A DNA stretch of 46,874 nucleotides from an uncultured Prevotellaceae bacterium (GTDB lineage: Bacteria; Bacteroidota; Bacteroidia; Bacteroidales; Bacteroidaceae), in assembly GCA_900318795.1 (NCBI GenBank), contig ONLU01000016.1:1-46874 (forward strand), given 5' to 3'. Each line of letters starts with the position of its first letter. Position 1 is the stretch's first letter. Positions 1 to 46,874 of the stretch are shown one piece after another. The position numbers were made by a program, and so were the translations under genes. The notes beneath the pieces are model-generated. The model ran no database searches, was not told where the DNA came from, and saw only the letters and a program-made list of their open reading frames with translations.

Positions 1-32
1 TAAGATAGGTGAAAAATCTGACATGGCAAAAT

Positions 33-57
33 CCTGAGCAACTTTTTGTTGCTCAGG
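33..57. terminator. Hairpin, possible terminator of a gene left of the window
   Basis: A perfect 10-bp stem (CCTGAGCAAC / GTTGCTCAGG) closes a five-T loop. The sequence is symmetric, so direction cannot be fixed, and no strong U-tract follows on the plus strand. It is probably the terminator of a gene lying left of the window. The rest of 58-190 is AT-rich and shows no gene. Confidence 0.5.
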
Positions 58-191
58 TACTTATAAAATAAGTTAAACTAAAATGCTGCGGAATTTAGGA
101 TTTACAAACATCTCCGCTATTTTTTAGTGGACACTAGTGACTCAATATATAAATATGTAACCATGTAATTGGGTTTTTCAATTCTTTTTCA

Positions 192-199
192 TACCTTTG
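192..199 (+). promoter_or_regulatory. -7 box TACCTTTG for the BspA-like gene
   Basis: TACCTTTG matches the Bacteroidota -7 consensus TAnnTTTG. ATTG at 168-171 sits 20 bp upstream as a near-consensus -33 element. The expected transcript has a leader of about 80 nt. That leader carries a 16-codon ORF at 223-273 and a second -7-like box, TACATTTG, at 240-247, so an alternative start inside the leader is possible. Confidence 0.6.
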
Positions 200-283
200 T
201 AGCATCAAACAATAATGAATATATGAAAAGAAAACAAATTACATTTGCTACAATGTATGTGACGTTTATCTAATAAATAAGAC

Positions 284-1480
284 ATGAAGAAGTTATTTGT
301 ATTTATCTTATCTTTGGCCTCTATCAATATCTTTGGTGAAACCTATGTTACTTATAGTACTCAGATAGGAGACATTTATTATACTTTAAATAGTTATCTA
401 TCAACGGCTACTGTATCGTGGCTATATCAAGTCTCGGGTCCAGGGGGAGAGTCGTGGCATGCGCCCATTTATCAGGGAGATATTGCTATTCCCGAAGAGG
501 TCGTATTCGAAGGTCATGTGTATCAAGTAAAGAATATTGATTTACATGCTTTTAATGCATGCAAGTATAAAGAGAATGCTTTGGAGTCTCTGACTATACC
601 AGCTAGCATTACCTCCATACATGGTGAAGCAATAGTATCAGAAGGTAATGAGTTATGTTTTAAAAAAATGAGTATCCCAAGTTGGGATTGGTGGTTCGAG
701 ATAGCACCAACCAGAAAAGGCCGGTATTCTCATTTTTGGGCGCTTGACGAAGTAGATGATTTCATAGGAGTTGCTGACCACCTGTTTGTTGGAGGTGTGG
801 AATGTGACCTTAGTAATTTTGTTTTCCCACAAGATAAAACCATTGTACCTAGGAACACTTTCCGGGCTGTCAAAAAATTGAAACAAATCACTTTGCCCAA
901 CACATTGAAAGCAATTGGAGACTATGCCTTCTATAACGCTGGTCTCACCTCAATTGAGATTCCCTCAGGCGTGGATAGCATCGGAGAGATGGCTTTTGCT
1001 CTATGTACAGAAATAAAGGAAATTGTCATCCCCGACCAAGTCAGGCATTTGGGTACCGGTGTGTTTTGTGGCTGCATGAATTTATCATCATTAACGATAG
1101 GCCGAAATTGGGATCAACAAAATAATTTGTTTGATGGAATATATCCCGGTGGTGGCACTCCACCACTAAAAGTTATCGTCTCAAAAATAACTGAGCCTAT
1201 CAATTTTAATCCGTATTTCTTTGATTATTATATATATAACGAAGCCACACTCTATGTTCCTATAGGAACCAAAGATGCCTATCTCCAATGTGAAGGGTGG
1301 AATCGATTTAAGAACATTGTTGAGGGTGAACCTGACGACACCCAGTATACAGGGATAGTCGTTCCTAAGGATAAAAGACAGGACACAAGAGTTTTCACCT
1401 TAGACGGAAAAGTCGTAAAAGATAAAATTATGAAACCAGGCGTGTATATAAAGAACGGAAAAAAATATATTTCAAACTGA
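284..1480 (+). CDS. BspA-like leucine-rich repeat surface protein
   Basis: This 398-residue protein starts with a signal peptide (MKKLFVFILSLASINIFG). It then carries BspA/LRR_5-type repeats, seen in segments such as ITLPNTLKAIGDYAFYNAG, IPSGVDSIGEMAFALC and IPDQVRHLGTGVFCGC at about residues 205-275. The repeats form a curved solenoid typical of secreted Bacteroidales adhesins. The end (VFTLDGKVVKDKIMKPGVYI, then a short basic tail) resembles the C-terminal segment common on secreted Prevotella proteins, which may be a secretion or anchoring signal. Substrate or partner is unknown. The gene ends 2 bp before the stop of the convergent glycosyltransferase gene. Assignment to the repeat family is confident; function is not. 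Confidence 0.85.
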   Translation: MKKLFVFILSLASINIFGETYVTYSTQIGDIYYTLNSYLSTATVSWLYQVSGPGGESWHAPIYQGDIAIPEEVVFEGHVYQVKNIDLHAFNACKYKENALESLTIPASITSIHGEAIVSEGNELCFKKMSIPSWDWWFEIAPTRKGRYSHFWALDEVDDFIGVADHLFVGGVECDLSNFVFPQDKTIVPRNTFRAVKKLKQITLPNTLKAIGDYAFYNAGLTSIEIPSGVDSIGEMAFALCTEIKEIVIPDQVRHLGTGVFCGCMNLSSLTIGRNWDQQNNLFDGIYPGGGTPPLKVIVSKITEPINFNPYFFDYYIYNEATLYVPIGTKDAYLQCEGWNRFKNIVEGEPDDTQYTGIVVPKDKRQDTRVFTLDGKVVKDKIMKPGVYIKNGKKYISN

Positions 1481-1482
1481 TA

Positions 1483-2241
1483 TTAAAAGAACCTCATCTC
1501 GAATATTTTATAAAGGAACTTCATGCTGATCATCAGTGGATTGGTGTAGATACCATTCTCGCGACAGCCGCGAACATCGTCCTCTATGAGTTGGAGCCGG
1601 CTCTTCACATTGCGAGTGCTGGCACCACCAGTTCGCATCGTCACGAAATCTATGGGCAGGTACTTGGCTCGAATCTTATGTACCATAAACAGGCGCACCA
1701 TCATTTCATAGTCTGAACCGATAGCATAGTCGGTCTTGTAGAGCCCTGCTTTCTCATAGACGCTGCGACGGCAATAGAACGACGGATGGGCAGGCATAAA
1801 TCCAAAACGGAGCCACATCGGACGGAAGGGCTTTGAACTGTAATAGCGCACGATTTTGTCTGGTTCGCCGTCGTGTATGAAATGTATGTCACCATATACT
1901 GCATCAATGTTTGGGTCGTCAAAATTAACCACCATTCGTTCTATCACATCATCGCCCGTAAAATAGTCGTCAGAGTTTAGAATGCCTACTATGTCCCCTG
2001 TAGCCATCCGTATTCCTTTATTCATGGCGTCATAGATGCCACCGTCCTTTTCTGATACCCACTTCAGACGACCACTAAACTGTGGCTCATACTGCCGGAT
2101 GACATCCTTCGTGTTATCCGTTGAGGAGCCATCTACCACAATATACTCAATATCCGGGTAGGTCTGCTTGAGAACAGACTTCATGGTATCGCCCAATGTT
2201 CGGGCACTATTATATGTTGCAGTTACTATAGAAACTTTCAC
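1483..2241 (-). CDS. Family 2 glycosyltransferase (WcaA-like)
   Basis: The protein has the GT-A fold signature of family 2 glycosyltransferases. VSIVTATYNSARTL opens the nucleotide-binding half, IEYIVVDGSSTDNT follows, then EKDGGIYDAMNKGI, and NSDDYF supplies the metal-binding DxD-like motif. PAHPSFYCRRSVYEKAGLY is typical of capsule and exopolysaccharide transferases. I chose the GTG at 2241 because family members usually start with the VSIVTATYN strand; an ATG at 2274 would add 11 residues. No promoter is visible directly upstream, so it may be transcribed with the DUF6078 gene 48 bp upstream. Donor and acceptor sugars cannot be read from the sequence. Confidence 0.85.
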   Translation of the reverse strand: MKVSIVTATYNSARTLGDTMKSVLKQTYPDIEYIVVDGSSTDNTKDVIRQYEPQFSGRLKWVSEKDGGIYDAMNKGIRMATGDIVGILNSDDYFTGDDVIERMVVNFDDPNIDAVYGDIHFIHDGEPDKIVRYYSSKPFRPMWLRFGFMPAHPSFYCRRSVYEKAGLYKTDYAIGSDYEMMVRLFMVHKIRAKYLPIDFVTMRTGGASTRNVKSRLQLIEDDVRGCRENGIYTNPLMISMKFLYKIFEMRFF

Positions 2242-2289
2242 TAAGCGTGCTTTTCTATTAAAACGTAATACCATCTATATTTATTGCAG

Positions 2290-2745
2290 CTACCACCACA
2301 TTTTCTCCACCTCACCGTCGTAGACGATGGGGCCGTTCCAACCGTTGCTGCGACAGACACCGGCGATGACTTGCTGGGCTTCGGGGTCGATGAGGCGCTC
2401 GCCCTTGCGCATCTCGTAGTACTTCTTACGCCCCAGGCGGTGAATCAACTGGAAGCGGACGTTGCGCTCCATATAGCCGGGCATCTCGTGAAACATCTGC
2501 GTAAAGCCGCGCTTCATCATGACGACACGGCGCTCGCGATACATCTCACACTGACCGGCGCCCATCTTGGGATTCAACGGATTGACCATCGTCAGCGTCG
2601 GGCGCTCACGATTGGCATAGCGGCCTACCTGCCAACGCAGACACTGCTCGTGCTGCGGGCAACGGTCGATGAAACACTTCAAGTAGTTGTCAGCCATTTT
2701 GCGGAATTCCTGTTCCTCTGTGGTGAATGTTGATTTACTATCCAT
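2290..2745 (-). CDS. DUF6078 family protein
   Basis: A 151-residue soluble protein that I recognise as a DUF6078-type Bacteroidales protein, of unknown function. It contains a cluster of charged and aromatic motifs including CPQHEQCLRWQVGRY, MVNPLNP, MYRERR and GRKKYYEMRKGERLIDPEA. Three cysteines at about residues 24, 29 and 35, with a histidine between the second and third, could bind a metal, but this is only a guess. It has its own promoter (TACCTTTG on the minus strand at 2773-2780). Confidence 0.7.
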   Translation of the reverse strand: MDSKSTFTTEEQEFRKMADNYLKCFIDRCPQHEQCLRWQVGRYANRERPTLTMVNPLNPKMGAGQCEMYRERRVVMMKRGFTQMFHEMPGYMERNVRFQLIHRLGRKKYYEMRKGERLIDPEAQQVIAGVCRSNGWNGPIVYDGEVEKMWW

Positions 2746-2772
2746 TTTGATTGCTATTTATGTATCTACATG

Positions 2773-2780
2773 CAAAGGTA
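2773..2780 (-). promoter_or_regulatory. -7 box TACCTTTG for the DUF6078 gene
   Basis: The minus strand reads TACCTTTG, with CTTG (2801-2804) exactly 20 bp upstream as the -33 element. The start codon at 2745 lies about 28 nt downstream of the box. Confidence 0.65.
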
Positions 2781-2836
2781 GTTAAAAAAAATGAGAAAAC
2801 CAAGTAGAAAGATAATAAAAATAGCCAAAAAATGGT

Positions 2837-3195
2837 TAACTCTTCACTATTCTATTTAACATGCGTAATATCAATGGATTAAGTAGTGCATAGAGTACTC
2901 TTATCTATTCACCGTCTCTTCACTTCAAAAAGACGGGTTCCACGAGTGGTTCCCATAGGTGGAAACATATAGTTCCATACGGGGGAACGACTAGTTCCAA
3001 GCGAGGGAACAGGCTGTTACCTTGTCGGAAATGAAGCGGGAACAAATTTGGAAAAGTTTTAAGGAGGCAGAAATTTAGCAAAGATGGATGTAAAGGAAAA
3101 TACGAAAAGTGAAGGGTAAGTGAATAGTTTGAAGCCAACTATTCACTCTTTAAGAGTCTGGTTTTAAGAATGTTAATATAAAAAGTGAAGAGTTA
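2837..3195. repeat. Inverted-repeat-bounded intergenic region
   Basis: TAACTCTTCAC at 2837-2847 is matched by its exact reverse complement GTGAAGAGTTA at 3185-3195. Inside lie the GTTCC dyad array (2937-3021) and a perfect 10-bp inverted repeat, GTGAATAGTT / AACTATTCAC, at 3120-3146. No convincing gene exists in this stretch; a 72-codon minus-strand ORF at 2920-3138 is built from the repeats and lacks protein-like features. Confidence 0.6.
2937..3021. repeat. Tandem GTTCC-N7-GGAAC dyads
   Basis: Three dyads of the form GTTCC-N7-GGAA(C/A) start at 2949, 2972 and 2994, a period of 22-23 bp or about two helical turns. Partial half-copies lie at 2937 (GTTCC) and 3016 (GTTACC). The spacer sequences differ between copies while the arms are kept, as expected of protein-binding sites or short RNA hairpins. 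The array lies about 200 bp upstream of the VirE-like promoter. Confidence 0.75.
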
Positions 3196-3214
3196 GACTA
3201 TTTTTTAAGGAAAA

Positions 3215-3246
3215 TTTGGCAGAATGAAAACTTTTTCGTATCTTTG
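3215..3246 (+). promoter_or_regulatory. Promoter of the VirE-like gene
   Basis: TTTG at 3215-3218 and TATCTTTG at 3239-3246 are separated by exactly 20 bp, a textbook Bacteroidota promoter. It gives a leader of about 30 nt before the ATG at 3282. Confidence 0.8.
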
Positions 3247-3281
3247 CACTTAAAGAAACTAAAAGCACTAATTCAAAGAGA

Positions 3282-5420
3282 ATGAGCAAAATCACGATCA
3301 TCAAGATTTACAAGCAGATAGAAGGTCTAAGGCTGATTACATTACAGGAATTGGCTGACTACATCCGTACAGGAAAATATCATGAGACAGTCGATAAGTT
3401 CAGGAAATTCTACCCGTTGTTTGTCGGAACAAGCACCGACAGGTATGGCAATCTGGATGTCGACTCCGAAATCGTGAGGGCGTTGCCTCGCATCTGCTTT
3501 GCCCTGGAGCAATCCAACAGAAACCGCGAACGGGTGACGAAAGCCTATACGGGTCTGGTGTTGCTGGAAGTCAACAACCTGACAAGTCGCGACGAGGCGG
3601 AGGCCGTCAGACGCGGAGCGGCCGAGATGCCCCAGACGCTGATGACCTTTGTCGGAGCCGAGGGGCTGTCGGTGAAGATTGTCTGCCGTGGCGAATTGTT
3701 CCCAGACGAGGGAGGCGGACTGCCTACGGACAACCAGCAGATTCAGGACTTCCACGAGAACCTGTACGAACGGGCACGGCTGATATACAACGGACAGTTA
3801 GGAGTCACCGTCGAGAAACTGGAACCGCTCACCGCCCGTGTCTGCCACATGAGCAGTGACCCGGGAATCGTGTACAACCCAACAGCCACGTGCATCTACG
3901 CCCGTCCCGAAAAGCCCAGCCAGACGACCTTGCGCAATACGACGTCACTGGAGATGACGGACGGCGAAAAGGGGTACGAGCGCTATCGCAACATGCACAT
4001 CGCGTTCGAGTATAACCTTTCGAAAGCCTACGACGACACGGTCAGCATCGCAGACGATGAGGAGCGCCGGCATGCCACAATGAGCCGTCTGGCACAATAC
4101 TGCGTGGAAACGGGCCTGCCGATGGGTGTAGCCATGCGCCAAGCCATGATGCACTCACGGTTCTGGGAGGAGCAGGACCTGGTGAAGAAAGTGTTCGAGA
4201 ACACCTACAGCGACATGCACATGACGCAGTACATGAAGAAAAAAGGCATCCAACGCACGAAGAACATACCACCCGAGACGCTGATGATTATGCGTGTGAA
4301 CATCTTCCTGCAGTCGAACTACGAGTTGCGCAAGAACGTGATGCGAGGCGTGGCAGAATACCGGTTCAGGACGGGCATCGGGTTCTCGTTCCAAGACTTG
4401 ACGGAAGAGGCCCGCAACTCCATCACCATGAGGGCTTTGGAGCAGGGCATACGCTGCTGGGACAAGGATATACGCCGCTATGTCAACTCAGACGACATCG
4501 AGCACTACGACCCCATGAACGAATTTCTGGAGAACCTGCCACCATGGGACGGACACGACCGCGTGACCGCCTTGGCGCAACGAGTGCCGACGGAGTATGA
4601 AGCCTGGTCCCACCTGTTTCACGTCTGGATGCGCTCCATGGTGGCAATGTGGCAAGGCAAGGGCCAGCTGACAGGCAATGCCCTCGTACCCTTGCTGATA
4701 GGTCGTCAGGGGTGTGGCAAGAGTTCGTTCTGTCGCATCCTGCTGCCTCGCGACATGCGGGAATACTACAACGACCGCATCAACTTCAAGAACGAGCAGG
4801 ACCTGAACCTGGGCCTGACCTCGTTTGCGCTCATCAACCTCGACGAGTTCGACAAGATTACACAACGCCAGCAGATCGTGCTGAAATACCTCGTATCGAC
4901 AGCCGACCTGAAATACCGTCCGCCCTACGGAAAGGCCTATACCGCCAACCGCCGCTATGCCTCGTTCATCGGCACGACCAACGAGCAGAACCCGCTGGTC
5001 GACCCCACAGGCTCACGCCGTTTCATCTGCGTCAGCATCGACGGCGACATCGATTTCGAGACACCCGTTCAGTACGACCAGCTCTATGCCCAGCTGAAGC
5101 ACGAGATACGAAAGGGCGAGCGCTACTGGCTGGACAAGGACGAGGAGCGCCAGCTGATGGAGCACAACCTGCAGTACCAGCGACTGAACGGACTGGGCGA
5201 GATGCTGATGAGCCTCATCCAGAAACCGCGCCCCGGTGAAAATGGTATATGGATGTCGCTGAAAGACCTCTCGGCACTGATTAAGCAGCACTTCCGCAAC
5301 TATCAGGAAGACGAAGGCTCGTTCATCAAGATAGGCAGCTACCTACAGCGCCCCGAATACAAATTCGAGCGCAAGCACAGCAATACCGGCATGAAATATT
5401 GGGTAAAAATAAAGATATAA
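3282..5420 (+). CDS. VirE/BT4734-like protein with PrimPol-like and helicase-type ATPase regions
   Basis: The 712-residue protein has two parts. Residues about 1-210 resemble the BT4734/VirE N-terminal region, a diverged PrimPol-like fold. Its core strand reads [11 protein letters not shown], so the acidic pair expected of an active primase is not clearly present. Residues about 440-640 form a VirE/VapE-type P-loop ATPase with Walker [15 protein letters not shown], Walker B-like [11 protein letters not shown], and a sensor-like stretch [20 protein letters not shown]. Related proteins occur on mobile elements, phages and as lone genes in Bacteroidales; the role of lone copies is unknown. The gene has its own consensus promoter and lies downstream of an unusual dyad array. 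No integrase or other mobility gene is adjacent. Confidence 0.8.
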
Positions 5421-5445
5421 TATGCCGTATTAGGGAAAAAAGTCG

Positions 5446-5453
5446 TATCTTTG
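5446..5453 (+). promoter_or_regulatory. -7 box TATCTTTG for the sugar-aminotransferase operon
   Basis: TATCTTTG lies 17 nt before the ATG at 5471. No good TTTG is found 20 bp upstream. Because the box lies upstream of the ATG at 5471 and inside any longer reading frame, it argues against a start further upstream. Confidence 0.65.
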
Positions 5454-5470
5454 CAACCCGTCAAGAGAAT

Positions 5471-6571
5471 ATGATAAAGTTTTTGGACTTAAAAGGCATT
5501 ACTGATAAGTATGCTGACGAGATACAGCAGGCCGTCCAAGGGGTTATCAGCTCGGGCTGGTACCTGCAGGGCAAGGCGAACGCTGCCTTCGAGGAGCACT
5601 ATGCCGAATACATTGGCACTCGCTACTGTGTGGGTGTGGCTAACGGACTGGACGCGCTGACATTGACGTACAGGGCATACATGGAAATGGGCATCATGCA
5701 CGAGGGCGACGAGGTCATCGTGCCTGCCAACACCTATATTGCCTCTATTCTGGCTATCACGGAGAATGGTCTGAAGCCCGTGTTGGTTGAGCCTGACATC
5801 AATACCTTGGAGATGGACGACAGCCTCATCGAGCAACATATCACTTCGCGCACCCGCTCCATGATGACAGTGCACCTGTACGGCCGTTGTGCCTACACGG
5901 AGCGTATTGGTCGGCTATGCAAGAAATACAATCTGAAGCTGGTGGAGGACAATGCACAGGCTCATGGATGCCAATATATGGGCAAGAAGACGGGTTCGCT
6001 GGGCGATGCTGCCGGACACAGTTTCTACCCTACCAAGAACTTAGGGTCTTTGGGCGATGCCGGAGCCGTCACCACCAACGACAAGGAGCTGGCCGACTGC
6101 GTACGAGCCATTGCCAATTATGGTTCTGCGCGTAAATACGTCTTCAAATACAAGGGCCGCAACAGTCGTCTGGACGAAATCCAGGCTGCTATCCTCGATG
6201 TAAAGTTGCGCCATCTGGACGATGACAACCGCCATCGTCAGCAGATAGCCCACTACTATTACGAGCACTTGAACCATCCGCTCATCAGCATGCCCCGGCT
6301 GTTGGACGATGCACAGAACGTCTACCACACCTTCCCCATCCTTTGTGCAGAACGCGACCGCTTGCAGCAGCACCTGAAGGAACAGGGCATCCAAACACTC
6401 ATCCACTACCCTATTCCACCCCACCATCAGGAGTGCTACAAAGAGTGGGCATCCTTGCATCTTCCCATCACAGAGCAGATTCACAATCAAGAACTTAGCC
6501 TACCTGTCAGTCCAACACTGACAATACAGGAAGTTCAAGAAATAGTCCAACAAATAAACCGTTTCCGGTAA
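5471..6571 (+). CDS. DegT/DnrJ/EryC1/StrS-type sugar aminotransferase
   Basis: A 366-residue PLP-dependent enzyme that transfers an amino group, usually from glutamate, to a nucleotide-linked keto-sugar. The family hallmarks are present: [15 protein letters not shown], the cofactor-contacting EDNAQAHGC, and the PLP lysine at about residue 189 in [15 protein letters not shown]. The best fit is the subgroup making 3- or 4-amino-deoxy sugars for surface glycans, such as FdtB-like enzymes, but the exact sugar is uncertain. I chose ATG 5471 because the family starts with a short IKFLDL strand and the promoter box lies just upstream. It is the first gene of an operon with two phosphoglycosyl transferases. 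Confidence 0.85.
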
Positions 6572-6649
6572 AGCACATAAATATCTTGGAAAACACGCAA
6601 TAAAAAGGGCCAATTGTCAGTTATTTATAATGTGTAACGACTACTGCGT

Positions 6650-7735
6650 ATGATTATATATATACTTGGAGCATTTCTTTTAAGTTTACTTTGCGGGGGA
6701 ATCTCTACGCCTCTTGTTCTTGACTTCTGCAAGAGGAAGCGGCTATACGACATTCCCAACGAACGCAAGGTACACAAAAACGCAACACCCCGGCTGGGAG
6801 GCATTACCTTCTTTCCCAGTATGCTGATTGCTTTCATCACGGTACTCTGGTTCTCGCCTGCCATTGTACAAGACACACTTTCCATTACCGTCTGGAGTGC
6901 CTTGTTCATGATGGGACTCATCATCATGTACTTCACGGGGATCATTGACGACTTGGTTGGCTTGAATGCCACGACGAAATTCACCGTTCAGATCATTACC
7001 GCCTGTCTGCTGACAAGCGGCGGATTGTACTTCAACAATCTTTACGGTCTATTCGGCATATATGAGATACCCTACTATATCGGTTTGCCACTGACCATCT
7101 TTATGATTGTCTTCATAGACAATGCCATTAACCTCATTGACGGCATAGACGGACTGGCAGCAAGCCTTTCCTTACTGGCTATGGCAGGATTCCTGGCATA
7201 CTTCGTTTACTACGATGTCTTCATGAACACCTACAGCATACTGATTGCAGGGCTGATGGGAACCTTGATGGCATTTCTATACTTCAATATATACGGGAAA
7301 CCAGAACGCAACACGAAGATTTTCATGGGAGACTCTGGCAGTCTGTCCTTAGGGTTCATCTTAGGATTCCTGACCGTCAAATGTGCCGCCAGCAACGACG
7401 TCATCTGGCCTACCACACGCCCTGAAGCAATTATCGTTCCCTGGACACTGCTCTTTGTTCCGATGGCTGATGTTGTCAGGGTAACAATACACCGTTTACG
7501 CTTTCACACCCCCTTGTTCAGGGCAGACAAGAACCACATCCACCATAAGCTGATGCGTGCCGGACTCACTCAGCATCAAGCCCTCGGCACCATCCTCCTG
7601 CTGGCTATCGGATTCATCGTTGTCAACAGTCTGCTCTATCTGGTCATATCGCCTACTTTTATTATAATAGTAGACATCCTGATCTATACGATAGTCAATG
7701 TCATCATCAACCGTAAGACACCTCACACTGCATGA
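6650..7735 (+). CDS. WecA/TagO-type undecaprenyl-phosphate sugar-1-phosphate transferase
   Basis: A 361-residue polytopic membrane protein of the MraY/WecA superfamily. It moves a sugar-1-phosphate, typically GlcNAc-1-P, from UDP-sugar onto undecaprenyl phosphate on the inner face of the membrane. Catalytic motifs seen include GIIDDLVGL, NAINLIDGIDGLA, FMGDSGSLSLGF and the C-terminal HIHHKL histidine motif of the WecA branch. About ten hydrophobic segments are visible. It follows the sugar aminotransferase by 78 bp and overlaps the next gene by 4 bp, indicating co-transcription and coupled translation. It probably starts O-antigen, capsule or protein-glycan assembly. Confidence 0.88.
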   Translation: MIIYILGAFLLSLLCGGISTPLVLDFCKRKRLYDIPNERKVHKNATPRLGGITFFPSMLIAFITVLWFSPAIVQDTLSITVWSALFMMGLIIMYFTGIIDDLVGLNATTKFTVQIITACLLTSGGLYFNNLYGLFGIYEIPYYIGLPLTIFMIVFIDNAINLIDGIDGLAASLSLLAMAGFLAYFVYYDVFMNTYSILIAGLMGTLMAFLYFNIYGKPERNTKIFMGDSGSLSLGFILGFLTVKCAASNDVIWPTTRPEAIIVPWTLLFVPMADVVRVTIHRLRFHTPLFRADKNHIHHKLMRAGLTQHQALGTILLLAIGFIVVNSLLYLVISPTFIIIVDILIYTIVNVIINRKTPHTA

Positions 7736-8301
7736 AACGACTCCTTGACTTCTGTATAGCTGCCTGCTGTCTGCTGTTGTTCTCACCCTTGATAGTGATA
7801 TGTTGGCTGACCATCAAGATTGGGGGCGGACCTGCTATCTATAAGCAGGAACGGATTGGGAGAAACGGCAAGCCTTTCTTCATCTACAAGTTTCGCAGCA
7901 TGGTGGTAGACGCAGAAATAGAGGGTCATGAACTGCTTCAACAGGATAACGACCCGCGTCTGACCCGAATAGGCAGTTTCCTGCGTAAACACCATTTGGA
8001 CGAGTTGCCTCAGCTATGGAATGTGCTGATAGGCGATATGGCCTTTGTTGGTCCACGGCCTGAGCGCAAATACTATATCGACCAGATTATGGAACGCGAC
8101 CCGCGCTATGAACGGCTTTATGCCTTGCGGCCTGGCGTTACCAGCTATGCCACCTTGAAGAATGGCTACACCGACACTATTGACAAGATGCTGGTGCGGT
8201 TGGAAATGGACTTATACTATCTGGAACATCAATCGCTATGGATGGATGCCAAGATATTGTGGAAGACCTTTACCAACATTGTTTCTGGAAAAATTTTCTG
8301 A
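7732..8301 (+). CDS. PglC-like bacterial sugar transferase
   Basis: A 189-residue monotopic phosphoglycosyl transferase of the bacterial sugar transferase family. It has one N-terminal re-entrant hydrophobic helix (LLDFCIAACCLLLFSPLIVI). Conserved motifs follow: YKQERIGRNGKPFFIYKFRS, the catalytic Asp-Glu in LDELPQLWNVLIGDMAFVG, PRPE and LRPGVT. The length matches small PglC-like enzymes rather than the long WcaJ type with four extra membrane helices. It overlaps the WecA-like gene by an ATGA junction. Finding both chemically distinct classes of initiating enzyme in one operon is unusual; they may start different glycans or use different sugars. Confidence 0.87.
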   Translation: MKRLLDFCIAACCLLLFSPLIVICWLTIKIGGGPAIYKQERIGRNGKPFFIYKFRSMVVDAEIEGHELLQQDNDPRLTRIGSFLRKHHLDELPQLWNVLIGDMAFVGPRPERKYYIDQIMERDPRYERLYALRPGVTSYATLKNGYTDTIDKMLVRLEMDLYYLEHQSLWMDAKILWKTFTNIVSGKIF

Positions 8302-8369
8302 ATATAGAATCATATTCCCAGGTGCGCCTTCATGTTTCCCGCCAAAGGCAAGCCAATCTTGACAAATAG

Positions 8370-8405
8370 GGATTTCCCCCACTGAGTTTAGGGGAAATCC
8401 TTTTC
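8370..8405 (+). terminator. Rho-independent terminator of the sugar operon
   Basis: A perfect 10-bp stem (GGATTTCCCC / GGGGAAATCC, 8370-8379 and 8391-8400) with an 11-nt loop is followed by TTTTC. It lies 68 bp after the sugar transferase stop codon. Confidence 0.8.
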
Positions 8406-8424
8406 TTTGCTATCATATTCTTCG

Positions 8425-8432
8425 TAATTTTG
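8425..8432 (+). promoter_or_regulatory. Probable -7 box TAATTTTG for the Gly/Ser-rich gene
   Basis: TAATTTTG matches TAnnTTTG and lies 48 bp before the ATG at 8481. A -33 TTTG at the ideal spacing is not present; the nearest, 8406-8409, is too close. Confidence 0.5.
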
Positions 8433-8480
8433 CACCATGAAAATATCACTGATGTCGAACAATTAAAAATATAAACAAGT

Positions 8481-9545
8481 ATGAAGAAGATGATGATAGC
8501 CCTGGTAGCCATGCTGACAATAGCAGCAACGGGCCATGCAATGAGCTACGAGCAGGCACGCAACGAGGCACTGTTCCTGACGGACAAGATGGCCTACGAG
8601 CTGAACCTGACCGACGAGCAGTACGAGGCTGCCTACGAAATCAATCTGGACTACCTGATGGGTGTTACCAGCTACGACGATGTCTATGCCACCTATTGGG
8701 AGCGTCGCAATCTGGACATGAGCTACGTGCTGCTGGAATGGCAGTGGCAGGCATTCTGTGCCGCCAGCTACTTCTACCGCCCACTCTACTGGGATGGTGG
8801 CTACTGGCACTTCGGCATCTATGCCCGCTATCCACACCGCGACTACTTCTACTTCGGACGTCCGGTCTTCTATGCCAGCTATCGCGGAGGTCATGCGTGG
8901 CACGTTATTGGCGGTCGCGGATATTACTACGGACGTCGCGAACACTTCCGCCCTGTAGCAGGACGCACCCACTTCGGTATGCTGGACCGCTGGAACCGTG
9001 GTGACTTCCGCAACCATCATCGCTATAGCGGAGGAGGCTCACGCTACAACAGCGGCTATCGCAACAGCTCGACCCGCTATACCGTAGGCAACAACCGTGG
9101 CAATTCTTACGGTCGCAGTTTAGGCAATCGCCGTACCACATACGAGAACAACCGCATGTACGGCAGCCGTCCTACAACAGCAACGGAACAGCGCCCCAGC
9201 TCACGCTACAGCAGTTCGTCCAGCTATGGCAACAGGACTAATGGCAGCGGAAGCTATCATGGCAGCGGTTCATTCGGTGGAAGCCGCAATAGTGGTTCAT
9301 TCGGTGGAAGCCATAGCAGTGGTTCGTTTAGCGGAAGCCATGGCAGCGGTTCATTTAGCGGAAGCGGTCGTAGCAGTGCTTCATTCGGTGGAAGCCACAG
9401 CAGTGGTTCATTTAGTGGAAGCCGCAGTAGCGGTTCATTCGGCGGCGGACACAGCAGTGGTTCATTCGGCGGAAGCCGCAGTAGCGGTTCTTTCAGCGGA
9501 GGTCACAGCAGCAGCGGAGGCCGCTCGTTCGGAGGACATCGTTAA
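8481..9545 (+). CDS. Secreted Gly/Ser-rich repeat protein
   Basis: I do not recognise a named family. The 354-residue protein has a signal peptide ending near ATGHA. A short helical part follows, including LTDKMAYELNLTDEQYEAAY, which recalls the LTxxQ-type helices of periplasmic Spy/CpxP proteins. Next comes an unusually Tyr/Trp/Phe-rich stretch (about residues 72-160). The last third (about residues 245-354) is low-complexity, repeating units such as GSFGGSRSS and GSFSGSHSS. The composition suggests a surface or periplasmic structural, adhesive or metal-binding protein; the repeats hold many His and Arg residues. The last 84 bp overlap, on the opposite strand, the end of the phosphatase gene. 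Confidence 0.7.
   Translation: MKKMMIALVAMLTIAATGHAMSYEQARNEALFLTDKMAYELNLTDEQYEAAYEINLDYLMGVTSYDDVYATYWERRNLDMSYVLLEWQWQAFCAASYFYRPLYWDGGYWHFGIYARYPHRDYFYFGRPVFYASYRGGHAWHVIGGRGYYYGRREHFRPVAGRTHFGMLDRWNRGDFRNHHRYSGGGSRYNSGYRNSSTRYTVGNNRGNSYGRSLGNRRTTYENNRMYGSRPTTATEQRPSSRYSSSSSYGNRTNGSGSYHGSGSFGGSRNSGSFGGSHSSGSFSGSHGSGSFSGSGRSSASFGGSHSSGSFSGSRSSGSFGGGHSSGSFGGSRSSGSFSGGHSSSGGRSFGGHR
9240..9540 (+). repeat. Low-complexity Gly/Ser coding repeats
   Basis: Degenerate 21-33 bp units encode G-S-F-(G/S)-G-(S/G)-(R/H)-(S/N)-S-type peptides. Similar units differ mostly at third codon positions and at Arg/His/Asn codons. Such repeats can change copy number by slippage. Confidence 0.7.
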
Positions 9546-10043
9546 GATGCGTACCTCAGCGTTCATCATCCGCTGGACCTCACGCATTGTACACTGGGCA
9601 TAGACCGCTAAAACAGCTTTATTGATAATTCCATGTCCCACGGCCACCACCCGCTTTCCCGGGTAGGTGGCCGTCATATTTATCAGAAAGGAGCGCGCCC
9701 GTTCGAGCAAAGCCTCTTCCGACTCAATGTCATCGGGCCACACCTCGTTGCGCAGATCAGGGATGAAGCGTCCGGTAAACGAGCCCCAATCGCGCTCACG
9801 CAGCAATGGTGTAGTCACAACGGGCAGTCCGTGCGGTTCAGCAATGACCTCAGCCGTCTGAATGGCTCGATGAAGGTCGCTGGCAACTATTGCATCCAAC
9901 GGCTCTGAAGCCAGGCGTTGGGCAACCTGTTCTGCCTGTTCCCTACCCCGTTGGTTCAGTTCTCCTTGTGTTTGTCCCTGCATGATTTGGCGGGCATTGT
10001 CGACAGTCTCGCCGTGCCTCACCAGAAAAATTGTCGTCTCCAT
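9462..10043 (-). CDS. Histidine phosphatase family protein
   Basis: A 193-residue phosphoglycerate-mutase-like phosphatase. The catalytic RHG motif is in FLVRHGETVDNARQ, a second arginine is in ASDLHRAIQTAE, and the second histidine is in VVAVGHG. The substrate is unknown; small phosphorylated metabolites are typical. I chose the ATG at 10043 because METTIFLVRHGE is a typical family start and the promoter -7 box ends only five bases upstream. The last ~28 residues, an Ala/Ser/Glu-rich tail, are encoded antisense to the Gly/Ser repeats of the convergent gene and are probably not part of the fold. Confidence 0.85.
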   Translation of the reverse strand: METTIFLVRHGETVDNARQIMQGQTQGELNQRGREQAEQVAQRLASEPLDAIVASDLHRAIQTAEVIAEPHGLPVVTTPLLRERDWGSFTGRFIPDLRNEVWPDDIESEEALLERARSFLINMTATYPGKRVVAVGHGIINKAVLAVYAQCTMREVQRMMNAEVRILTMSSERAASAAAVTSAERTATAASAE

Positions 10044-10082
10044 TTTTGCAAAAGTACGAAATAATTCGTACTTTTGCAAAAA
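10043..10082. promoter_or_regulatory. Perfectly symmetric divergent promoter
   Basis: Two 18-bp arms (10043-10060 and 10065-10082) are perfect reverse complements around a 4-bp centre. On the plus strand TTTG (10045-10048) and TACTTTTG (10069-10076) are 20 bp apart. On the minus strand TTTG (10077-10080) and TACTTTTG (10049-10056) are also 20 bp apart. Both strands therefore carry an ideal promoter and the two overlap almost completely. The minus transcript should begin at or next to the ATG at 10043; the plus transcript has a leader of about 20 nt. Confidence 0.85.
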
Positions 10083-10099
10083 AATCAAAGAAAAACGTT

Positions 10100-10771
10100 A
10101 TGAAGATATTCCAGAGTTCCATCTTCCGCGCCCTGACCGCTATTGTGGTGGGAGCATTGCTCGTCAAGTATCCTGACGACGGAGTCACGTGGATAACAAG
10201 AGCCATCGGTGCACTATTCTTGTTGTCTGGTATTATTGCACTGATAGCCTATTGGCAGGCAAGACGTCACGCAGGCGAATTCACCATTACCGATCAGGAG
10301 GGACGCCTCATCAGTGGCAGCCAACCTACATTTCCCATTGTGGGCGCAGGAAGCGTGATTCTGGGTTTGGTACTGACACTATCGCCCCATGCCTTCATCC
10401 ATGGACTGATGTATATGTTGGCTGCTATACTGATTATGGGTGGTATCACTCAACTGGTCAGTCTGGTGGCAGCTCGCCGTATGGGCAGTGTACCTTTTGG
10501 CTACTGGATAGCTCCGTCTGTCATTCTGCTCATTGGAATATACGTAGTATTAATGCCTATGGAGACAGCGGAATTGCCTCTGATCATTCTTGGCTGGTGC
10601 TCCATTCTTTATGGTGTCATAGAACTGATTAACGCCTTGAAGATTTACAACTTGCGCAAGGGAACCGAGCAGCTGCGTGTAGAGAAGGATGAGCCCGTCG
10701 CCGAGGAGATCAGCTCGGAACTGGGCACTGGGCAGAACAAAACCCCAGAGTTAACTCAAAATACCGATTGA
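10100..10771 (+). CDS. DUF308/HdeD-like membrane protein
   Basis: A 223-residue integral membrane protein with about six hydrophobic helices arranged as repeated pairs, for example ALTAIVVGALLVKYPDDGV and the helices around IGALFLLSGIIALIAYW. This matches the DUF308/HdeD fold, linked in enterobacteria to acid resistance; its role in Bacteroidales is unknown. A charged cytoplasmic-type tail of about 40 residues (EKDEPVAEEISSELG and following) ends the protein. I chose the ATG at 10100 because the sequence upstream is the divergent promoter. It ends 28 bp from the convergent flippase-like gene. Confidence 0.78.
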   Translation: MKIFQSSIFRALTAIVVGALLVKYPDDGVTWITRAIGALFLLSGIIALIAYWQARRHAGEFTITDQEGRLISGSQPTFPIVGAGSVILGLVLTLSPHAFIHGLMYMLAAILIMGGITQLVSLVAARRMGSVPFGYWIAPSVILLIGIYVVLMPMETAELPLIILGWCSILYGVIELINALKIYNLRKGTEQLRVEKDEPVAEEISSELGTGQNKTPELTQNTD

Positions 10772-10799
10772 GTCAACTCATTTCGTCATTCGAGTTTGC

Positions 10800-11846
10800 T
10801 CAAGGTTTTTGCGGTTCCACCTTCATCAAGAGGATTCCAATCAGAATCCAAATGATTTCGCGGAATCGGCAGATGATGCTGACAAAGATGCCAAGGGCAG
10901 CAGAGAGTCCCAACGCGGCAATAGACAGCACGAAGCCACCCTCTTGTACCCCCAACTGCATGGGCAGGAAGCCGATGAGGTTGGCGAAAAGCGTGGTGAA
11001 AGCAACAATCAGGATGCTGTGCAGATAGGTAATCATTATGCCCGAGAAGCCTCCACCATTGTCAATGCCGAACAGCAAAAGCATAAACAACACCTCAGAA
11101 CTCTGAACCACACGAGAGAAGAACTCCAGAAAGAGGCTGCTGTAGAAAGCCTGTTTGTCCTGACCATGCAATGAAGCAATCTGCATATCAATATTATGCA
11201 TTGCCTCTGCGTGCCGTTCAGAGAAACGCGTACTCCATCCTTTCAGTCCAGGAATCTTACCTATCCAGCGGATGGTCTTCACCACGAGTCCCTTGCGATA
11301 GCCTCTTGAAAACAGATAGAAGGCAACAAGACAGAACACGATGATGATGCCCAGAATAGTACCGATGGCTGTAGTCATCGGCATATCTCCTACGGCCACC
11401 AGAGCCAGATAGATGAAGATGGAAACAAACCAAAAGATGAAGTGTCCGAAGAAATGCATCATAGCATACAGTATCACGCTGGAAGTGGCGTGCTGGTTGT
11501 CGATGTACTTCGACAGTTCCATGATGCGATAAGGCTCACCCCCCAAACCGCCTACAGGCGTCGCATAGTTTAGGGCATAGCCGCTGATAGTCAGTCTATA
11601 GATGGTTGCAAAGCTGACAGGCGGCACACCTCCTACATTTCCCTTGATGATACACCACCATGCCCAGGCATTGATACCATAGATCAGAATCCACACACCA
11701 ATGATGGGTATCAGCCAATAGCCTGCGTGGCACAGATGCTGCCACAGTTCGACAAAACTGACATCAAAGGTGAACAACATCACTACCACAGCAGCTACAC
11801 CGAGGAAGAAAAACAAGTTGTTGAGGCGTTGTTTAGTCCAGGTCAT
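10800..11846 (-). CDS. Flippase-like (LPG synthase TM / AglD family) membrane protein
   Basis: A 348-residue polytopic protein of the UPF0104 / lysylphosphatidylglycerol-synthase transmembrane family. It has eight or more hydrophobic segments and the family-typical YALNYATPVGGLGGEPYR and FLPMQLGVQEGGFVLS motifs. Members are annotated flippase-like and move or modify lipids in the cytoplasmic membrane; most lack proven substrates. It is the last gene of a four-gene minus-strand operon, 27 bp after the CDP-alcohol phosphotransferase gene. Context suggests it handles the lipid made by that enzyme. Confidence 0.82.
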   Translation of the reverse strand: MTWTKQRLNNLFFFLGVAAVVVMLFTFDVSFVELWQHLCHAGYWLIPIIGVWILIYGINAWAWWCIIKGNVGGVPPVSFATIYRLTISGYALNYATPVGGLGGEPYRIMELSKYIDNQHATSSVILYAMMHFFGHFIFWFVSIFIYLALVAVGDMPMTTAIGTILGIIIVFCLVAFYLFSRGYRKGLVVKTIRWIGKIPGLKGWSTRFSERHAEAMHNIDMQIASLHGQDKQAFYSSLFLEFFSRVVQSSEVLFMLLLFGIDNGGGFSGIMITYLHSILIVAFTTLFANLIGFLPMQLGVQEGGFVLSIAALGLSAALGIFVSIICRFREIIWILIGILLMKVEPQKP

Positions 11847-11873
11847 GAGAAGTGAAACGTGAGAGATTAGGGA

Positions 11874-12854
11874 TTAGAGGTTGGAGGCTATACGACGACA
11901 GAAAGTCTCATGGCGCTGATTGACATAGCAGGCCAGCAGACCCATGCCGAAAATCTCGAACACGAAGTAGCAGGCTGGTACGTCAAGCAGACACAACAGG
12001 AAGAGCCAAAAAGAACGGAAATTGAAGGTAAGCAGTCCGTTCCAGAAGATGACAGGACGCGAAGCCTTGAGGAATTCCTGACGCACGGAATCGGGTATTT
12101 GGTCAGAGCTACCATACTTCTGACGCATACGGGCCATCAGGTTCTGGAACGCAGGAGTGTCCTTCTCCTGATTCTTGGTATAGCCGATATACGACTTCTG
12201 GAAAGCACGTTCCACCCAAGGTGTCGAGGCATCCATCTGGTCGTAAATTTCCTGCTGACGACGAGAATTGTCGAGTTCGCTGCCTTTCTCGCCTTTCAGG
12301 AAGAACAGGTGTACCTGTATATAATAGTCAGCCAGCCGCTGCTGACCAGAGATACCCACGAAGCCCGATATGCAACTCAGCACCAGGACTACGCCAGTGG
12401 CAATGAGGACGTTCTGATAGGTGTCAGGAATGCCCAGCCACGAGAACTCGATAGTGTGATGCTGATAGAAGCGATAGACCATTCCCAGGTAGATGGGAAC
12501 GAACCATACGAAGCCTGCCGCCCCGTCGAGGATACGCCCCAGGGGGCTCTTCTTGCCTGTCAAACGGGCCAACTGGCCGTCGGTACAGTCAAGGATATCT
12601 GCCACCATCAGCATAAAGACGGCCACAAGATTCATGCCCAAGCCCCACCAGCCTGAATAGTAATAGCTGCCGGTGGCAAAGAAGACGGTGCTGGCAGCAC
12701 CGATAATCATCGACCAGATGGTAACGGTGTTGGGATGAATGTCGAACTTGGCAAAGGCCAGCGCGCAATAATAGCAGAAAGGACGGATGACATGGAGGTC
12801 AAGCCAGTCTTCAGTCTCTGACGACTTTAATGATGCTTTGAAATTCTGATCCAT
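11874..12854 (-). CDS. CDP-alcohol phosphatidyltransferase family protein with altered motif
   Basis: A 326-residue membrane enzyme of the CDP-alcohol phosphotransferase family, which joins an alcohol or lipid to a phospho-head group using a CDP-activated donor. The signature is D-x2-D-G-x2-A-R-x8-G-x3-D-x3-D. Here the run from about residue 88 (DCTDGQLAR, then GRILDGAAG) matches every position except the last Asp, which is Gly (codon GGC). That Asp is usually the catalytic base, so the chemistry may be altered or another residue may substitute. The protein is longer than typical members; a loop of about 100 residues follows the fourth membrane segment. The ATG directly abuts the stop of the upstream nucleotidyltransferase gene. 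Confidence 0.83.
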   Translation of the reverse strand: MDQNFKASLKSSETEDWLDLHVIRPFCYYCALAFAKFDIHPNTVTIWSMIIGAASTVFFATGSYYYSGWWGLGMNLVAVFMLMVADILDCTDGQLARLTGKKSPLGRILDGAAGFVWFVPIYLGMVYRFYQHHTIEFSWLGIPDTYQNVLIATGVVLVLSCISGFVGISGQQRLADYYIQVHLFFLKGEKGSELDNSRRQQEIYDQMDASTPWVERAFQKSYIGYTKNQEKDTPAFQNLMARMRQKYGSSDQIPDSVRQEFLKASRPVIFWNGLLTFNFRSFWLFLLCLLDVPACYFVFEIFGMGLLACYVNQRHETFCRRIASNL

Positions 12855-13583
12855 TTACAATAATTCTTTTGGCATGAGCTGCTGGGCACGCTCAAAGTCC
12901 TCAGGAGTGTCTAACTCATAGGAGAAATAGCTGGTGGTGTCAACCACACGGAAGGTATGACCCTGAGGTATCAGCCGTTCGAAGGCCCGCTCGTAGAAGA
13001 CATCTATCAACCCTTCCTGCTCTATCATCTGCTGAAGTTCGTGATAGATGGCTTCGCTGTAGTCGGCAGTCATTTTCTCAATGCCCACAGACTCGCCGAT
13101 GGCATCTTGAATACTGCACACCTTGCTAATCTCGGTGATGCGTCCGTCTGCATCGACAATGACCTTGATTTCCTCTTCGCCACACTCGTGACGGTTGAGT
13201 GCCAAAGCAGACTCTGGTTCTCGGGCAATACGCACTACGGCAGCCGGGTCGCACAGGATGTCGCTGTCCATCAGCAGGAACTCCTTGCCGCGCACCACCT
13301 GCATGGACAGCCACAGCGAGAAGATATTATTGTTGTGCTCATAGTCGGCATTGTGGATGAAGGTGATATCAAGCTGGGGAAAATGAGTTGTAAGAAAGTC
13401 ACGTATCATCTCACTCAGATAACCTGTTACCACTACGAACTGGCTGATTCCGGCCTGCTGCATAGCACATACGGTGCGTTCCAACAACGTGCGTCCGCCC
13501 ACCTGCAGCAAGCACTTGGGCTTGGTATCAGTCAATGGGCGCAGGCGCTTGGCCATACCTGCCGCTAAGATGACTCCAATCAT
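12855..13583 (-). CDS. NTP transferase, phosphocholine-cytidylyltransferase-like
   Basis: A 242-residue nucleotidyltransferase. It opens with the glycine-rich nucleotide-binding motif MIGVILAAGMAKRLRPLTD and the lysine motif TKPKCLLQVGGRTLLERT, followed by LMDSDILCDP, whose Asp probably binds metal. The closest remembered group is LicC-like phosphocholine or phosphoethanolamine cytidylyltransferases; sugar-1-phosphate nucleotidyltransferases are the alternative. It sits between a PLP enzyme and a CDP-alcohol phosphotransferase, so making a CDP-head-group donor is the most coherent reading. It starts 24 bp after the PLP enzyme and abuts the next gene. Confidence 0.82.
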   Translation of the reverse strand: MIGVILAAGMAKRLRPLTDTKPKCLLQVGGRTLLERTVCAMQQAGISQFVVVTGYLSEMIRDFLTTHFPQLDITFIHNADYEHNNNIFSLWLSMQVVRGKEFLLMDSDILCDPAAVVRIAREPESALALNRHECGEEEIKVIVDADGRITEISKVCSIQDAIGESVGIEKMTADYSEAIYHELQQMIEQEGLIDVFYERAFERLIPQGHTFRVVDTTSYFSYELDTPEDFERAQQLMPKELL

Positions 13584-13607
13584 ACAAATCTACAATTTGA
13601 CGATTAA

Positions 13608-14657
13608 CTATTTACCATTATAAACACGCAGGATGGTATCAACGACAGTCTGGGTCTGTTCCTTACGGCCCAGTGTGATACGCAGACAAGACTCCAGACC
13701 CTTGTCGCCCATGAACTTGATCTTGTAATCCTGAATCTTCAGGGCCTCCATCAGCCTGTCCTTGATTTCGACAGGATACTTGATAAGGATGAAATTGGCA
13801 ACAGACTTGTAAACCTTGAAGCCGGGCAGCGAGCCCAGTTCCTTCTTATACAACTGGCGTCCCCACTCCATGTCGTCGGCCACATGACGATAGTGCTCAT
13901 CGCTGTCGAGAGCAGCCAGCGCCACAGCCTCCGAGAAGCGGTTGTAGCCCAGATACTTGTTACAGTAGCTCAGGAACTGATCGTGTCCGGCACCGATAAA
14001 GCCGAAGCCACAACGAAGACCAGGCAGACCGTAGAACTTAGACAAGGTACGCGAAATAATCAGGTTGTTATACTTGTTAACCAACGGAGCGATATAGCCC
14101 GTATCCATATTCATGAAACTGGCATAGGCCTCATCTATCAGTACCATGGTATCGCTGGGGATATTCTCCATGATACGTCCAATCTCCTCGCTGCTCAGGC
14201 TATTACCCGTGGGGTTGTTGGGCGATGCCAACAGCAGCATGCGGGGGTGAACGCGGTTGGTGTACTCAATGACCTCGTCGACATCATAGGCGAAGGTATC
14301 CTCCAACTCATGCAGGGGATACATCTCGAAAGTACCGCCACACTCGCTGGCCACACGATTGTAGTACCACCACGAGAACTCTGGGATGAGAATCTTCTTG
14401 TTGTCACCCTTCATCAGGAAGTAGTGAATGGCATTCTTCAGCATGTCCTCGCCGCCATAGGTCAGCAAGACCTGTTCCTCAGGCACATTGTAGATTTCGC
14501 TCAAACGGACACTAATAACACTCTTTTTGCCCTGATCATAGATACGGGTATAGAAGCAGAGGTCCTTGGGATTGAAATTTTTTATCGCATCAACAACTTT
14601 CTGACTGGGTTCAAAATTAAACTCGTTTCTATCGAGATAATTCATCTGTTTTTCCAT
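13608..14657 (-). CDS. HisC/CobD-like PLP-dependent aminotransferase-fold enzyme
   Basis: A 349-residue fold-type I PLP enzyme. Conserved sites include SPNNPTG (Asn contacting PLP), VLIDEAYASF (Asp on the pyridine nitrogen) and the Schiff-base lysine in RTLSKFYGLPGLRCGFG. The family includes histidinol-phosphate aminotransferase (HisC) and threonine- or serine-phosphate decarboxylases (CobD-like). No other his gene is in the window, and the neighbours are head-group enzymes, so a decarboxylase or transaminase for a phospho-amino-alcohol is plausible. I chose the ATG at 14657, preceded by AAAGAAGAA; an upstream in-frame TTG lies inside the promoter -7 box. It is the first gene of the operon. 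Confidence 0.78.
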   Translation of the reverse strand: MEKQMNYLDRNEFNFEPSQKVVDAIKNFNPKDLCFYTRIYDQGKKSVISVRLSEIYNVPEEQVLLTYGGEDMLKNAIHYFLMKGDNKKILIPEFSWWYYNRVASECGGTFEMYPLHELEDTFAYDVDEVIEYTNRVHPRMLLLASPNNPTGNSLSSEEIGRIMENIPSDTMVLIDEAYASFMNMDTGYIAPLVNKYNNLIISRTLSKFYGLPGLRCGFGFIGAGHDQFLSYCNKYLGYNRFSEAVALAALDSDEHYRHVADDMEWGRQLYKKELGSLPGFKVYKSVANFILIKYPVEIKDRLMEALKIQDYKIKFMGDKGLESCLRITLGRKEQTQTVVDTILRVYNGK

Positions 14658-14687
14658 TTCTTCTTTAATTTTTGCAAAATTTGGGTG

Positions 14688-14719
14688 CAAAGGTACGAAG
14701 AAACGAGCGAAAAACCAAA
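14688..14719 (-). promoter_or_regulatory. Promoter of the lipid head-group cassette
   Basis: On the minus strand TTTG (14716-14719) and TACCTTTG (14688-14695) are exactly 20 bp apart, an ideal Bacteroidota promoter. All four downstream genes lack internal promoters of this quality. Confidence 0.82.
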
Positions 14720-14733
14720 TTAATTACCTTTTT

Positions 14734-15348
14734 TTATACATTTGTGACGATACCCTCGATGTATGTTTTCAGGATGTGGATACCTGTTTTATTCTCATGT
14801 CCCCAAGGGATGATGAGGTCTGCAAATTTCTTGGTGGGTTCTATGAATTGGTCATGCATAGGTTTGAGCACTTTCTCATAGCGGTCGAGCACCATGTCTA
14901 CCGTACGTCCACGCTCCACCACATCGCGCCGGATATTGCGTATGAGGCGGGTGTCGGCATCCGTATCCACGAATATTTTCAAGTCCATCATGTCACGAAG
15001 TTTCTTATAGTGTAGCGTCATGATGCCCTCTAGGATAATGACAGGTTTGGGCTCCACATGAATGGTTTCCGGCAGACGATTGGAGATGACATACGAGTAG
15101 GTCGGCTGTTCGACAGCCTGACCGTTCTTCAGCATCTTGATGTGCTCGGTCAGCAGTTTCCAGTCAAAGGCGTCAGGGTGGTCGAAATTGATAGCTTTAC
15201 GCTCTTCGTCCGTCATTCCCGTCGTATCGTTATAGTAGGAGTCCAGAGGTACTATGGCTGCACAATGCTTGGGCAGCACCTTGGTGATTTGCTTGACGAC
15301 GGTAGTCTTTCCTGAACCTGTTCCGCCGGCGATTCCGATAATAGTCAT
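14734..15348 (-). CDS. udk: Uridine kinase
   Basis: A 204-residue kinase that phosphorylates uridine and cytidine in pyrimidine salvage. The P-loop is GIAGGTGSGKTTV, followed by the substrate-binding VPLDSYYND, NFDHPDAFDW and the characteristic VILEGIMTLH. RDVVERGRTVDMVLDRYE is the lid region. The length is normal for bacterial udk. It lies 27 bp downstream of the secreted EEP-family nuclease gene, so the two are probably co-transcribed, which fits salvage of nucleosides released from nucleic acids. Confidence 0.93.
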   Translation of the reverse strand: MTIIGIAGGTGSGKTTVVKQITKVLPKHCAAIVPLDSYYNDTTGMTDEERKAINFDHPDAFDWKLLTEHIKMLKNGQAVEQPTYSYVISNRLPETIHVEPKPVIILEGIMTLHYKKLRDMMDLKIFVDTDADTRLIRNIRRDVVERGRTVDMVLDRYEKVLKPMHDQFIEPTKKFADLIIPWGHENKTGIHILKTYIEGIVTNV

Positions 15349-15375
15349 TTTCTTAAATTGCGTCTTATTGGGATG

Positions 15376-16419
15376 TCATTTTCTTTCTTTCATCAGATAG
15401 ATTACTGTAGGCAGGTGGTCACTATAGCCATCGAGCCACACGCCACCAGCATGTGTTCGCTTGATATTGCCTTTGTACTGTCCCTCCGTCTGGAACAAAT
15501 AGTCCCTGCGGAATATCTGATTTTGTCTGAATTTCAATGTATTATAGTCATTCTGGCCTTCCTGATGCAACAAATTGTAGTTCACGACAATCTGGTCGAA
15601 CAAGTTCCAGGCTCCATCATACATCAGCGTACCCGTTCCACTATCATGAACCTTCCACCAGGGATTGTAGAGTTCGCCGGGCTTCACATCCTTTATTTCG
15701 CGTTTGGCGCCCAGGCACACGGACATCGAACGGTCACGCGGATCGTCGTTCATATCGCCCATGATGATAATCTTCACCTGAGGGTCTTCTTTCTGCAGCG
15801 ATTCTTTCAGCGCCTTTACCTGCTTGCCTGCAAGCTCTCGGTAATAGGAAGTTGTTCCACGACTGGGCCAGTGGCAGACAATCACCGTCACATGTTCGCC
15901 AGCCAGCGTACCACTGACCGTAAGGAAGCCACGCGTTGCGTGTCCCTTGTCCTTTTCCAGGTCGTAGACATAAGGGACCAGTCGCACACTACGCACCTTG
16001 AAGAGTGCCGGATTATAGAGCAGACCGCAGTCCACACCTCGACGGTCAGGACCTTCCACATGACAGAACTTGAAGTTGCGCTTCTTCAGCTTCGGCTGTT
16101 CACAAAGATCCTGCAGACAATGCCTGTTCTCCACCTCACTGACGCCAATGACGGCACAACCGACATCAGGCAGGACGTCAGTACCCATTTCAGACAACAC
16201 GGTAGACATGTTGTGCAGCTTATGCTGATACTTCATTTCCGTCCACTTGTTCCGTCCGTCAGGCAGATATTCATAGTCGTTCTTGCCCTCATCGTGCTTG
16301 GTATCAAACAAGTTTTCCAAATTGTAGAAGCCTACTCCGTAGATGCTATAGCGCTGTGCCTGCAAGGGTGCGAGTCCCAATGCCAAAAGCATGATTAGTA
16401 ATGATAGTTTCTTTCGCAT
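15376..16419 (-). CDS. Secreted endonuclease/exonuclease/phosphatase (EEP) family protein
   Basis: A 347-residue protein with a signal peptide (MRKKLSLLIMLLALGLAPLQ, then AQ) and an EEP (DNase I-like) catalytic domain. Motifs in order are FYNLENLFD, GVSEVENRH (metal-binding Glu), VDCGLLYNP, VIVCHWPSR (catalytic His), IIIMGDMNDDP and the C-terminal SDH in GYSDHLPTV. The export signal and Asn/Asp/His set fit an extracytoplasmic nuclease, though phosphodiesterase or phosphatase substrates are possible. It is divergent from the TonB-dependent receptor operon and 27 bp upstream of udk. Confidence 0.88.
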   Translation of the reverse strand: MRKKLSLLIMLLALGLAPLQAQRYSIYGVGFYNLENLFDTKHDEGKNDYEYLPDGRNKWTEMKYQHKLHNMSTVLSEMGTDVLPDVGCAVIGVSEVENRHCLQDLCEQPKLKKRNFKFCHVEGPDRRGVDCGLLYNPALFKVRSVRLVPYVYDLEKDKGHATRGFLTVSGTLAGEHVTVIVCHWPSRGTTSYYRELAGKQVKALKESLQKEDPQVKIIIMGDMNDDPRDRSMSVCLGAKREIKDVKPGELYNPWWKVHDSGTGTLMYDGAWNLFDQIVVNYNLLHQEGQNDYNTLKFRQNQIFRRDYLFQTEGQYKGNIKRTHAGGVWLDGYSDHLPTVIYLMKERK

Positions 16420-16446
16420 TTTTGATTGGTTTTATGTTATTAACCG

Positions 16447-16454
16447 CAAAGATA
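16447..16454 (-). promoter_or_regulatory. -7 box TATCTTTG for EEP nuclease-udk
   Basis: The minus strand reads TATCTTTG, 27 nt before the ATG at 16419. No clear -33 element is present. Confidence 0.65.
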
Positions 16455-16548
16455 CGAATTATTTTTCTAAAAAAGAATATTTGGGAAGGAAATTTTATGC
16501 CGACTAAAAAAAATATATGTTTAAGCATTGCATCTCATTTTTTTTTCG

Positions 16549-16556
16549 TACCTTTG
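16549..16556 (+). promoter_or_regulatory. -7 box TACCTTTG for the TonB receptor operon
   Basis: TACCTTTG lies 31 bp before the ATG at 16588. ATTG at 16527-16530 could serve as a -33 element with 18-bp spacing. The divergent nuclease promoter is only about 95 bp away, so shared control is possible. Confidence 0.65.
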
Positions 16557-16587
16557 TGCCAAACTATAATATTAACACATCACAATT

Positions 16588-19407
16588 ATGCAAAAAAAGC
16601 TGAAACTCATTGTGATAGCCTTATGCTTCGCATCTTCGGCATTTGCCCAGTCGACAAACGGAACAGTGGTAGACAATCTGGGAGAACCGATTGTCGGCGC
16701 CATTGTGACCGTAGAAGGCAGCAACGTCTCTACGACTACCGACATCAACGGCAACTACCGCATTGCAGCTCCAAAAGGAGCCAAAGTGACCATCGCGTAT
16801 ATCGGCTATCAGCCACAGACCGTTAATCCGGGTGGCACCATCTACCTTCAGAAAGACGAGGCAGATGATGATGAACAACAAGAGACTTTGGACGAGCAAA
16901 CGTTCACATTCACTGAGAACCAGTTGGGTGAGGACGACGACATGTCGCAGAACGTGTCCATCATCTCGTCCAACCGGAACATTTATGCCTCACAGGTGGG
17001 ATATTTGTTCAGCCCAGTACGTTTCCGCTACCGTGCTTTCAATCAGAAGTACAACGAAATCTACATCAACGGCGCCCAGATGAACGACATGGAGAGCGGC
17101 CAGTTCCGCTATTCACTCGTGGGTGGTCTGAACCAGCAGACTCGTGGCGTAGAAAACGCACTTCCCTTCGAGGCCAACAACTTCTCGATGGCTGGTATGG
17201 GCGGCTCTAACAACTACGACTTTCGCCCCAGCCACATGGCTACGGGCAGCCGCATCACCCTCAGCGGTGCCAACCGCAACTATACGGTTCGCGGCATGTT
17301 TACACACAACACCGGTCTGATGTCCAACGGGTGGGCTTTCTCAGCCAACGTCACCTATCGTTGGGCGGGTATGGGTACCAGCTATGTGAAGGGAACGTTC
17401 TACAACTCGCTCTCCTACTTCTTTGGAGCCGAGAAGAAGCTGAACGACCGTCACTCGCTGAGCCTTGTCACTTGGGGCAATCCCACAGAACGTGCAGGAC
17501 AGGGTGCTGCCACAGACGAGAGCTACTGGCTAGCCAACGACTATTTCTACAACCCCTACTGGGGCTATCAGAACGGCAAGAAGCGCAACTCGCGCGTCAT
17601 CAGCGACTATGCGCCAACGGTGCTTCTGACGTGGGACTGGAACATCAACGACCGTTCCAAGTTGACTACTACGCTGACAGGACGCTACTCGATGTACAAG
17701 AGCACCAAGCTCAACTACAATAACAGCGAGAACCCACAGCCCGACTACTGGAAAAGCCTGCCGTCAAGCTACTATGACGTATGGTATCCTGAGGATGAAG
17801 CTGGCCGCACACTGTCAGGCTATGACGACTACTATCGTGCTCGCACCTACCTGATGGGCAGCGAGGAGGCACGCCAGATCAACTGGGACCGTTTGTACTA
17901 CGCCAACCAAATGGGCAACGCTTCAGGGCGCGATGCTATGTACTACGTTCAGGCCAGGAACAACAACAACCTGAACCTGACGCTGGCTTCGACGCTGAAG
18001 ACGGAGCTGAATAAGAATACCAACTGGAATGTGGGCCTGCAGCTGGCTACCAACAAGGGTATGCACTACCAGACGATGGAGGACCTGCTGGGCGCCAACA
18101 CGTTCCACAACATCAACACCTACGCGCTGGGCAACTATCCCTCGACGGACGTTCGCGTACAGTACGACCTGAACAATCCTAACGCCGTAGTGAAAGAGGG
18201 TGACCGCTTTGCCTATGACTACAACCTGCTGGTGCGCAAGGCACAGGCATGGACCTCGTTGCAATACAAGAAGAACTCGCTGGCAGCCTTCGTTGCAGGA
18301 CGCATCGGCGGTGTCACCATGCAGCGCGACGGCAAGATGCGCAATGGTGTGGCAGAAGCATTGGGTATGTCGTCCTACGGTAAAAGTGGTACGGCCAAGT
18401 TCCTAGAAGGTGGCGGCAAAGCCGGTCTGACCTATTATCTGGGCGCTGGCAACACCATCCAACTGGGTGCCGGCTACGAGCTGAAAGCTCCCCAGGCACA
18501 GGCTGCCTTCGTCTCTCCCGAGGTCTCCAACGATTTCGTACACAACCTGAAGAACGAGAAGGTGTTCAGTTCGGAAGTGGGCTATCAGTTTGAGACTTCC
18601 TGGATGAAGGCCAACATCAACGGCTACTACAGCACCATCAAGGACGCTTCCGAGTGGCAGTGCTTCTTCTACGACGACATTGCCTCGTTCTCGTATGTCT
18701 CTATGACGGGTATGAAGAAGGAGTACTACGGTCTGGAGTGGGGTCTGAACTTCAAGATCAACTCTGCCTTCAGCATCAAGACGCTGGGAACCATCAGCGA
18801 AGCCAAGAACACCAACAATGCCGACGTCGTTTACATGAACTCGACAGAGGGCAAGTACTACGGTGACATAGTATATAATAAGAACATGCGCGAAGCCGGC
18901 ACTCCGCTGTCAGCCTACAACCTGACGCTGAGCTACCACTCCAAGGGCTGGTACATCGACGTCATGGGCAACTACTACGACCGCATCTACCTCAGCTATT
19001 CTCCCTCTTACCGCTACGGTTCGACGCTGGAGAACCGCCAGAAGTCTTACTTGAACAGCGGTATCGCAGCCGAACAGGTGTTTACCACCAACGAGGCTGG
19101 CGACAAGGTACTGCTCTCTGACGCCATCGCTCAGGAGAAGGGCAAGGGCGGCTTCATGCTCGACCTTAGCATCGGCAAGAGCATCTGGCTGAAGAAGGGT
19201 TCGCTCAGCATCAACCTCACGCTGACCAACGTTCTCAACAACCGCAAGATGGTGACGGGAGGATACGAGCAGAGCCGCAGCAACTACTCGGTGAACTCCA
19301 CTACCGGCGAGGTAGGCAGCGCCCGCATCTACAAGTTCGACCGCAACCCGAAGAAATATTACGCTTACGGTATCAACGGTATGCTGAACATTGCTTATAA
19401 ATTCTAA
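16588..19407 (+). CDS. TonB-dependent receptor with carboxypeptidase-like regulatory domain
   Basis: A 939-residue outer-membrane transporter. The signal peptide ends at ASSAFAQ. Residues about 22-90 form a CarboxypepD-reg/CNA-B-like domain (NGTVVDNLGEPIVGA, TTDINGNYRI, IAYIGYQPQ) found in SusC-like and other Bacteroidota receptors. A diverged plug (IYINGAQMNDMESGQFRYSL) is followed by a beta-barrel of alternating aromatic strands ending with a terminal Phe (LNIAYKF). It lacks the strong SusC hallmarks and no SusD partner follows. Instead two OB-fold-like lipoproteins do, and secreted nucleases flank the operon. Import of nucleic-acid fragments is therefore an inference from context. The next gene starts 3 bp after its stop. 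Confidence 0.88.
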   Translation: MQKKLKLIVIALCFASSAFAQSTNGTVVDNLGEPIVGAIVTVEGSNVSTTTDINGNYRIAAPKGAKVTIAYIGYQPQTVNPGGTIYLQKDEADDDEQQETLDEQTFTFTENQLGEDDDMSQNVSIISSNRNIYASQVGYLFSPVRFRYRAFNQKYNEIYINGAQMNDMESGQFRYSLVGGLNQQTRGVENALPFEANNFSMAGMGGSNNYDFRPSHMATGSRITLSGANRNYTVRGMFTHNTGLMSNGWAFSANVTYRWAGMGTSYVKGTFYNSLSYFFGAEKKLNDRHSLSLVTWGNPTERAGQGAATDESYWLANDYFYNPYWGYQNGKKRNSRVISDYAPTVLLTWDWNINDRSKLTTTLTGRYSMYKSTKLNYNNSENPQPDYWKSLPSSYYDVWYPEDEAGRTLSGYDDYYRARTYLMGSEEARQINWDRLYYANQMGNASGRDAMYYVQARNNNNLNLTLASTLKTELNKNTNWNVGLQLATNKGMHYQTMEDLLGANTFHNINTYALGNYPSTDVRVQYDLNNPNAVVKEGDRFAYDYNLLVRKAQAWTSLQYKKNSLAAFVAGRIGGVTMQRDGKMRNGVAEALGMSSYGKSGTAKFLEGGGKAGLTYYLGAGNTIQLGAGYELKAPQAQAAFVSPEVSNDFVHNLKNEKVFSSEVGYQFETSWMKANINGYYSTIKDASEWQCFFYDDIASFSYVSMTGMKKEYYGLEWGLNFKINSAFSIKTLGTISEAKNTNNADVVYMNSTEGKYYGDIVYNKNMREAGTPLSAYNLTLSYHSKGWYIDVMGNYYDRIYLSYSPSYRYGSTLENRQKSYLNSGIAAEQVFTTNEAGDKVLLSDAIAQEKGKGGFMLDLSIGKSIWLKKGSLSINLTLTNVLNNRKMVTGGYEQSRSNYSVNSTTGEVGSARIYKFDRNPKKYYAYGINGMLNIAYKF

Positions 19408-19410
19408 AAC

Positions 19411-20697
19411 ATGCAGACGATTATGAAGACCAAGAAATATATTCTCTTCGCACTGGCAACCCTCGGACTTGCCACATCGTGTGAGAACTTAGAATGGAAT
19501 GCTCCTGACAACCCAGAAGTTGGAGTAGAGGCCTACGGCAACAAGTATATACAAGTCACCAACCTGAAGACCATTGCCGAGCTGAAGTCTCTCTACAGCA
19601 ACGAGATTAACAACAACACGCTGAAGCAGGTCAAGCAGCCCATGCAGATCAAGGGCATCATCACTGGTAACGACGAAGGTGGCAACATCTATAACTCGCT
19701 GTACCTTCAGGACAACACCGGTGCCATAGCCATCAGCATCGGACAGGGCGGGCTCTATGGTCCCTTTGCCATCGGACAGGCAGTACTCATCGAGCTGGAA
19801 GGACTCTATGTCGGCGGTTACGGCAAGCAACCCCAGATAGGTACCACGTACACCAATCCCAACAGGGAAGATGCCACGCCACAGGTGGGTCGCATGAGCC
19901 GCTACGAGTGGCAGAATCACTACCGCCTGCTGGCTAAGAGCGACGGACTTGCCGACGGGCTCTTTGTAGCCCCCATCGAGTGCAAGTGGAATCTGAACAA
20001 CTTGGACATTGCCAGGTATTGCGGCAGCCTCGTCACCCTGAAAGGTGTTGAGTTGAGCGAAGCCAATGGAACAGCAGTGTTCGCCCCCTCTGACGGCAGT
20101 GTCAGCCTGACAGCCAACTGTGCCAACCGCAACATCAACGGACTGAGCAATGTTGTGCTGCGCACCAGCACATACGCCAAGTTCGCCAACAAGGCTATGC
20201 CTACAGGCCGTGTGGACATCACGGGCGTAGCAACCCGCTATAACGACGTATGGCAGCTTCTGATGCGCACCGAGAGCGACATCGTGGCTTCGTCCACTGA
20301 ACCTGCACCCGTAGCAACGCCTCAGGGCAAGGGCACACTGGCCGATCCCTTCAACGTAGCAGCGGTCACTGCCTTCACCAAGGGACTCAATGCCGACGTC
20401 CAGTCATCAGAAGTTTACGCCAAGGGCTACATTGTCAAAGTGAGCGACATTGACACCTCTGGCACATACGGCAATGCTACTTATCTCATTTCCGACCAGA
20501 AGGACGGCTCAACAGGCAGTTTCCAGATCTACCGCGGCTACGGCTTGGGCAACGAGAAGTTTAACGCCAAGGGGGCTACCATCATCAAGGAGGGTGACGA
20601 AGTCATCGTCTACGGAAAGGTGGTCAACTACAAAGGTAACACTCCACAGTTCGCACAGGGCAGCTACATCACATCGCTGAACGGCAAGACAAAGTAA
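19411..20697 (+). CDS. DUF5689-type OB-fold-like surface lipoprotein
   Basis: A 428-residue lipoprotein with a signal peptide and lipobox (FALATLGLATSC). The acidic residues after the Cys (ENLEW) resemble surface-export signals. The first part, residues about 55-300, looks like the DUF5689 domain, with MQIKGIITGNDEGGNIYNSL and LYLQDNTGAIAISIG. The end (residues about 310-428) has the same OB-fold-like module that repeats in the next gene (GTLADPFNVAAVTAFTKGL and VYAKGYIVKVSDI). An in-frame ATG at 19423 gives a more typical lipoprotein start (MKTKKY). DUF5689 proteins are, to my knowledge, linked with secreted nucleases in Bacteroidota. It probably binds cargo for the TonB receptor. Confidence 0.75.
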   Translation: MQTIMKTKKYILFALATLGLATSCENLEWNAPDNPEVGVEAYGNKYIQVTNLKTIAELKSLYSNEINNNTLKQVKQPMQIKGIITGNDEGGNIYNSLYLQDNTGAIAISIGQGGLYGPFAIGQAVLIELEGLYVGGYGKQPQIGTTYTNPNREDATPQVGRMSRYEWQNHYRLLAKSDGLADGLFVAPIECKWNLNNLDIARYCGSLVTLKGVELSEANGTAVFAPSDGSVSLTANCANRNINGLSNVVLRTSTYAKFANKAMPTGRVDITGVATRYNDVWQLLMRTESDIVASSTEPAPVATPQGKGTLADPFNVAAVTAFTKGLNADVQSSEVYAKGYIVKVSDIDTSGTYGNATYLISDQKDGSTGSFQIYRGYGLGNEKFNAKGATIIKEGDEVIVYGKVVNYKGNTPQFAQGSYITSLNGKTK

Positions 20698-20733
20698 ACT
20701 CAATAACGAAACACGAATAAAAACAAAAATATT

Positions 20734-22803
20734 ATGAAAAGAATAGCAAATTATCTGATTGCGCTGGCCGTAGCGGCCTTCACATTCACCAGCTGCGCGG
20801 ACGTGCCCTCTCCCTTTGGGGACATCGTCAAGCCAGACTCAGGCGACGTTGTGGTCATCGAGCCCTCAGGAACAGGTACAGAGGCTGACCCCTACAACGT
20901 GGCAGGTGTGCTGGAGTACATCTCTGGTCTGGGTGCAGACACTCCTTCACCAAAGGAAGTCTACATCAAGGGCTATGCCGTCGAGCTGACCGACATCTCG
21001 GCCAGTTACGGCAATGCCACCTTTACCATTTCCGACAATGCCGAAGGCACTGCCAACAAGTTCACCGTCTATCGTGCTGCCGGCTTAGGCAACCAGAAGG
21101 TAACCGACGAAAGTTTCATCAAGCAGGGCGATATAGTTGTCATCTGTGGTAAGGTGACCAACTACAAGGGCAACACCCCCGAGACCGTCCAGGGCGCTGC
21201 CTACGTCTACTCCGTCAACGGCAAGAGCGGCGGTGGTGCTACTCCAGCCACAACGCTCGGTACCAAGGACGCTCCCCTCACTATTGCCCAGGCTCTTGAA
21301 ACCATCAACGCACTGGCTGACAATGGTACTACTGCACAGGATGCCTATGTTGCCGGTAAGATTACAAAGATCAAGACTGCAGATGCCGATATTGCCAAGT
21401 ACAAGAATATCGACTACATCATCTCCGACGGCACTAACGAGCTGACTGTCTTCCGCGGCAAGAACATTGACAATACAGACTTTACCGCAGCAGGACAAAT
21501 CAACGTGGGCGACGAGGTCGTTGTCATTGGCAAGCTGACCAAGTTTGTCAAAGACGGCAACACCACACCTGAGGTTGCCCAGGGCAACTACATTGTCAAG
21601 CTGACCAAGGGTTCAAGCGGCGGCGACAGCGGCCTTGGCACTAAAGACGCTCCACTCACTGTAGCAAAGGCACTGGAGATTATCAACGCACTGGCAGATG
21701 GTGGCGAGACTGCTGATGCATACGTCAAGGGAACCATCTCGCAGGTGACAAGCTACAACTCAAACTACAAGAGCATTACCTACTACATCTCTGACGACGG
21801 CAAGACAACAAACGAACTGCAGGTCTACAGCGGCAAGGGACTGAACGGCGCCGAATTCGCTGCAAAGGAAGATCTGTCCGTGGGTGACCAAGTAGTCATC
21901 AAGGGCAAACTGAAGAAGTATGTCAAGAATGGCAACGTAACACCAGAAATCAACCAGTCAAGCGAAATCGTCACTATTGTCAAGGCATCCGGTGGCGGCA
22001 ACGACCTCGGTACTAAGGACGCTCCCCTCACTGTAGTCAAGGCTTTGGAAATTATCAACGCACTGGCTGACGGTGGCGAGACTGCTGATGCATACGTCAA
22101 GGGAACCATCTCGCAGGTGACAAGCTACAACTCAACCTACAAGAGCATTACCTACTACATCTCTGACGACGGCAAGACAACAAACGAGCTGCAAGTTTAC
22201 AGCGGAAAAGGACAGAACGGTGCTGATTTCGCAGCAAAGGAAGACCTGTCCGTGGGTGACCAAGTTGTCATCAAGGGAAAACTGAAGAAGTATGTCAAGA
22301 ATGGCAAAGTAACACCAGAAATCAACCAGTCAAGCGAAATCGTAACCATCACCAAGGCTTCGGGCGGCGGCAACACGGGCGGTGGCGAAATCAAGGCTGC
22401 CTTTGGAGATCTGGATTGCAGTAACATTGCAGCAATCAAGCTGAGTGACGGAACAACCCTGTCCGTTTCACAGGAAGACGGAAAGTCTGCTCCCATCTAC
22501 CACGAGAGCACCAAGATTATCCGTATCTATGCTCGCAATGCCATCACCATCAATGCCGGAAGCAAGAAGATTGCCAAGGTCGTACTTGACTACGACACCT
22601 ATAACGGAACAGCTTATAAAGGCAACGACGAGATGTACGGCGAGGCTGGCAGCAACAAGATCACACCAACTAAGGACAGTGCCAGCGTTACGTTCTCTAA
22701 TGTCAACAACAGTTCTCTCAAAGTGGTCAACTGGTTAGAAAGCGGTAACTCCGGTGGAACCCAGTTCCGTATTACCGGCATCACCATTACCTACGCGAAC
22801 TAA
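20734..22803 (+). CDS. Lipoprotein with four OB-fold-like repeats
   Basis: A 689-residue lipoprotein (lipobox FTFTSCADVPSPFG). Four OB-fold-like (DUF6359-like) modules follow, starting near 20872, 21256, 21634 and 22006. Each opens with GT(K/E)xxPLTxAxALE-type sequence and contains a (V/A)YVKGxI strand and VGDQVVIKGKL. The third and fourth modules are almost identical, with about six substitutions in 120 residues, showing recent tandem duplication. A separate beta-rich domain of about 135 residues ends the protein (SIVTI linker, then FGDLDCSNIAAIKLSDG to FRITGITITYAN). OB folds often bind nucleic acid, so multivalent binding of extracellular DNA or RNA is a reasonable hypothesis. It is the third gene of the receptor operon. 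Confidence 0.78.
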   Translation: MKRIANYLIALAVAAFTFTSCADVPSPFGDIVKPDSGDVVVIEPSGTGTEADPYNVAGVLEYISGLGADTPSPKEVYIKGYAVELTDISASYGNATFTISDNAEGTANKFTVYRAAGLGNQKVTDESFIKQGDIVVICGKVTNYKGNTPETVQGAAYVYSVNGKSGGGATPATTLGTKDAPLTIAQALETINALADNGTTAQDAYVAGKITKIKTADADIAKYKNIDYIISDGTNELTVFRGKNIDNTDFTAAGQINVGDEVVVIGKLTKFVKDGNTTPEVAQGNYIVKLTKGSSGGDSGLGTKDAPLTVAKALEIINALADGGETADAYVKGTISQVTSYNSNYKSITYYISDDGKTTNELQVYSGKGLNGAEFAAKEDLSVGDQVVIKGKLKKYVKNGNVTPEINQSSEIVTIVKASGGGNDLGTKDAPLTVVKALEIINALADGGETADAYVKGTISQVTSYNSTYKSITYYISDDGKTTNELQVYSGKGQNGADFAAKEDLSVGDQVVIKGKLKKYVKNGKVTPEINQSSEIVTITKASGGGNTGGGEIKAAFGDLDCSNIAAIKLSDGTTLSVSQEDGKSAPIYHESTKIIRIYARNAITINAGSKKIAKVVLDYDTYNGTAYKGNDEMYGEAGSNKITPTKDSASVTFSNVNNSSLKVVNWLESGNSGGTQFRITGITITYAN
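21634..22377 (+). repeat. Two near-identical 372-bp tandem coding repeats
   Basis: Units 21634-22005 and 22006-22377 each encode one OB-like module of 124 codons. They differ mainly at synonymous sites and about six amino acids. Homologous recombination between them could add or delete a module without breaking the frame. The related module starting at 21256 is clearly older, with 126 codons and many substitutions. Confidence 0.9.
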
Positions 22804-22829
22804 TTCCCCCCACTCTATTTCCCTTATCG

Positions 22830-22867
22830 CAGGCGGCGGCCCTCAAGAGTTGCCGCCTGTGTTTTTT
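22830..22867 (+). terminator. Rho-independent terminator of the receptor operon
   Basis: An 8-bp GC-rich stem (CAGGCGGC / GCCGCCTG) is followed by TGTTTTTT. It lies 27 bp after the stop of the OB-repeat lipoprotein. Confidence 0.85.
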
Positions 22868-22943
22868 CCGACAGGTCTCATGAGGAACGCAGATGCCTTT
22901 CTCTGTATAGCGCCTGTCCACTGCAAAAATAATTCACGGAAAA

Positions 22944-22975
22944 TTTGGCTAATCCGAAAAAAAGTCGTACCTTTG
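22944..22975 (+). promoter_or_regulatory. Promoter of rpmE2
   Basis: TTTG (22944-22947) and TACCTTTG (22968-22975) are exactly 20 bp apart, an ideal Bacteroidota promoter, giving a leader of about 50 nt. Confidence 0.82.
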
Positions 22976-23027
22976 CAGCCGCTTTTATGCACAACGAACA
23001 AATAACAATTAATAATAACAAGCAAAA

Positions 23028-23282
23028 ATGAAAAAAGGTATTCATCCAGAAAACTATCGCCCCGTCGTGTTCAAGGACATGTCCAACGGCGATATGTTCC
23101 TTTCGCGTTCTACCGCAAAGACTAATGACACCGTAGAATTCGAAGGCGAAACTTACCCCGTGGTAAAGATTGAAATCTCGAGCACTTCTCACCCCTTCTA
23201 CACTGGTAAGAGCAAGCTCGTCGACACCGCTGGTCGTGTTGATAAGTTCATGAGCCGCTACGGTAAGGCTGCGAAGAAATAA
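23028..23282 (+). CDS. rpmE2: 50S ribosomal protein L31 type B
   Basis: An 84-residue protein with the type B L31 sequence pattern ([29 protein letters not shown] and [13 protein letters not shown]). The zinc-binding cysteines of type A L31 are absent, as expected for type B. It has its own consensus promoter and a hairpin after it, so it is transcribed alone despite sitting between nucleic-acid-locus genes. Confidence 0.95.
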
Positions 23283-23308
23283 ATAGATTTCACGCCAAAA
23301 AGACATTC

Positions 23309-23354
23309 AGGCGCGTTCTTAGGTAGTTGCATATGCCTATGACCGCGCCTTTAT
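23309..23354 (+). terminator. Probable terminator after rpmE2
   Basis: Nested hairpin: AGGCGCG (23309-23315) pairs with CGCGCCT (23344-23350), and TAGG pairs with CCTA inside it. TTTAT follows. The long loop lowers certainty. Confidence 0.55.
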
Positions 23355-23395
23355 CAGCTAAAAATCCCAACTGCAACAACACTAAAACGCAACGA

Positions 23396-24319
23396 ATGAA
23401 GACTATACCCCAAATGATTCTCAGTTTCACCTTACTGGCCCTTGTTGCCTGTGGCGGTGACGGCGACGACATCATCGTCGAGCGCAATACACAGAAGCCT
23501 AGTGCCACCGTCGTCAACAACAACCGCAACACGACCGGCCCGAAAGCAGCACAGACGAGATACGAGTTTCCCAAGCTTAAGGAAGGCTACAGCGAGGTCA
23601 TTGTGCACGAATGTACACTCAACAACAAGACCGGCGAAGCGGGTGTCAACTACAGCCTGGAGTGGGACCACCACCGACGCGCTACGCGCTGGGTATGCTA
23701 TCAGATCTATGCCAGCATAAGCCAGTCGAACTACAGCCGTCCAGCCGAAGACCCCTGGGCTTACGACCCCAAAGTGCCGGAAGACGAGCAGCAGGCCACT
23801 TACAACGAGCTGAGCAAGAGCTACTTCCCCTCGACAGGCAGTTTCTACGAGAAAGGGCACATCGTCGCCTCGGCCGACCGTCTCTGCACTCGCGAAGCCA
23901 ACTACCAGACGTTCTACATGACGAACATCTACCCAATGGTACACAACTTCAACGGCGGCATATGGGCCACCATGGAGAAGCGCGTCCGTATATGGGGCGG
24001 TCAAGCAGACACTCTTTACGTCTGCAAAGGTGGCACCATTGACAAGGCCGACGGCATCCTTAACTACACGAAGGGTAACCATATTGTGCCCAAATACTTC
24101 TACATGGCCGTGCTGAGCAAGAAGGGAAGCCAATGGGAAGCGATGGCTTTTTGGATTGAGCACCAGGATGTAACCTCATGGAAAGCCCTGCAGGAATATG
24201 CCATCAGCATTGACGCGCTGGAGTCGAAAACCGGGCTCGACTTTTTCTGCAACTTGCCCGACGACATAGAGAACAAAGTAGAAAGCACACTCACGCTCAG
24301 CTATTGGAATCTAAAATAA
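23396..24319 (+). CDS. NUC1-family DNA/RNA non-specific endonuclease lipoprotein
   Basis: A 307-residue lipoprotein (lipobox LALVAC followed by GGDGDD). Its NUC1-type nuclease domain contains SFYEKGHIVASADR, where Glu-Lys-Gly-His replaces the usual Asp-Arg-Gly-His; the catalytic His is kept. The metal-binding region MTNIYPMVHNFNGGIW and a following ME(K)RVRIWG match the family. Family enzymes cut DNA and RNA without sequence preference. I chose the ATG at 23396, which gives a canonical lipoprotein signal; an upstream in-frame start lies in the rpmE2 terminator. No strong promoter was seen, so read-through from rpmE2 is possible. With the EEP enzyme it makes two secreted nucleases flanking the receptor operon. 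Confidence 0.87.
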   Translation: MKTIPQMILSFTLLALVACGGDGDDIIVERNTQKPSATVVNNNRNTTGPKAAQTRYEFPKLKEGYSEVIVHECTLNNKTGEAGVNYSLEWDHHRRATRWVCYQIYASISQSNYSRPAEDPWAYDPKVPEDEQQATYNELSKSYFPSTGSFYEKGHIVASADRLCTREANYQTFYMTNIYPMVHNFNGGIWATMEKRVRIWGGQADTLYVCKGGTIDKADGILNYTKGNHIVPKYFYMAVLSKKGSQWEAMAFWIEHQDVTSWKALQEYAISIDALESKTGLDFFCNLPDDIENKVESTLTLSYWNLK

Positions 24320-24330
24320 ATCCTAAATCT

Positions 24331-24362
24331 TTTGGTAGTCACAAGTATATTTCGTAACTTTG
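24331..24362 (+). promoter_or_regulatory. Promoter of the peroxidase gene
   Basis: TTTG (24331-24334) and TAACTTTG (24355-24362) are exactly 20 bp apart. The leader is about 40 nt. Confidence 0.8.
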
Positions 24363-24404
24363 GGCCAACGAAAACAATGTTATAACACTAATTTTAAAAG
24401 ACAA

Positions 24405-24959
24405 ATGAAAACCGTTTATGATTTCTCTGTAAAAGACAGAAAAAGTAAAGATGTATCTCTGAAAGAGTATTCCAACGAAGTGCTGCTGATTGTCAACACA
24501 GCCACCAAGTGCGGCTTCACCCCACAGTACGACGAGCTGGAGGCCCTTTACAAGCAATACCACAGCCAGGGTTTCGAGATTCTCGACTTCCCCTGCAACC
24601 AGTTCGGACAGCAGGCTCCGGGCACCGATGAAAGCATCCACGAGTTCTGCAAGCTGAACTTCGGCACCGAGTTCCCGCGTTTCAAGAAGATCAAGGTCAA
24701 CGGCGAGGATGCAGATCCTCTGTACAAGTTCCTGCAGGAGCAGAAAGGCTTCGCCGGCTGGGATCCAGAGCACAACCTGACTGCTATCTTGGACGACATG
24801 CTCGGCAAGGCAGACCCCGACTACAAGCAGAAGCCCGACATCAAGTGGAACTTCACCAAGTTTCTCATCAACAAGAAGGGCCAGGTGATAGCCCGCTTCG
24901 AGCCCACCACCAAGATGGAGGTCATAGAGGCCCAGATTAAGGAAGAATTGGCAAAATAA
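24405..24959 (+). CDS. Glutathione peroxidase-family thiol peroxidase
   Basis: A 184-residue peroxidase of the GPx fold that reduces hydrogen or organic peroxides. The peroxidatic Cys is in NTATKCGFTPQY, the Gln site is in FPCNQFGQQAPG, and the Trp-Asn pair is in IKWNFTKFLI. The extra Cys in FPCNQF matches the resolving Cys position of thioredoxin-dependent GPx enzymes, so electrons probably come from thioredoxin, in line with trxB just downstream. I chose the ATG at 24405 because the family starts with a short xVYDFSVKD strand. Confidence 0.92.
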   Translation: MKTVYDFSVKDRKSKDVSLKEYSNEVLLIVNTATKCGFTPQYDELEALYKQYHSQGFEILDFPCNQFGQQAPGTDESIHEFCKLNFGTEFPRFKKIKVNGEDADPLYKFLQEQKGFAGWDPEHNLTAILDDMLGKADPDYKQKPDIKWNFTKFLINKKGQVIARFEPTTKMEVIEAQIKEELAK

Positions 24960-24966
24960 ACCATAC

Positions 24967-24993
24967 AGCACGGATTACACACCAATCCGTGCT
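24967..24993 (+). terminator. Intercistronic hairpin between peroxidase and trxB
   Basis: AGCACGGATT and AATCCGTGCT form a perfect 10-bp stem with a 7-nt loop. It ends 13 bp before the trxB start. Only a weak U-rich tail follows (TACATTATTATAT), so it may attenuate or protect mRNA ends rather than fully terminate. No trxB-specific promoter is visible. Confidence 0.5.
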
Positions 24994-25006
24994 TACATTA
25001 TTATAT

Positions 25007-25939
25007 ATGGAACACGTAAAATGTATCATTATAGGCAGCGGCCCAGCAGGGTACACAGCAGCCATCTATGCCAGCCGTGCTAACCTGAACCCCGTAGAGT
25101 ATTGCGGACTGCAGCCAGGCGGACAGCTGACACAAACCACAGAAGTGGAAAACTTCCCCGGCTATCCTCAAGGCGTAGACGGCAACCAGATGATGATGGA
25201 CCTTCGCGAACAAGCTGAACGTTTCGGTACTGACATCCGCGACGGCAGCATCAGCCGAGTGGACTTCTCACAGCGTCCCTACAAGCTCTGGGCAGAAGAC
25301 GGCACCGAGCTGGAGGCCGACACCGTCATCATCGCCACAGGAGCGTCAGCCAAGTATCTGGGACTTGACGACGAGCGCAAGTACAACGGTCAGGGCGTTT
25401 CTGCCTGCGCCACCTGCGACGGATTCTTCTACCGCAAGAAGACCGTTGCCGTTGTCGGCGGCGGCGACACCGCCTGCGAAGACGCCCTCTACCTGGCGGG
25501 ACTGGCCAAGAAGGTGTACCTCATTGTCCGCAAGCCCTTCCTGCGTGCCTCAAAGGTGATGCAGCAGCGCGTCATGGAGCGCGAGAACATTGAGATTCTG
25601 TTCGAGCACAACACGCTGGGACTCTTTGGCGAGAACGGCGTCGAGGGAGCACACCTTGTCAAACGCAAAGGTGAGCCCGATGAAGAACTGGTAGACATCC
25701 AGATTGACGGTTTCTTCCTCGCCATCGGCCACAAGCCCAATACCGATATCTTCAAGGAATGGCTGGATACTGACGAGACAGGCTATCTGAAGAAGATTGA
25801 CGGCACGCCACGCACCAAGCTGCCCGGCATCTTTGTGGCAGGCGACTGTGCCGACCCCACCTACCGTCAGGCCATCAGCGCTGCAGGAACTGGCTGCCAG
25901 GCTGCCATCGAGGCTGAGCGCTACCTGCTGAACCAATAA
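25007..25939 (+). CDS. trxB: Thioredoxin reductase
   Basis: A 310-residue flavoenzyme that passes electrons from NADPH to thioredoxin. The FAD-binding GxGxxG is in IIGSGPAGYTAAIYA. The redox-active pair CATC is in VSACATCDGFF. The NADP-binding motif is VVGGGDTACEDALYL, and FVAGDCADPTYRQAISAAGTG is the C-terminal FAD site. I chose the ATG at 25007 (EHVKCIIIGSG start); an upstream GTG at 24989 lies in the hairpin. It is co-oriented with the peroxidase 47 bp upstream, giving a functional pair for peroxide detoxification. Confidence 0.95.
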   Translation: MEHVKCIIIGSGPAGYTAAIYASRANLNPVEYCGLQPGGQLTQTTEVENFPGYPQGVDGNQMMMDLREQAERFGTDIRDGSISRVDFSQRPYKLWAEDGTELEADTVIIATGASAKYLGLDDERKYNGQGVSACATCDGFFYRKKTVAVVGGGDTACEDALYLAGLAKKVYLIVRKPFLRASKVMQQRVMERENIEILFEHNTLGLFGENGVEGAHLVKRKGEPDEELVDIQIDGFFLAIGHKPNTDIFKEWLDTDETGYLKKIDGTPRTKLPGIFVAGDCADPTYRQAISAAGTGCQAAIEAERYLLNQ

Positions 25940-26017
25940 GCCAAGCCTTACGGGCGTGATACTATCATTCCGGAATATCGGAATAACGCTAAAAAAACGA
26001 CATCACATCCAACAACG

Positions 26018-26048
26018 AAAGAGCCCCGCTTCCCAGCGAGGCTCTTTT
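26018..26048 (+). terminator. Rho-independent terminator after trxB
   Basis: AAAGAGCC pairs with GGCTCTTT, with an inner CGC/GCG extension, and TTTTC follows. It lies about 80 bp after the trxB stop. Confidence 0.8.
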
Positions 26049-26083
26049 CAAAAAAACTAAATTAATCAACCATAAACCTTAAC

Positions 26084-26173
26084 CATTAAAAACTAGCTTA
26101 CATATACGGAGCCTCACGCTCCCTCATCTAAGCTACGGAAATCTTAATATCCGTTTGAAACACTGCAAAAGTA
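26084..26173 (-). ncRNA. Candidate small RNA
   Basis: On the minus strand a -7 box TACTTTTG (26166-26173) is followed by two hairpins. The first pairs ACGGA with TCCGT (26135-26154). The second pairs TAGCTTA with TAAGCTA (26094-26100 and 26129-26135), contains a GGAGC/GCTCC inner stem, and is followed by GTTTTTAA, as in an intrinsic terminator. The predicted RNA is about 75 nt. No -33 box is obvious and no reading frame is present. The rest of 26174-26330 is AT-rich and shows no gene. Confidence 0.35.
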
Positions 26174-26330
26174 ATACATTTATTATGGAAGTGAGTTCAG
26201 TTACCGATAATTAAGGTTTAAAATGCGTGAATTTAGCGTTTTTTCAACCACAAATCACGATTTTTAAACTAAAATCGGCCTAAAAAGCGTTTTTTCCTTC
26301 AAAAAATATCGCAAATTGGAATAAATTATG

Positions 26331-26338
26331 TACATTTG
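26331..26338 (+). promoter_or_regulatory. -7 box TACATTTG directly before the hybrid regulator
   Basis: TACATTTG is separated from the ATG at 26343 by four bases, so the transcript would start at or within a base or two of the start codon. An in-frame ATG at 26328 lies inside the promoter and is not a valid start. Confidence 0.65.
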
Positions 26339-26342
26339 CAGC

Positions 26343-28070
26343 ATGAGTTTAATATTCGAGAACTATAAAATTTTGCTATTGATAGGCTTTGTCAGCCTAC
26401 TTCTCATCATGATTCCTATAGGACGATGGCTCTATTTGCGCAGTGTACGTCTGCGCAACCGACTACATATGAGCTATCTTTTCACGAATATCACCCATGA
26501 GCTCCTCACTCCGCTAACCATTCTGGCAGCCTCGACCGAACAGTTGCGCATCACCCACCCCGAGGGAAAGCAAGAACTGGACCTGATGGAGTTGAACATT
26601 AACCGCATCATGCGCCTGCTACAGCAGATACTGGAAACCAGCAAGTCGCAGGAAGGAGGGTTGAAACTGCTGGTCAGCTATGGCGACGTGATGAACTACA
26701 TCACCGAGACCGCCCGTTGCACGGAACCGCTGATGCGTCGCAAGAACCTGACATTCACCATCAACTGCAAGCCAGAGAGCATGATGGGCTGGATAGATAC
26801 GGACAAATTAGACAAAATCATCTTCAACCTGCTGTCCAATGCAGCCAAATACACCCCCGAAGGAGGGCAGGTCACCCTCGACGTAGCCACCAACCGCTAT
26901 TACAATCATGTCACCATCAGAGTCAGCGACAACGGCATTGGCTTCGCAAAGGACAAGATGAAACATCTCTTCTCACGCTTCTACGACGGCGACTACCGCC
27001 GTAGCCAGACTTTCGGCACAGGACTGGGGCTGGCGCTGACCCGCGACCTGGTGTATCTGCACAAAGGCACCATAGACTGCAAGAGCATAGAAGGCCAGGG
27101 AACCACTTTCACCATAGACCTACCCATCAGCAAGGAAGCTTTCGCGCCCTCGCAGATTGACGAAAAGAACAACATACAAGTCAAGGTACCTTCCGGCAAC
27201 ATCCTCGACCTGCCCTACAACGCTCCCAAGGAGCTGTCTGACGAAGGCCAGTACCCCAGGCTTGACAATGATGCGCGCACGGTGCTGATAGTAGAAGACA
27301 ACCAAGAGCTCATGATGCTGATGCGCCAGCTGCTCCGCACTAAATATCATGTGCTGACGGCCAGCAACGGCGTAGAAGCCCTGGACGTCATCCGCGAAAA
27401 CGACCTCGACATCATAGTCTCAGACGTGATGATGCCCCAGATGGACGGCTATGAACTGACCCGTCGCATCAAGCAAGACGAGGACATGAGCCACCTGCCC
27501 ATCATTCTGCTGACCGCCAAGATCCAGAACGAAGACCAGCAGGAAGCGCTCACGGCAGGTGCCGACGACTACATCACCAAACCGTTCAGCATCAAGAACC
27601 TGACACTCCACATTGACAACATTGTAGAGAACCGTGAGCGTATTCGCCGCGTCACGCAGACAGCAGAGGCTCCGGAGGAAGAGCCTGTTCCCCGCCCGAT
27701 GTCGCTCGACGACGTATTCCTGAAGAAAGCCATAGAGTGTATCAACGCCCATCTTGACGACTCCGACTACGACCGCGACACCTTTGCCGCGGACATGGGA
27801 GCCAGCGCCAGCACCCTGTACAACAAGCTGCGCGCCCTGACGGGCATGAACGTCTCTTCCTTCATCCGCGACATACGCCTGAAGGCCGCCTGCCGCATGG
27901 CCAAAGAGAACCCCGAGCTGCGCGTCAGCGACATTGCCTACCGCGTAGGATTCAAAGATCCCAAATACTTTGCCACCTCGTTCAAGAAAGAGATGGGCAT
28001 TCAACCGAAAGAGTATTTTGAGCAGCTTAGAGCTGACGACGGTGCGTCAGCCACAAGCCCGAAAAAGTAA
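26343..28070 (+). CDS. Sensor-less hybrid histidine kinase / response regulator / AraC regulator
   Basis: A 575-residue hybrid two-component protein. One membrane helix (residues about 10-32) is followed directly by a HisKA domain with His52 in FTNITHELLTPL. The ATPase domain follows (NLLSNAAKYTPEGG, VSDNGIGF, GTGLGLAL). A receiver domain has Asp in DIIVSDVMMPQMDGYE and Lys in YITKPF, and a C-terminal AraC helix-turn-helix includes VSDIAYRVGFKDPKYFATSF. Bacteroidales hybrid regulators usually carry a 600-700-residue periplasmic Reg_prop sensor; this one has none, so its signal is unknown and may be membrane or partner derived. The last 44 bp overlap the end of the convergent symporter gene. 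Confidence 0.88.
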   Translation: MSLIFENYKILLLIGFVSLLLIMIPIGRWLYLRSVRLRNRLHMSYLFTNITHELLTPLTILAASTEQLRITHPEGKQELDLMELNINRIMRLLQQILETSKSQEGGLKLLVSYGDVMNYITETARCTEPLMRRKNLTFTINCKPESMMGWIDTDKLDKIIFNLLSNAAKYTPEGGQVTLDVATNRYYNHVTIRVSDNGIGFAKDKMKHLFSRFYDGDYRRSQTFGTGLGLALTRDLVYLHKGTIDCKSIEGQGTTFTIDLPISKEAFAPSQIDEKNNIQVKVPSGNILDLPYNAPKELSDEGQYPRLDNDARTVLIVEDNQELMMLMRQLLRTKYHVLTASNGVEALDVIRENDLDIIVSDVMMPQMDGYELTRRIKQDEDMSHLPIILLTAKIQNEDQQEALTAGADDYITKPFSIKNLTLHIDNIVENRERIRRVTQTAEAPEEEPVPRPMSLDDVFLKKAIECINAHLDDSDYDRDTFAADMGASASTLYNKLRALTGMNVSSFIRDIRLKAACRMAKENPELRVSDIAYRVGFKDPKYFATSFKKEMGIQPKEYFEQLRADDGASATSPKK

Positions 28071-29451
28071 GCACACCGTTCAGCATCAGCAGTTCGTAGC
28101 CGAAGCGATAGCCCGTCAGCTCGCCTGCCGTCCAATCGACGGCATAGCACAACAGCGGCGACACAATGGCCACATAAGGCACCAGCCGGTCGTTGACAGC
28201 TCCCTTGGTCAACAGCCCAAAGGCAAACAGCCCCAGCAGCGGGCCGTAGGTATAGCTCACGACAATATATACCGCATCAATGAGGCTGGTCGAGTTCACC
28301 GCCTTGAAAATCAGTATGAACAGCACAAAGACGACGCACATCATCAGATGGATGCGCTTGCGCAGCGTCTCGTCTGCAGGCCGTTCACAGATGTCCACAC
28401 AATAGATGGTCGTCAGTGAGGTCAGCGCCGAGTCGGCACTCGAGAACGATGCCGCCACAATACCGAGGACAAACAAGACAGAGGTGACTATTGAGAGGTG
28501 GGAAGTGAGGGCAATATATTGAGGCAGCAGTTCGTCGCCAGCAGACGGCAGGGACAAGCCATGCTGCTGGTACCACAGGGTCAGCAGCACGCCCAGCGAC
28601 AAGAACAGCAGATTGGCAGGCACAAAGGCCACGCCATAGGTACACATATCTTTCTGCGCCTCGCGCAAGTTCTTGCAAGTCAGGTTCTTCTGCATCATGT
28701 CCTGATCCAGGCCCGTCATCACAATGACGATAAACACACCGCTCAGGAACTGCTTCCAGAAGTTCTGCTTCGACATCCAGTCGTCGAAGACAAACACCCT
28801 CGACAGCTCACTGTCCCTGACAGCCGCCATTGCCTCGCCTGCCGTCATCCCCAGATCGGAAAGCACTATATATATAATAAAGAGTAAGGCGGTAAAGAGA
28901 CACGTTGTCTGCAGGGAGTCCGTCCACACCAGCGTCTTGATGCCTCCGTGCCGCGTGTACAGCCATATCAGCAGCACCAGCCCCGTTGCCGTCGCCACAA
29001 AGGGAACGCCCAGCGGGTCGAAGACAAAGCGCTGCAAGATGATGCAGACCACATAGAACTTCAGCGAAGCTCCAGCCATCTTGGACAAGAGAAAGAACGA
29101 CGACCCCGTCTTGTGCGACCACCGACCCAGCCGCTGCCCAAGATAGGCATAGATGGAGGTCAGGTTCAGCCTGTAATACAACGGAAGCAGCACGAAGGCT
29201 ATGAACAAGTATCCCCCGATGAAGCCCAGGCACGTCTGCAGATACGTCATCTGCGTCTTCATCACCATACCTGGCACCGACACGAAGGTGACACCTGATA
29301 TCGAGGCGCCAACCATTCCGAACGCCACCATATACCAAGGCGACCGCCGTCCAGCCCTATAGAAGGTCTCGTTCGTGGCGCGCCGTGCCGTCCAACGGCT
29401 GACAGCCATCAGCAAGGCGAAATACGACAGTACAACCAGAATAATCGTCAT
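28027..29451 (-). CDS. Sodium:solute symporter family transporter
   Basis: A 474-residue SSS-family transporter with about 13 membrane segments. Family features include FYRAGRRSPWYMVAFGMVGA, a region with GVTFVSVPG, and the sodium-site-like FSSADSALTSL. The substrate cannot be read; sugars, sialic acid, amino acids or vitamins are all possible. I chose the ATG at 29451 because an upstream TTG lies inside the -7 box TACCTTTG (29461-29468). The stop region overlaps the hybrid regulator tail by 44 bp. A short segment, LTSHLS at about residue 318, is encoded by a 15-mer also found inside mfd. Confidence 0.87.
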   Translation of the reverse strand: MTIILVVLSYFALLMAVSRWTARRATNETFYRAGRRSPWYMVAFGMVGASISGVTFVSVPGMVMKTQMTYLQTCLGFIGGYLFIAFVLLPLYYRLNLTSIYAYLGQRLGRWSHKTGSSFFLLSKMAGASLKFYVVCIILQRFVFDPLGVPFVATATGLVLLIWLYTRHGGIKTLVWTDSLQTTCLFTALLFIIYIVLSDLGMTAGEAMAAVRDSELSRVFVFDDWMSKQNFWKQFLSGVFIVIVMTGLDQDMMQKNLTCKNLREAQKDMCTYGVAFVPANLLFLSLGVLLTLWYQQHGLSLPSAGDELLPQYIALTSHLSIVTSVLFVLGIVAASFSSADSALTSLTTIYCVDICERPADETLRKRIHLMMCVVFVLFILIFKAVNSTSLIDAVYIVVSYTYGPLLGLFAFGLLTKGAVNDRLVPYVAIVSPLLCYAVDWTAGELTGYRFGYELLMLNGVLTFSGLWLTHRRQL

Positions 29452-29460
29452 AACAGCGTG

Positions 29461-29468
29461 CAAAGGTA
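29461..29468 (-). promoter_or_regulatory. -7 box TACCTTTG for the symporter gene
   Basis: The minus strand reads TACCTTTG, nine bases before the ATG at 29451, so the leader is only a few nucleotides. No -33 consensus is present at 20 bp. Confidence 0.6.
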
Positions 29469-29488
29469 CAAAATAAATGTTAATTGCG

Positions 29489-29506
29489 AATTGTCAATGG
29501 ACAATT
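29489..29506. repeat. AATTGTC-aatg-GACAATT hairpin
   Basis: A 7-bp perfect inverted repeat, flanked by an outer TTAATTG/CAATTAA pair. Related AATTG-rich runs occur at other gene ends in this window, for example 35650-35680. Confidence 0.5.
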
Positions 29507-29519
29507 AATGCGGTTTTTC

Positions 29520-29551
29520 TTTGGTTTTCCACTCGATTTGCACTACCTTTG
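29520..29551 (+). promoter_or_regulatory. Promoter of trpB
   Basis: TTTG (29520-29523) and TACCTTTG (29544-29551) are exactly 20 bp apart, with a leader of about 30 nt to the ATG at 29587. Confidence 0.82.
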
Positions 29552-29586
29552 CAAGCGGTAATCTCTAACCAAGAACTATTAGCAAA

Positions 29587-30945
29587 ATGACAAAACAGAA
29601 AAAATTCATCCTTCAAGAGAGCGAGATTCCTACACAGTGGTACAACATCCAGGCCGACATGCCCAACAAGCCGATGCCGCCTATCCACCCTGTCACCAAG
29701 CAGCCTTTAGGTGTCGACGACCTGGCGCACATCTTCCCCCGCGAGTGCTGCGTTCAGGAGTTGGACACAGAACATGCCTGGATTGACATTCCCGAAGATG
29801 TGCTCGACAAGTACAAGTACTACCGTTCTACCCCACTCGTCCGCGCTTATGCACTGGAAGAGGCATTGGGAACACCCGCACATATCTATTTCAAGAACGA
29901 GTCGACCAATCCGCTGGGCTCTCACAAGGTCAACTCAGCCATCCCCCAGTGCTACTATGCCAAGCAGGAGGGTACCACCAACGTAACTACCGAGACGGGA
30001 GCAGGCCAGTGGGGCGCTGCCCTCAGCTATGCCGCCAAGCTTTACGGACTCGACTGTGCCGTCTATCAGGTGAAGATTACCATGCAGCAGAAGCCCTACC
30101 GCTCCAGCATCATGCGCACCTTCGGAGCCGTCGTGGAGGGTTCTCCTTCCATGTCAACCCGTGCCGGCAAGGACATTCTGACCAAAGACCCCACTCACAG
30201 CGGTTCGCTGGGCACAGCCATCTCTGAAGCTGTCGAGCTGGCTACCACCACCCCCAATTGTAAGTATGTGCTGGGCTCCGTGCTCAACCACGTAGGCCTG
30301 CATCAAACCATTATCGGGCTCGAGGCCGAGAAGCAGATGCAGATGGCTGGCGAATATCCCGACATCGTCATTGGCTGCTTCGGAGGCGGTTCCAACTTTG
30401 GCGGCATCTCTTTCCCCTTCATGCGCCACAACCTGAAAGACGGCAAGCACACAGAATTCATCGCTGCTGAGCCCGACAGCTGCCCCAAGCTGACTCGCGG
30501 ACAGTTCCGCTACGACTTCGGCGACGAGGCCGGCTATACGCCCCTGCTGCCTATGTACACGCTGGGCCACAACTTCAAGCCCTCTAACATCCACGCCGGC
30601 GGACTGCGCTACCACGGTGCAGGTATGATTATCTCACAGCTCATCAAGGACGGTTTCATGCACGGCGTCGATATTCCACAGCTTGAAACCTTCGAGGCCG
30701 GTATGCTCTTTGCCCGCACTGAGGGCATCATCCCTGCCCCTGAGAGCACACACGCCATCGCCGCCACCATCCGCGAAGCCAAGAAGTGCAAGGAAACCGG
30801 CGAGCAGAAGGTAATCCTGTTCAATCTCTCCGGTCACGGCCTCATCGACATGCCCAGCTACGAGTCTTACATCAAGGGCGACCTTCAGAACTACACCGTC
30901 ACCGACGAGATGATAGCCGAGAACCTCAAGGAACTTGACCAGTAA
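29587..30945 (+). CDS. trpB: Tryptophan synthase beta chain (TrpB2 type)
   Basis: A 452-residue PLP enzyme joining indole and serine to make tryptophan. The PLP lysine is in NPLGSHKVNSA, the catalytic Glu region is TETGAGQWGAALSYA, and the phosphate-binding loop is GCFGGGSNFGG. The extended N-terminus and the length above 440 residues match TrpB2 rather than TrpB1 (about 395 residues). TrpB2 often stands alone, as here, and need not partner TrpA; no other trp genes are in the window. It has its own consensus promoter and is followed by a terminator hairpin. Confidence 0.93.
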   Translation: MTKQKKFILQESEIPTQWYNIQADMPNKPMPPIHPVTKQPLGVDDLAHIFPRECCVQELDTEHAWIDIPEDVLDKYKYYRSTPLVRAYALEEALGTPAHIYFKNESTNPLGSHKVNSAIPQCYYAKQEGTTNVTTETGAGQWGAALSYAAKLYGLDCAVYQVKITMQQKPYRSSIMRTFGAVVEGSPSMSTRAGKDILTKDPTHSGSLGTAISEAVELATTTPNCKYVLGSVLNHVGLHQTIIGLEAEKQMQMAGEYPDIVIGCFGGGSNFGGISFPFMRHNLKDGKHTEFIAAEPDSCPKLTRGQFRYDFGDEAGYTPLLPMYTLGHNFKPSNIHAGGLRYHGAGMIISQLIKDGFMHGVDIPQLETFEAGMLFARTEGIIPAPESTHAIAATIREAKKCKETGEQKVILFNLSGHGLIDMPSYESYIKGDLQNYTVTDEMIAENLKELDQ

Positions 30946-30965
30946 TCAGTCCATTCACATAAAAA

Positions 30966-31004
30966 GAAAGAGCCCTGCCGACCTTGACAGGACTCTTCTT
31001 TTTT
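30966..31004. terminator. Bidirectional terminator between trpB and hsp20
   Basis: AAAGAG-C-CCTG pairs with CAGG-A-CTCTT across a short loop. Poly-T follows on the plus strand and poly-A precedes it, so it can serve both converging genes. Confidence 0.75.
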
Positions 31005-31018
31005 CCTCCTCTTTACCC

Positions 31019-31444
31019 TTATCCGATTTCAATCTGGCGCGAAACCTTCACCTTCTCTTCGACCACCTTCGGCAGTTCGATGGTCAGCACACCATGCTCC
31101 ACCTTAGCCGAGATAGCGTCTTTCTTCACATCGTCAGGCAGAATCAGCGTCTGCTCGTACTTCGAGTAGCTGAACTCGCGGCGCAGATAGCGAACGCTCT
31201 TGTCCTCCTCCTTGTGCTCTTGCTTCTGCTCCATCTTGATGATGAGGTTACCCTCGTCGTTGATATGCACATTGAAGTCCTCCTTCTTCATGCCTGGAGC
31301 AGCCAGCTCTACGGTATAGGCCTTGTCGCTCTCCTTCACGTTGATGGCTGGGGCTGTGCAGTTGGCCTTAGGCATAAACTCAGTATCAAACAAATCGTTG
31401 AACACTGCAGGAATCCAGTTGTTACTTCTCATCGTTGGCATCAT
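31019..31444 (-). CDS. Hsp20/alpha-crystallin small heat-shock protein
   Basis: A 141-residue chaperone of the alpha-crystallin family that holds unfolding proteins. The core domain (residues about 35-130) includes YTVELAAPGMKKEDFNVHI and the C-terminal hallmark VEHGVLTIELPK, followed by a short tail ending QIEIG. The start is supported by an exceptional ribosome binding site (31452-31458). Upstream CATCTTTG (31538-31545, minus) may be a weak -7 box, giving a leader near 90 nt. Confidence 0.92.
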   Translation of the reverse strand: MMPTMRSNNWIPAVFNDLFDTEFMPKANCTAPAINVKESDKAYTVELAAPGMKKEDFNVHINDEGNLIIKMEQKQEHKEEDKSVRYLRREFSYSKYEQTLILPDDVKKDAISAKVEHGVLTIELPKVVEEKVKVSRQIEIG

Positions 31445-31451
31445 AATCGTT

Positions 31452-31458
31452 ACCTCCT
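31452..31458 (-). promoter_or_regulatory. Full Shine-Dalgarno sequence before hsp20
   Basis: AGGAGGT lies seven bases before the ATG on the minus strand. Most genes in this window lack any such match, so this is exceptional and supports high translation or RNA-structure control. Confidence 0.85.
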
Positions 31459-31563
31459 AATTCTATTTTTTAAGTTATACATTTTTTATGTTTATTTTCT
31501 TTCGATTGCCTTGCGGCTTTCACCCCACATCATGCAACAAAGATGCCAAACCCGAAAACTATG

Positions 31564-31648
31564 CCACTTTGTCACAACAAACCGACAATATGACACACAA
31601 GCACACCGAAAAGACTCCCTGCGAGTGTGTGGCGTTGCAACAAAGTGG
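31564..31648. repeat. Long imperfect hairpin (CCACTTTGT / ACAAAGTGG)
   Basis: CCACTTTGT (31564-31572) pairs with ACAAAGTGG (31640-31648). CAAC/GTTG lies just inside, and CACAC/GTGTG lies further in. It sits in the hsp20-mfd intergenic region. Confidence 0.6.
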
Positions 31649-31700
31649 TACCATGTGACACGCCCGAATCCAAATTTCGATGCTGGACTGCACCCGTGTC

Positions 31701-31868
31701 GTGGTCAAAGTGGTCATGGTCATTTTGGTCAAAATCGATTTTCGGAAAGGCCATTTTTATACTATAATATATAAATATATATATATTATATATTATAGAA
31801 CACTTTTCCTTCTTTTCCATTTCGATTTTGACCATTTTGACCATGACCATCATGACCACATGACCACG
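31701..31868. repeat. Giant imperfect palindrome with TGGTCA array
   Basis: Two arms of about 75 nt meet at an AT-only centre. Each arm begins with tandem TGGTCA (at 31702, 31711, 31717 and 31726) or its complement TGACCA (at 31829, 31838, 31844, 31853 and 31861). Then comes GGTCAAAATCGA-type sequence, a GGAAA-rich part and CTATAATATATAA near the axis. The whole could fold into one long hairpin. A plus-strand ORF at 31680-31955 is an artefact of the palindrome. Confidence 0.8.
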
Positions 31869-31934
31869 CAAAAAAAATCGGGAGGAATCGAAAAAAAGTC
31901 CCCGAAAGATTCGTCCACCGCAATGAAATCTTCT

Positions 31935-31942
31935 TACTTTTG
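31935..31942 (+). promoter_or_regulatory. -7 box TACTTTTG in the hsp20-mfd gap
   Basis: TACTTTTG followed by GCAGCG fits a Bacteroidota promoter, but no plus-strand gene of normal size follows. It would transcribe the small ORF or structured RNA at 31952-32071 and then run antisense into the 3' end of mfd. Confidence 0.5.
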
Positions 31943-31951
31943 CAGCGTCGA

Positions 31952-32071
31952 ATGACAAGAGCGCCATGTGTGCCCCGAGCACGGAGCATTTGCTGTCAGG
32001 CCAGCCAGAATTTGCGGCCTGCCCAGCGCGCAAAAAGCGCCTCTCGGAAATCGGCAAGAGCGAATGAATAA
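31952..32071 (+). CDS. Possible 39-residue basic peptide or structured RNA
   Basis: An ATG ten bases after the -7 box opens a 39-codon frame rich in Arg, Ala and Ser (ends KSASRKSARANE) with three Cys residues in the first half. I recognise no family. The same stretch can form hairpins (AGGCCaGC / GCgGCCT and GCGC / GCGC), so a small RNA is an equal alternative. The sequence is much more GC-rich than the flanking palindrome. Confidence 0.25.
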   Translation: MTRAPCVPRARSICCQASQNLRPAQRAKSASRKSARANE

Positions 32072-32111
32072 ACCTTCTATTATCAACAACTAAAAATATT
32101 TACAGACCATG

Positions 32112-35100
32112 TCAATTAGAATGATTACCTACTGTATGAATCTGCTTCAGCAACTGGACAGCCTCCTGGATGGTGGGCACGGCGGCTATCAGCATCGAGC
32201 GCTTGCCGTTCTGTTCGCGGAACTGACACCGACGGGGATTCTGGGCCACATACGACAAGATGCGGTCGAAGACTTCGCTCTGGTAGTAGGGGCTGTCGTT
32301 CCGGGACACGAAGTAGAGTGTCATCCGTCCCTGCTTCAGCATGATTTTCTCACACCCCAGCTCCTTGCCCAGCCGTCGCAGTGGCACGACGCGCATCAGT
32401 TCCTCGCCACACGCCGGCACAGCCCCGAAGCGGTCGATGAGTCGAGTACGATAGGCTGCCAGCTGTTCGTCGGTCTGCAGGCCGTCCAGCTCGCGATAGA
32501 GCAGCATACGCTCCGAGTCGGAGGGCACATACTGGTCAGGGAAGTACAACTCCAGGTCGCTGTCCAGGGAACAGTCGGAAACGTAGGAGAAGTGAGGACT
32601 GAGGGTTGGGGGCTGAGAGGACGGACCATCCTGATAGCCGTGGGAGACGCGGCTGCCTGCAGCGCCGGTTCGTTTGCCCTGGGAGGTTTCACAGCGCTCA
32701 GCGGTCATTTCCAGTCTCTCATCCCTTTCGTTCCTCAGCTCCACCACCGCCTGATTCAGTATCTTGACGTAGGTCTCATACCCCAGGTCGGCTATGAATC
32801 CCGACTGCTCGGCACCCAGCAGATTGCCGGCACCACGGATGTCGAGGTCTTGCATGGCGATGTGAATACCAGACCCCAGGTCGCTGAACTGCTCCAGCGC
32901 CTCCAACCGCCGCCGGCTCTCGACAGGCAGCGCAGCCAAAGGCGGTGCCAACAGGTAGCAGAACGCCTTGCGGTTGCCTCGTCCCACACGTCCACGCATC
33001 TGGTGCAGGTCGCTGAGTCCGAAATGGTGGGCACCGTTGATGATGATGGTGTTGGCATTGGGTATGTCGATGCCGTTCTCAACGATGGTTGTCGAGAGCA
33101 GCACGTCGTAGTCGTAGTTCTGGAAGTCGAAGATGATTTTCTCCAGTTCCTCAGGCTTCATCTGCCCATGTCCGACGGCTATACGGGCATCCGGCACGTA
33201 CTTGTGTATCAGGTCGCGCATGCGCTGCAGGTCGTTGATGCGCGGATTGACAAAGTACACCTGACCGTTGCGCGACATCTCGAAGTTCACGGCATCTGCT
33301 ATAATCTCAGCCCCAAAGGTATGAATCTCCGTCTGGATGGGATAGCGGTTGGGGGGCGGCGTCTGGATGATGCTCAGGTCGCGGGCGCCCACCAGCGAGA
33401 ACTGCAAGGTACGCGGTATGGGCGTTGCCGACATTGTCAGCGTGTCGACGTTGGTTTTCATCTGGCGCAGCTTTTCCTTGGTCGACACACCGAACTTCTG
33501 TTCCTCGTCGATAATCAGCAGCCCCAGGTCCTTGAACTTGACGCTCTTGCCTATCAGCTTGTGCGTGCCTATCAGGATGTCTATCTTGCCGTCAGCCAAA
33601 TCTTTCAAGATGGCCGTGGTCTGCTTGGCCGTACGGGCACGCGACAGATATTCCACTCTTACGGGCAAGTCTTTCAGACGGCTGGAGAAAGTCTGGTAGT
33701 GCTGATAGGCCAGCACCGTTGTAGGCACCAGCACAGCCACCTGCTTGGAGTCGCAGGCAGCCTTGAAGGCCGCACGTACGGCCACCTCGGTCTTGCCAAA
33801 GCCCACGTCGCCGCACACCAGCCGGTCCATAGGTTGCGGACGCTCCATGTCGGCCTTCACGTCGTTGGTGGCTTTCAGCTGGTCAGGAGTATCCTCGTAG
33901 AGGAAGCTCGCCTCCAGTTCGTGCTGCATGAAGGAGTCGGCAGAGAAGGCAAAGCCACGCTGCTGCCGACGGGCGGCATAGAGCTGTATCAAGTCGCGCG
34001 CAATGTCCTTCAGCTTCTGCTTGGTGCGCTCCTTCATACGCTCCCACTGGCCTGTGCCCAGATGCGACAGGCGAGGTGGTTCGCCACCGTCCTGGGCCTT
34101 GTATTTGGACACCTTGTATAATGAGTGTATCGACACATAGATGGTGCCGCCACCGTCGTACTGAATCTTGATCATCTCCTGATAGCCCGTCCCCTGTGGC
34201 ATGCGCACCAGTCCGCCAAACTTGCCTATGCCGTGGTCGATGTGCACCACGTAGTCGCCAATCTCGAACTGCTGTATTTCCTTCAGCGTCAGCGCCACCT
34301 TGCCGCCACGGGCTTTGTCGGAGCGCAGGTTGTACTTATGGAAGCGGTCGAAAATCTGGTGGTCGGTGAAGACACACAGCTTCAGGTCGTGATCCACGAA
34401 ACCGGCATGGAGGGTACGTTCAACAGGATCGAACGACACGGAACCCTTCTCGGCAAAGATGTCGCGCAGGCGTTCCAACTGCTTGGGGCTGTCTGCCAGG
34501 ATGCAGAGGCGATAGCCGCCAGCCAGGCTCTGCTCCAGCGACTGCTGCAACAGGTCGAAATTCTTGTGGAACTGGGGTTGTGGCGAAGTATGGAAAGTGA
34601 TGGTGGCATCGGGCACACCCGTTGCATGAGTGCCCACCTCGATACGACGGAAGGCAGAGGCCTCATGCATGAACTGCGAAGCGGTCATGAGCTGAGCCTC
34701 CTTGTTCATCTCTTCCAAGATGGTTTGCTGCTCCACCTCGGTAGCTTCTTCCATACGCTCCTTCAGGGCTTGCGCCGAGAAACCTTCGTCGTAGGTACGC
34801 CCAATGGCATCGTGCACATACAGGAAGTCCTTGACCACCAGCACCGCATCGGACGGCAGAAACGAGAGAAGCGACACCCTCTCCTCCACCACAGCCAGCT
34901 CAGGCACTATCTCCACCTGCTCGCGCTTGTCTTTCGACAGTTGGGTGTCCACCTCGAAAGTGCGGATAGAGTCTATGTCGTCACCGAAGAAGTCTATGCG
35001 GAACGGCAGCTCACTGCTGTAGGAGTAGACATCCAGAATGCTGCCACGTAGTGCAAACTGACCTGGTTCGTACACATAATCCACCTCGTGAAGTCCCATC

Positions 35101-35624
35101 TGACGCAACACTTCCAGCGTCTTCTCCACATCCACCACATCGCCCTGGCGCAGCACCAGCATGTGGTCGTCCAGCTGTTTCTTCGACACCACCTGTTCGG
35201 CCAGCGCCTCAGGATAGGTGACAATATAGAGGTGGGAAGTGAGAGAGGAAGAGTGGGAAGCGAGTTGCGAAAGCACCTGAGTGCGCAGTATCTCACTCGC
35301 AGCGTCACGCTGGCCATACTTGACGGCACGCCGATAGCTCGAAGGGAAGAAGGACACCCCACCCTCGCCCAGCAACTGCACCAGATCGTGATAGAAATAG
35401 CCGGCCTCGTCGGCATCCTGAAGAACGAAAGCGGTGGTGAGCAGTGACTGGCGGGCTGTACGTGACGACTGTCGGGCAGATAATGACGCAAACAGCATGG
35501 GAGCCGACGAACACATAAGTCCCTCGAGGAAAATGTTCTTGACCGACTTTTTCCTCAGCGTTTCTGCCAGCGCTCCAACCTGGGGAGACTGGGCATAAAC
35601 ATTCAACAAATCTTGAATCTTCAT
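32112..35624 (-). CDS. mfd: Transcription-repair coupling factor
   Basis: A 1170-residue ATPase that frees stalled RNA polymerase and recruits UvrA. Domains in order: UvrB-homology region (residues about 1-400), RNA-polymerase-interaction domain with YVVHIDHGIGKFGG (near 455-470), helicase motor with PMDRLVCGDVGFGKTEVA, LLIIDEEQKFGV and MSATPIPRTLQF, then TRCF domain with DLELYFPDQYVPSDSERM. I chose the ATG at 35624 because it is the standard family start; a longer frame begins inside the opposite promoter. Two unusual low-complexity inserts appear, at residues about 120-131 (SHSSSLTSHL) and about 990-1015 (SHGYQDGPSSQPPTLSPHFS). Both coincide with dispersed repeat-like DNA. Confidence 0.94.
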   Translation of the reverse strand: MKIQDLLNVYAQSPQVGALAETLRKKSVKNIFLEGLMCSSAPMLFASLSARQSSRTARQSLLTTAFVLQDADEAGYFYHDLVQLLGEGGVSFFPSSYRRAVKYGQRDAASEILRTQVLSQLASHSSSLTSHLYIVTYPEALAEQVVSKKQLDDHMLVLRQGDVVDVEKTLEVLRQMGLHEVDYVYEPGQFALRGSILDVYSYSSELPFRIDFFGDDIDSIRTFEVDTQLSKDKREQVEIVPELAVVEERVSLLSFLPSDAVLVVKDFLYVHDAIGRTYDEGFSAQALKERMEEATEVEQQTILEEMNKEAQLMTASQFMHEASAFRRIEVGTHATGVPDATITFHTSPQPQFHKNFDLLQQSLEQSLAGGYRLCILADSPKQLERLRDIFAEKGSVSFDPVERTLHAGFVDHDLKLCVFTDHQIFDRFHKYNLRSDKARGGKVALTLKEIQQFEIGDYVVHIDHGIGKFGGLVRMPQGTGYQEMIKIQYDGGGTIYVSIHSLYKVSKYKAQDGGEPPRLSHLGTGQWERMKERTKQKLKDIARDLIQLYAARRQQRGFAFSADSFMQHELEASFLYEDTPDQLKATNDVKADMERPQPMDRLVCGDVGFGKTEVAVRAAFKAACDSKQVAVLVPTTVLAYQHYQTFSSRLKDLPVRVEYLSRARTAKQTTAILKDLADGKIDILIGTHKLIGKSVKFKDLGLLIIDEEQKFGVSTKEKLRQMKTNVDTLTMSATPIPRTLQFSLVGARDLSIIQTPPPNRYPIQTEIHTFGAEIIADAVNFEMSRNGQVYFVNPRINDLQRMRDLIHKYVPDARIAVGHGQMKPEELEKIIFDFQNYDYDVLLSTTIVENGIDIPNANTIIINGAHHFGLSDLHQMRGRVGRGNRKAFCYLLAPPLAALPVESRRRLEALEQFSDLGSGIHIAMQDLDIRGAGNLLGAEQSGFIADLGYETYVKILNQAVVELRNERDERLEMTAERCETSQGKRTGAAGSRVSHGYQDGPSSQPPTLSPHFSYVSDCSLDSDLELYFPDQYVPSDSERMLLYRELDGLQTDEQLAAYRTRLIDRFGAVPACGEELMRVVPLRRLGKELGCEKIMLKQGRMTLYFVSRNDSPYYQSEVFDRILSYVAQNPRRCQFREQNGKRSMLIAAVPTIQEAVQLLKQIHTVGNHSN

Positions 35625-35637
35625 ACGAATTTCGATG

Positions 35638-35645
35638 CAAAGGTA
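35638..35645 (-). promoter_or_regulatory. -7 box TACCTTTG for mfd
   Basis: The minus strand reads TACCTTTG, 13 nt before the ATG at 35624. No ideal -33 box is present. Confidence 0.65.
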
Positions 35646-35688
35646 ATAAATAATTGGGAATTGGCCATTGAGAATTGAAAAATATTTG

Positions 35689-35696
35689 TACCTTTG
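35689..35696 (+). promoter_or_regulatory. -7 box TACCTTTG for the mannosyltransferase gene
   Basis: TACCTTTG lies 25 nt before the ATG at 35722. ATTG at 35667-35670 is a weak -33 candidate at 18-bp spacing. Confidence 0.65.
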
Positions 35697-35721
35697 CAGC
35701 ATAATCAGCTAATTACAAAGT

Positions 35722-36477
35722 ATGCAACATCAAAGCGACAGCATTGTCATCATACCTACCTACAACGAGAAGGAGAATATTGAGAAAATCATCCGGGCAG
35801 TGTTCGGACTGGACAAATGTTTCCACATCTTGGTGATTGACGACGGATCGCCCGACGGTACGGCGGCTATTGTCAAAGGAATGATGAGCCAGGAGGAGTT
35901 TGCCGACCGTCTCTTCATCATCGAGCGAAGCGGAAAACTCGGGTTGGGTACTGCCTACATTACTGGATTCAAGTGGGCTTTGGAACGAGACTACGGCTAT
36001 GTTTTCGAGATGGATGCTGACTTCAGCCACGACCCCAACGACCTCCCGCGGCTCTATGCCGCATGTGCTGACGAGGGGTACGATGTTGCCATAGGCAGCC
36101 GTTACGTCAGTGGGGTGAATGTGGTAAACTGGCCCATCGGACGTGTGCTGATGTCTTATTTTGCGTCGAAGTATGTACGCTTGGTGACTGGTTTCAAGGT
36201 TCACGACACCACTGCAGGATTCAAGTGCTACAAGCGCCGTGTGCTGAAGACCATAGAACTGGACAAGATACGTTTCAAGGGCTATGGGTTCCAGATTGAG
36301 ATGAAGTTTACTGCATACAAGATTGGCTTCAAGATCAAAGAGGTTCCTGTCATCTTCGTCAATCGTCGCGAAGGGGTTTCCAAAATGTCGGGTGGCATCT
36401 TCGGCGAGGCGTTCTTCGGTGTCATGCGTCTGCGCTGGGACGGTTGGACGCGCAAATATCCGAAGATAGCTGAATAA
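35722..36477 (+). CDS. Polyprenyl-phosphate mannosyltransferase-like GT2 (DPM1-like)
   Basis: A 251-residue family 2 glycosyltransferase close to dolichyl/polyprenyl-phosphate mannose synthases, which transfer a hexose from a nucleotide sugar to a lipid phosphate. Motifs seen are VIIPTYNEKENIEKII, VIDDGSPDGTA, the metal-binding MDADFSHDP, IGSRYVSGV and a C-terminal FVNRREGVSKMS. No C-terminal membrane helices are present, as in soluble DPM1-type enzymes. The product could feed lipid or protein mannosylation. The gene ends 3 bp from the stop of the convergent plsC-like gene. Confidence 0.87.
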   Translation: MQHQSDSIVIIPTYNEKENIEKIIRAVFGLDKCFHILVIDDGSPDGTAAIVKGMMSQEEFADRLFIIERSGKLGLGTAYITGFKWALERDYGYVFEMDADFSHDPNDLPRLYAACADEGYDVAIGSRYVSGVNVVNWPIGRVLMSYFASKYVRLVTGFKVHDTTAGFKCYKRRVLKTIELDKIRFKGYGFQIEMKFTAYKIGFKIKEVPVIFVNRREGVSKMSGGIFGEAFFGVMRLRWDGWTRKYPKIAE

Positions 36478-36480
36478 GCA

Positions 36481-37242
36481 TTACTGATCCGGATTTTCCA
36501 CAAATCCCTGATACTCAGGCACCAGGGCAGACATCACTGAGTCATAGGCCTGCCGCATGGTGGCTTCAACGTTCTGTGTGCCCTGCCCGACGGGATAGAT
36601 AGGCTGATGGACGGTCAGCGTCAGCGGATGCCAGGTAGCAAAATGCCAGTCTTTCATGCGTGGCATCACATCGAACGAGCCATTGATAGTCAGCGGTACT
36701 ACAGGCAACTGCAGCTCATCGGCCAACGCAAAGGCACCCTTGCGGAAGACACCCATGTGACCAGTAAACGTACGGGCGCCCTCAGGGAATACGACCACCG
36801 AGCAGTTGCCTGTCTCCAGGATGTGGCGTGCCATCTTGTAGGTTCTGCGCACAGCCCCCACACCTCGTCTGTCGACCATAATCTGGTGCGACCGGCGACA
36901 TGCATAGCCCACAAAGGGTATCTGCTGTATCTGGTACTTCATCATCCACTTGAAGTTACGACCCAGGAAGCCATAAATCAAGAATATATCAAAGGCACCC
37001 TGGTGGTTGGCAACGAAAACGTACGACTGATCCGGTTCCAGGTTCTCACGGCCTTCCACCCTCACGGGCAACAGGAAGGCACGAACGATAGCGCGAGCCC
37101 ACCACCGGCCGGGGTAATAACCCCAATAATGTCCATTGCCCAAGGCACAGCCCACGCCCACGAGGATGGCTGTCCAAATGGTCATCACAATGGTGACTGG
37201 GAAGGCAACAAAAACCTGATAGATGCAGTAAAGAATCCTCAT
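36481..37242 (-). CDS. plsC: 1-acyl-sn-glycerol-3-phosphate acyltransferase
   Basis: A 253-residue membrane-associated acyltransferase that makes phosphatidic acid. Motif I is VANHQGAFDIFLI, with the catalytic His and Asp five residues apart. Motif III is VVFPEGARTFTG, and VPLTINGSFDVMPR matches motif IV. An N-terminal hydrophobic segment anchors it. It is the last gene of a minus-strand run with 21 bp before it, so it is probably co-transcribed with the phosphoesterase. Confidence 0.9.
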   Translation of the reverse strand: MRILYCIYQVFVAFPVTIVMTIWTAILVGVGCALGNGHYWGYYPGRWWARAIVRAFLLPVRVEGRENLEPDQSYVFVANHQGAFDIFLIYGFLGRNFKWMMKYQIQQIPFVGYACRRSHQIMVDRRGVGAVRRTYKMARHILETGNCSVVVFPEGARTFTGHMGVFRKGAFALADELQLPVVPLTINGSFDVMPRMKDWHFATWHPLTLTVHQPIYPVGQGTQNVEATMRQAYDSVMSALVPEYQGFVENPDQ

Positions 37243-37263
37243 GACGTCTCTTCTATCCTTTCT

Positions 37264-38226
37264 TTATTTTTTCACCTTTTTACTTTTCAATGTGATAACC
37301 ACTATCTCTCCCGGCATGTTCAGACGGAAGGGGATGAGAGCACCCAGTCCCGTCGAAACATATATTGCCCGGTCTCCCTCATAGGCACTTCCTCCCCACA
37401 CATCGTATGTAAGCGAAGCGGGCGACCAGCCGAAAATGGAGAATTGTCCGCCGTGTGTATGTCCGCTCAGCGTCAGCTGTGCGTGGCACTCAGGCAGAAT
37501 TTTCTTGCGCCAGGCGGTGGGATCGTGCTGCAGCATCAGGACGAAAGACGAGGGACTCACACCTGCCATCGTTTTCTTCACGTCACCAAGCCTGGGCATA
37601 CGCTTCAGGGTGCCCCAGTTTTCCATTCCAGCAATGACGATAGAATCTGAGTCACGACGTATCGTCTGATGCTCATTCAGCAACAGCTGCCACCCCATCT
37701 TACGTTCCAACATCTTGGTCTTGCGGACACACTCGGCTTTCGTGGCCTCGTCGCAATCCAGATAGGTGGGATAGTCGTGGTTGCCTAAGACACTAAAGAC
37801 TCCGTCCTTGGCGTGCAACTGGCTCAGGACGGACATCTGCGGTTCCAACTCGTCAGGATGCAGGTTCTCCAAGTCACCCGTGAACACAATGGCATCAGCT
37901 CCCTGGGCATTGATGGTTTCTATCGCATTTTCCAACATGGAGCCATTATAGGAACCAACATGGGCATCGCTGAACTGCACGATGCGATAGCCGTCGAAGG
38001 CTTCAGGCAGGTCTGCAGAGGCGTACTCAAACTGACGGACTTCCAGTGTCGAGAAACCTACGAAATAGCCGTAGAACACCAGTCCCCAAGCCAACAGAGA
38101 ACACACTATAGCAGCTTTTCGCCAATGACGGCGTGGAGCGAGCCAACGGCACAACAGTGAGAATACCAAGGGAGCAACAATGAGCCCCATGAAGAAAAAG
38201 AACGGAATGGCGTAACGGGCTATCAT
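37264..38226 (-). CDS. Membrane-anchored metallophosphoesterase (YkuE-like)
   Basis: A 320-residue protein with two N-terminal hydrophobic segments and a calcineurin-like phosphoesterase domain. The metal-binding motifs are FSDAHVGS, FTGDLENLHPDE, LGNHDYP and SGHTHGGQFSI. Relatives act on lipid or nucleotide phosphates, such as UDP-diacylglucosamine or wall lipids; the substrate here is unknown. It lies 35 bp after the MetH-domain gene on the same strand. Confidence 0.87.
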   Translation of the reverse strand: MIARYAIPFFFFMGLIVAPLVFSLLCRWLAPRRHWRKAAIVCSLLAWGLVFYGYFVGFSTLEVRQFEYASADLPEAFDGYRIVQFSDAHVGSYNGSMLENAIETINAQGADAIVFTGDLENLHPDELEPQMSVLSQLHAKDGVFSVLGNHDYPTYLDCDEATKAECVRKTKMLERKMGWQLLLNEHQTIRRDSDSIVIAGMENWGTLKRMPRLGDVKKTMAGVSPSSFVLMLQHDPTAWRKKILPECHAQLTLSGHTHGGQFSIFGWSPASLTYDVWGGSAYEGDRAIYVSTGLGALIPFRLNMPGEIVVITLKSKKVKK

Positions 38227-38261
38227 ATCTTTTCTAATTTACTATATTACTATGTTACAAT

Positions 38262-39062
38262 TTACAAGTTGGTTGCAAGAAATTTCCTCATCACCTCAAG
38301 AGGCAGTCCCCTGCGACGGGCATAGTCTGCAAGCTGGTCTTCCCCTATCTTCCCCAGGGCGAAGTAGCGTGCCTGCGGATTGGCTATCATGAATCCGCTG
38401 ACGCTGGCGTGGGGTTTCATAGCCCCACTTGCGGTCAGCCGGATGCCAATCTGTTGCAGACCTATCAGTTCGTCTATGACGAAGTTCATACTGGTATCCG
38501 GCAGCGAGGGATAGCCCACAGCAGGACGAATGCCCAGAAACTGCTCTGCATGCAACTGTTGCATGGTCAGCTGCTCGTCAGGGGCATACCCCCAATAGCG
38601 CTTGCGCACTTCCTGGTGCATCTTCTCGGCAGTGGCTTCTGCCAGACGGTCTGCCAACAACTGGGCCATCATTTTCATATAGTCATCGTGGTCAAAATCT
38701 GTTTCCAATCCCATATCCACCGTAGTGGCAAAGACACCTATGCGGTCGCTCTCAGGATGAATGAAGTCTGCCAGACACAAAAACTCGCTGTTGGGCTGTT
38801 GCTGTCGCAGAAAGGGTATCCTTCGGACACTCTCTGACTTCTCACCTCTTACGATCACATCGTCGCCCTCGCTATGGGCTTCGGCTATGAGGAACAGTGC
38901 ATGGGTCTTATACTGGTCCTGAAAGTGGGTCAACGTCTGTTCTGCCTCTTGGCGCAGCTTCGATTTTTCTGCATCGGGCTTGTTGTGCATGCCCCAGGCA
39001 TAGTAGAAATAATCCCAGTTGATATAGGGAACTATCTCGTTGATGTCGTAGTCAATCTTCAT
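38262..39062 (-). CDS. Stand-alone methionine synthase (MetH) reactivation domain
   Basis: A 266-residue protein equal to only the C-terminal reactivation domain of cobalamin-dependent methionine synthase, which binds S-adenosylmethionine and re-methylates inactive B12. Motifs include RKRYWGYAPDEQL and the AdoMet-binding GIRPAVGYPSLPDTS. In many bacteria this domain is fused to the full enzyme; here it is separate, so the rest of MetH must be encoded elsewhere. I chose the ATG at 39062, which overlaps the dihydroorotase stop by 11 bp and suggests translational coupling; an ATG at 39083 is possible but overlaps more. Confidence 0.85.
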   Translation of the reverse strand: MKIDYDINEIVPYINWDYFYYAWGMHNKPDAEKSKLRQEAEQTLTHFQDQYKTHALFLIAEAHSEGDDVIVRGEKSESVRRIPFLRQQQPNSEFLCLADFIHPESDRIGVFATTVDMGLETDFDHDDYMKMMAQLLADRLAEATAEKMHQEVRKRYWGYAPDEQLTMQQLHAEQFLGIRPAVGYPSLPDTSMNFVIDELIGLQQIGIRLTASGAMKPHASVSGFMIANPQARYFALGKIGEDQLADYARRRGLPLEVMRKFLATNL

Positions 39063-40383
39063 GGTTGAAAGTGATTGGTTCACCTGCTATGACAGGTGTC
39101 ACGACACCATTGGCATATACCGTCTGACCATTGCAGAGCGTACGTTCAACACGCCATTGGAATTCATGTCCCTCCATCGGGCTCCAGCCGCACTTGCTCT
39201 CTATGATGTCCTTAGTCACCGTCCAGGGACTGTGAGGACGTACTACCACGAGGTCGGCACGACAGCCCTTCCTGAGGAATCCACGTTTCTGGACGCCAAA
39301 CAAACGGGCAGGATTGTGGCACATCAGCGCGACCAGACGTTCCAGCGTCAGCACGCCAGCATCTACCAACTCCAGCATGGTGACTAGCGAGAACTGTACC
39401 ATCGGCATTCCTGAGGCTGCCTTACAGCATCCACCCTGCTTCTGCTCCAACAGATGAGGTGCATGGTCGGTACCGACAACGGAGATACGTCCGTCCTTCA
39501 GCGCCTGACGCAGCATAAACTGGTCTACCGGCGTCTTGATGGCAGGGTTCACCTTGATTTTTGCCCCCAGCCGTTCATGATCAAGCTGGGTGAAATAGAG
39601 ATGTCCCACAGTAGCCTCGGCTGTGATGCGAGACGACGGGCTGGTATCAAACAGTTCCAACTCTTCAGCCGTCGAGATATGGGCCACATGGAGACGAGTA
39701 CCATACTGCTTGGCCAAGGCTACAGCCTTTTGGGTAGATGTCAGACAGGCTTCCTCACTGCGTATCATTGCATGCAGCGACACAGGAGGGTCTTCGCCCC
39801 AGGCTTCCTGCGCTGCAGCCATATTGCGATTGATGATGTCCGTATCTTCACAATGTGCCATCAGCGGAAGCCGGCAAGTCTTAAAGATACGCTCCAACGC
39901 CTGCTGACGGTCTACCAGCATGTTGCCCGTCGACGAACCCATAAAGAGTTTGACACCGGGGATGCGCGTTCCGTCCAACTGCGAGAAGGTATCAGCATTA
40001 TCGTTGGTGGCCCCATAGAAGAACGAGTAGTTCACACGACTGTGCTGACGGGCGCGGGAGAACTTGTCTTCCAGTGCCTCCGGCGTAGTGGTCTGCGGCA
40101 CACAGTTAGGCATGTCGAAATATGAAGTCACACCGCCTGCTGCAGCAGCACGGCTCTCGTTATCTATATCGCCCTTCTGCGTGAGCCCAGGCTCACGGAA
40201 GTGAACATGATCGTCTATGACTCCTGGCAAAACGTAGCAGCCTGAAGCATCAATGACATCATCACCACAAACCTCGCCCTGCTTACCTTTTACCTCTATG
40301 ATATTACCGTCTTCGACGACTATTGAGCCCTCGAAGATACGACCTTCATTGACAATATTTCCTCCTTTGATAACAGTCTTCAT
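39052..40383 (-). CDS. pyrC: Dihydroorotase
   Basis: A 443-residue amidohydrolase that closes carbamoyl-aspartate to dihydroorotate in pyrimidine synthesis. The metal-binding motif is DDHVHFREPGLTQKGD, with later ligand histidines at MAHCED and HVAHIST and the catalytic Asp in VGTDHAPH. This is the class I, FREPG-type enzyme. The start overlaps the upstream lipoprotein stop by 4 bp. Allantoinase is the main alternative within the family, but the motif set favours dihydroorotase. Confidence 0.9.
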   Translation of the reverse strand: MKTVIKGGNIVNEGRIFEGSIVVEDGNIIEVKGKQGEVCGDDVIDASGCYVLPGVIDDHVHFREPGLTQKGDIDNESRAAAAGGVTSYFDMPNCVPQTTTPEALEDKFSRARQHSRVNYSFFYGATNDNADTFSQLDGTRIPGVKLFMGSSTGNMLVDRQQALERIFKTCRLPLMAHCEDTDIINRNMAAAQEAWGEDPPVSLHAMIRSEEACLTSTQKAVALAKQYGTRLHVAHISTAEELELFDTSPSSRITAEATVGHLYFTQLDHERLGAKIKVNPAIKTPVDQFMLRQALKDGRISVVGTDHAPHLLEQKQGGCCKAASGMPMVQFSLVTMLELVDAGVLTLERLVALMCHNPARLFGVQKRGFLRKGCRADLVVVRPHSPWTVTKDIIESKCGWSPMEGHEFQWRVERTLCNGQTVYANGVVTPVIAGEPITFNHED

Positions 40384-41156
40384 GGCTTGGGGACATTCAA
40401 CAGCGGAGCATGTCCCGACAAGCTGTCAGGCAATGTCTGCCCTGCTGGCGTAACAGGATCACTCAGGCCGTTCATACGCTGCTCGTTCTCCTGAGCTGTC
40501 TGATAATAGTCTTTCACATAAGGATCATTCTTGAAGGCACTGGTAGCCTTCGACATGATATACTCTATCTGTGGAGTCAGAATGGGGTATCTGTACTGAC
40601 TGGTAATCATCATGAACACGCCAGGACCCAACACGTTGTCGTAGTTCTTCTCGATGAACTTCGTCACCAGTTCGTCCTCGGCTGCCGTTATCTGTGCAGC
40701 CTCAGCATTCAGCTTCTCGGCAATCGTTTCCTCGTCAATACCCTCCAGTATCATCTGGTTCTGCTTGTGACCCAGCTCGTTCATCTGGCTCACCAACTGG
40801 TTGTGCTTATCGATAAAGTGATAGAGACTGTCGTTCAGCGGTGTACCGCCTACGCTTGGACCCGTAGGACCTATCTTCACAACAATATCGCCCTCTTCCA
40901 ACACAACGGGCATAATACTCTCGTCGTCCATAAAGAGGTTGGCCATGCGTACTGAGTCTAAAAGACCGGCAAAGTGGAACTCGCCATGTACTACGTCACA
41001 GGAGTCAAGGTTCTTGACAGCGCCTTCTTTGAGTGCTTTCAGGTAGAGTTTGCTTCCGTCAAGAGCCGATACCGACGAAGAACCAGTCACATTATAGGAA
41101 CTGGCACACGAGGCAAACAATGCCATTATGACGGATGCATATAGAATTTTGTTCAT
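40380..41156 (-). CDS. DUF4369-type lipoprotein
   Basis: A 258-residue lipoprotein (lipobox ALFASCASS). Its N-terminal half resembles the DUF4369 domain found at the start of Bacteroidales thioredoxin-like lipoproteins: LKALKEGAVKNLDSCDVVHG and GEFHFAGLLD. No thioredoxin domain or CxxC follows; the second half is a helical region. Function is unknown, perhaps envelope stress or a truncated relative of those proteins. I chose the ATG at 41156; an in-frame TTG 6 bp upstream is less likely. It is the first gene of an apparent operon with pyrC. Confidence 0.75.
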   Translation of the reverse strand: MNKILYASVIMALFASCASSYNVTGSSSVSALDGSKLYLKALKEGAVKNLDSCDVVHGEFHFAGLLDSVRMANLFMDDESIMPVVLEEGDIVVKIGPTGPSVGGTPLNDSLYHFIDKHNQLVSQMNELGHKQNQMILEGIDEETIAEKLNAEAAQITAAEDELVTKFIEKNYDNVLGPGVFMMITSQYRYPILTPQIEYIMSKATSAFKNDPYVKDYYQTAQENEQRMNGLSDPVTPAGQTLPDSLSGHAPLLNVPKP

Positions 41157-41186
41157 AGACAATCGTTAGTATTTCATATTTCGGCA

Positions 41187-41194
41187 CAAATGTA
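41187..41194 (-). promoter_or_regulatory. -7 box TACATTTG for the DUF4369-pyrC operon
   Basis: The minus strand reads TACATTTG, 30 nt before the ATG at 41156. The spacer is AT-rich without an ideal -33 match. Confidence 0.6.
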
Positions 41195-41249
41195 CAATGT
41201 AATATCGAAATAAGAAAAAATATTTGCTCATTTTAAAACATTTGAGCAA

Positions 41250-41654
41250 TTATTTAGCGTTTTTTTGCGTGTTTTCCAGTTCGTTCGCAATTCTATGGCT
41301 GGAATAGAGCTGAAGAACTGCTGCAACCAAGAGCACGACAATCCAGTTGTTATGTACATATTTTATATATGACAGATAGTCAAGTCCCAGAAAATTGCTT
41401 TGGTTGGCAAACATCAGCAATGCAGCCACCAGAAACAGCACATCACTCAGCAGCATCATCCTGCGTAGGCGACGAACAGTAAAATCCTTGCCCTCATAGC
41501 GCTGACGCATCTGCATAGCAACAAACAACAAGGCTCCTGGAGCGAACACATACGGCGCCCAAGACTGGAGAAACAGGCTGGCACCTGAACCCACCACCAT
41601 CAGCAGGCCTCCTGCCAACATCAGCCACACCTCTATATTACTCAGCTGTCTCAT
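41250..41654 (-). CDS. Small integral membrane protein of unknown function
   Basis: A 134-residue protein with four hydrophobic segments, for example VWLMLAGGLLMVVGSGASLF and LLSDVLFLVAALLMFA. A basic loop (RQRYEGKDFTVRRLRRM) lies between helices 2 and 3. No family recognised. It overlaps the FtsB-like gene by 17 bp and must be translated with it, suggesting a cell-envelope or division role. Confidence 0.75.
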   Translation of the reverse strand: MRQLSNIEVWLMLAGGLLMVVGSGASLFLQSWAPYVFAPGALLFVAMQMRQRYEGKDFTVRRLRRMMLLSDVLFLVAALLMFANQSNFLGLDYLSYIKYVHNNWIVVLLVAAVLQLYSSHRIANELENTQKNAK

Positions 41655-41979
41655 TGGAAGTTAAAGTTTTCTGGTCGTCTCCAAGCACGAAGATGTCCTC
41701 ATCGTCGGCTTTCATAAAGTAACGTTCACGGGCAATTTTCTCTATTGCCTTAGGATTGCTTTCCAGCTTTTCTATCTGTTCTTTATTTCGTTCGTGCTCG
41801 TCCAAGTATTGCTTTATCTCGTCTTGAAGTTCACTGATTTTCTGCTTGTTCTGGAAGTGATGCCACACGCTGTTCTCGTCTACAAAGCCTATCAGAATCA
41901 CAGCAACCAGCGTCACCAGCGCATATTTCAACGCCTTCACATGATAGATGCGAACCAAGAGCCTTTTCAGTTTTTTCAT
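41638..41979 (-). CDS. FtsB/DivIC-like septum formation initiator
   Basis: A 113-residue protein with one membrane helix (ALVTLVAVILIGFV), a coiled coil (QNKQKISELQDEIKQYLDEH) and a C-terminal conserved segment (KIARERYFMKADDEDIFVLG). This is the FtsB/DivIC pattern, a bitopic scaffold of the divisome. I chose the ATG at 41979; a longer frame runs into the promoter. The -7 box TAACTTTG (42000-42007) and TTTG (42028-42031) are 20 bp apart, an ideal promoter. Confidence 0.87.
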   Translation of the reverse strand: MKKLKRLLVRIYHVKALKYALVTLVAVILIGFVDENSVWHHFQNKQKISELQDEIKQYLDEHERNKEQIEKLESNPKAIEKIARERYFMKADDEDIFVLGDDQKTLTSNETAE

Positions 41980-41999
41980 CTTTTTTCCTTTTTCGGCTA

Positions 42000-42031
42000 C
42001 AAAGTTACGAATAAGTGAGTAGAAAACCAAA
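42000..42031 (-). promoter_or_regulatory. Promoter of the FtsB-like gene
   Basis: On the minus strand TTTG (42028-42031) and TAACTTTG (42000-42007) are 20 bp apart. The divergent dnaX promoter lies about 130 bp away. Confidence 0.8.
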
Positions 42032-42135
42032 TAAAATTTGAGTTTTCTCAAGCGTGAGTAACTTCGACGATAGTCACTGTTACGAAAAGTTGAGAGTAAA
42101 ACAAAATATTTTTTGGCATTTCAATCATTTTTTTG

Positions 42136-42143
42136 TAACTTCG
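42136..42143 (+). promoter_or_regulatory. Variant -7 box TAACTTCG for dnaX
   Basis: TAACTTCG is one base off the TAnnTTTG consensus and lies 19 bp before the ATG at 42163. No second candidate is closer. Confidence 0.45.
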
Positions 42144-42162
42144 CAGCGAAATTAGTTTTACT

Positions 42163-43932
42163 ATGGAAGAATATATTGTTTCAGCGCGAAAATACCGTCC
42201 CACATCCTTCGACACGGTGGTGGGACAGCAGGCACTAACGACCACACTGAAAAACGCGGTGAAGAGCGGAAAACTGGCGCATGCCTACCTTTTCTGCGGA
42301 CCGCGAGGCGTGGGAAAGACAACGTGCGCCCGCATCTTTGCCAAAGCCATCAACTGTCTGACACCTACGGACGAGGGAGAAGCTTGTGGACACTGTGAGA
42401 GCTGTCAGGCGTTCAACGAGCAGCGCTCGTTCAACATCTTTGAACTGGATGCTGCTTCAAACAACTCTGTGGAGCACATCAAAACACTGATGGAACAGAC
42501 ACGCATACCGCCACAAGTGGGCAAGTACAAAGTGTTCATCATCGACGAGGTACACATGTTGTCTACAGCTGCCTTCAACGCTTTCCTGAAGACGCTGGAG
42601 GAGCCGCCCGCACACGTTATCTTCATCCTGGCGACAACGGAGAAGCACAAGATCCTGCCCACCATCCTGAGCCGCTGTCAGATTTACGACTTCGAACGTA
42701 TGACCGTCCGCAACACCATCAACCACCTCAAGTCGGTGGCCGAGCGCGAGGGCATCAGCTACGAGGAAGAGGCTCTGGCGGTGATTGCCGAGAAGGCTGA
42801 CGGTGGCATGCGCGACGCATTGAGCATCTTCGACCAGGCAGCATCGTTCTGTCAAGGTAACATCACGTACCAAAAGGTCATTGAAGACCTGAACGTGCTG
42901 GACGCAGAGAACTACTTTAAAATGATTGACCTGGCTGTCAGCAACAAAGTGGCAGACATCATGGTGCTGCTGAACAATATCATCAACAAGGGCTTTGACG
43001 GCGGATTGCTGATTCAAGGACTGGCCAAGCACGTACGCAATGTGCTGATGGCAAAGGACGAGCAGACATTGTCTCTGCTGGAGGTGAGCGACCAGCAACG
43101 GACACGCTATCAGGAGCAAGCCAAAAAGTGCGAGACACGCATGTTGTACGAAGCACTGCGTCTGATGAACCAATGCGACATCCAGTACCGCCAGTCCAGC
43201 AACAAGCGACTGCTGGTGGAGCTTACACTGATTGAGGTAGCACAGATTACACAGCCCGACGAGGGGCCTGCCAGTGGGCGCAAGCCCAGAAGACTGAAAT
43301 CCCTGTTTAAGCAACTGATACAACAGTCTCAGCCACGTAAAGCAGCCCCACAGGTAGCTGCGGCTGAGCCTGTTGCCTCAACCCAACCTACAGCATCCAT
43401 TCCGACAAGCCGTCCTACAGCAACACCGAAGACGGCAAAACCTCTCATCAAGCCAAAATCCATGAGTAGCATCAGTTTCTCATGGAACAACCTACGCAAG
43501 AAAAATTCCCCACAGACAACAGCCCAAGCAGAAACGACCCAAGGAGAGAATGCAACCTCTGAACAAATTCAGAAGTTCGGCCAGCACGACCTCGAACTGG
43601 AATGGTTGTCTATGTGCAACCGCATGCCTCAACAACTCAGCGGTGTAGCTTCGCGCATGAAAAACATGAGCCCCACCATCACCGAGTTCCCCGCTATAGA
43701 AGTGACGGTGGAGAATCAGCTGGCCCGAGAACAGATAGAAAACATCAAAGGCAAAATCCTGAGCACCTTGAAGCTACACCTTCAGAACAACGACATCACT
43801 CTTTCCATCCGCATTGCCGAACATCAGGAGCAAGAAAAAACGCTCTCACGCCGTGAGCAGTTCGAACTGATGGAAAAAGAAAATCCCTCAGTCAAGAAAC
43901 TGAGGGAACTCCTAAATCTGCAATTAGCTTAA
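42163..43932 (+). CDS. dnaX: DNA polymerase III gamma/tau subunit
   Basis: A 589-residue clamp-loader ATPase. The Walker A motif is GPRGVGKTTCARI, the zinc-finger cysteines are in CLTPTDEGEACGHCESCQ, and the DEVHMLSTAAFNAFLKTLEE segment holds Walker B. Sensor 1 is ATTEKHKILPTILSRC. The C-terminal half is a low-complexity Pro/Thr linker and a tau-like tail. I saw no obvious A-AAA-AAG slippery site for a gamma frameshift. It ends exactly where the stop of convergent asnA begins. A stem (CCCTCAGT / ACTGAGGG, 43885-43906) lies in its last codons. Confidence 0.95.
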   Translation: MEEYIVSARKYRPTSFDTVVGQQALTTTLKNAVKSGKLAHAYLFCGPRGVGKTTCARIFAKAINCLTPTDEGEACGHCESCQAFNEQRSFNIFELDAASNNSVEHIKTLMEQTRIPPQVGKYKVFIIDEVHMLSTAAFNAFLKTLEEPPAHVIFILATTEKHKILPTILSRCQIYDFERMTVRNTINHLKSVAEREGISYEEEALAVIAEKADGGMRDALSIFDQAASFCQGNITYQKVIEDLNVLDAENYFKMIDLAVSNKVADIMVLLNNIINKGFDGGLLIQGLAKHVRNVLMAKDEQTLSLLEVSDQQRTRYQEQAKKCETRMLYEALRLMNQCDIQYRQSSNKRLLVELTLIEVAQITQPDEGPASGRKPRRLKSLFKQLIQQSQPRKAAPQVAAAEPVASTQPTASIPTSRPTATPKTAKPLIKPKSMSSISFSWNNLRKKNSPQTTAQAETTQGENATSEQIQKFGQHDLELEWLSMCNRMPQQLSGVASRMKNMSPTITEFPAIEVTVENQLAREQIENIKGKILSTLKLHLQNNDITLSIRIAEHQEQEKTLSRREQFELMEKENPSVKKLRELLNLQLA

Positions 43933-44970
43933 TCAAATCAGCGACATACCCAGCTTCTTACACTCTGCCCGCATATCGTCAGGCCAAATGCTGGCTTGTA
44001 TCTCACCAATGTGTCCTTTGTGCAACAACACCATGCAGAGTCGGCTCTGACCGATACCACCACCAATGGACAGAGGCAGCTCGCCATTGAGCAACTTCTT
44101 GTGGAAATACAACTGTTCACGTTCCTCTTTGCCCTCTATCTTCAATTGGCGCAACAATGACTCCTTGTCGACACGGATACCCATAGAAGACAGTTCAAAC
44201 GAGCGTCCAAGTACAGGATACCAGATAAGGATGTCACCATTGAGTCCTGCCAACCCATTCTCACCCATCGTTGACCAGTCGTCATAGTCCGGAGCACGTC
44301 CGTCGTGCTTCTCGCCATTCGACAGTTTACCACCAATACCAATAACAAATACTGCTCCATACTTCTCACAAATGGCATCCTCACGCTCCTTAGGCGTCTT
44401 GTCCGGATACATCTGCAACAACTCCTCTGCATGGATAAATTTAATATGCTCAGGCAAGAAAGGCTTAATCTGAGAATATGTCTCACACGTCAGATACTCC
44501 GTACGGCGAATGGCTGCATAGATGCGCTCTACCACATTCTTCAAATAAGCTACAGTACGCTGCTCTTTGGTGACTACAGCCTCCCAGTCCCACTGGTCCA
44601 CATACAGCGAATGCAGGTTGTCCAGTTCCTCGTCAGCACGGATGGCATTCATATCCGTATAAATACCATAGCCTGGCGCTATCTTGTATTCCGCCAGCGA
44701 CAGGCGCTTCCACTTAGCTAGCGAATGTACCACCTCAGCACGCGCATCACCCAAATCCTTGATAGGAAAGGTGACAGCACGCTCCACACCATTGAGGTCG
44801 TCATTGATGCCAAGCCCCTGCAAGACAAACAACGGGGCCGTCACTCGTCGCAGACGCAACTCCGTAGATATATTCTGCTGGAAAAACTCCTTAATCAATT
44901 TGATGCCCTGCTCCGTCTGTTTTGTATCAAGCAAAGCCTCATATCCGATTGGTTTAATCAGTTGACTCAT
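43933..44970 (-). CDS. asnA: Aspartate-ammonia ligase
   Basis: A 345-residue ammonia-dependent asparagine synthetase of the class II tRNA-synthetase fold. Motifs include QNISTELRLRRVTAPLFV, VHSLAKWKRL, the MNAIRADEELDNLHSLYVDQ segment, VDQWDWEAVV, and the C-terminal GGGIGQSRLCMVLL. The length is normal. A leader of about 80 nt precedes the ATG, with a -7 box TACCTTTG at 45053-45060. Confidence 0.96.
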   Translation of the reverse strand: MSQLIKPIGYEALLDTKQTEQGIKLIKEFFQQNISTELRLRRVTAPLFVLQGLGINDDLNGVERAVTFPIKDLGDARAEVVHSLAKWKRLSLAEYKIAPGYGIYTDMNAIRADEELDNLHSLYVDQWDWEAVVTKEQRTVAYLKNVVERIYAAIRRTEYLTCETYSQIKPFLPEHIKFIHAEELLQMYPDKTPKEREDAICEKYGAVFVIGIGGKLSNGEKHDGRAPDYDDWSTMGENGLAGLNGDILIWYPVLGRSFELSSMGIRVDKESLLRQLKIEGKEEREQLYFHKKLLNGELPLSIGGGIGQSRLCMVLLHKGHIGEIQASIWPDDMRAECKKLGMSLI

Positions 44971-45052
44971 GTCTTAATATTTACTATTTGCTAATTTAAA
45001 CTGTATCGCCACGCACCACACCTTTAGGCCTGAGTGTTTACGATTTTGCGTG

Positions 45053-45060
45053 CAAAGGTA
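45053..45060 (-). promoter_or_regulatory. -7 box TACCTTTG for asnA
   Basis: The minus strand reads TACCTTTG, with CTTG about 19 bp upstream. It implies an 80-nt leader containing partially self-complementary sequence (ACACTCAGGCC and GGTGTGGTG), so leader control is possible but unproven. Confidence 0.65.
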
Positions 45061-45210
45061 CTACTTTTATGCTAAACTGCAAGCAAAAAGACACTTTTTT
45101 TTGCAAAACGACAGCATTTTCTTTATTTTCACTAACAATTTGCACAACCCCCAAATCATTAAAAGATTATAATTCTTCATCCTTCATTCTTCATTCTTAA
45201 TTAAAATACG

Positions 45211-45218
45211 TACCTTTG
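45211..45218 (+). promoter_or_regulatory. -7 box TACCTTTG for tRNA-Arg
   Basis: TACCTTTG is followed 20 bp later by the first base of the mature tRNA. Confidence 0.7.
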
Positions 45219-45237
45219 CATCGCTTTTTTGAACAAA

Positions 45238-45311
45238 GGTCCCGTAGCTTAGCTGAATAGAGCGTCAGATTCCGGTTCTGAAGGTCTTGGGTTTGAATCC
45301 CAACGGGATCA
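45238..45311 (+). tRNA. tRNA-Arg (anticodon CCG)
   Basis: A 74-nt cloverleaf. The acceptor stem GGTCCCG pairs with CGGGATC (one G-T pair). The anticodon stem TCAGA/TCTGA encloses the loop TTCCGGT with anticodon CCG, reading CGG codons. The T arm is TTGGG-TTTGAAT-CCCAA. The discriminator base is A, and CCA is not encoded. A second hairpin with AAATATCG/CGATATTT arms follows at 45320-45343. Confidence 0.93.
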
Positions 45312-45353
45312 CACACCGAAAATATCGAGAAACTCCGATATTTCGTATAAGGA

Positions 45354-45386
45354 AATCAGAGTTCCATTTTTGGTTCTAGTCTGATT
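45354..45386 (+). terminator. Hairpin downstream of tRNA-Arg
   Basis: AATCAGA (45354-45360) pairs with TCTGATT (45380-45386); CCA/TGG also pair inside. No U-tract follows, so it may act in 3' processing rather than termination. Confidence 0.35.
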
Positions 45387-45462
45387 GACGCGCATAATAG
45401 AGAGCTTTAGTCAACTTTTAGACTTTACAGACTACTAGTAGTTTTATTTGTATTGTTATAGT

Positions 45463-45762
45463 TCAACACCCTCTTCCGTCGATACTGCAAGCCGCACCCT
45501 CCTCTTGTGGTCTTGGCTCCAGTCCCACGTCCTTCGAATAGAGTGTGACGGTTCCATCTTCCAGTACATAACATGGAATGCCTAAATCATCCACGGCTTT
45601 TGCTTCATCAAAAGCGGGATTCGTGTCACGGAGCTTGATGAACTGCTTCAGGTTCCTGACATGTTTGCCGATGTCAATCACCTCGAAATTCGGATTTCCC
45701 ACCACTTGCTTCTCTACGTACTCGCAATCTGGGCAGGTATGCATTACATACATCTTAATCAT
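45463..45762 (-). CDS. Glutaredoxin-like small protein
   Basis: A 99-residue protein with the CPDC motif in MYVMHTCPDCEYVEKQ, followed by FEVIDIGKHVRNLKQFIKLRD and GIPCYVLEDGTV (cis-Pro equivalent). This is a glutaredoxin/thioredoxin-fold pattern; the partner is unknown. An extra Cys-containing tail (ACSIDGRGC) ends the protein. It has a -7 box (TAATTTTG, 45800-45807, minus) about 37 nt upstream. It is lone, with no reductase beside it. Confidence 0.83.
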   Translation of the reverse strand: MIKMYVMHTCPDCEYVEKQVVGNPNFEVIDIGKHVRNLKQFIKLRDTNPAFDEAKAVDDLGIPCYVLEDGTVTLYSKDVGLEPRPQEEGAACSIDGRGC

Positions 45763-45902
45763 AGTCGTGCTGTTTTTGTTATTACTATATGTTCTGCTAC
45801 AAAATTACGAAAATTACTCCAATTTTTGCTCACCAACTATCAAATGAACGCCTATTTTATGCTAAATTTGCTAAATCAGACATAGTTTTGCTATATTTTG
45901 AC

Positions 45903-45910
45903 TACATTTG
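45903..45910 (+). promoter_or_regulatory. -7 box TACATTTG for the small protein-cupin pair
   Basis: TACATTTG lies 17 bp before the ATG at 45928. No ideal -33 box is at 20 bp. Confidence 0.6.
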
Positions 45911-45927
45911 CAAAACGAATCATTAAA

Positions 45928-46068
45928 ATGGAATACAATATGACACAAGAATATGCAAGGGTTTCAGTAGAAATGCCCGAAAACGAAGAGAAGAAATCCC
46001 TCCATCAGGAGCTGACATACGAGATTAAGAACCCCGACATCAATGATGAATTTACCATCAAGTTCTGA
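45928..46068 (+). CDS. 46-residue acidic protein of unknown function
   Basis: I recognise no family. This short frame encodes a charged, highly acidic peptide (EYARVSVEMPENEEKK near the start, ending DEFTIKF). It has a promoter 17 bp upstream and its stop is 2 bp before the cupin start, so the two are almost certainly one operon. The Glu/Lys spacing suggests a helical or beta segment; no signal peptide or membrane helix is present. Confidence 0.6.
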   Translation: MEYNMTQEYARVSVEMPENEEKKSLHQELTYEIKNPDINDEFTIKF

Positions 46069-46070
46069 TT

Positions 46071-46412
46071 ATGGAAAAGAAAAGCGATACCTACCAGATT
46101 GCCGCCGACATCCAATGGGAATATGCGGGTGACGGCATAGTTCGCCAAATCATGGGCTACGATGAGCACTTGATGATGGTGAAAGTAAAATTCAATCAAG
46201 GAGCCGTTGGCACACTCCATCAGCATCCTCATACTCAAAGTACCTATGTTGCCAGCGGATGCTTTGAGGTGACCATTGATAAGAAGAAGAAAGTTCTAAG
46301 AGCTGGCGATGGCTATTATGTGGCTCCTAACCTGCCGCATGGTTGTGTTTGTCTAGAGGCAGGCGTTCTCATCGACACCTTCACTCCTATGCGTGAGGAT
46401 TTCTTGAAATAA
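46071..46412 (+). CDS. Cupin-domain protein (KdgF-like)
   Basis: A 113-residue cupin. The metal-binding motif is GTLHQHPHTQSTYVASGCFE, then RAGDGYYVAPNLPHGC supplies the second motif. The ending VLIDTFTPMREDFL resembles KdgF, which helps open unsaturated uronates during pectin breakdown, so a sugar-acid role is plausible, but no pectin or uronate genes are in view. Any small-molecule isomerase or sensor role would also fit. It is paired with the 46-residue protein upstream. Confidence 0.83.
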   Translation: MEKKSDTYQIAADIQWEYAGDGIVRQIMGYDEHLMMVKVKFNQGAVGTLHQHPHTQSTYVASGCFEVTIDKKKKVLRAGDGYYVAPNLPHGCVCLEAGVLIDTFTPMREDFLK

Positions 46413-46430
46413 GTAAAGAGCAGATATGGT

Positions 46431-46670
46431 CTAATGGGCCTCACGCCAGTTGGCAGGTCGCGGTGTGTCTTCCGGCACACCCACATCCAAAAGACTCTCG
46501 TAAAAATGCTCAAGCTGGATTTGCCTTTAGGTTTTATCGTCTTTGTCCTTAATGTAGGAACCAATGGCACGAAACACAATCTTATCCTTATATACTTCCT
46601 CAACCAGATAGGATTTGCCAACACGTCTGCGACCATTTTTCTGTCAAACCGCAAAGTAAAAATCAGCCAT
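46431..46670 (-). pseudogene. Decayed AAA-type ATPase fragment
   Basis: Reading one minus-strand frame gives MADFYFAV, a stop, then QKNGRRRVGKSYLVEEVYKD (Walker A of GRRRVGKS-type ATPases), FRAIGSYIKDKDDKT, a stop, then QLEHFYESLLDVGVPEDT followed by a PRPANW-type segment and a final stop. This matches the start of the Bacteroidota ATPase family that has GRRRVGKT and a downstream PRPTNW-like motif (often DUF4143/DUF234 related). Three in-frame stops and the missing C-terminal two-thirds make it a pseudogene. Confidence 0.7.
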
Positions 46671-46703
46671 TTTCGAGATTTTTTTTGAAAACGGCTGATT
46701 TTT
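46658..46703. repeat. 17-bp inverted repeat before the pseudogene
   Basis: AAAAATCAGCCATTTTC (46658-46674) matches the reverse complement of 46687-46703 with one mismatch, around a T-rich loop. It may be a terminator hairpin for the NUDIX gene or a remnant of an element end. Confidence 0.6.
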
Positions 46704-46747
46704 CCAACCTATTATGATTTTGGTGTAGTCCTCTTCTTGCCCATAAC

Positions 46748-46874
46748 TTATTTCGTTTGATTATAAAGAGCAATAGCATCCTGCATGATATCATAATGGT
46801 CAAATGCCAGATGTGGTAAGTCCGACAGTGGCCACCATTCAGCTTTAGCAGCATCATCCTGGCCAGTGACAGCA
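46748..46874 (-). CDS. NUDIX hydrolase, C-terminal part (cut by window end)
   Basis: The last 41 residues of a minus-strand protein: VTGQDDAAKAEWWPLSDLPH and AFDHYDIMQDAIALYN. This matches the C-terminus of ADP-ribose-pyrophosphatase or NrtR-type NUDIX hydrolases, where GQDDAAxAxWxxxxxLPxLAFDH is typical. The catalytic Nudix box lies beyond the window. Confidence 0.8.
   Translation of the reverse strand, partial: AVTGQDDAAKAEWWPLSDLPHLAFDHYDIMQDAIALYNQTK

Follow-up and report, generated by a model that had tools for sequence, protein, structure and literature searches.

A 46,874-nucleotide stretch of DNA from an uncultured Prevotellaceae bacterium (contig ONLU01000016.1, here called the window) carries genes for two predicted nucleases close to genes for a predicted outer-membrane transporter and two lipoproteins, and raises the question of what such a set of proteins would do with nucleic acid outside the cell. 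An earlier note on this DNA gave nutrient scavenging, ending in a uridine kinase, as its main reading. We consider it probable that the locus encodes a Bacteroidota outer-membrane import complex for nucleic acid, most likely DNA, with feeding on nucleic acid as a possible but secondary use.

Gene content and predicted folds

Searches with Pfam and other family models returned each gene named in the earlier note, at the same place and with the same family. On the minus strand, a gene for an EEP nuclease (15376-16419; PF19580, 4e-94; ‘type I’ clade), whose product has a start resembling a signal peptide (MRKKLSLLIMLLALGLAPLQAQ), is followed after 27 bp by udk (14734-15348; PF00485, 2e-48, and the uridine kinase equivalog), the second gene of an EEP-udk unit with a single Bacteroidota-type -7 element ahead of EEP (TATCTTTG, 16447-16454, minus strand). 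Divergent from this unit, on the plus strand, a second -7 element (TACCTTTG, 16549-16556) precedes a trio of genes: an outer-membrane protein (OMP) gene (16588-19407), directly 3′ of it a DUF5689 lipoprotein gene (19411-20697; PF18942, 4e-65), and a gene for a lipoprotein that does contain the four OB modules the earlier note had described (20734-22803; four PF01336/PF13742 stretches, 4e-17). The first two are separated by 3 bp, or by 15 bp if DUF5689 begins at its likely start, 19423; the second gap is 36 bp. A terminator-like hairpin (22828-22861, plus strand; a 13-pair stem and T tract) lies 3′ of the trio. Beyond rpmE2 (type B L31; 23028-23282, plus strand) is a gene for an Endonuclease_NS lipoprotein of NUC1 type, called NUC here (about 23396-24319, plus strand; PF01223, 4e-42). 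Because rpmE2 has its own -7 element at 22968, NUC is placed outside the OMP operon. We rejected rpmE2, a translation gene with a promoter-like box of its own, as a member of the unit, and regard it as a bystander. The boxes follow the Bacteroidota -7 consensus, a scan for which gave 41 matches in the window versus a mean of 20.2 in shuffles. Terminator-like hairpins as a class are not above shuffles (7 versus a mean of 9.5), and the one at 22828-22861 has the longest stem.

Both nucleases match their families far above cut-off. EEP scores 315.7 bits with PF19580 (cut-off 27), and its F.N.EN, GD.ND and SDH motifs are intact, with residues invariant across 15 sequences; its score with NF033681 is 20 bits (cut-off 300). 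NUC scores 144.8 bits with PF01223, the DNA/RNA non-specific endonuclease family (cut-off 23), and reads CGGDGDD from its lipobox Cys onward. Two candidate motifs were given up: HWPSR as a hallmark of EEP, since it is present in 98 of 128, and [DE][RKP]GH as a catalytic test for NUC, after it was found in 14 of 75 NUC ORFs (fragments included), many others reading [YF].[HR]GH.

The earlier note had called the OMP a TonB receptor. At the level of fold this stands: the AlphaFold model (pLDDT 82.5) has a plug and barrel, and Foldseek matches it to TonB-dependent transporters, PqqU being the best (1e-23), then Fiu, FhuA and BtuB. At the level of Pfam it does not, as neither the Plug nor the TonB_dep_Rec model matched the OMP, which has an N-terminal CarboxypepD_reg domain (1e-11). 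Plain SusC/SusD membership failed on two counts, the OMP scoring 63 bits with the SusC/RagA model TIGR04056 (cut-off 368) and no unit protein matching a SusD family in Pfam, so that the earlier description, Sus-like with OB proteins replacing SusD, is apt. The locus resembles SusC/SusD pairs in its TonB-dependent-transporter fold with a CarboxypepD_reg extension and in its adjoining lipoprotein and secreted hydrolases, but glycan binders and glycosidases are replaced in it by OB folds and nucleases. A sequence search of solved structures gave only partial matches for the OMP, and found no relative of EEP or of DUF5689.

OB folds are predicted in both lipoproteins. In the DUF5689 protein (lipobox Cys at residue 24 of the longer reading), the C-terminus has a weak OB match under the cut-off (PF01336, 1e-4), and the model shows OB folds, this C-terminal module included, which Foldseek matches to HIN-dsDNA, BRCA2 and LysRS OB domains; compared over the whole chain, the best OB match has a TM-score of 0.17. 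The last two modules of the four-OB lipoprotein are a tandem duplication (300 nt, 90% identical, spaced by 372 bp), and its C-terminal stretch is without a family match. The DUF5689 protein is neutral (38 positive and 38 negative residues) and the four-OB lipoprotein acidic (pI 5.1); judged from their sequences, no basic DNA grip is apparent, which argues mildly against nucleic-acid binding. As folds, both OB and the TonB-dependent transporter are generic.

Conservation and linkage of the genes

We examined 149 regions, of which 118 were usable. The gene after OMP is DUF5689 in all 118, EEP lies within 8 kb of OMP in 107, and a NUC relative does so in 65. NUC adjoins EEP in four regions (L031, L032, L210 and L211), and in family f4 it was found near the unit in none of 19. 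Only 37 of the 118 regions, all from two sets of Prevotella-like relatives, have udk close to the unit, and udk was therefore dropped as a core part; nor was it found in the 1.5-kb flanks of type I EEP in five Bacteroides-like genomes without OMP. The association of EEP, OMP and DUF5689 is thus real, beyond chance, and extends across several families of the class. The earlier note had treated the nucleases, OB-fold lipoproteins and TonB-type transporter as a linked unit, and their conservation together upholds this for EEP, OMP and DUF5689, and also, within Bacteroidales, to a large extent for NUC.

In the trees, four Bacteroides-like genomes have an OMP and an operon EEP that fall with family f58, whereas a second EEP, present in two of the four, groups with Bacteroides-like and Prevotella EEPs. 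Because OMP and EEP group with f58 and the second EEP does not, joint transfer can be proposed, and from these sequences NUC, EEP, OMP and DUF5689 appear to have moved as one unit in some Bacteroides-like genomes. Type I EEP occurs in 7 of 7 genomes with OMP versus 5 of 17 without (Fisher p 0.005), but these genomes were picked by hand and are not a sample, so this co-occurrence was set aside as sampled evidence.

In family f4 the candidate unit is near-universal, with a match in all 140 good genomes, those of about 2 Mb included, the matches in G514, G525 and G581 being only weak or partial. In the family of the window itself, OMP scores above 590 bits in 101 of 201 genomes, many of them incomplete, a patchy distribution as would be that of a niche nutrient trait.

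Relatives in naturally transforming bacteria

The only genetics that we found on this family come from Riemerella anatipestifer. According to PMC8459023, RA0C_RS04915 and RA0C_RS04920 are each essential for natural transformation: markerless deletion of either gave zero transformants, at a detection limit of 4e-10 and a wild-type frequency of 5e-5. We read the corresponding locus gene by gene in the 2,164,087-bp genome. The order is recA (by Pfam), dinB-like and sdhB/A/C-like genes (all by eye), comEC, a 145 aa ORF, a carboxyltransferase gene, EEP, OMP and DUF5689, which fits the tags in that source if they advance in steps of five (RS04870 recA, 04895 comEC, then 04915 and 04920). Riemerella EEP is therefore presumed to be RS04910, OMP RS04915 and DUF5689 RS04920, an assignment from gene order. 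No EEP (RS04910) entry was found in the mutant tables of PMC8459023. A motif scan of Riemerella for RecA, DprA and ComF gave no match; Pfam models subsequently identified both recA and dprA. Some 40-50 kb downstream, about where tags 05130 and 05105 would be expected, are dprA and a gene judged by eye to be ComF-like.

The window proteins align with those of Riemerella at 26% identity over 992 columns for OMP (2e-84), 31% for EEP (3e-52) and 29% for DUF5689 (6e-25). In a FastTree tree of 68 rows, the window and Riemerella OMPs share one clade (100*), separate from a paralog, ‘omp2’, and the EEPs of the two are grouped like the OMPs. The loci also share the DUF5689 family, the gene order, with DUF5689 directly downstream of OMP on the same strand, and a divergent EEP. 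However, the DUF5689 protein has a C-terminal OB module in the window and DUF5017 at that end in Riemerella; the window adds the four-OB lipoprotein, a nearby NUC1-type nuclease and udk after EEP; and its comEC is on another contig, outside the neighbourhood of the locus. DUF5017, which is below cut-off in Riemerella and absent both in the window and in a member of family f4 (L095), is probably not a defining part of the pair. We gave little weight to comEC adjacency as general support: of 18 genomes, one (G543) has it at about 4 kb from the unit and a congener (G494) at about 12 kb, and elsewhere it is far off or on a different contig.

RS04915 homologs were reported solely from Flavobacteriaceae (PMC8459023), yet we find this OMP clade widely in Bacteroidales, to which the pair is now extended. 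This pair is no general route for the phylum, because Porphyromonas gingivalis, described as highly transformable (PMC11532111), is without it: in the genome assigned to it (G1025), DUF5689 is absent, omp2 is the sole OMP relative and EEP is of type II only, and beside omp2 we saw no match to an OMP-partner lipoprotein or nuclease. This species went against the transformation reading and is a specific exception. According to the same 2024 study of P. gingivalis, how DNA is brought into the periplasm ‘remains unclear’: neither T2SS nor T4SS was identified, and a T4P-like pilus plays no part.

Probable DNA import and its alternatives

Because OMP and DUF5689 are relatives of Riemerella genes that are each reported as essential for transformation, DNA import is the better-founded function, and scavenging that ends in udk is displaced as the main reading. 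In the proposed scheme, EEP and the NUC1-type lipoprotein, as putative surface nucleases, would cut or trim extracellular DNA; DUF5689 with its OB folds, aided in Prevotella by the four-OB lipoprotein, would keep the polymer in place above the pore, in the way SusD does with glycans; and the barrel would move it to the periplasm on TonB energy. A periplasmic HhH (ComEA-like) protein and inner-membrane ComEC would then take one strand to the cytosol, where DprA and RecA would allow recombination, while a degraded share could feed salvage through udk. The genome of the window encodes ComEC, DprA and an HhH x3 protein. In Riemerella, a tonBA mutant transforms less but still takes up iron normally (PMC8383284).

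In other Gram-negatives, outer-membrane passage of DNA relies on a type IV pilus and secretin, with ComEA and ComEC acting afterwards. The locus would perform the same step, and no unit protein matched a pilus or secretin family in Pfam. We put forward only tentatively, and rate as somewhat doubtful, the stronger proposal that much of Bacteroidota relies on a TonB-energised, Sus-like importer, with OB lipoproteins and a pair of surface nucleases, in place of the pilus/secretin route, that EEP processes the incoming duplex, and that gut and rumen Prevotella transform with it.

The alternative that survives best, although unlikely, is that the locus serves nutrition only: outside DNA or RNA is cut, oligonucleotides are imported and nucleosides salvaged through udk, with no gene transfer in Prevotella even if the Riemerella relatives serve transformation. 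It would account for two nucleases beside a transporter, for the EEP-udk unit of Prevotella, for the patchy presence in the window's own family and for type I EEP being kept without OMP in some hand-picked genomes. Flavobacterium johnsoniae, moreover, carries the genes, yet no transformation was obtained with it under the conditions used (PMC8459023). Against it, the sole tested members are essential for transformation, the unit is near-universal in family f4 even at about 2 Mb, udk linkage is restricted to Prevotella-like sets, and the unit proteins had no Pfam match to nucleoside transporter, phosphatase or nucleotidase families.

Less likely still is another role with extracellular DNA (biofilm matrix, escape from DNA traps, defence), or an indirect envelope effect behind the Riemerella phenotype, with a cargo other than nucleic acid. 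OB folds bind oligosaccharides and proteins too, and the lipoproteins are neutral to acidic. Other envelope genes of the Riemerella screen also lower transformation (PMC8459023); however, mutants such as that in apolipoprotein N-acyltransferase only lower it, while deletion of either core gene abolishes it, by more than five orders of magnitude. Two separate nuclease families by the pair, with EEP so often linked, also argue against this alternative. Chance neighbourhood of unrelated genes, to which the distance of udk from the unit in most regions, the separate rpmE2 box and the absence of NUC near the unit in family f4 might point, is scarcely credible for the locus, and for the OMP-DUF5689-EEP core it is already refuted by the linkage counts across several families and the proposed joint transfer.

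With its transporter, OB lipoproteins and two nucleases, the locus supplies a defined and widely conserved set of candidates for the outer-membrane crossing of DNA in Bacteroidota. Should it import DNA in Prevotella, commensals of gut, mouth and rumen could plausibly exchange genes by natural transformation, which might also serve as a genetic tool in them. The nuclease-linked unit was not named among the matches listed in the open-licence PMC literature, in which one paper mentions DUF5689. Extracellular nucleases of the ExeM/NucH, Xds and YhcR types combine an EEP nuclease domain with OB-type domains; the locus differs in dividing these domains between separate proteins and in having an outer-membrane transporter next to them. 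The DUF5689 profile also matches in Bacillus subtilis, the matched protein presumably being YhcR.

Genes and putative transcription units of the locus

The earlier note proposed an extracellular nucleic-acid scavenging locus, and all of its genes and families were recovered within the window. On the minus strand lie udk (14734-15348) and an EEP nuclease (15376-16419); on the plus strand follow an outer-membrane protein of 939 aa (OMP, 16588-19407), a DUF5689 lipoprotein (19411-20697), an OB lipoprotein of 689 aa with four OB stretches (20734-22803), rpmE2 (23028-23282) and a NUC1-type lipoprotein (NUC, about 23396-24319). The motif TANNTTTG, which we take to be the Bacteroidota-type -7 consensus, occurs 41 times across the window versus 20.2 times in shuffled sequence. 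Copies stand before EEP (16447, minus), OMP (16549, plus), rpmE2 (22968, plus), gpx (24355, plus) and the next minus-strand gene (14688, minus), and a pattern scan of the window found none on the plus strand from the OMP start to the OB lipoprotein end, 3′ of which lies a hairpin with 13 paired bases and a T tract. This pattern evidence suggests a pair of divergent units, EEP-udk and OMP-DUF5689-OB, as had been proposed, and NUC would group with rpmE2, if with any unit.

The OB-fold modules of the earlier note are borne out by the four stretches in the lipoprotein. The structure model of the DUF5689 protein (pLDDT 91) has as its top PDB matches OB-fold nucleic-acid binders (a HIN domain with dsDNA, 5e-7; BRCA2-DSS1; CST), with the lysyl-tRNA synthetase OB domain also among the best. 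Whole-chain TM-scores are low, so the match is to OB folds and not to the same protein. The C-terminal residues 290-427 of the DUF5689 protein share 49% identity with a portion of the OB lipoprotein, so the DUF5689 protein has one more OB module. Judged from a 300-nt tandem copy, 90% identical, the last two modules of the OB lipoprotein are a recent duplication; its relatives seem to vary widely in length (ORFs of 130-859 aa, some possibly incomplete), and this seems to be repeat-length polymorphism at the cell surface. The predicted TonB receptor is supported by an OMP model (pLDDT 82.5) matching TonB-dependent transporters, although Pfam matched the N-terminal domain alone.

Conservation and distribution

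Of 149 regions examined, seven without an OMP above 500 bits and 24 with OMP at most 4 kb from an end were dropped. DUF5689 is the next gene, on the same strand as OMP, in all 118 usable regions, and still adjoins it in 103/103 when the set picked by DUF5689 (set A) is excluded; region sets possibly contain one species twice, and the 80 named loci are the best 80 of the matches listed. In L099, a dropped region, the gene after OMP is not DUF5689. EEP lies within 8 kb of OMP in 107/118 regions, and NUC does so in 65/118 (0/19 in family f4). The udk linkage is limited (37/118, every one of them within two Prevotella-like sets, which number 57 and 13 regions). The unit is real and, judged by its family content (two nuclease families and OB lipoproteins), nucleic-acid-directed.

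EEP is divergent from OMP-DUF5689 in many regions. L205-L207 have the order NUC-x-OMP-DUF5689-EEP, and L031, L032, L210 and L211 carry a single run, NUC-EEP-OMP-DUF5689. In trees, the OMPs (support 100) and operon EEPs (99) of these four group with family f58, and the second EEP of L032 and L210 groups with Bacteroides-like and Prevotella EEPs; the simplest reading is that the operon was transferred as one unit. Cas9-like ORFs, noted by eye and possibly there by chance, lie near EEP, OMP and DUF5689 in three f4 genomes (L101:13690-17877, L102:12894-17090, L097:16495-19932).

DUF5689 occurs in 134/296 sampled genomes of the phylum, weak matches in other contexts included. With OMP profile A1, f4 gave 146/148 genomes at 1e-30 (140/140 good genomes; G514, G525 and G581 match weakly or partially), Porphyromonadaceae 34/38 at 1e-60 (30 above 550 bits, by count) and the order 233/392 at 1e-60, with two score classes mixed together. 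The window's own family, where many genomes are incomplete, gave 126/201 at 1e-30, 101 of them above 590 bits (counted from the listing). The nearest named relatives among the matches listed belong mainly to Prevotella and Prevotellaceae of the rumen, gut and mouth, so the source is described as Prevotella-like.

Probable DNA import and possible feeding on nucleic acid

In the genome presumed to be Riemerella anatipestifer (G543), one row carries recA, a dinB-like gene, sdhB-, sdhA- and sdhC-like genes (assigned by eye), comEC, a 145-aa ORF, a carboxyltransferase, EEP, OMP and DUF5689. This order agrees with the tags given in PMC8459023 for strain ATCC 11845, which rise by five per gene: 04870 (recA), 04895 (comEC), 04915 and 04920. 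The dprA and ComF-like (by eye) genes lie 40-50 kb downstream, roughly at tags 05130 and 05105, with one gene fewer between them in the ORF list than the tags imply; an HhH protein at 528-529 kb agrees with tag 02645. Pfam domains also agree with the paper, DUF5017 being below cut-off. The Riemerella EEP would be RS04910, which does not appear in the paper's tables as read. RS04915 and RS04920 are each essential for natural transformation, and RS04915 homologs are reported there only from Flavobacteriaceae. A FastTree OMP tree (68 rows, 15 loci excluded beforehand, with an outgroup long-branch warning) groups the window's OMP with that of Riemerella in a single clade and keeps the paralog omp2 separate.

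Since the unit's only tested members serve transformation, we regard DNA import as the probable leading function. The window's genome encodes ComEC, DprA and a three-HhH protein, so the inner steps would be available. According to PMC8383284, tonBA and tonBB mutants transform less well, and iron does not account for the tonBA effect; import driven by TonB fits this result, though the result is not specific to OMP. Several points count against DNA import. About half of own-family genomes are without a full-strength OMP match; the DUF5689 protein carries no net charge, and the lipoprotein with four OB modules is acidic; and, according to PMC8459023, F. johnsoniae carries the genes, yet showed no transformation under the conditions used. 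P. gingivalis is described in PMC11532111 as highly transformable, requiring ComEA and ComEC, but its presumed genome (G1025) lacks DUF5689; of the two receptor clades it has just omp2, and its EEP is of type II only. Feeding on nucleic acid, the role proposed earlier, ranks second and is unlikely: the nucleic-acid-directed content stands, but feeding as the main role gives way to the transformation results.

The omp2 clade, and loci of the window outside the unit

The sister receptor clade omp2 (support 100 apart from OMP; L256:8894-11509 in G1025, L257, L258, L212, L213, L262-L264) often adjoins a lipoprotein-like gene and might form another uptake system akin to this one. The L212 copy has a DUF5017 protein and a NUC-type nuclease after it, and the L261 copy adjoins an EEP.

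In the window itself, consecutive minus-strand genes at 10800-14690 (aminotransferase, NTP transferase, CDP-alcohol phosphatidyltransferase, LPG-synthase-TM protein) resemble an operon that would make an unusual head group of a phospholipid or phosphonolipid. At the left of the contig (3282-5420, plus) lies a VapE-like/BT4734-like protein, of a kind common in mobile elements, and a hybrid sensor kinase-response regulator-AraC protein (26328-28070, plus) lies about 2 kb downstream of NUC.
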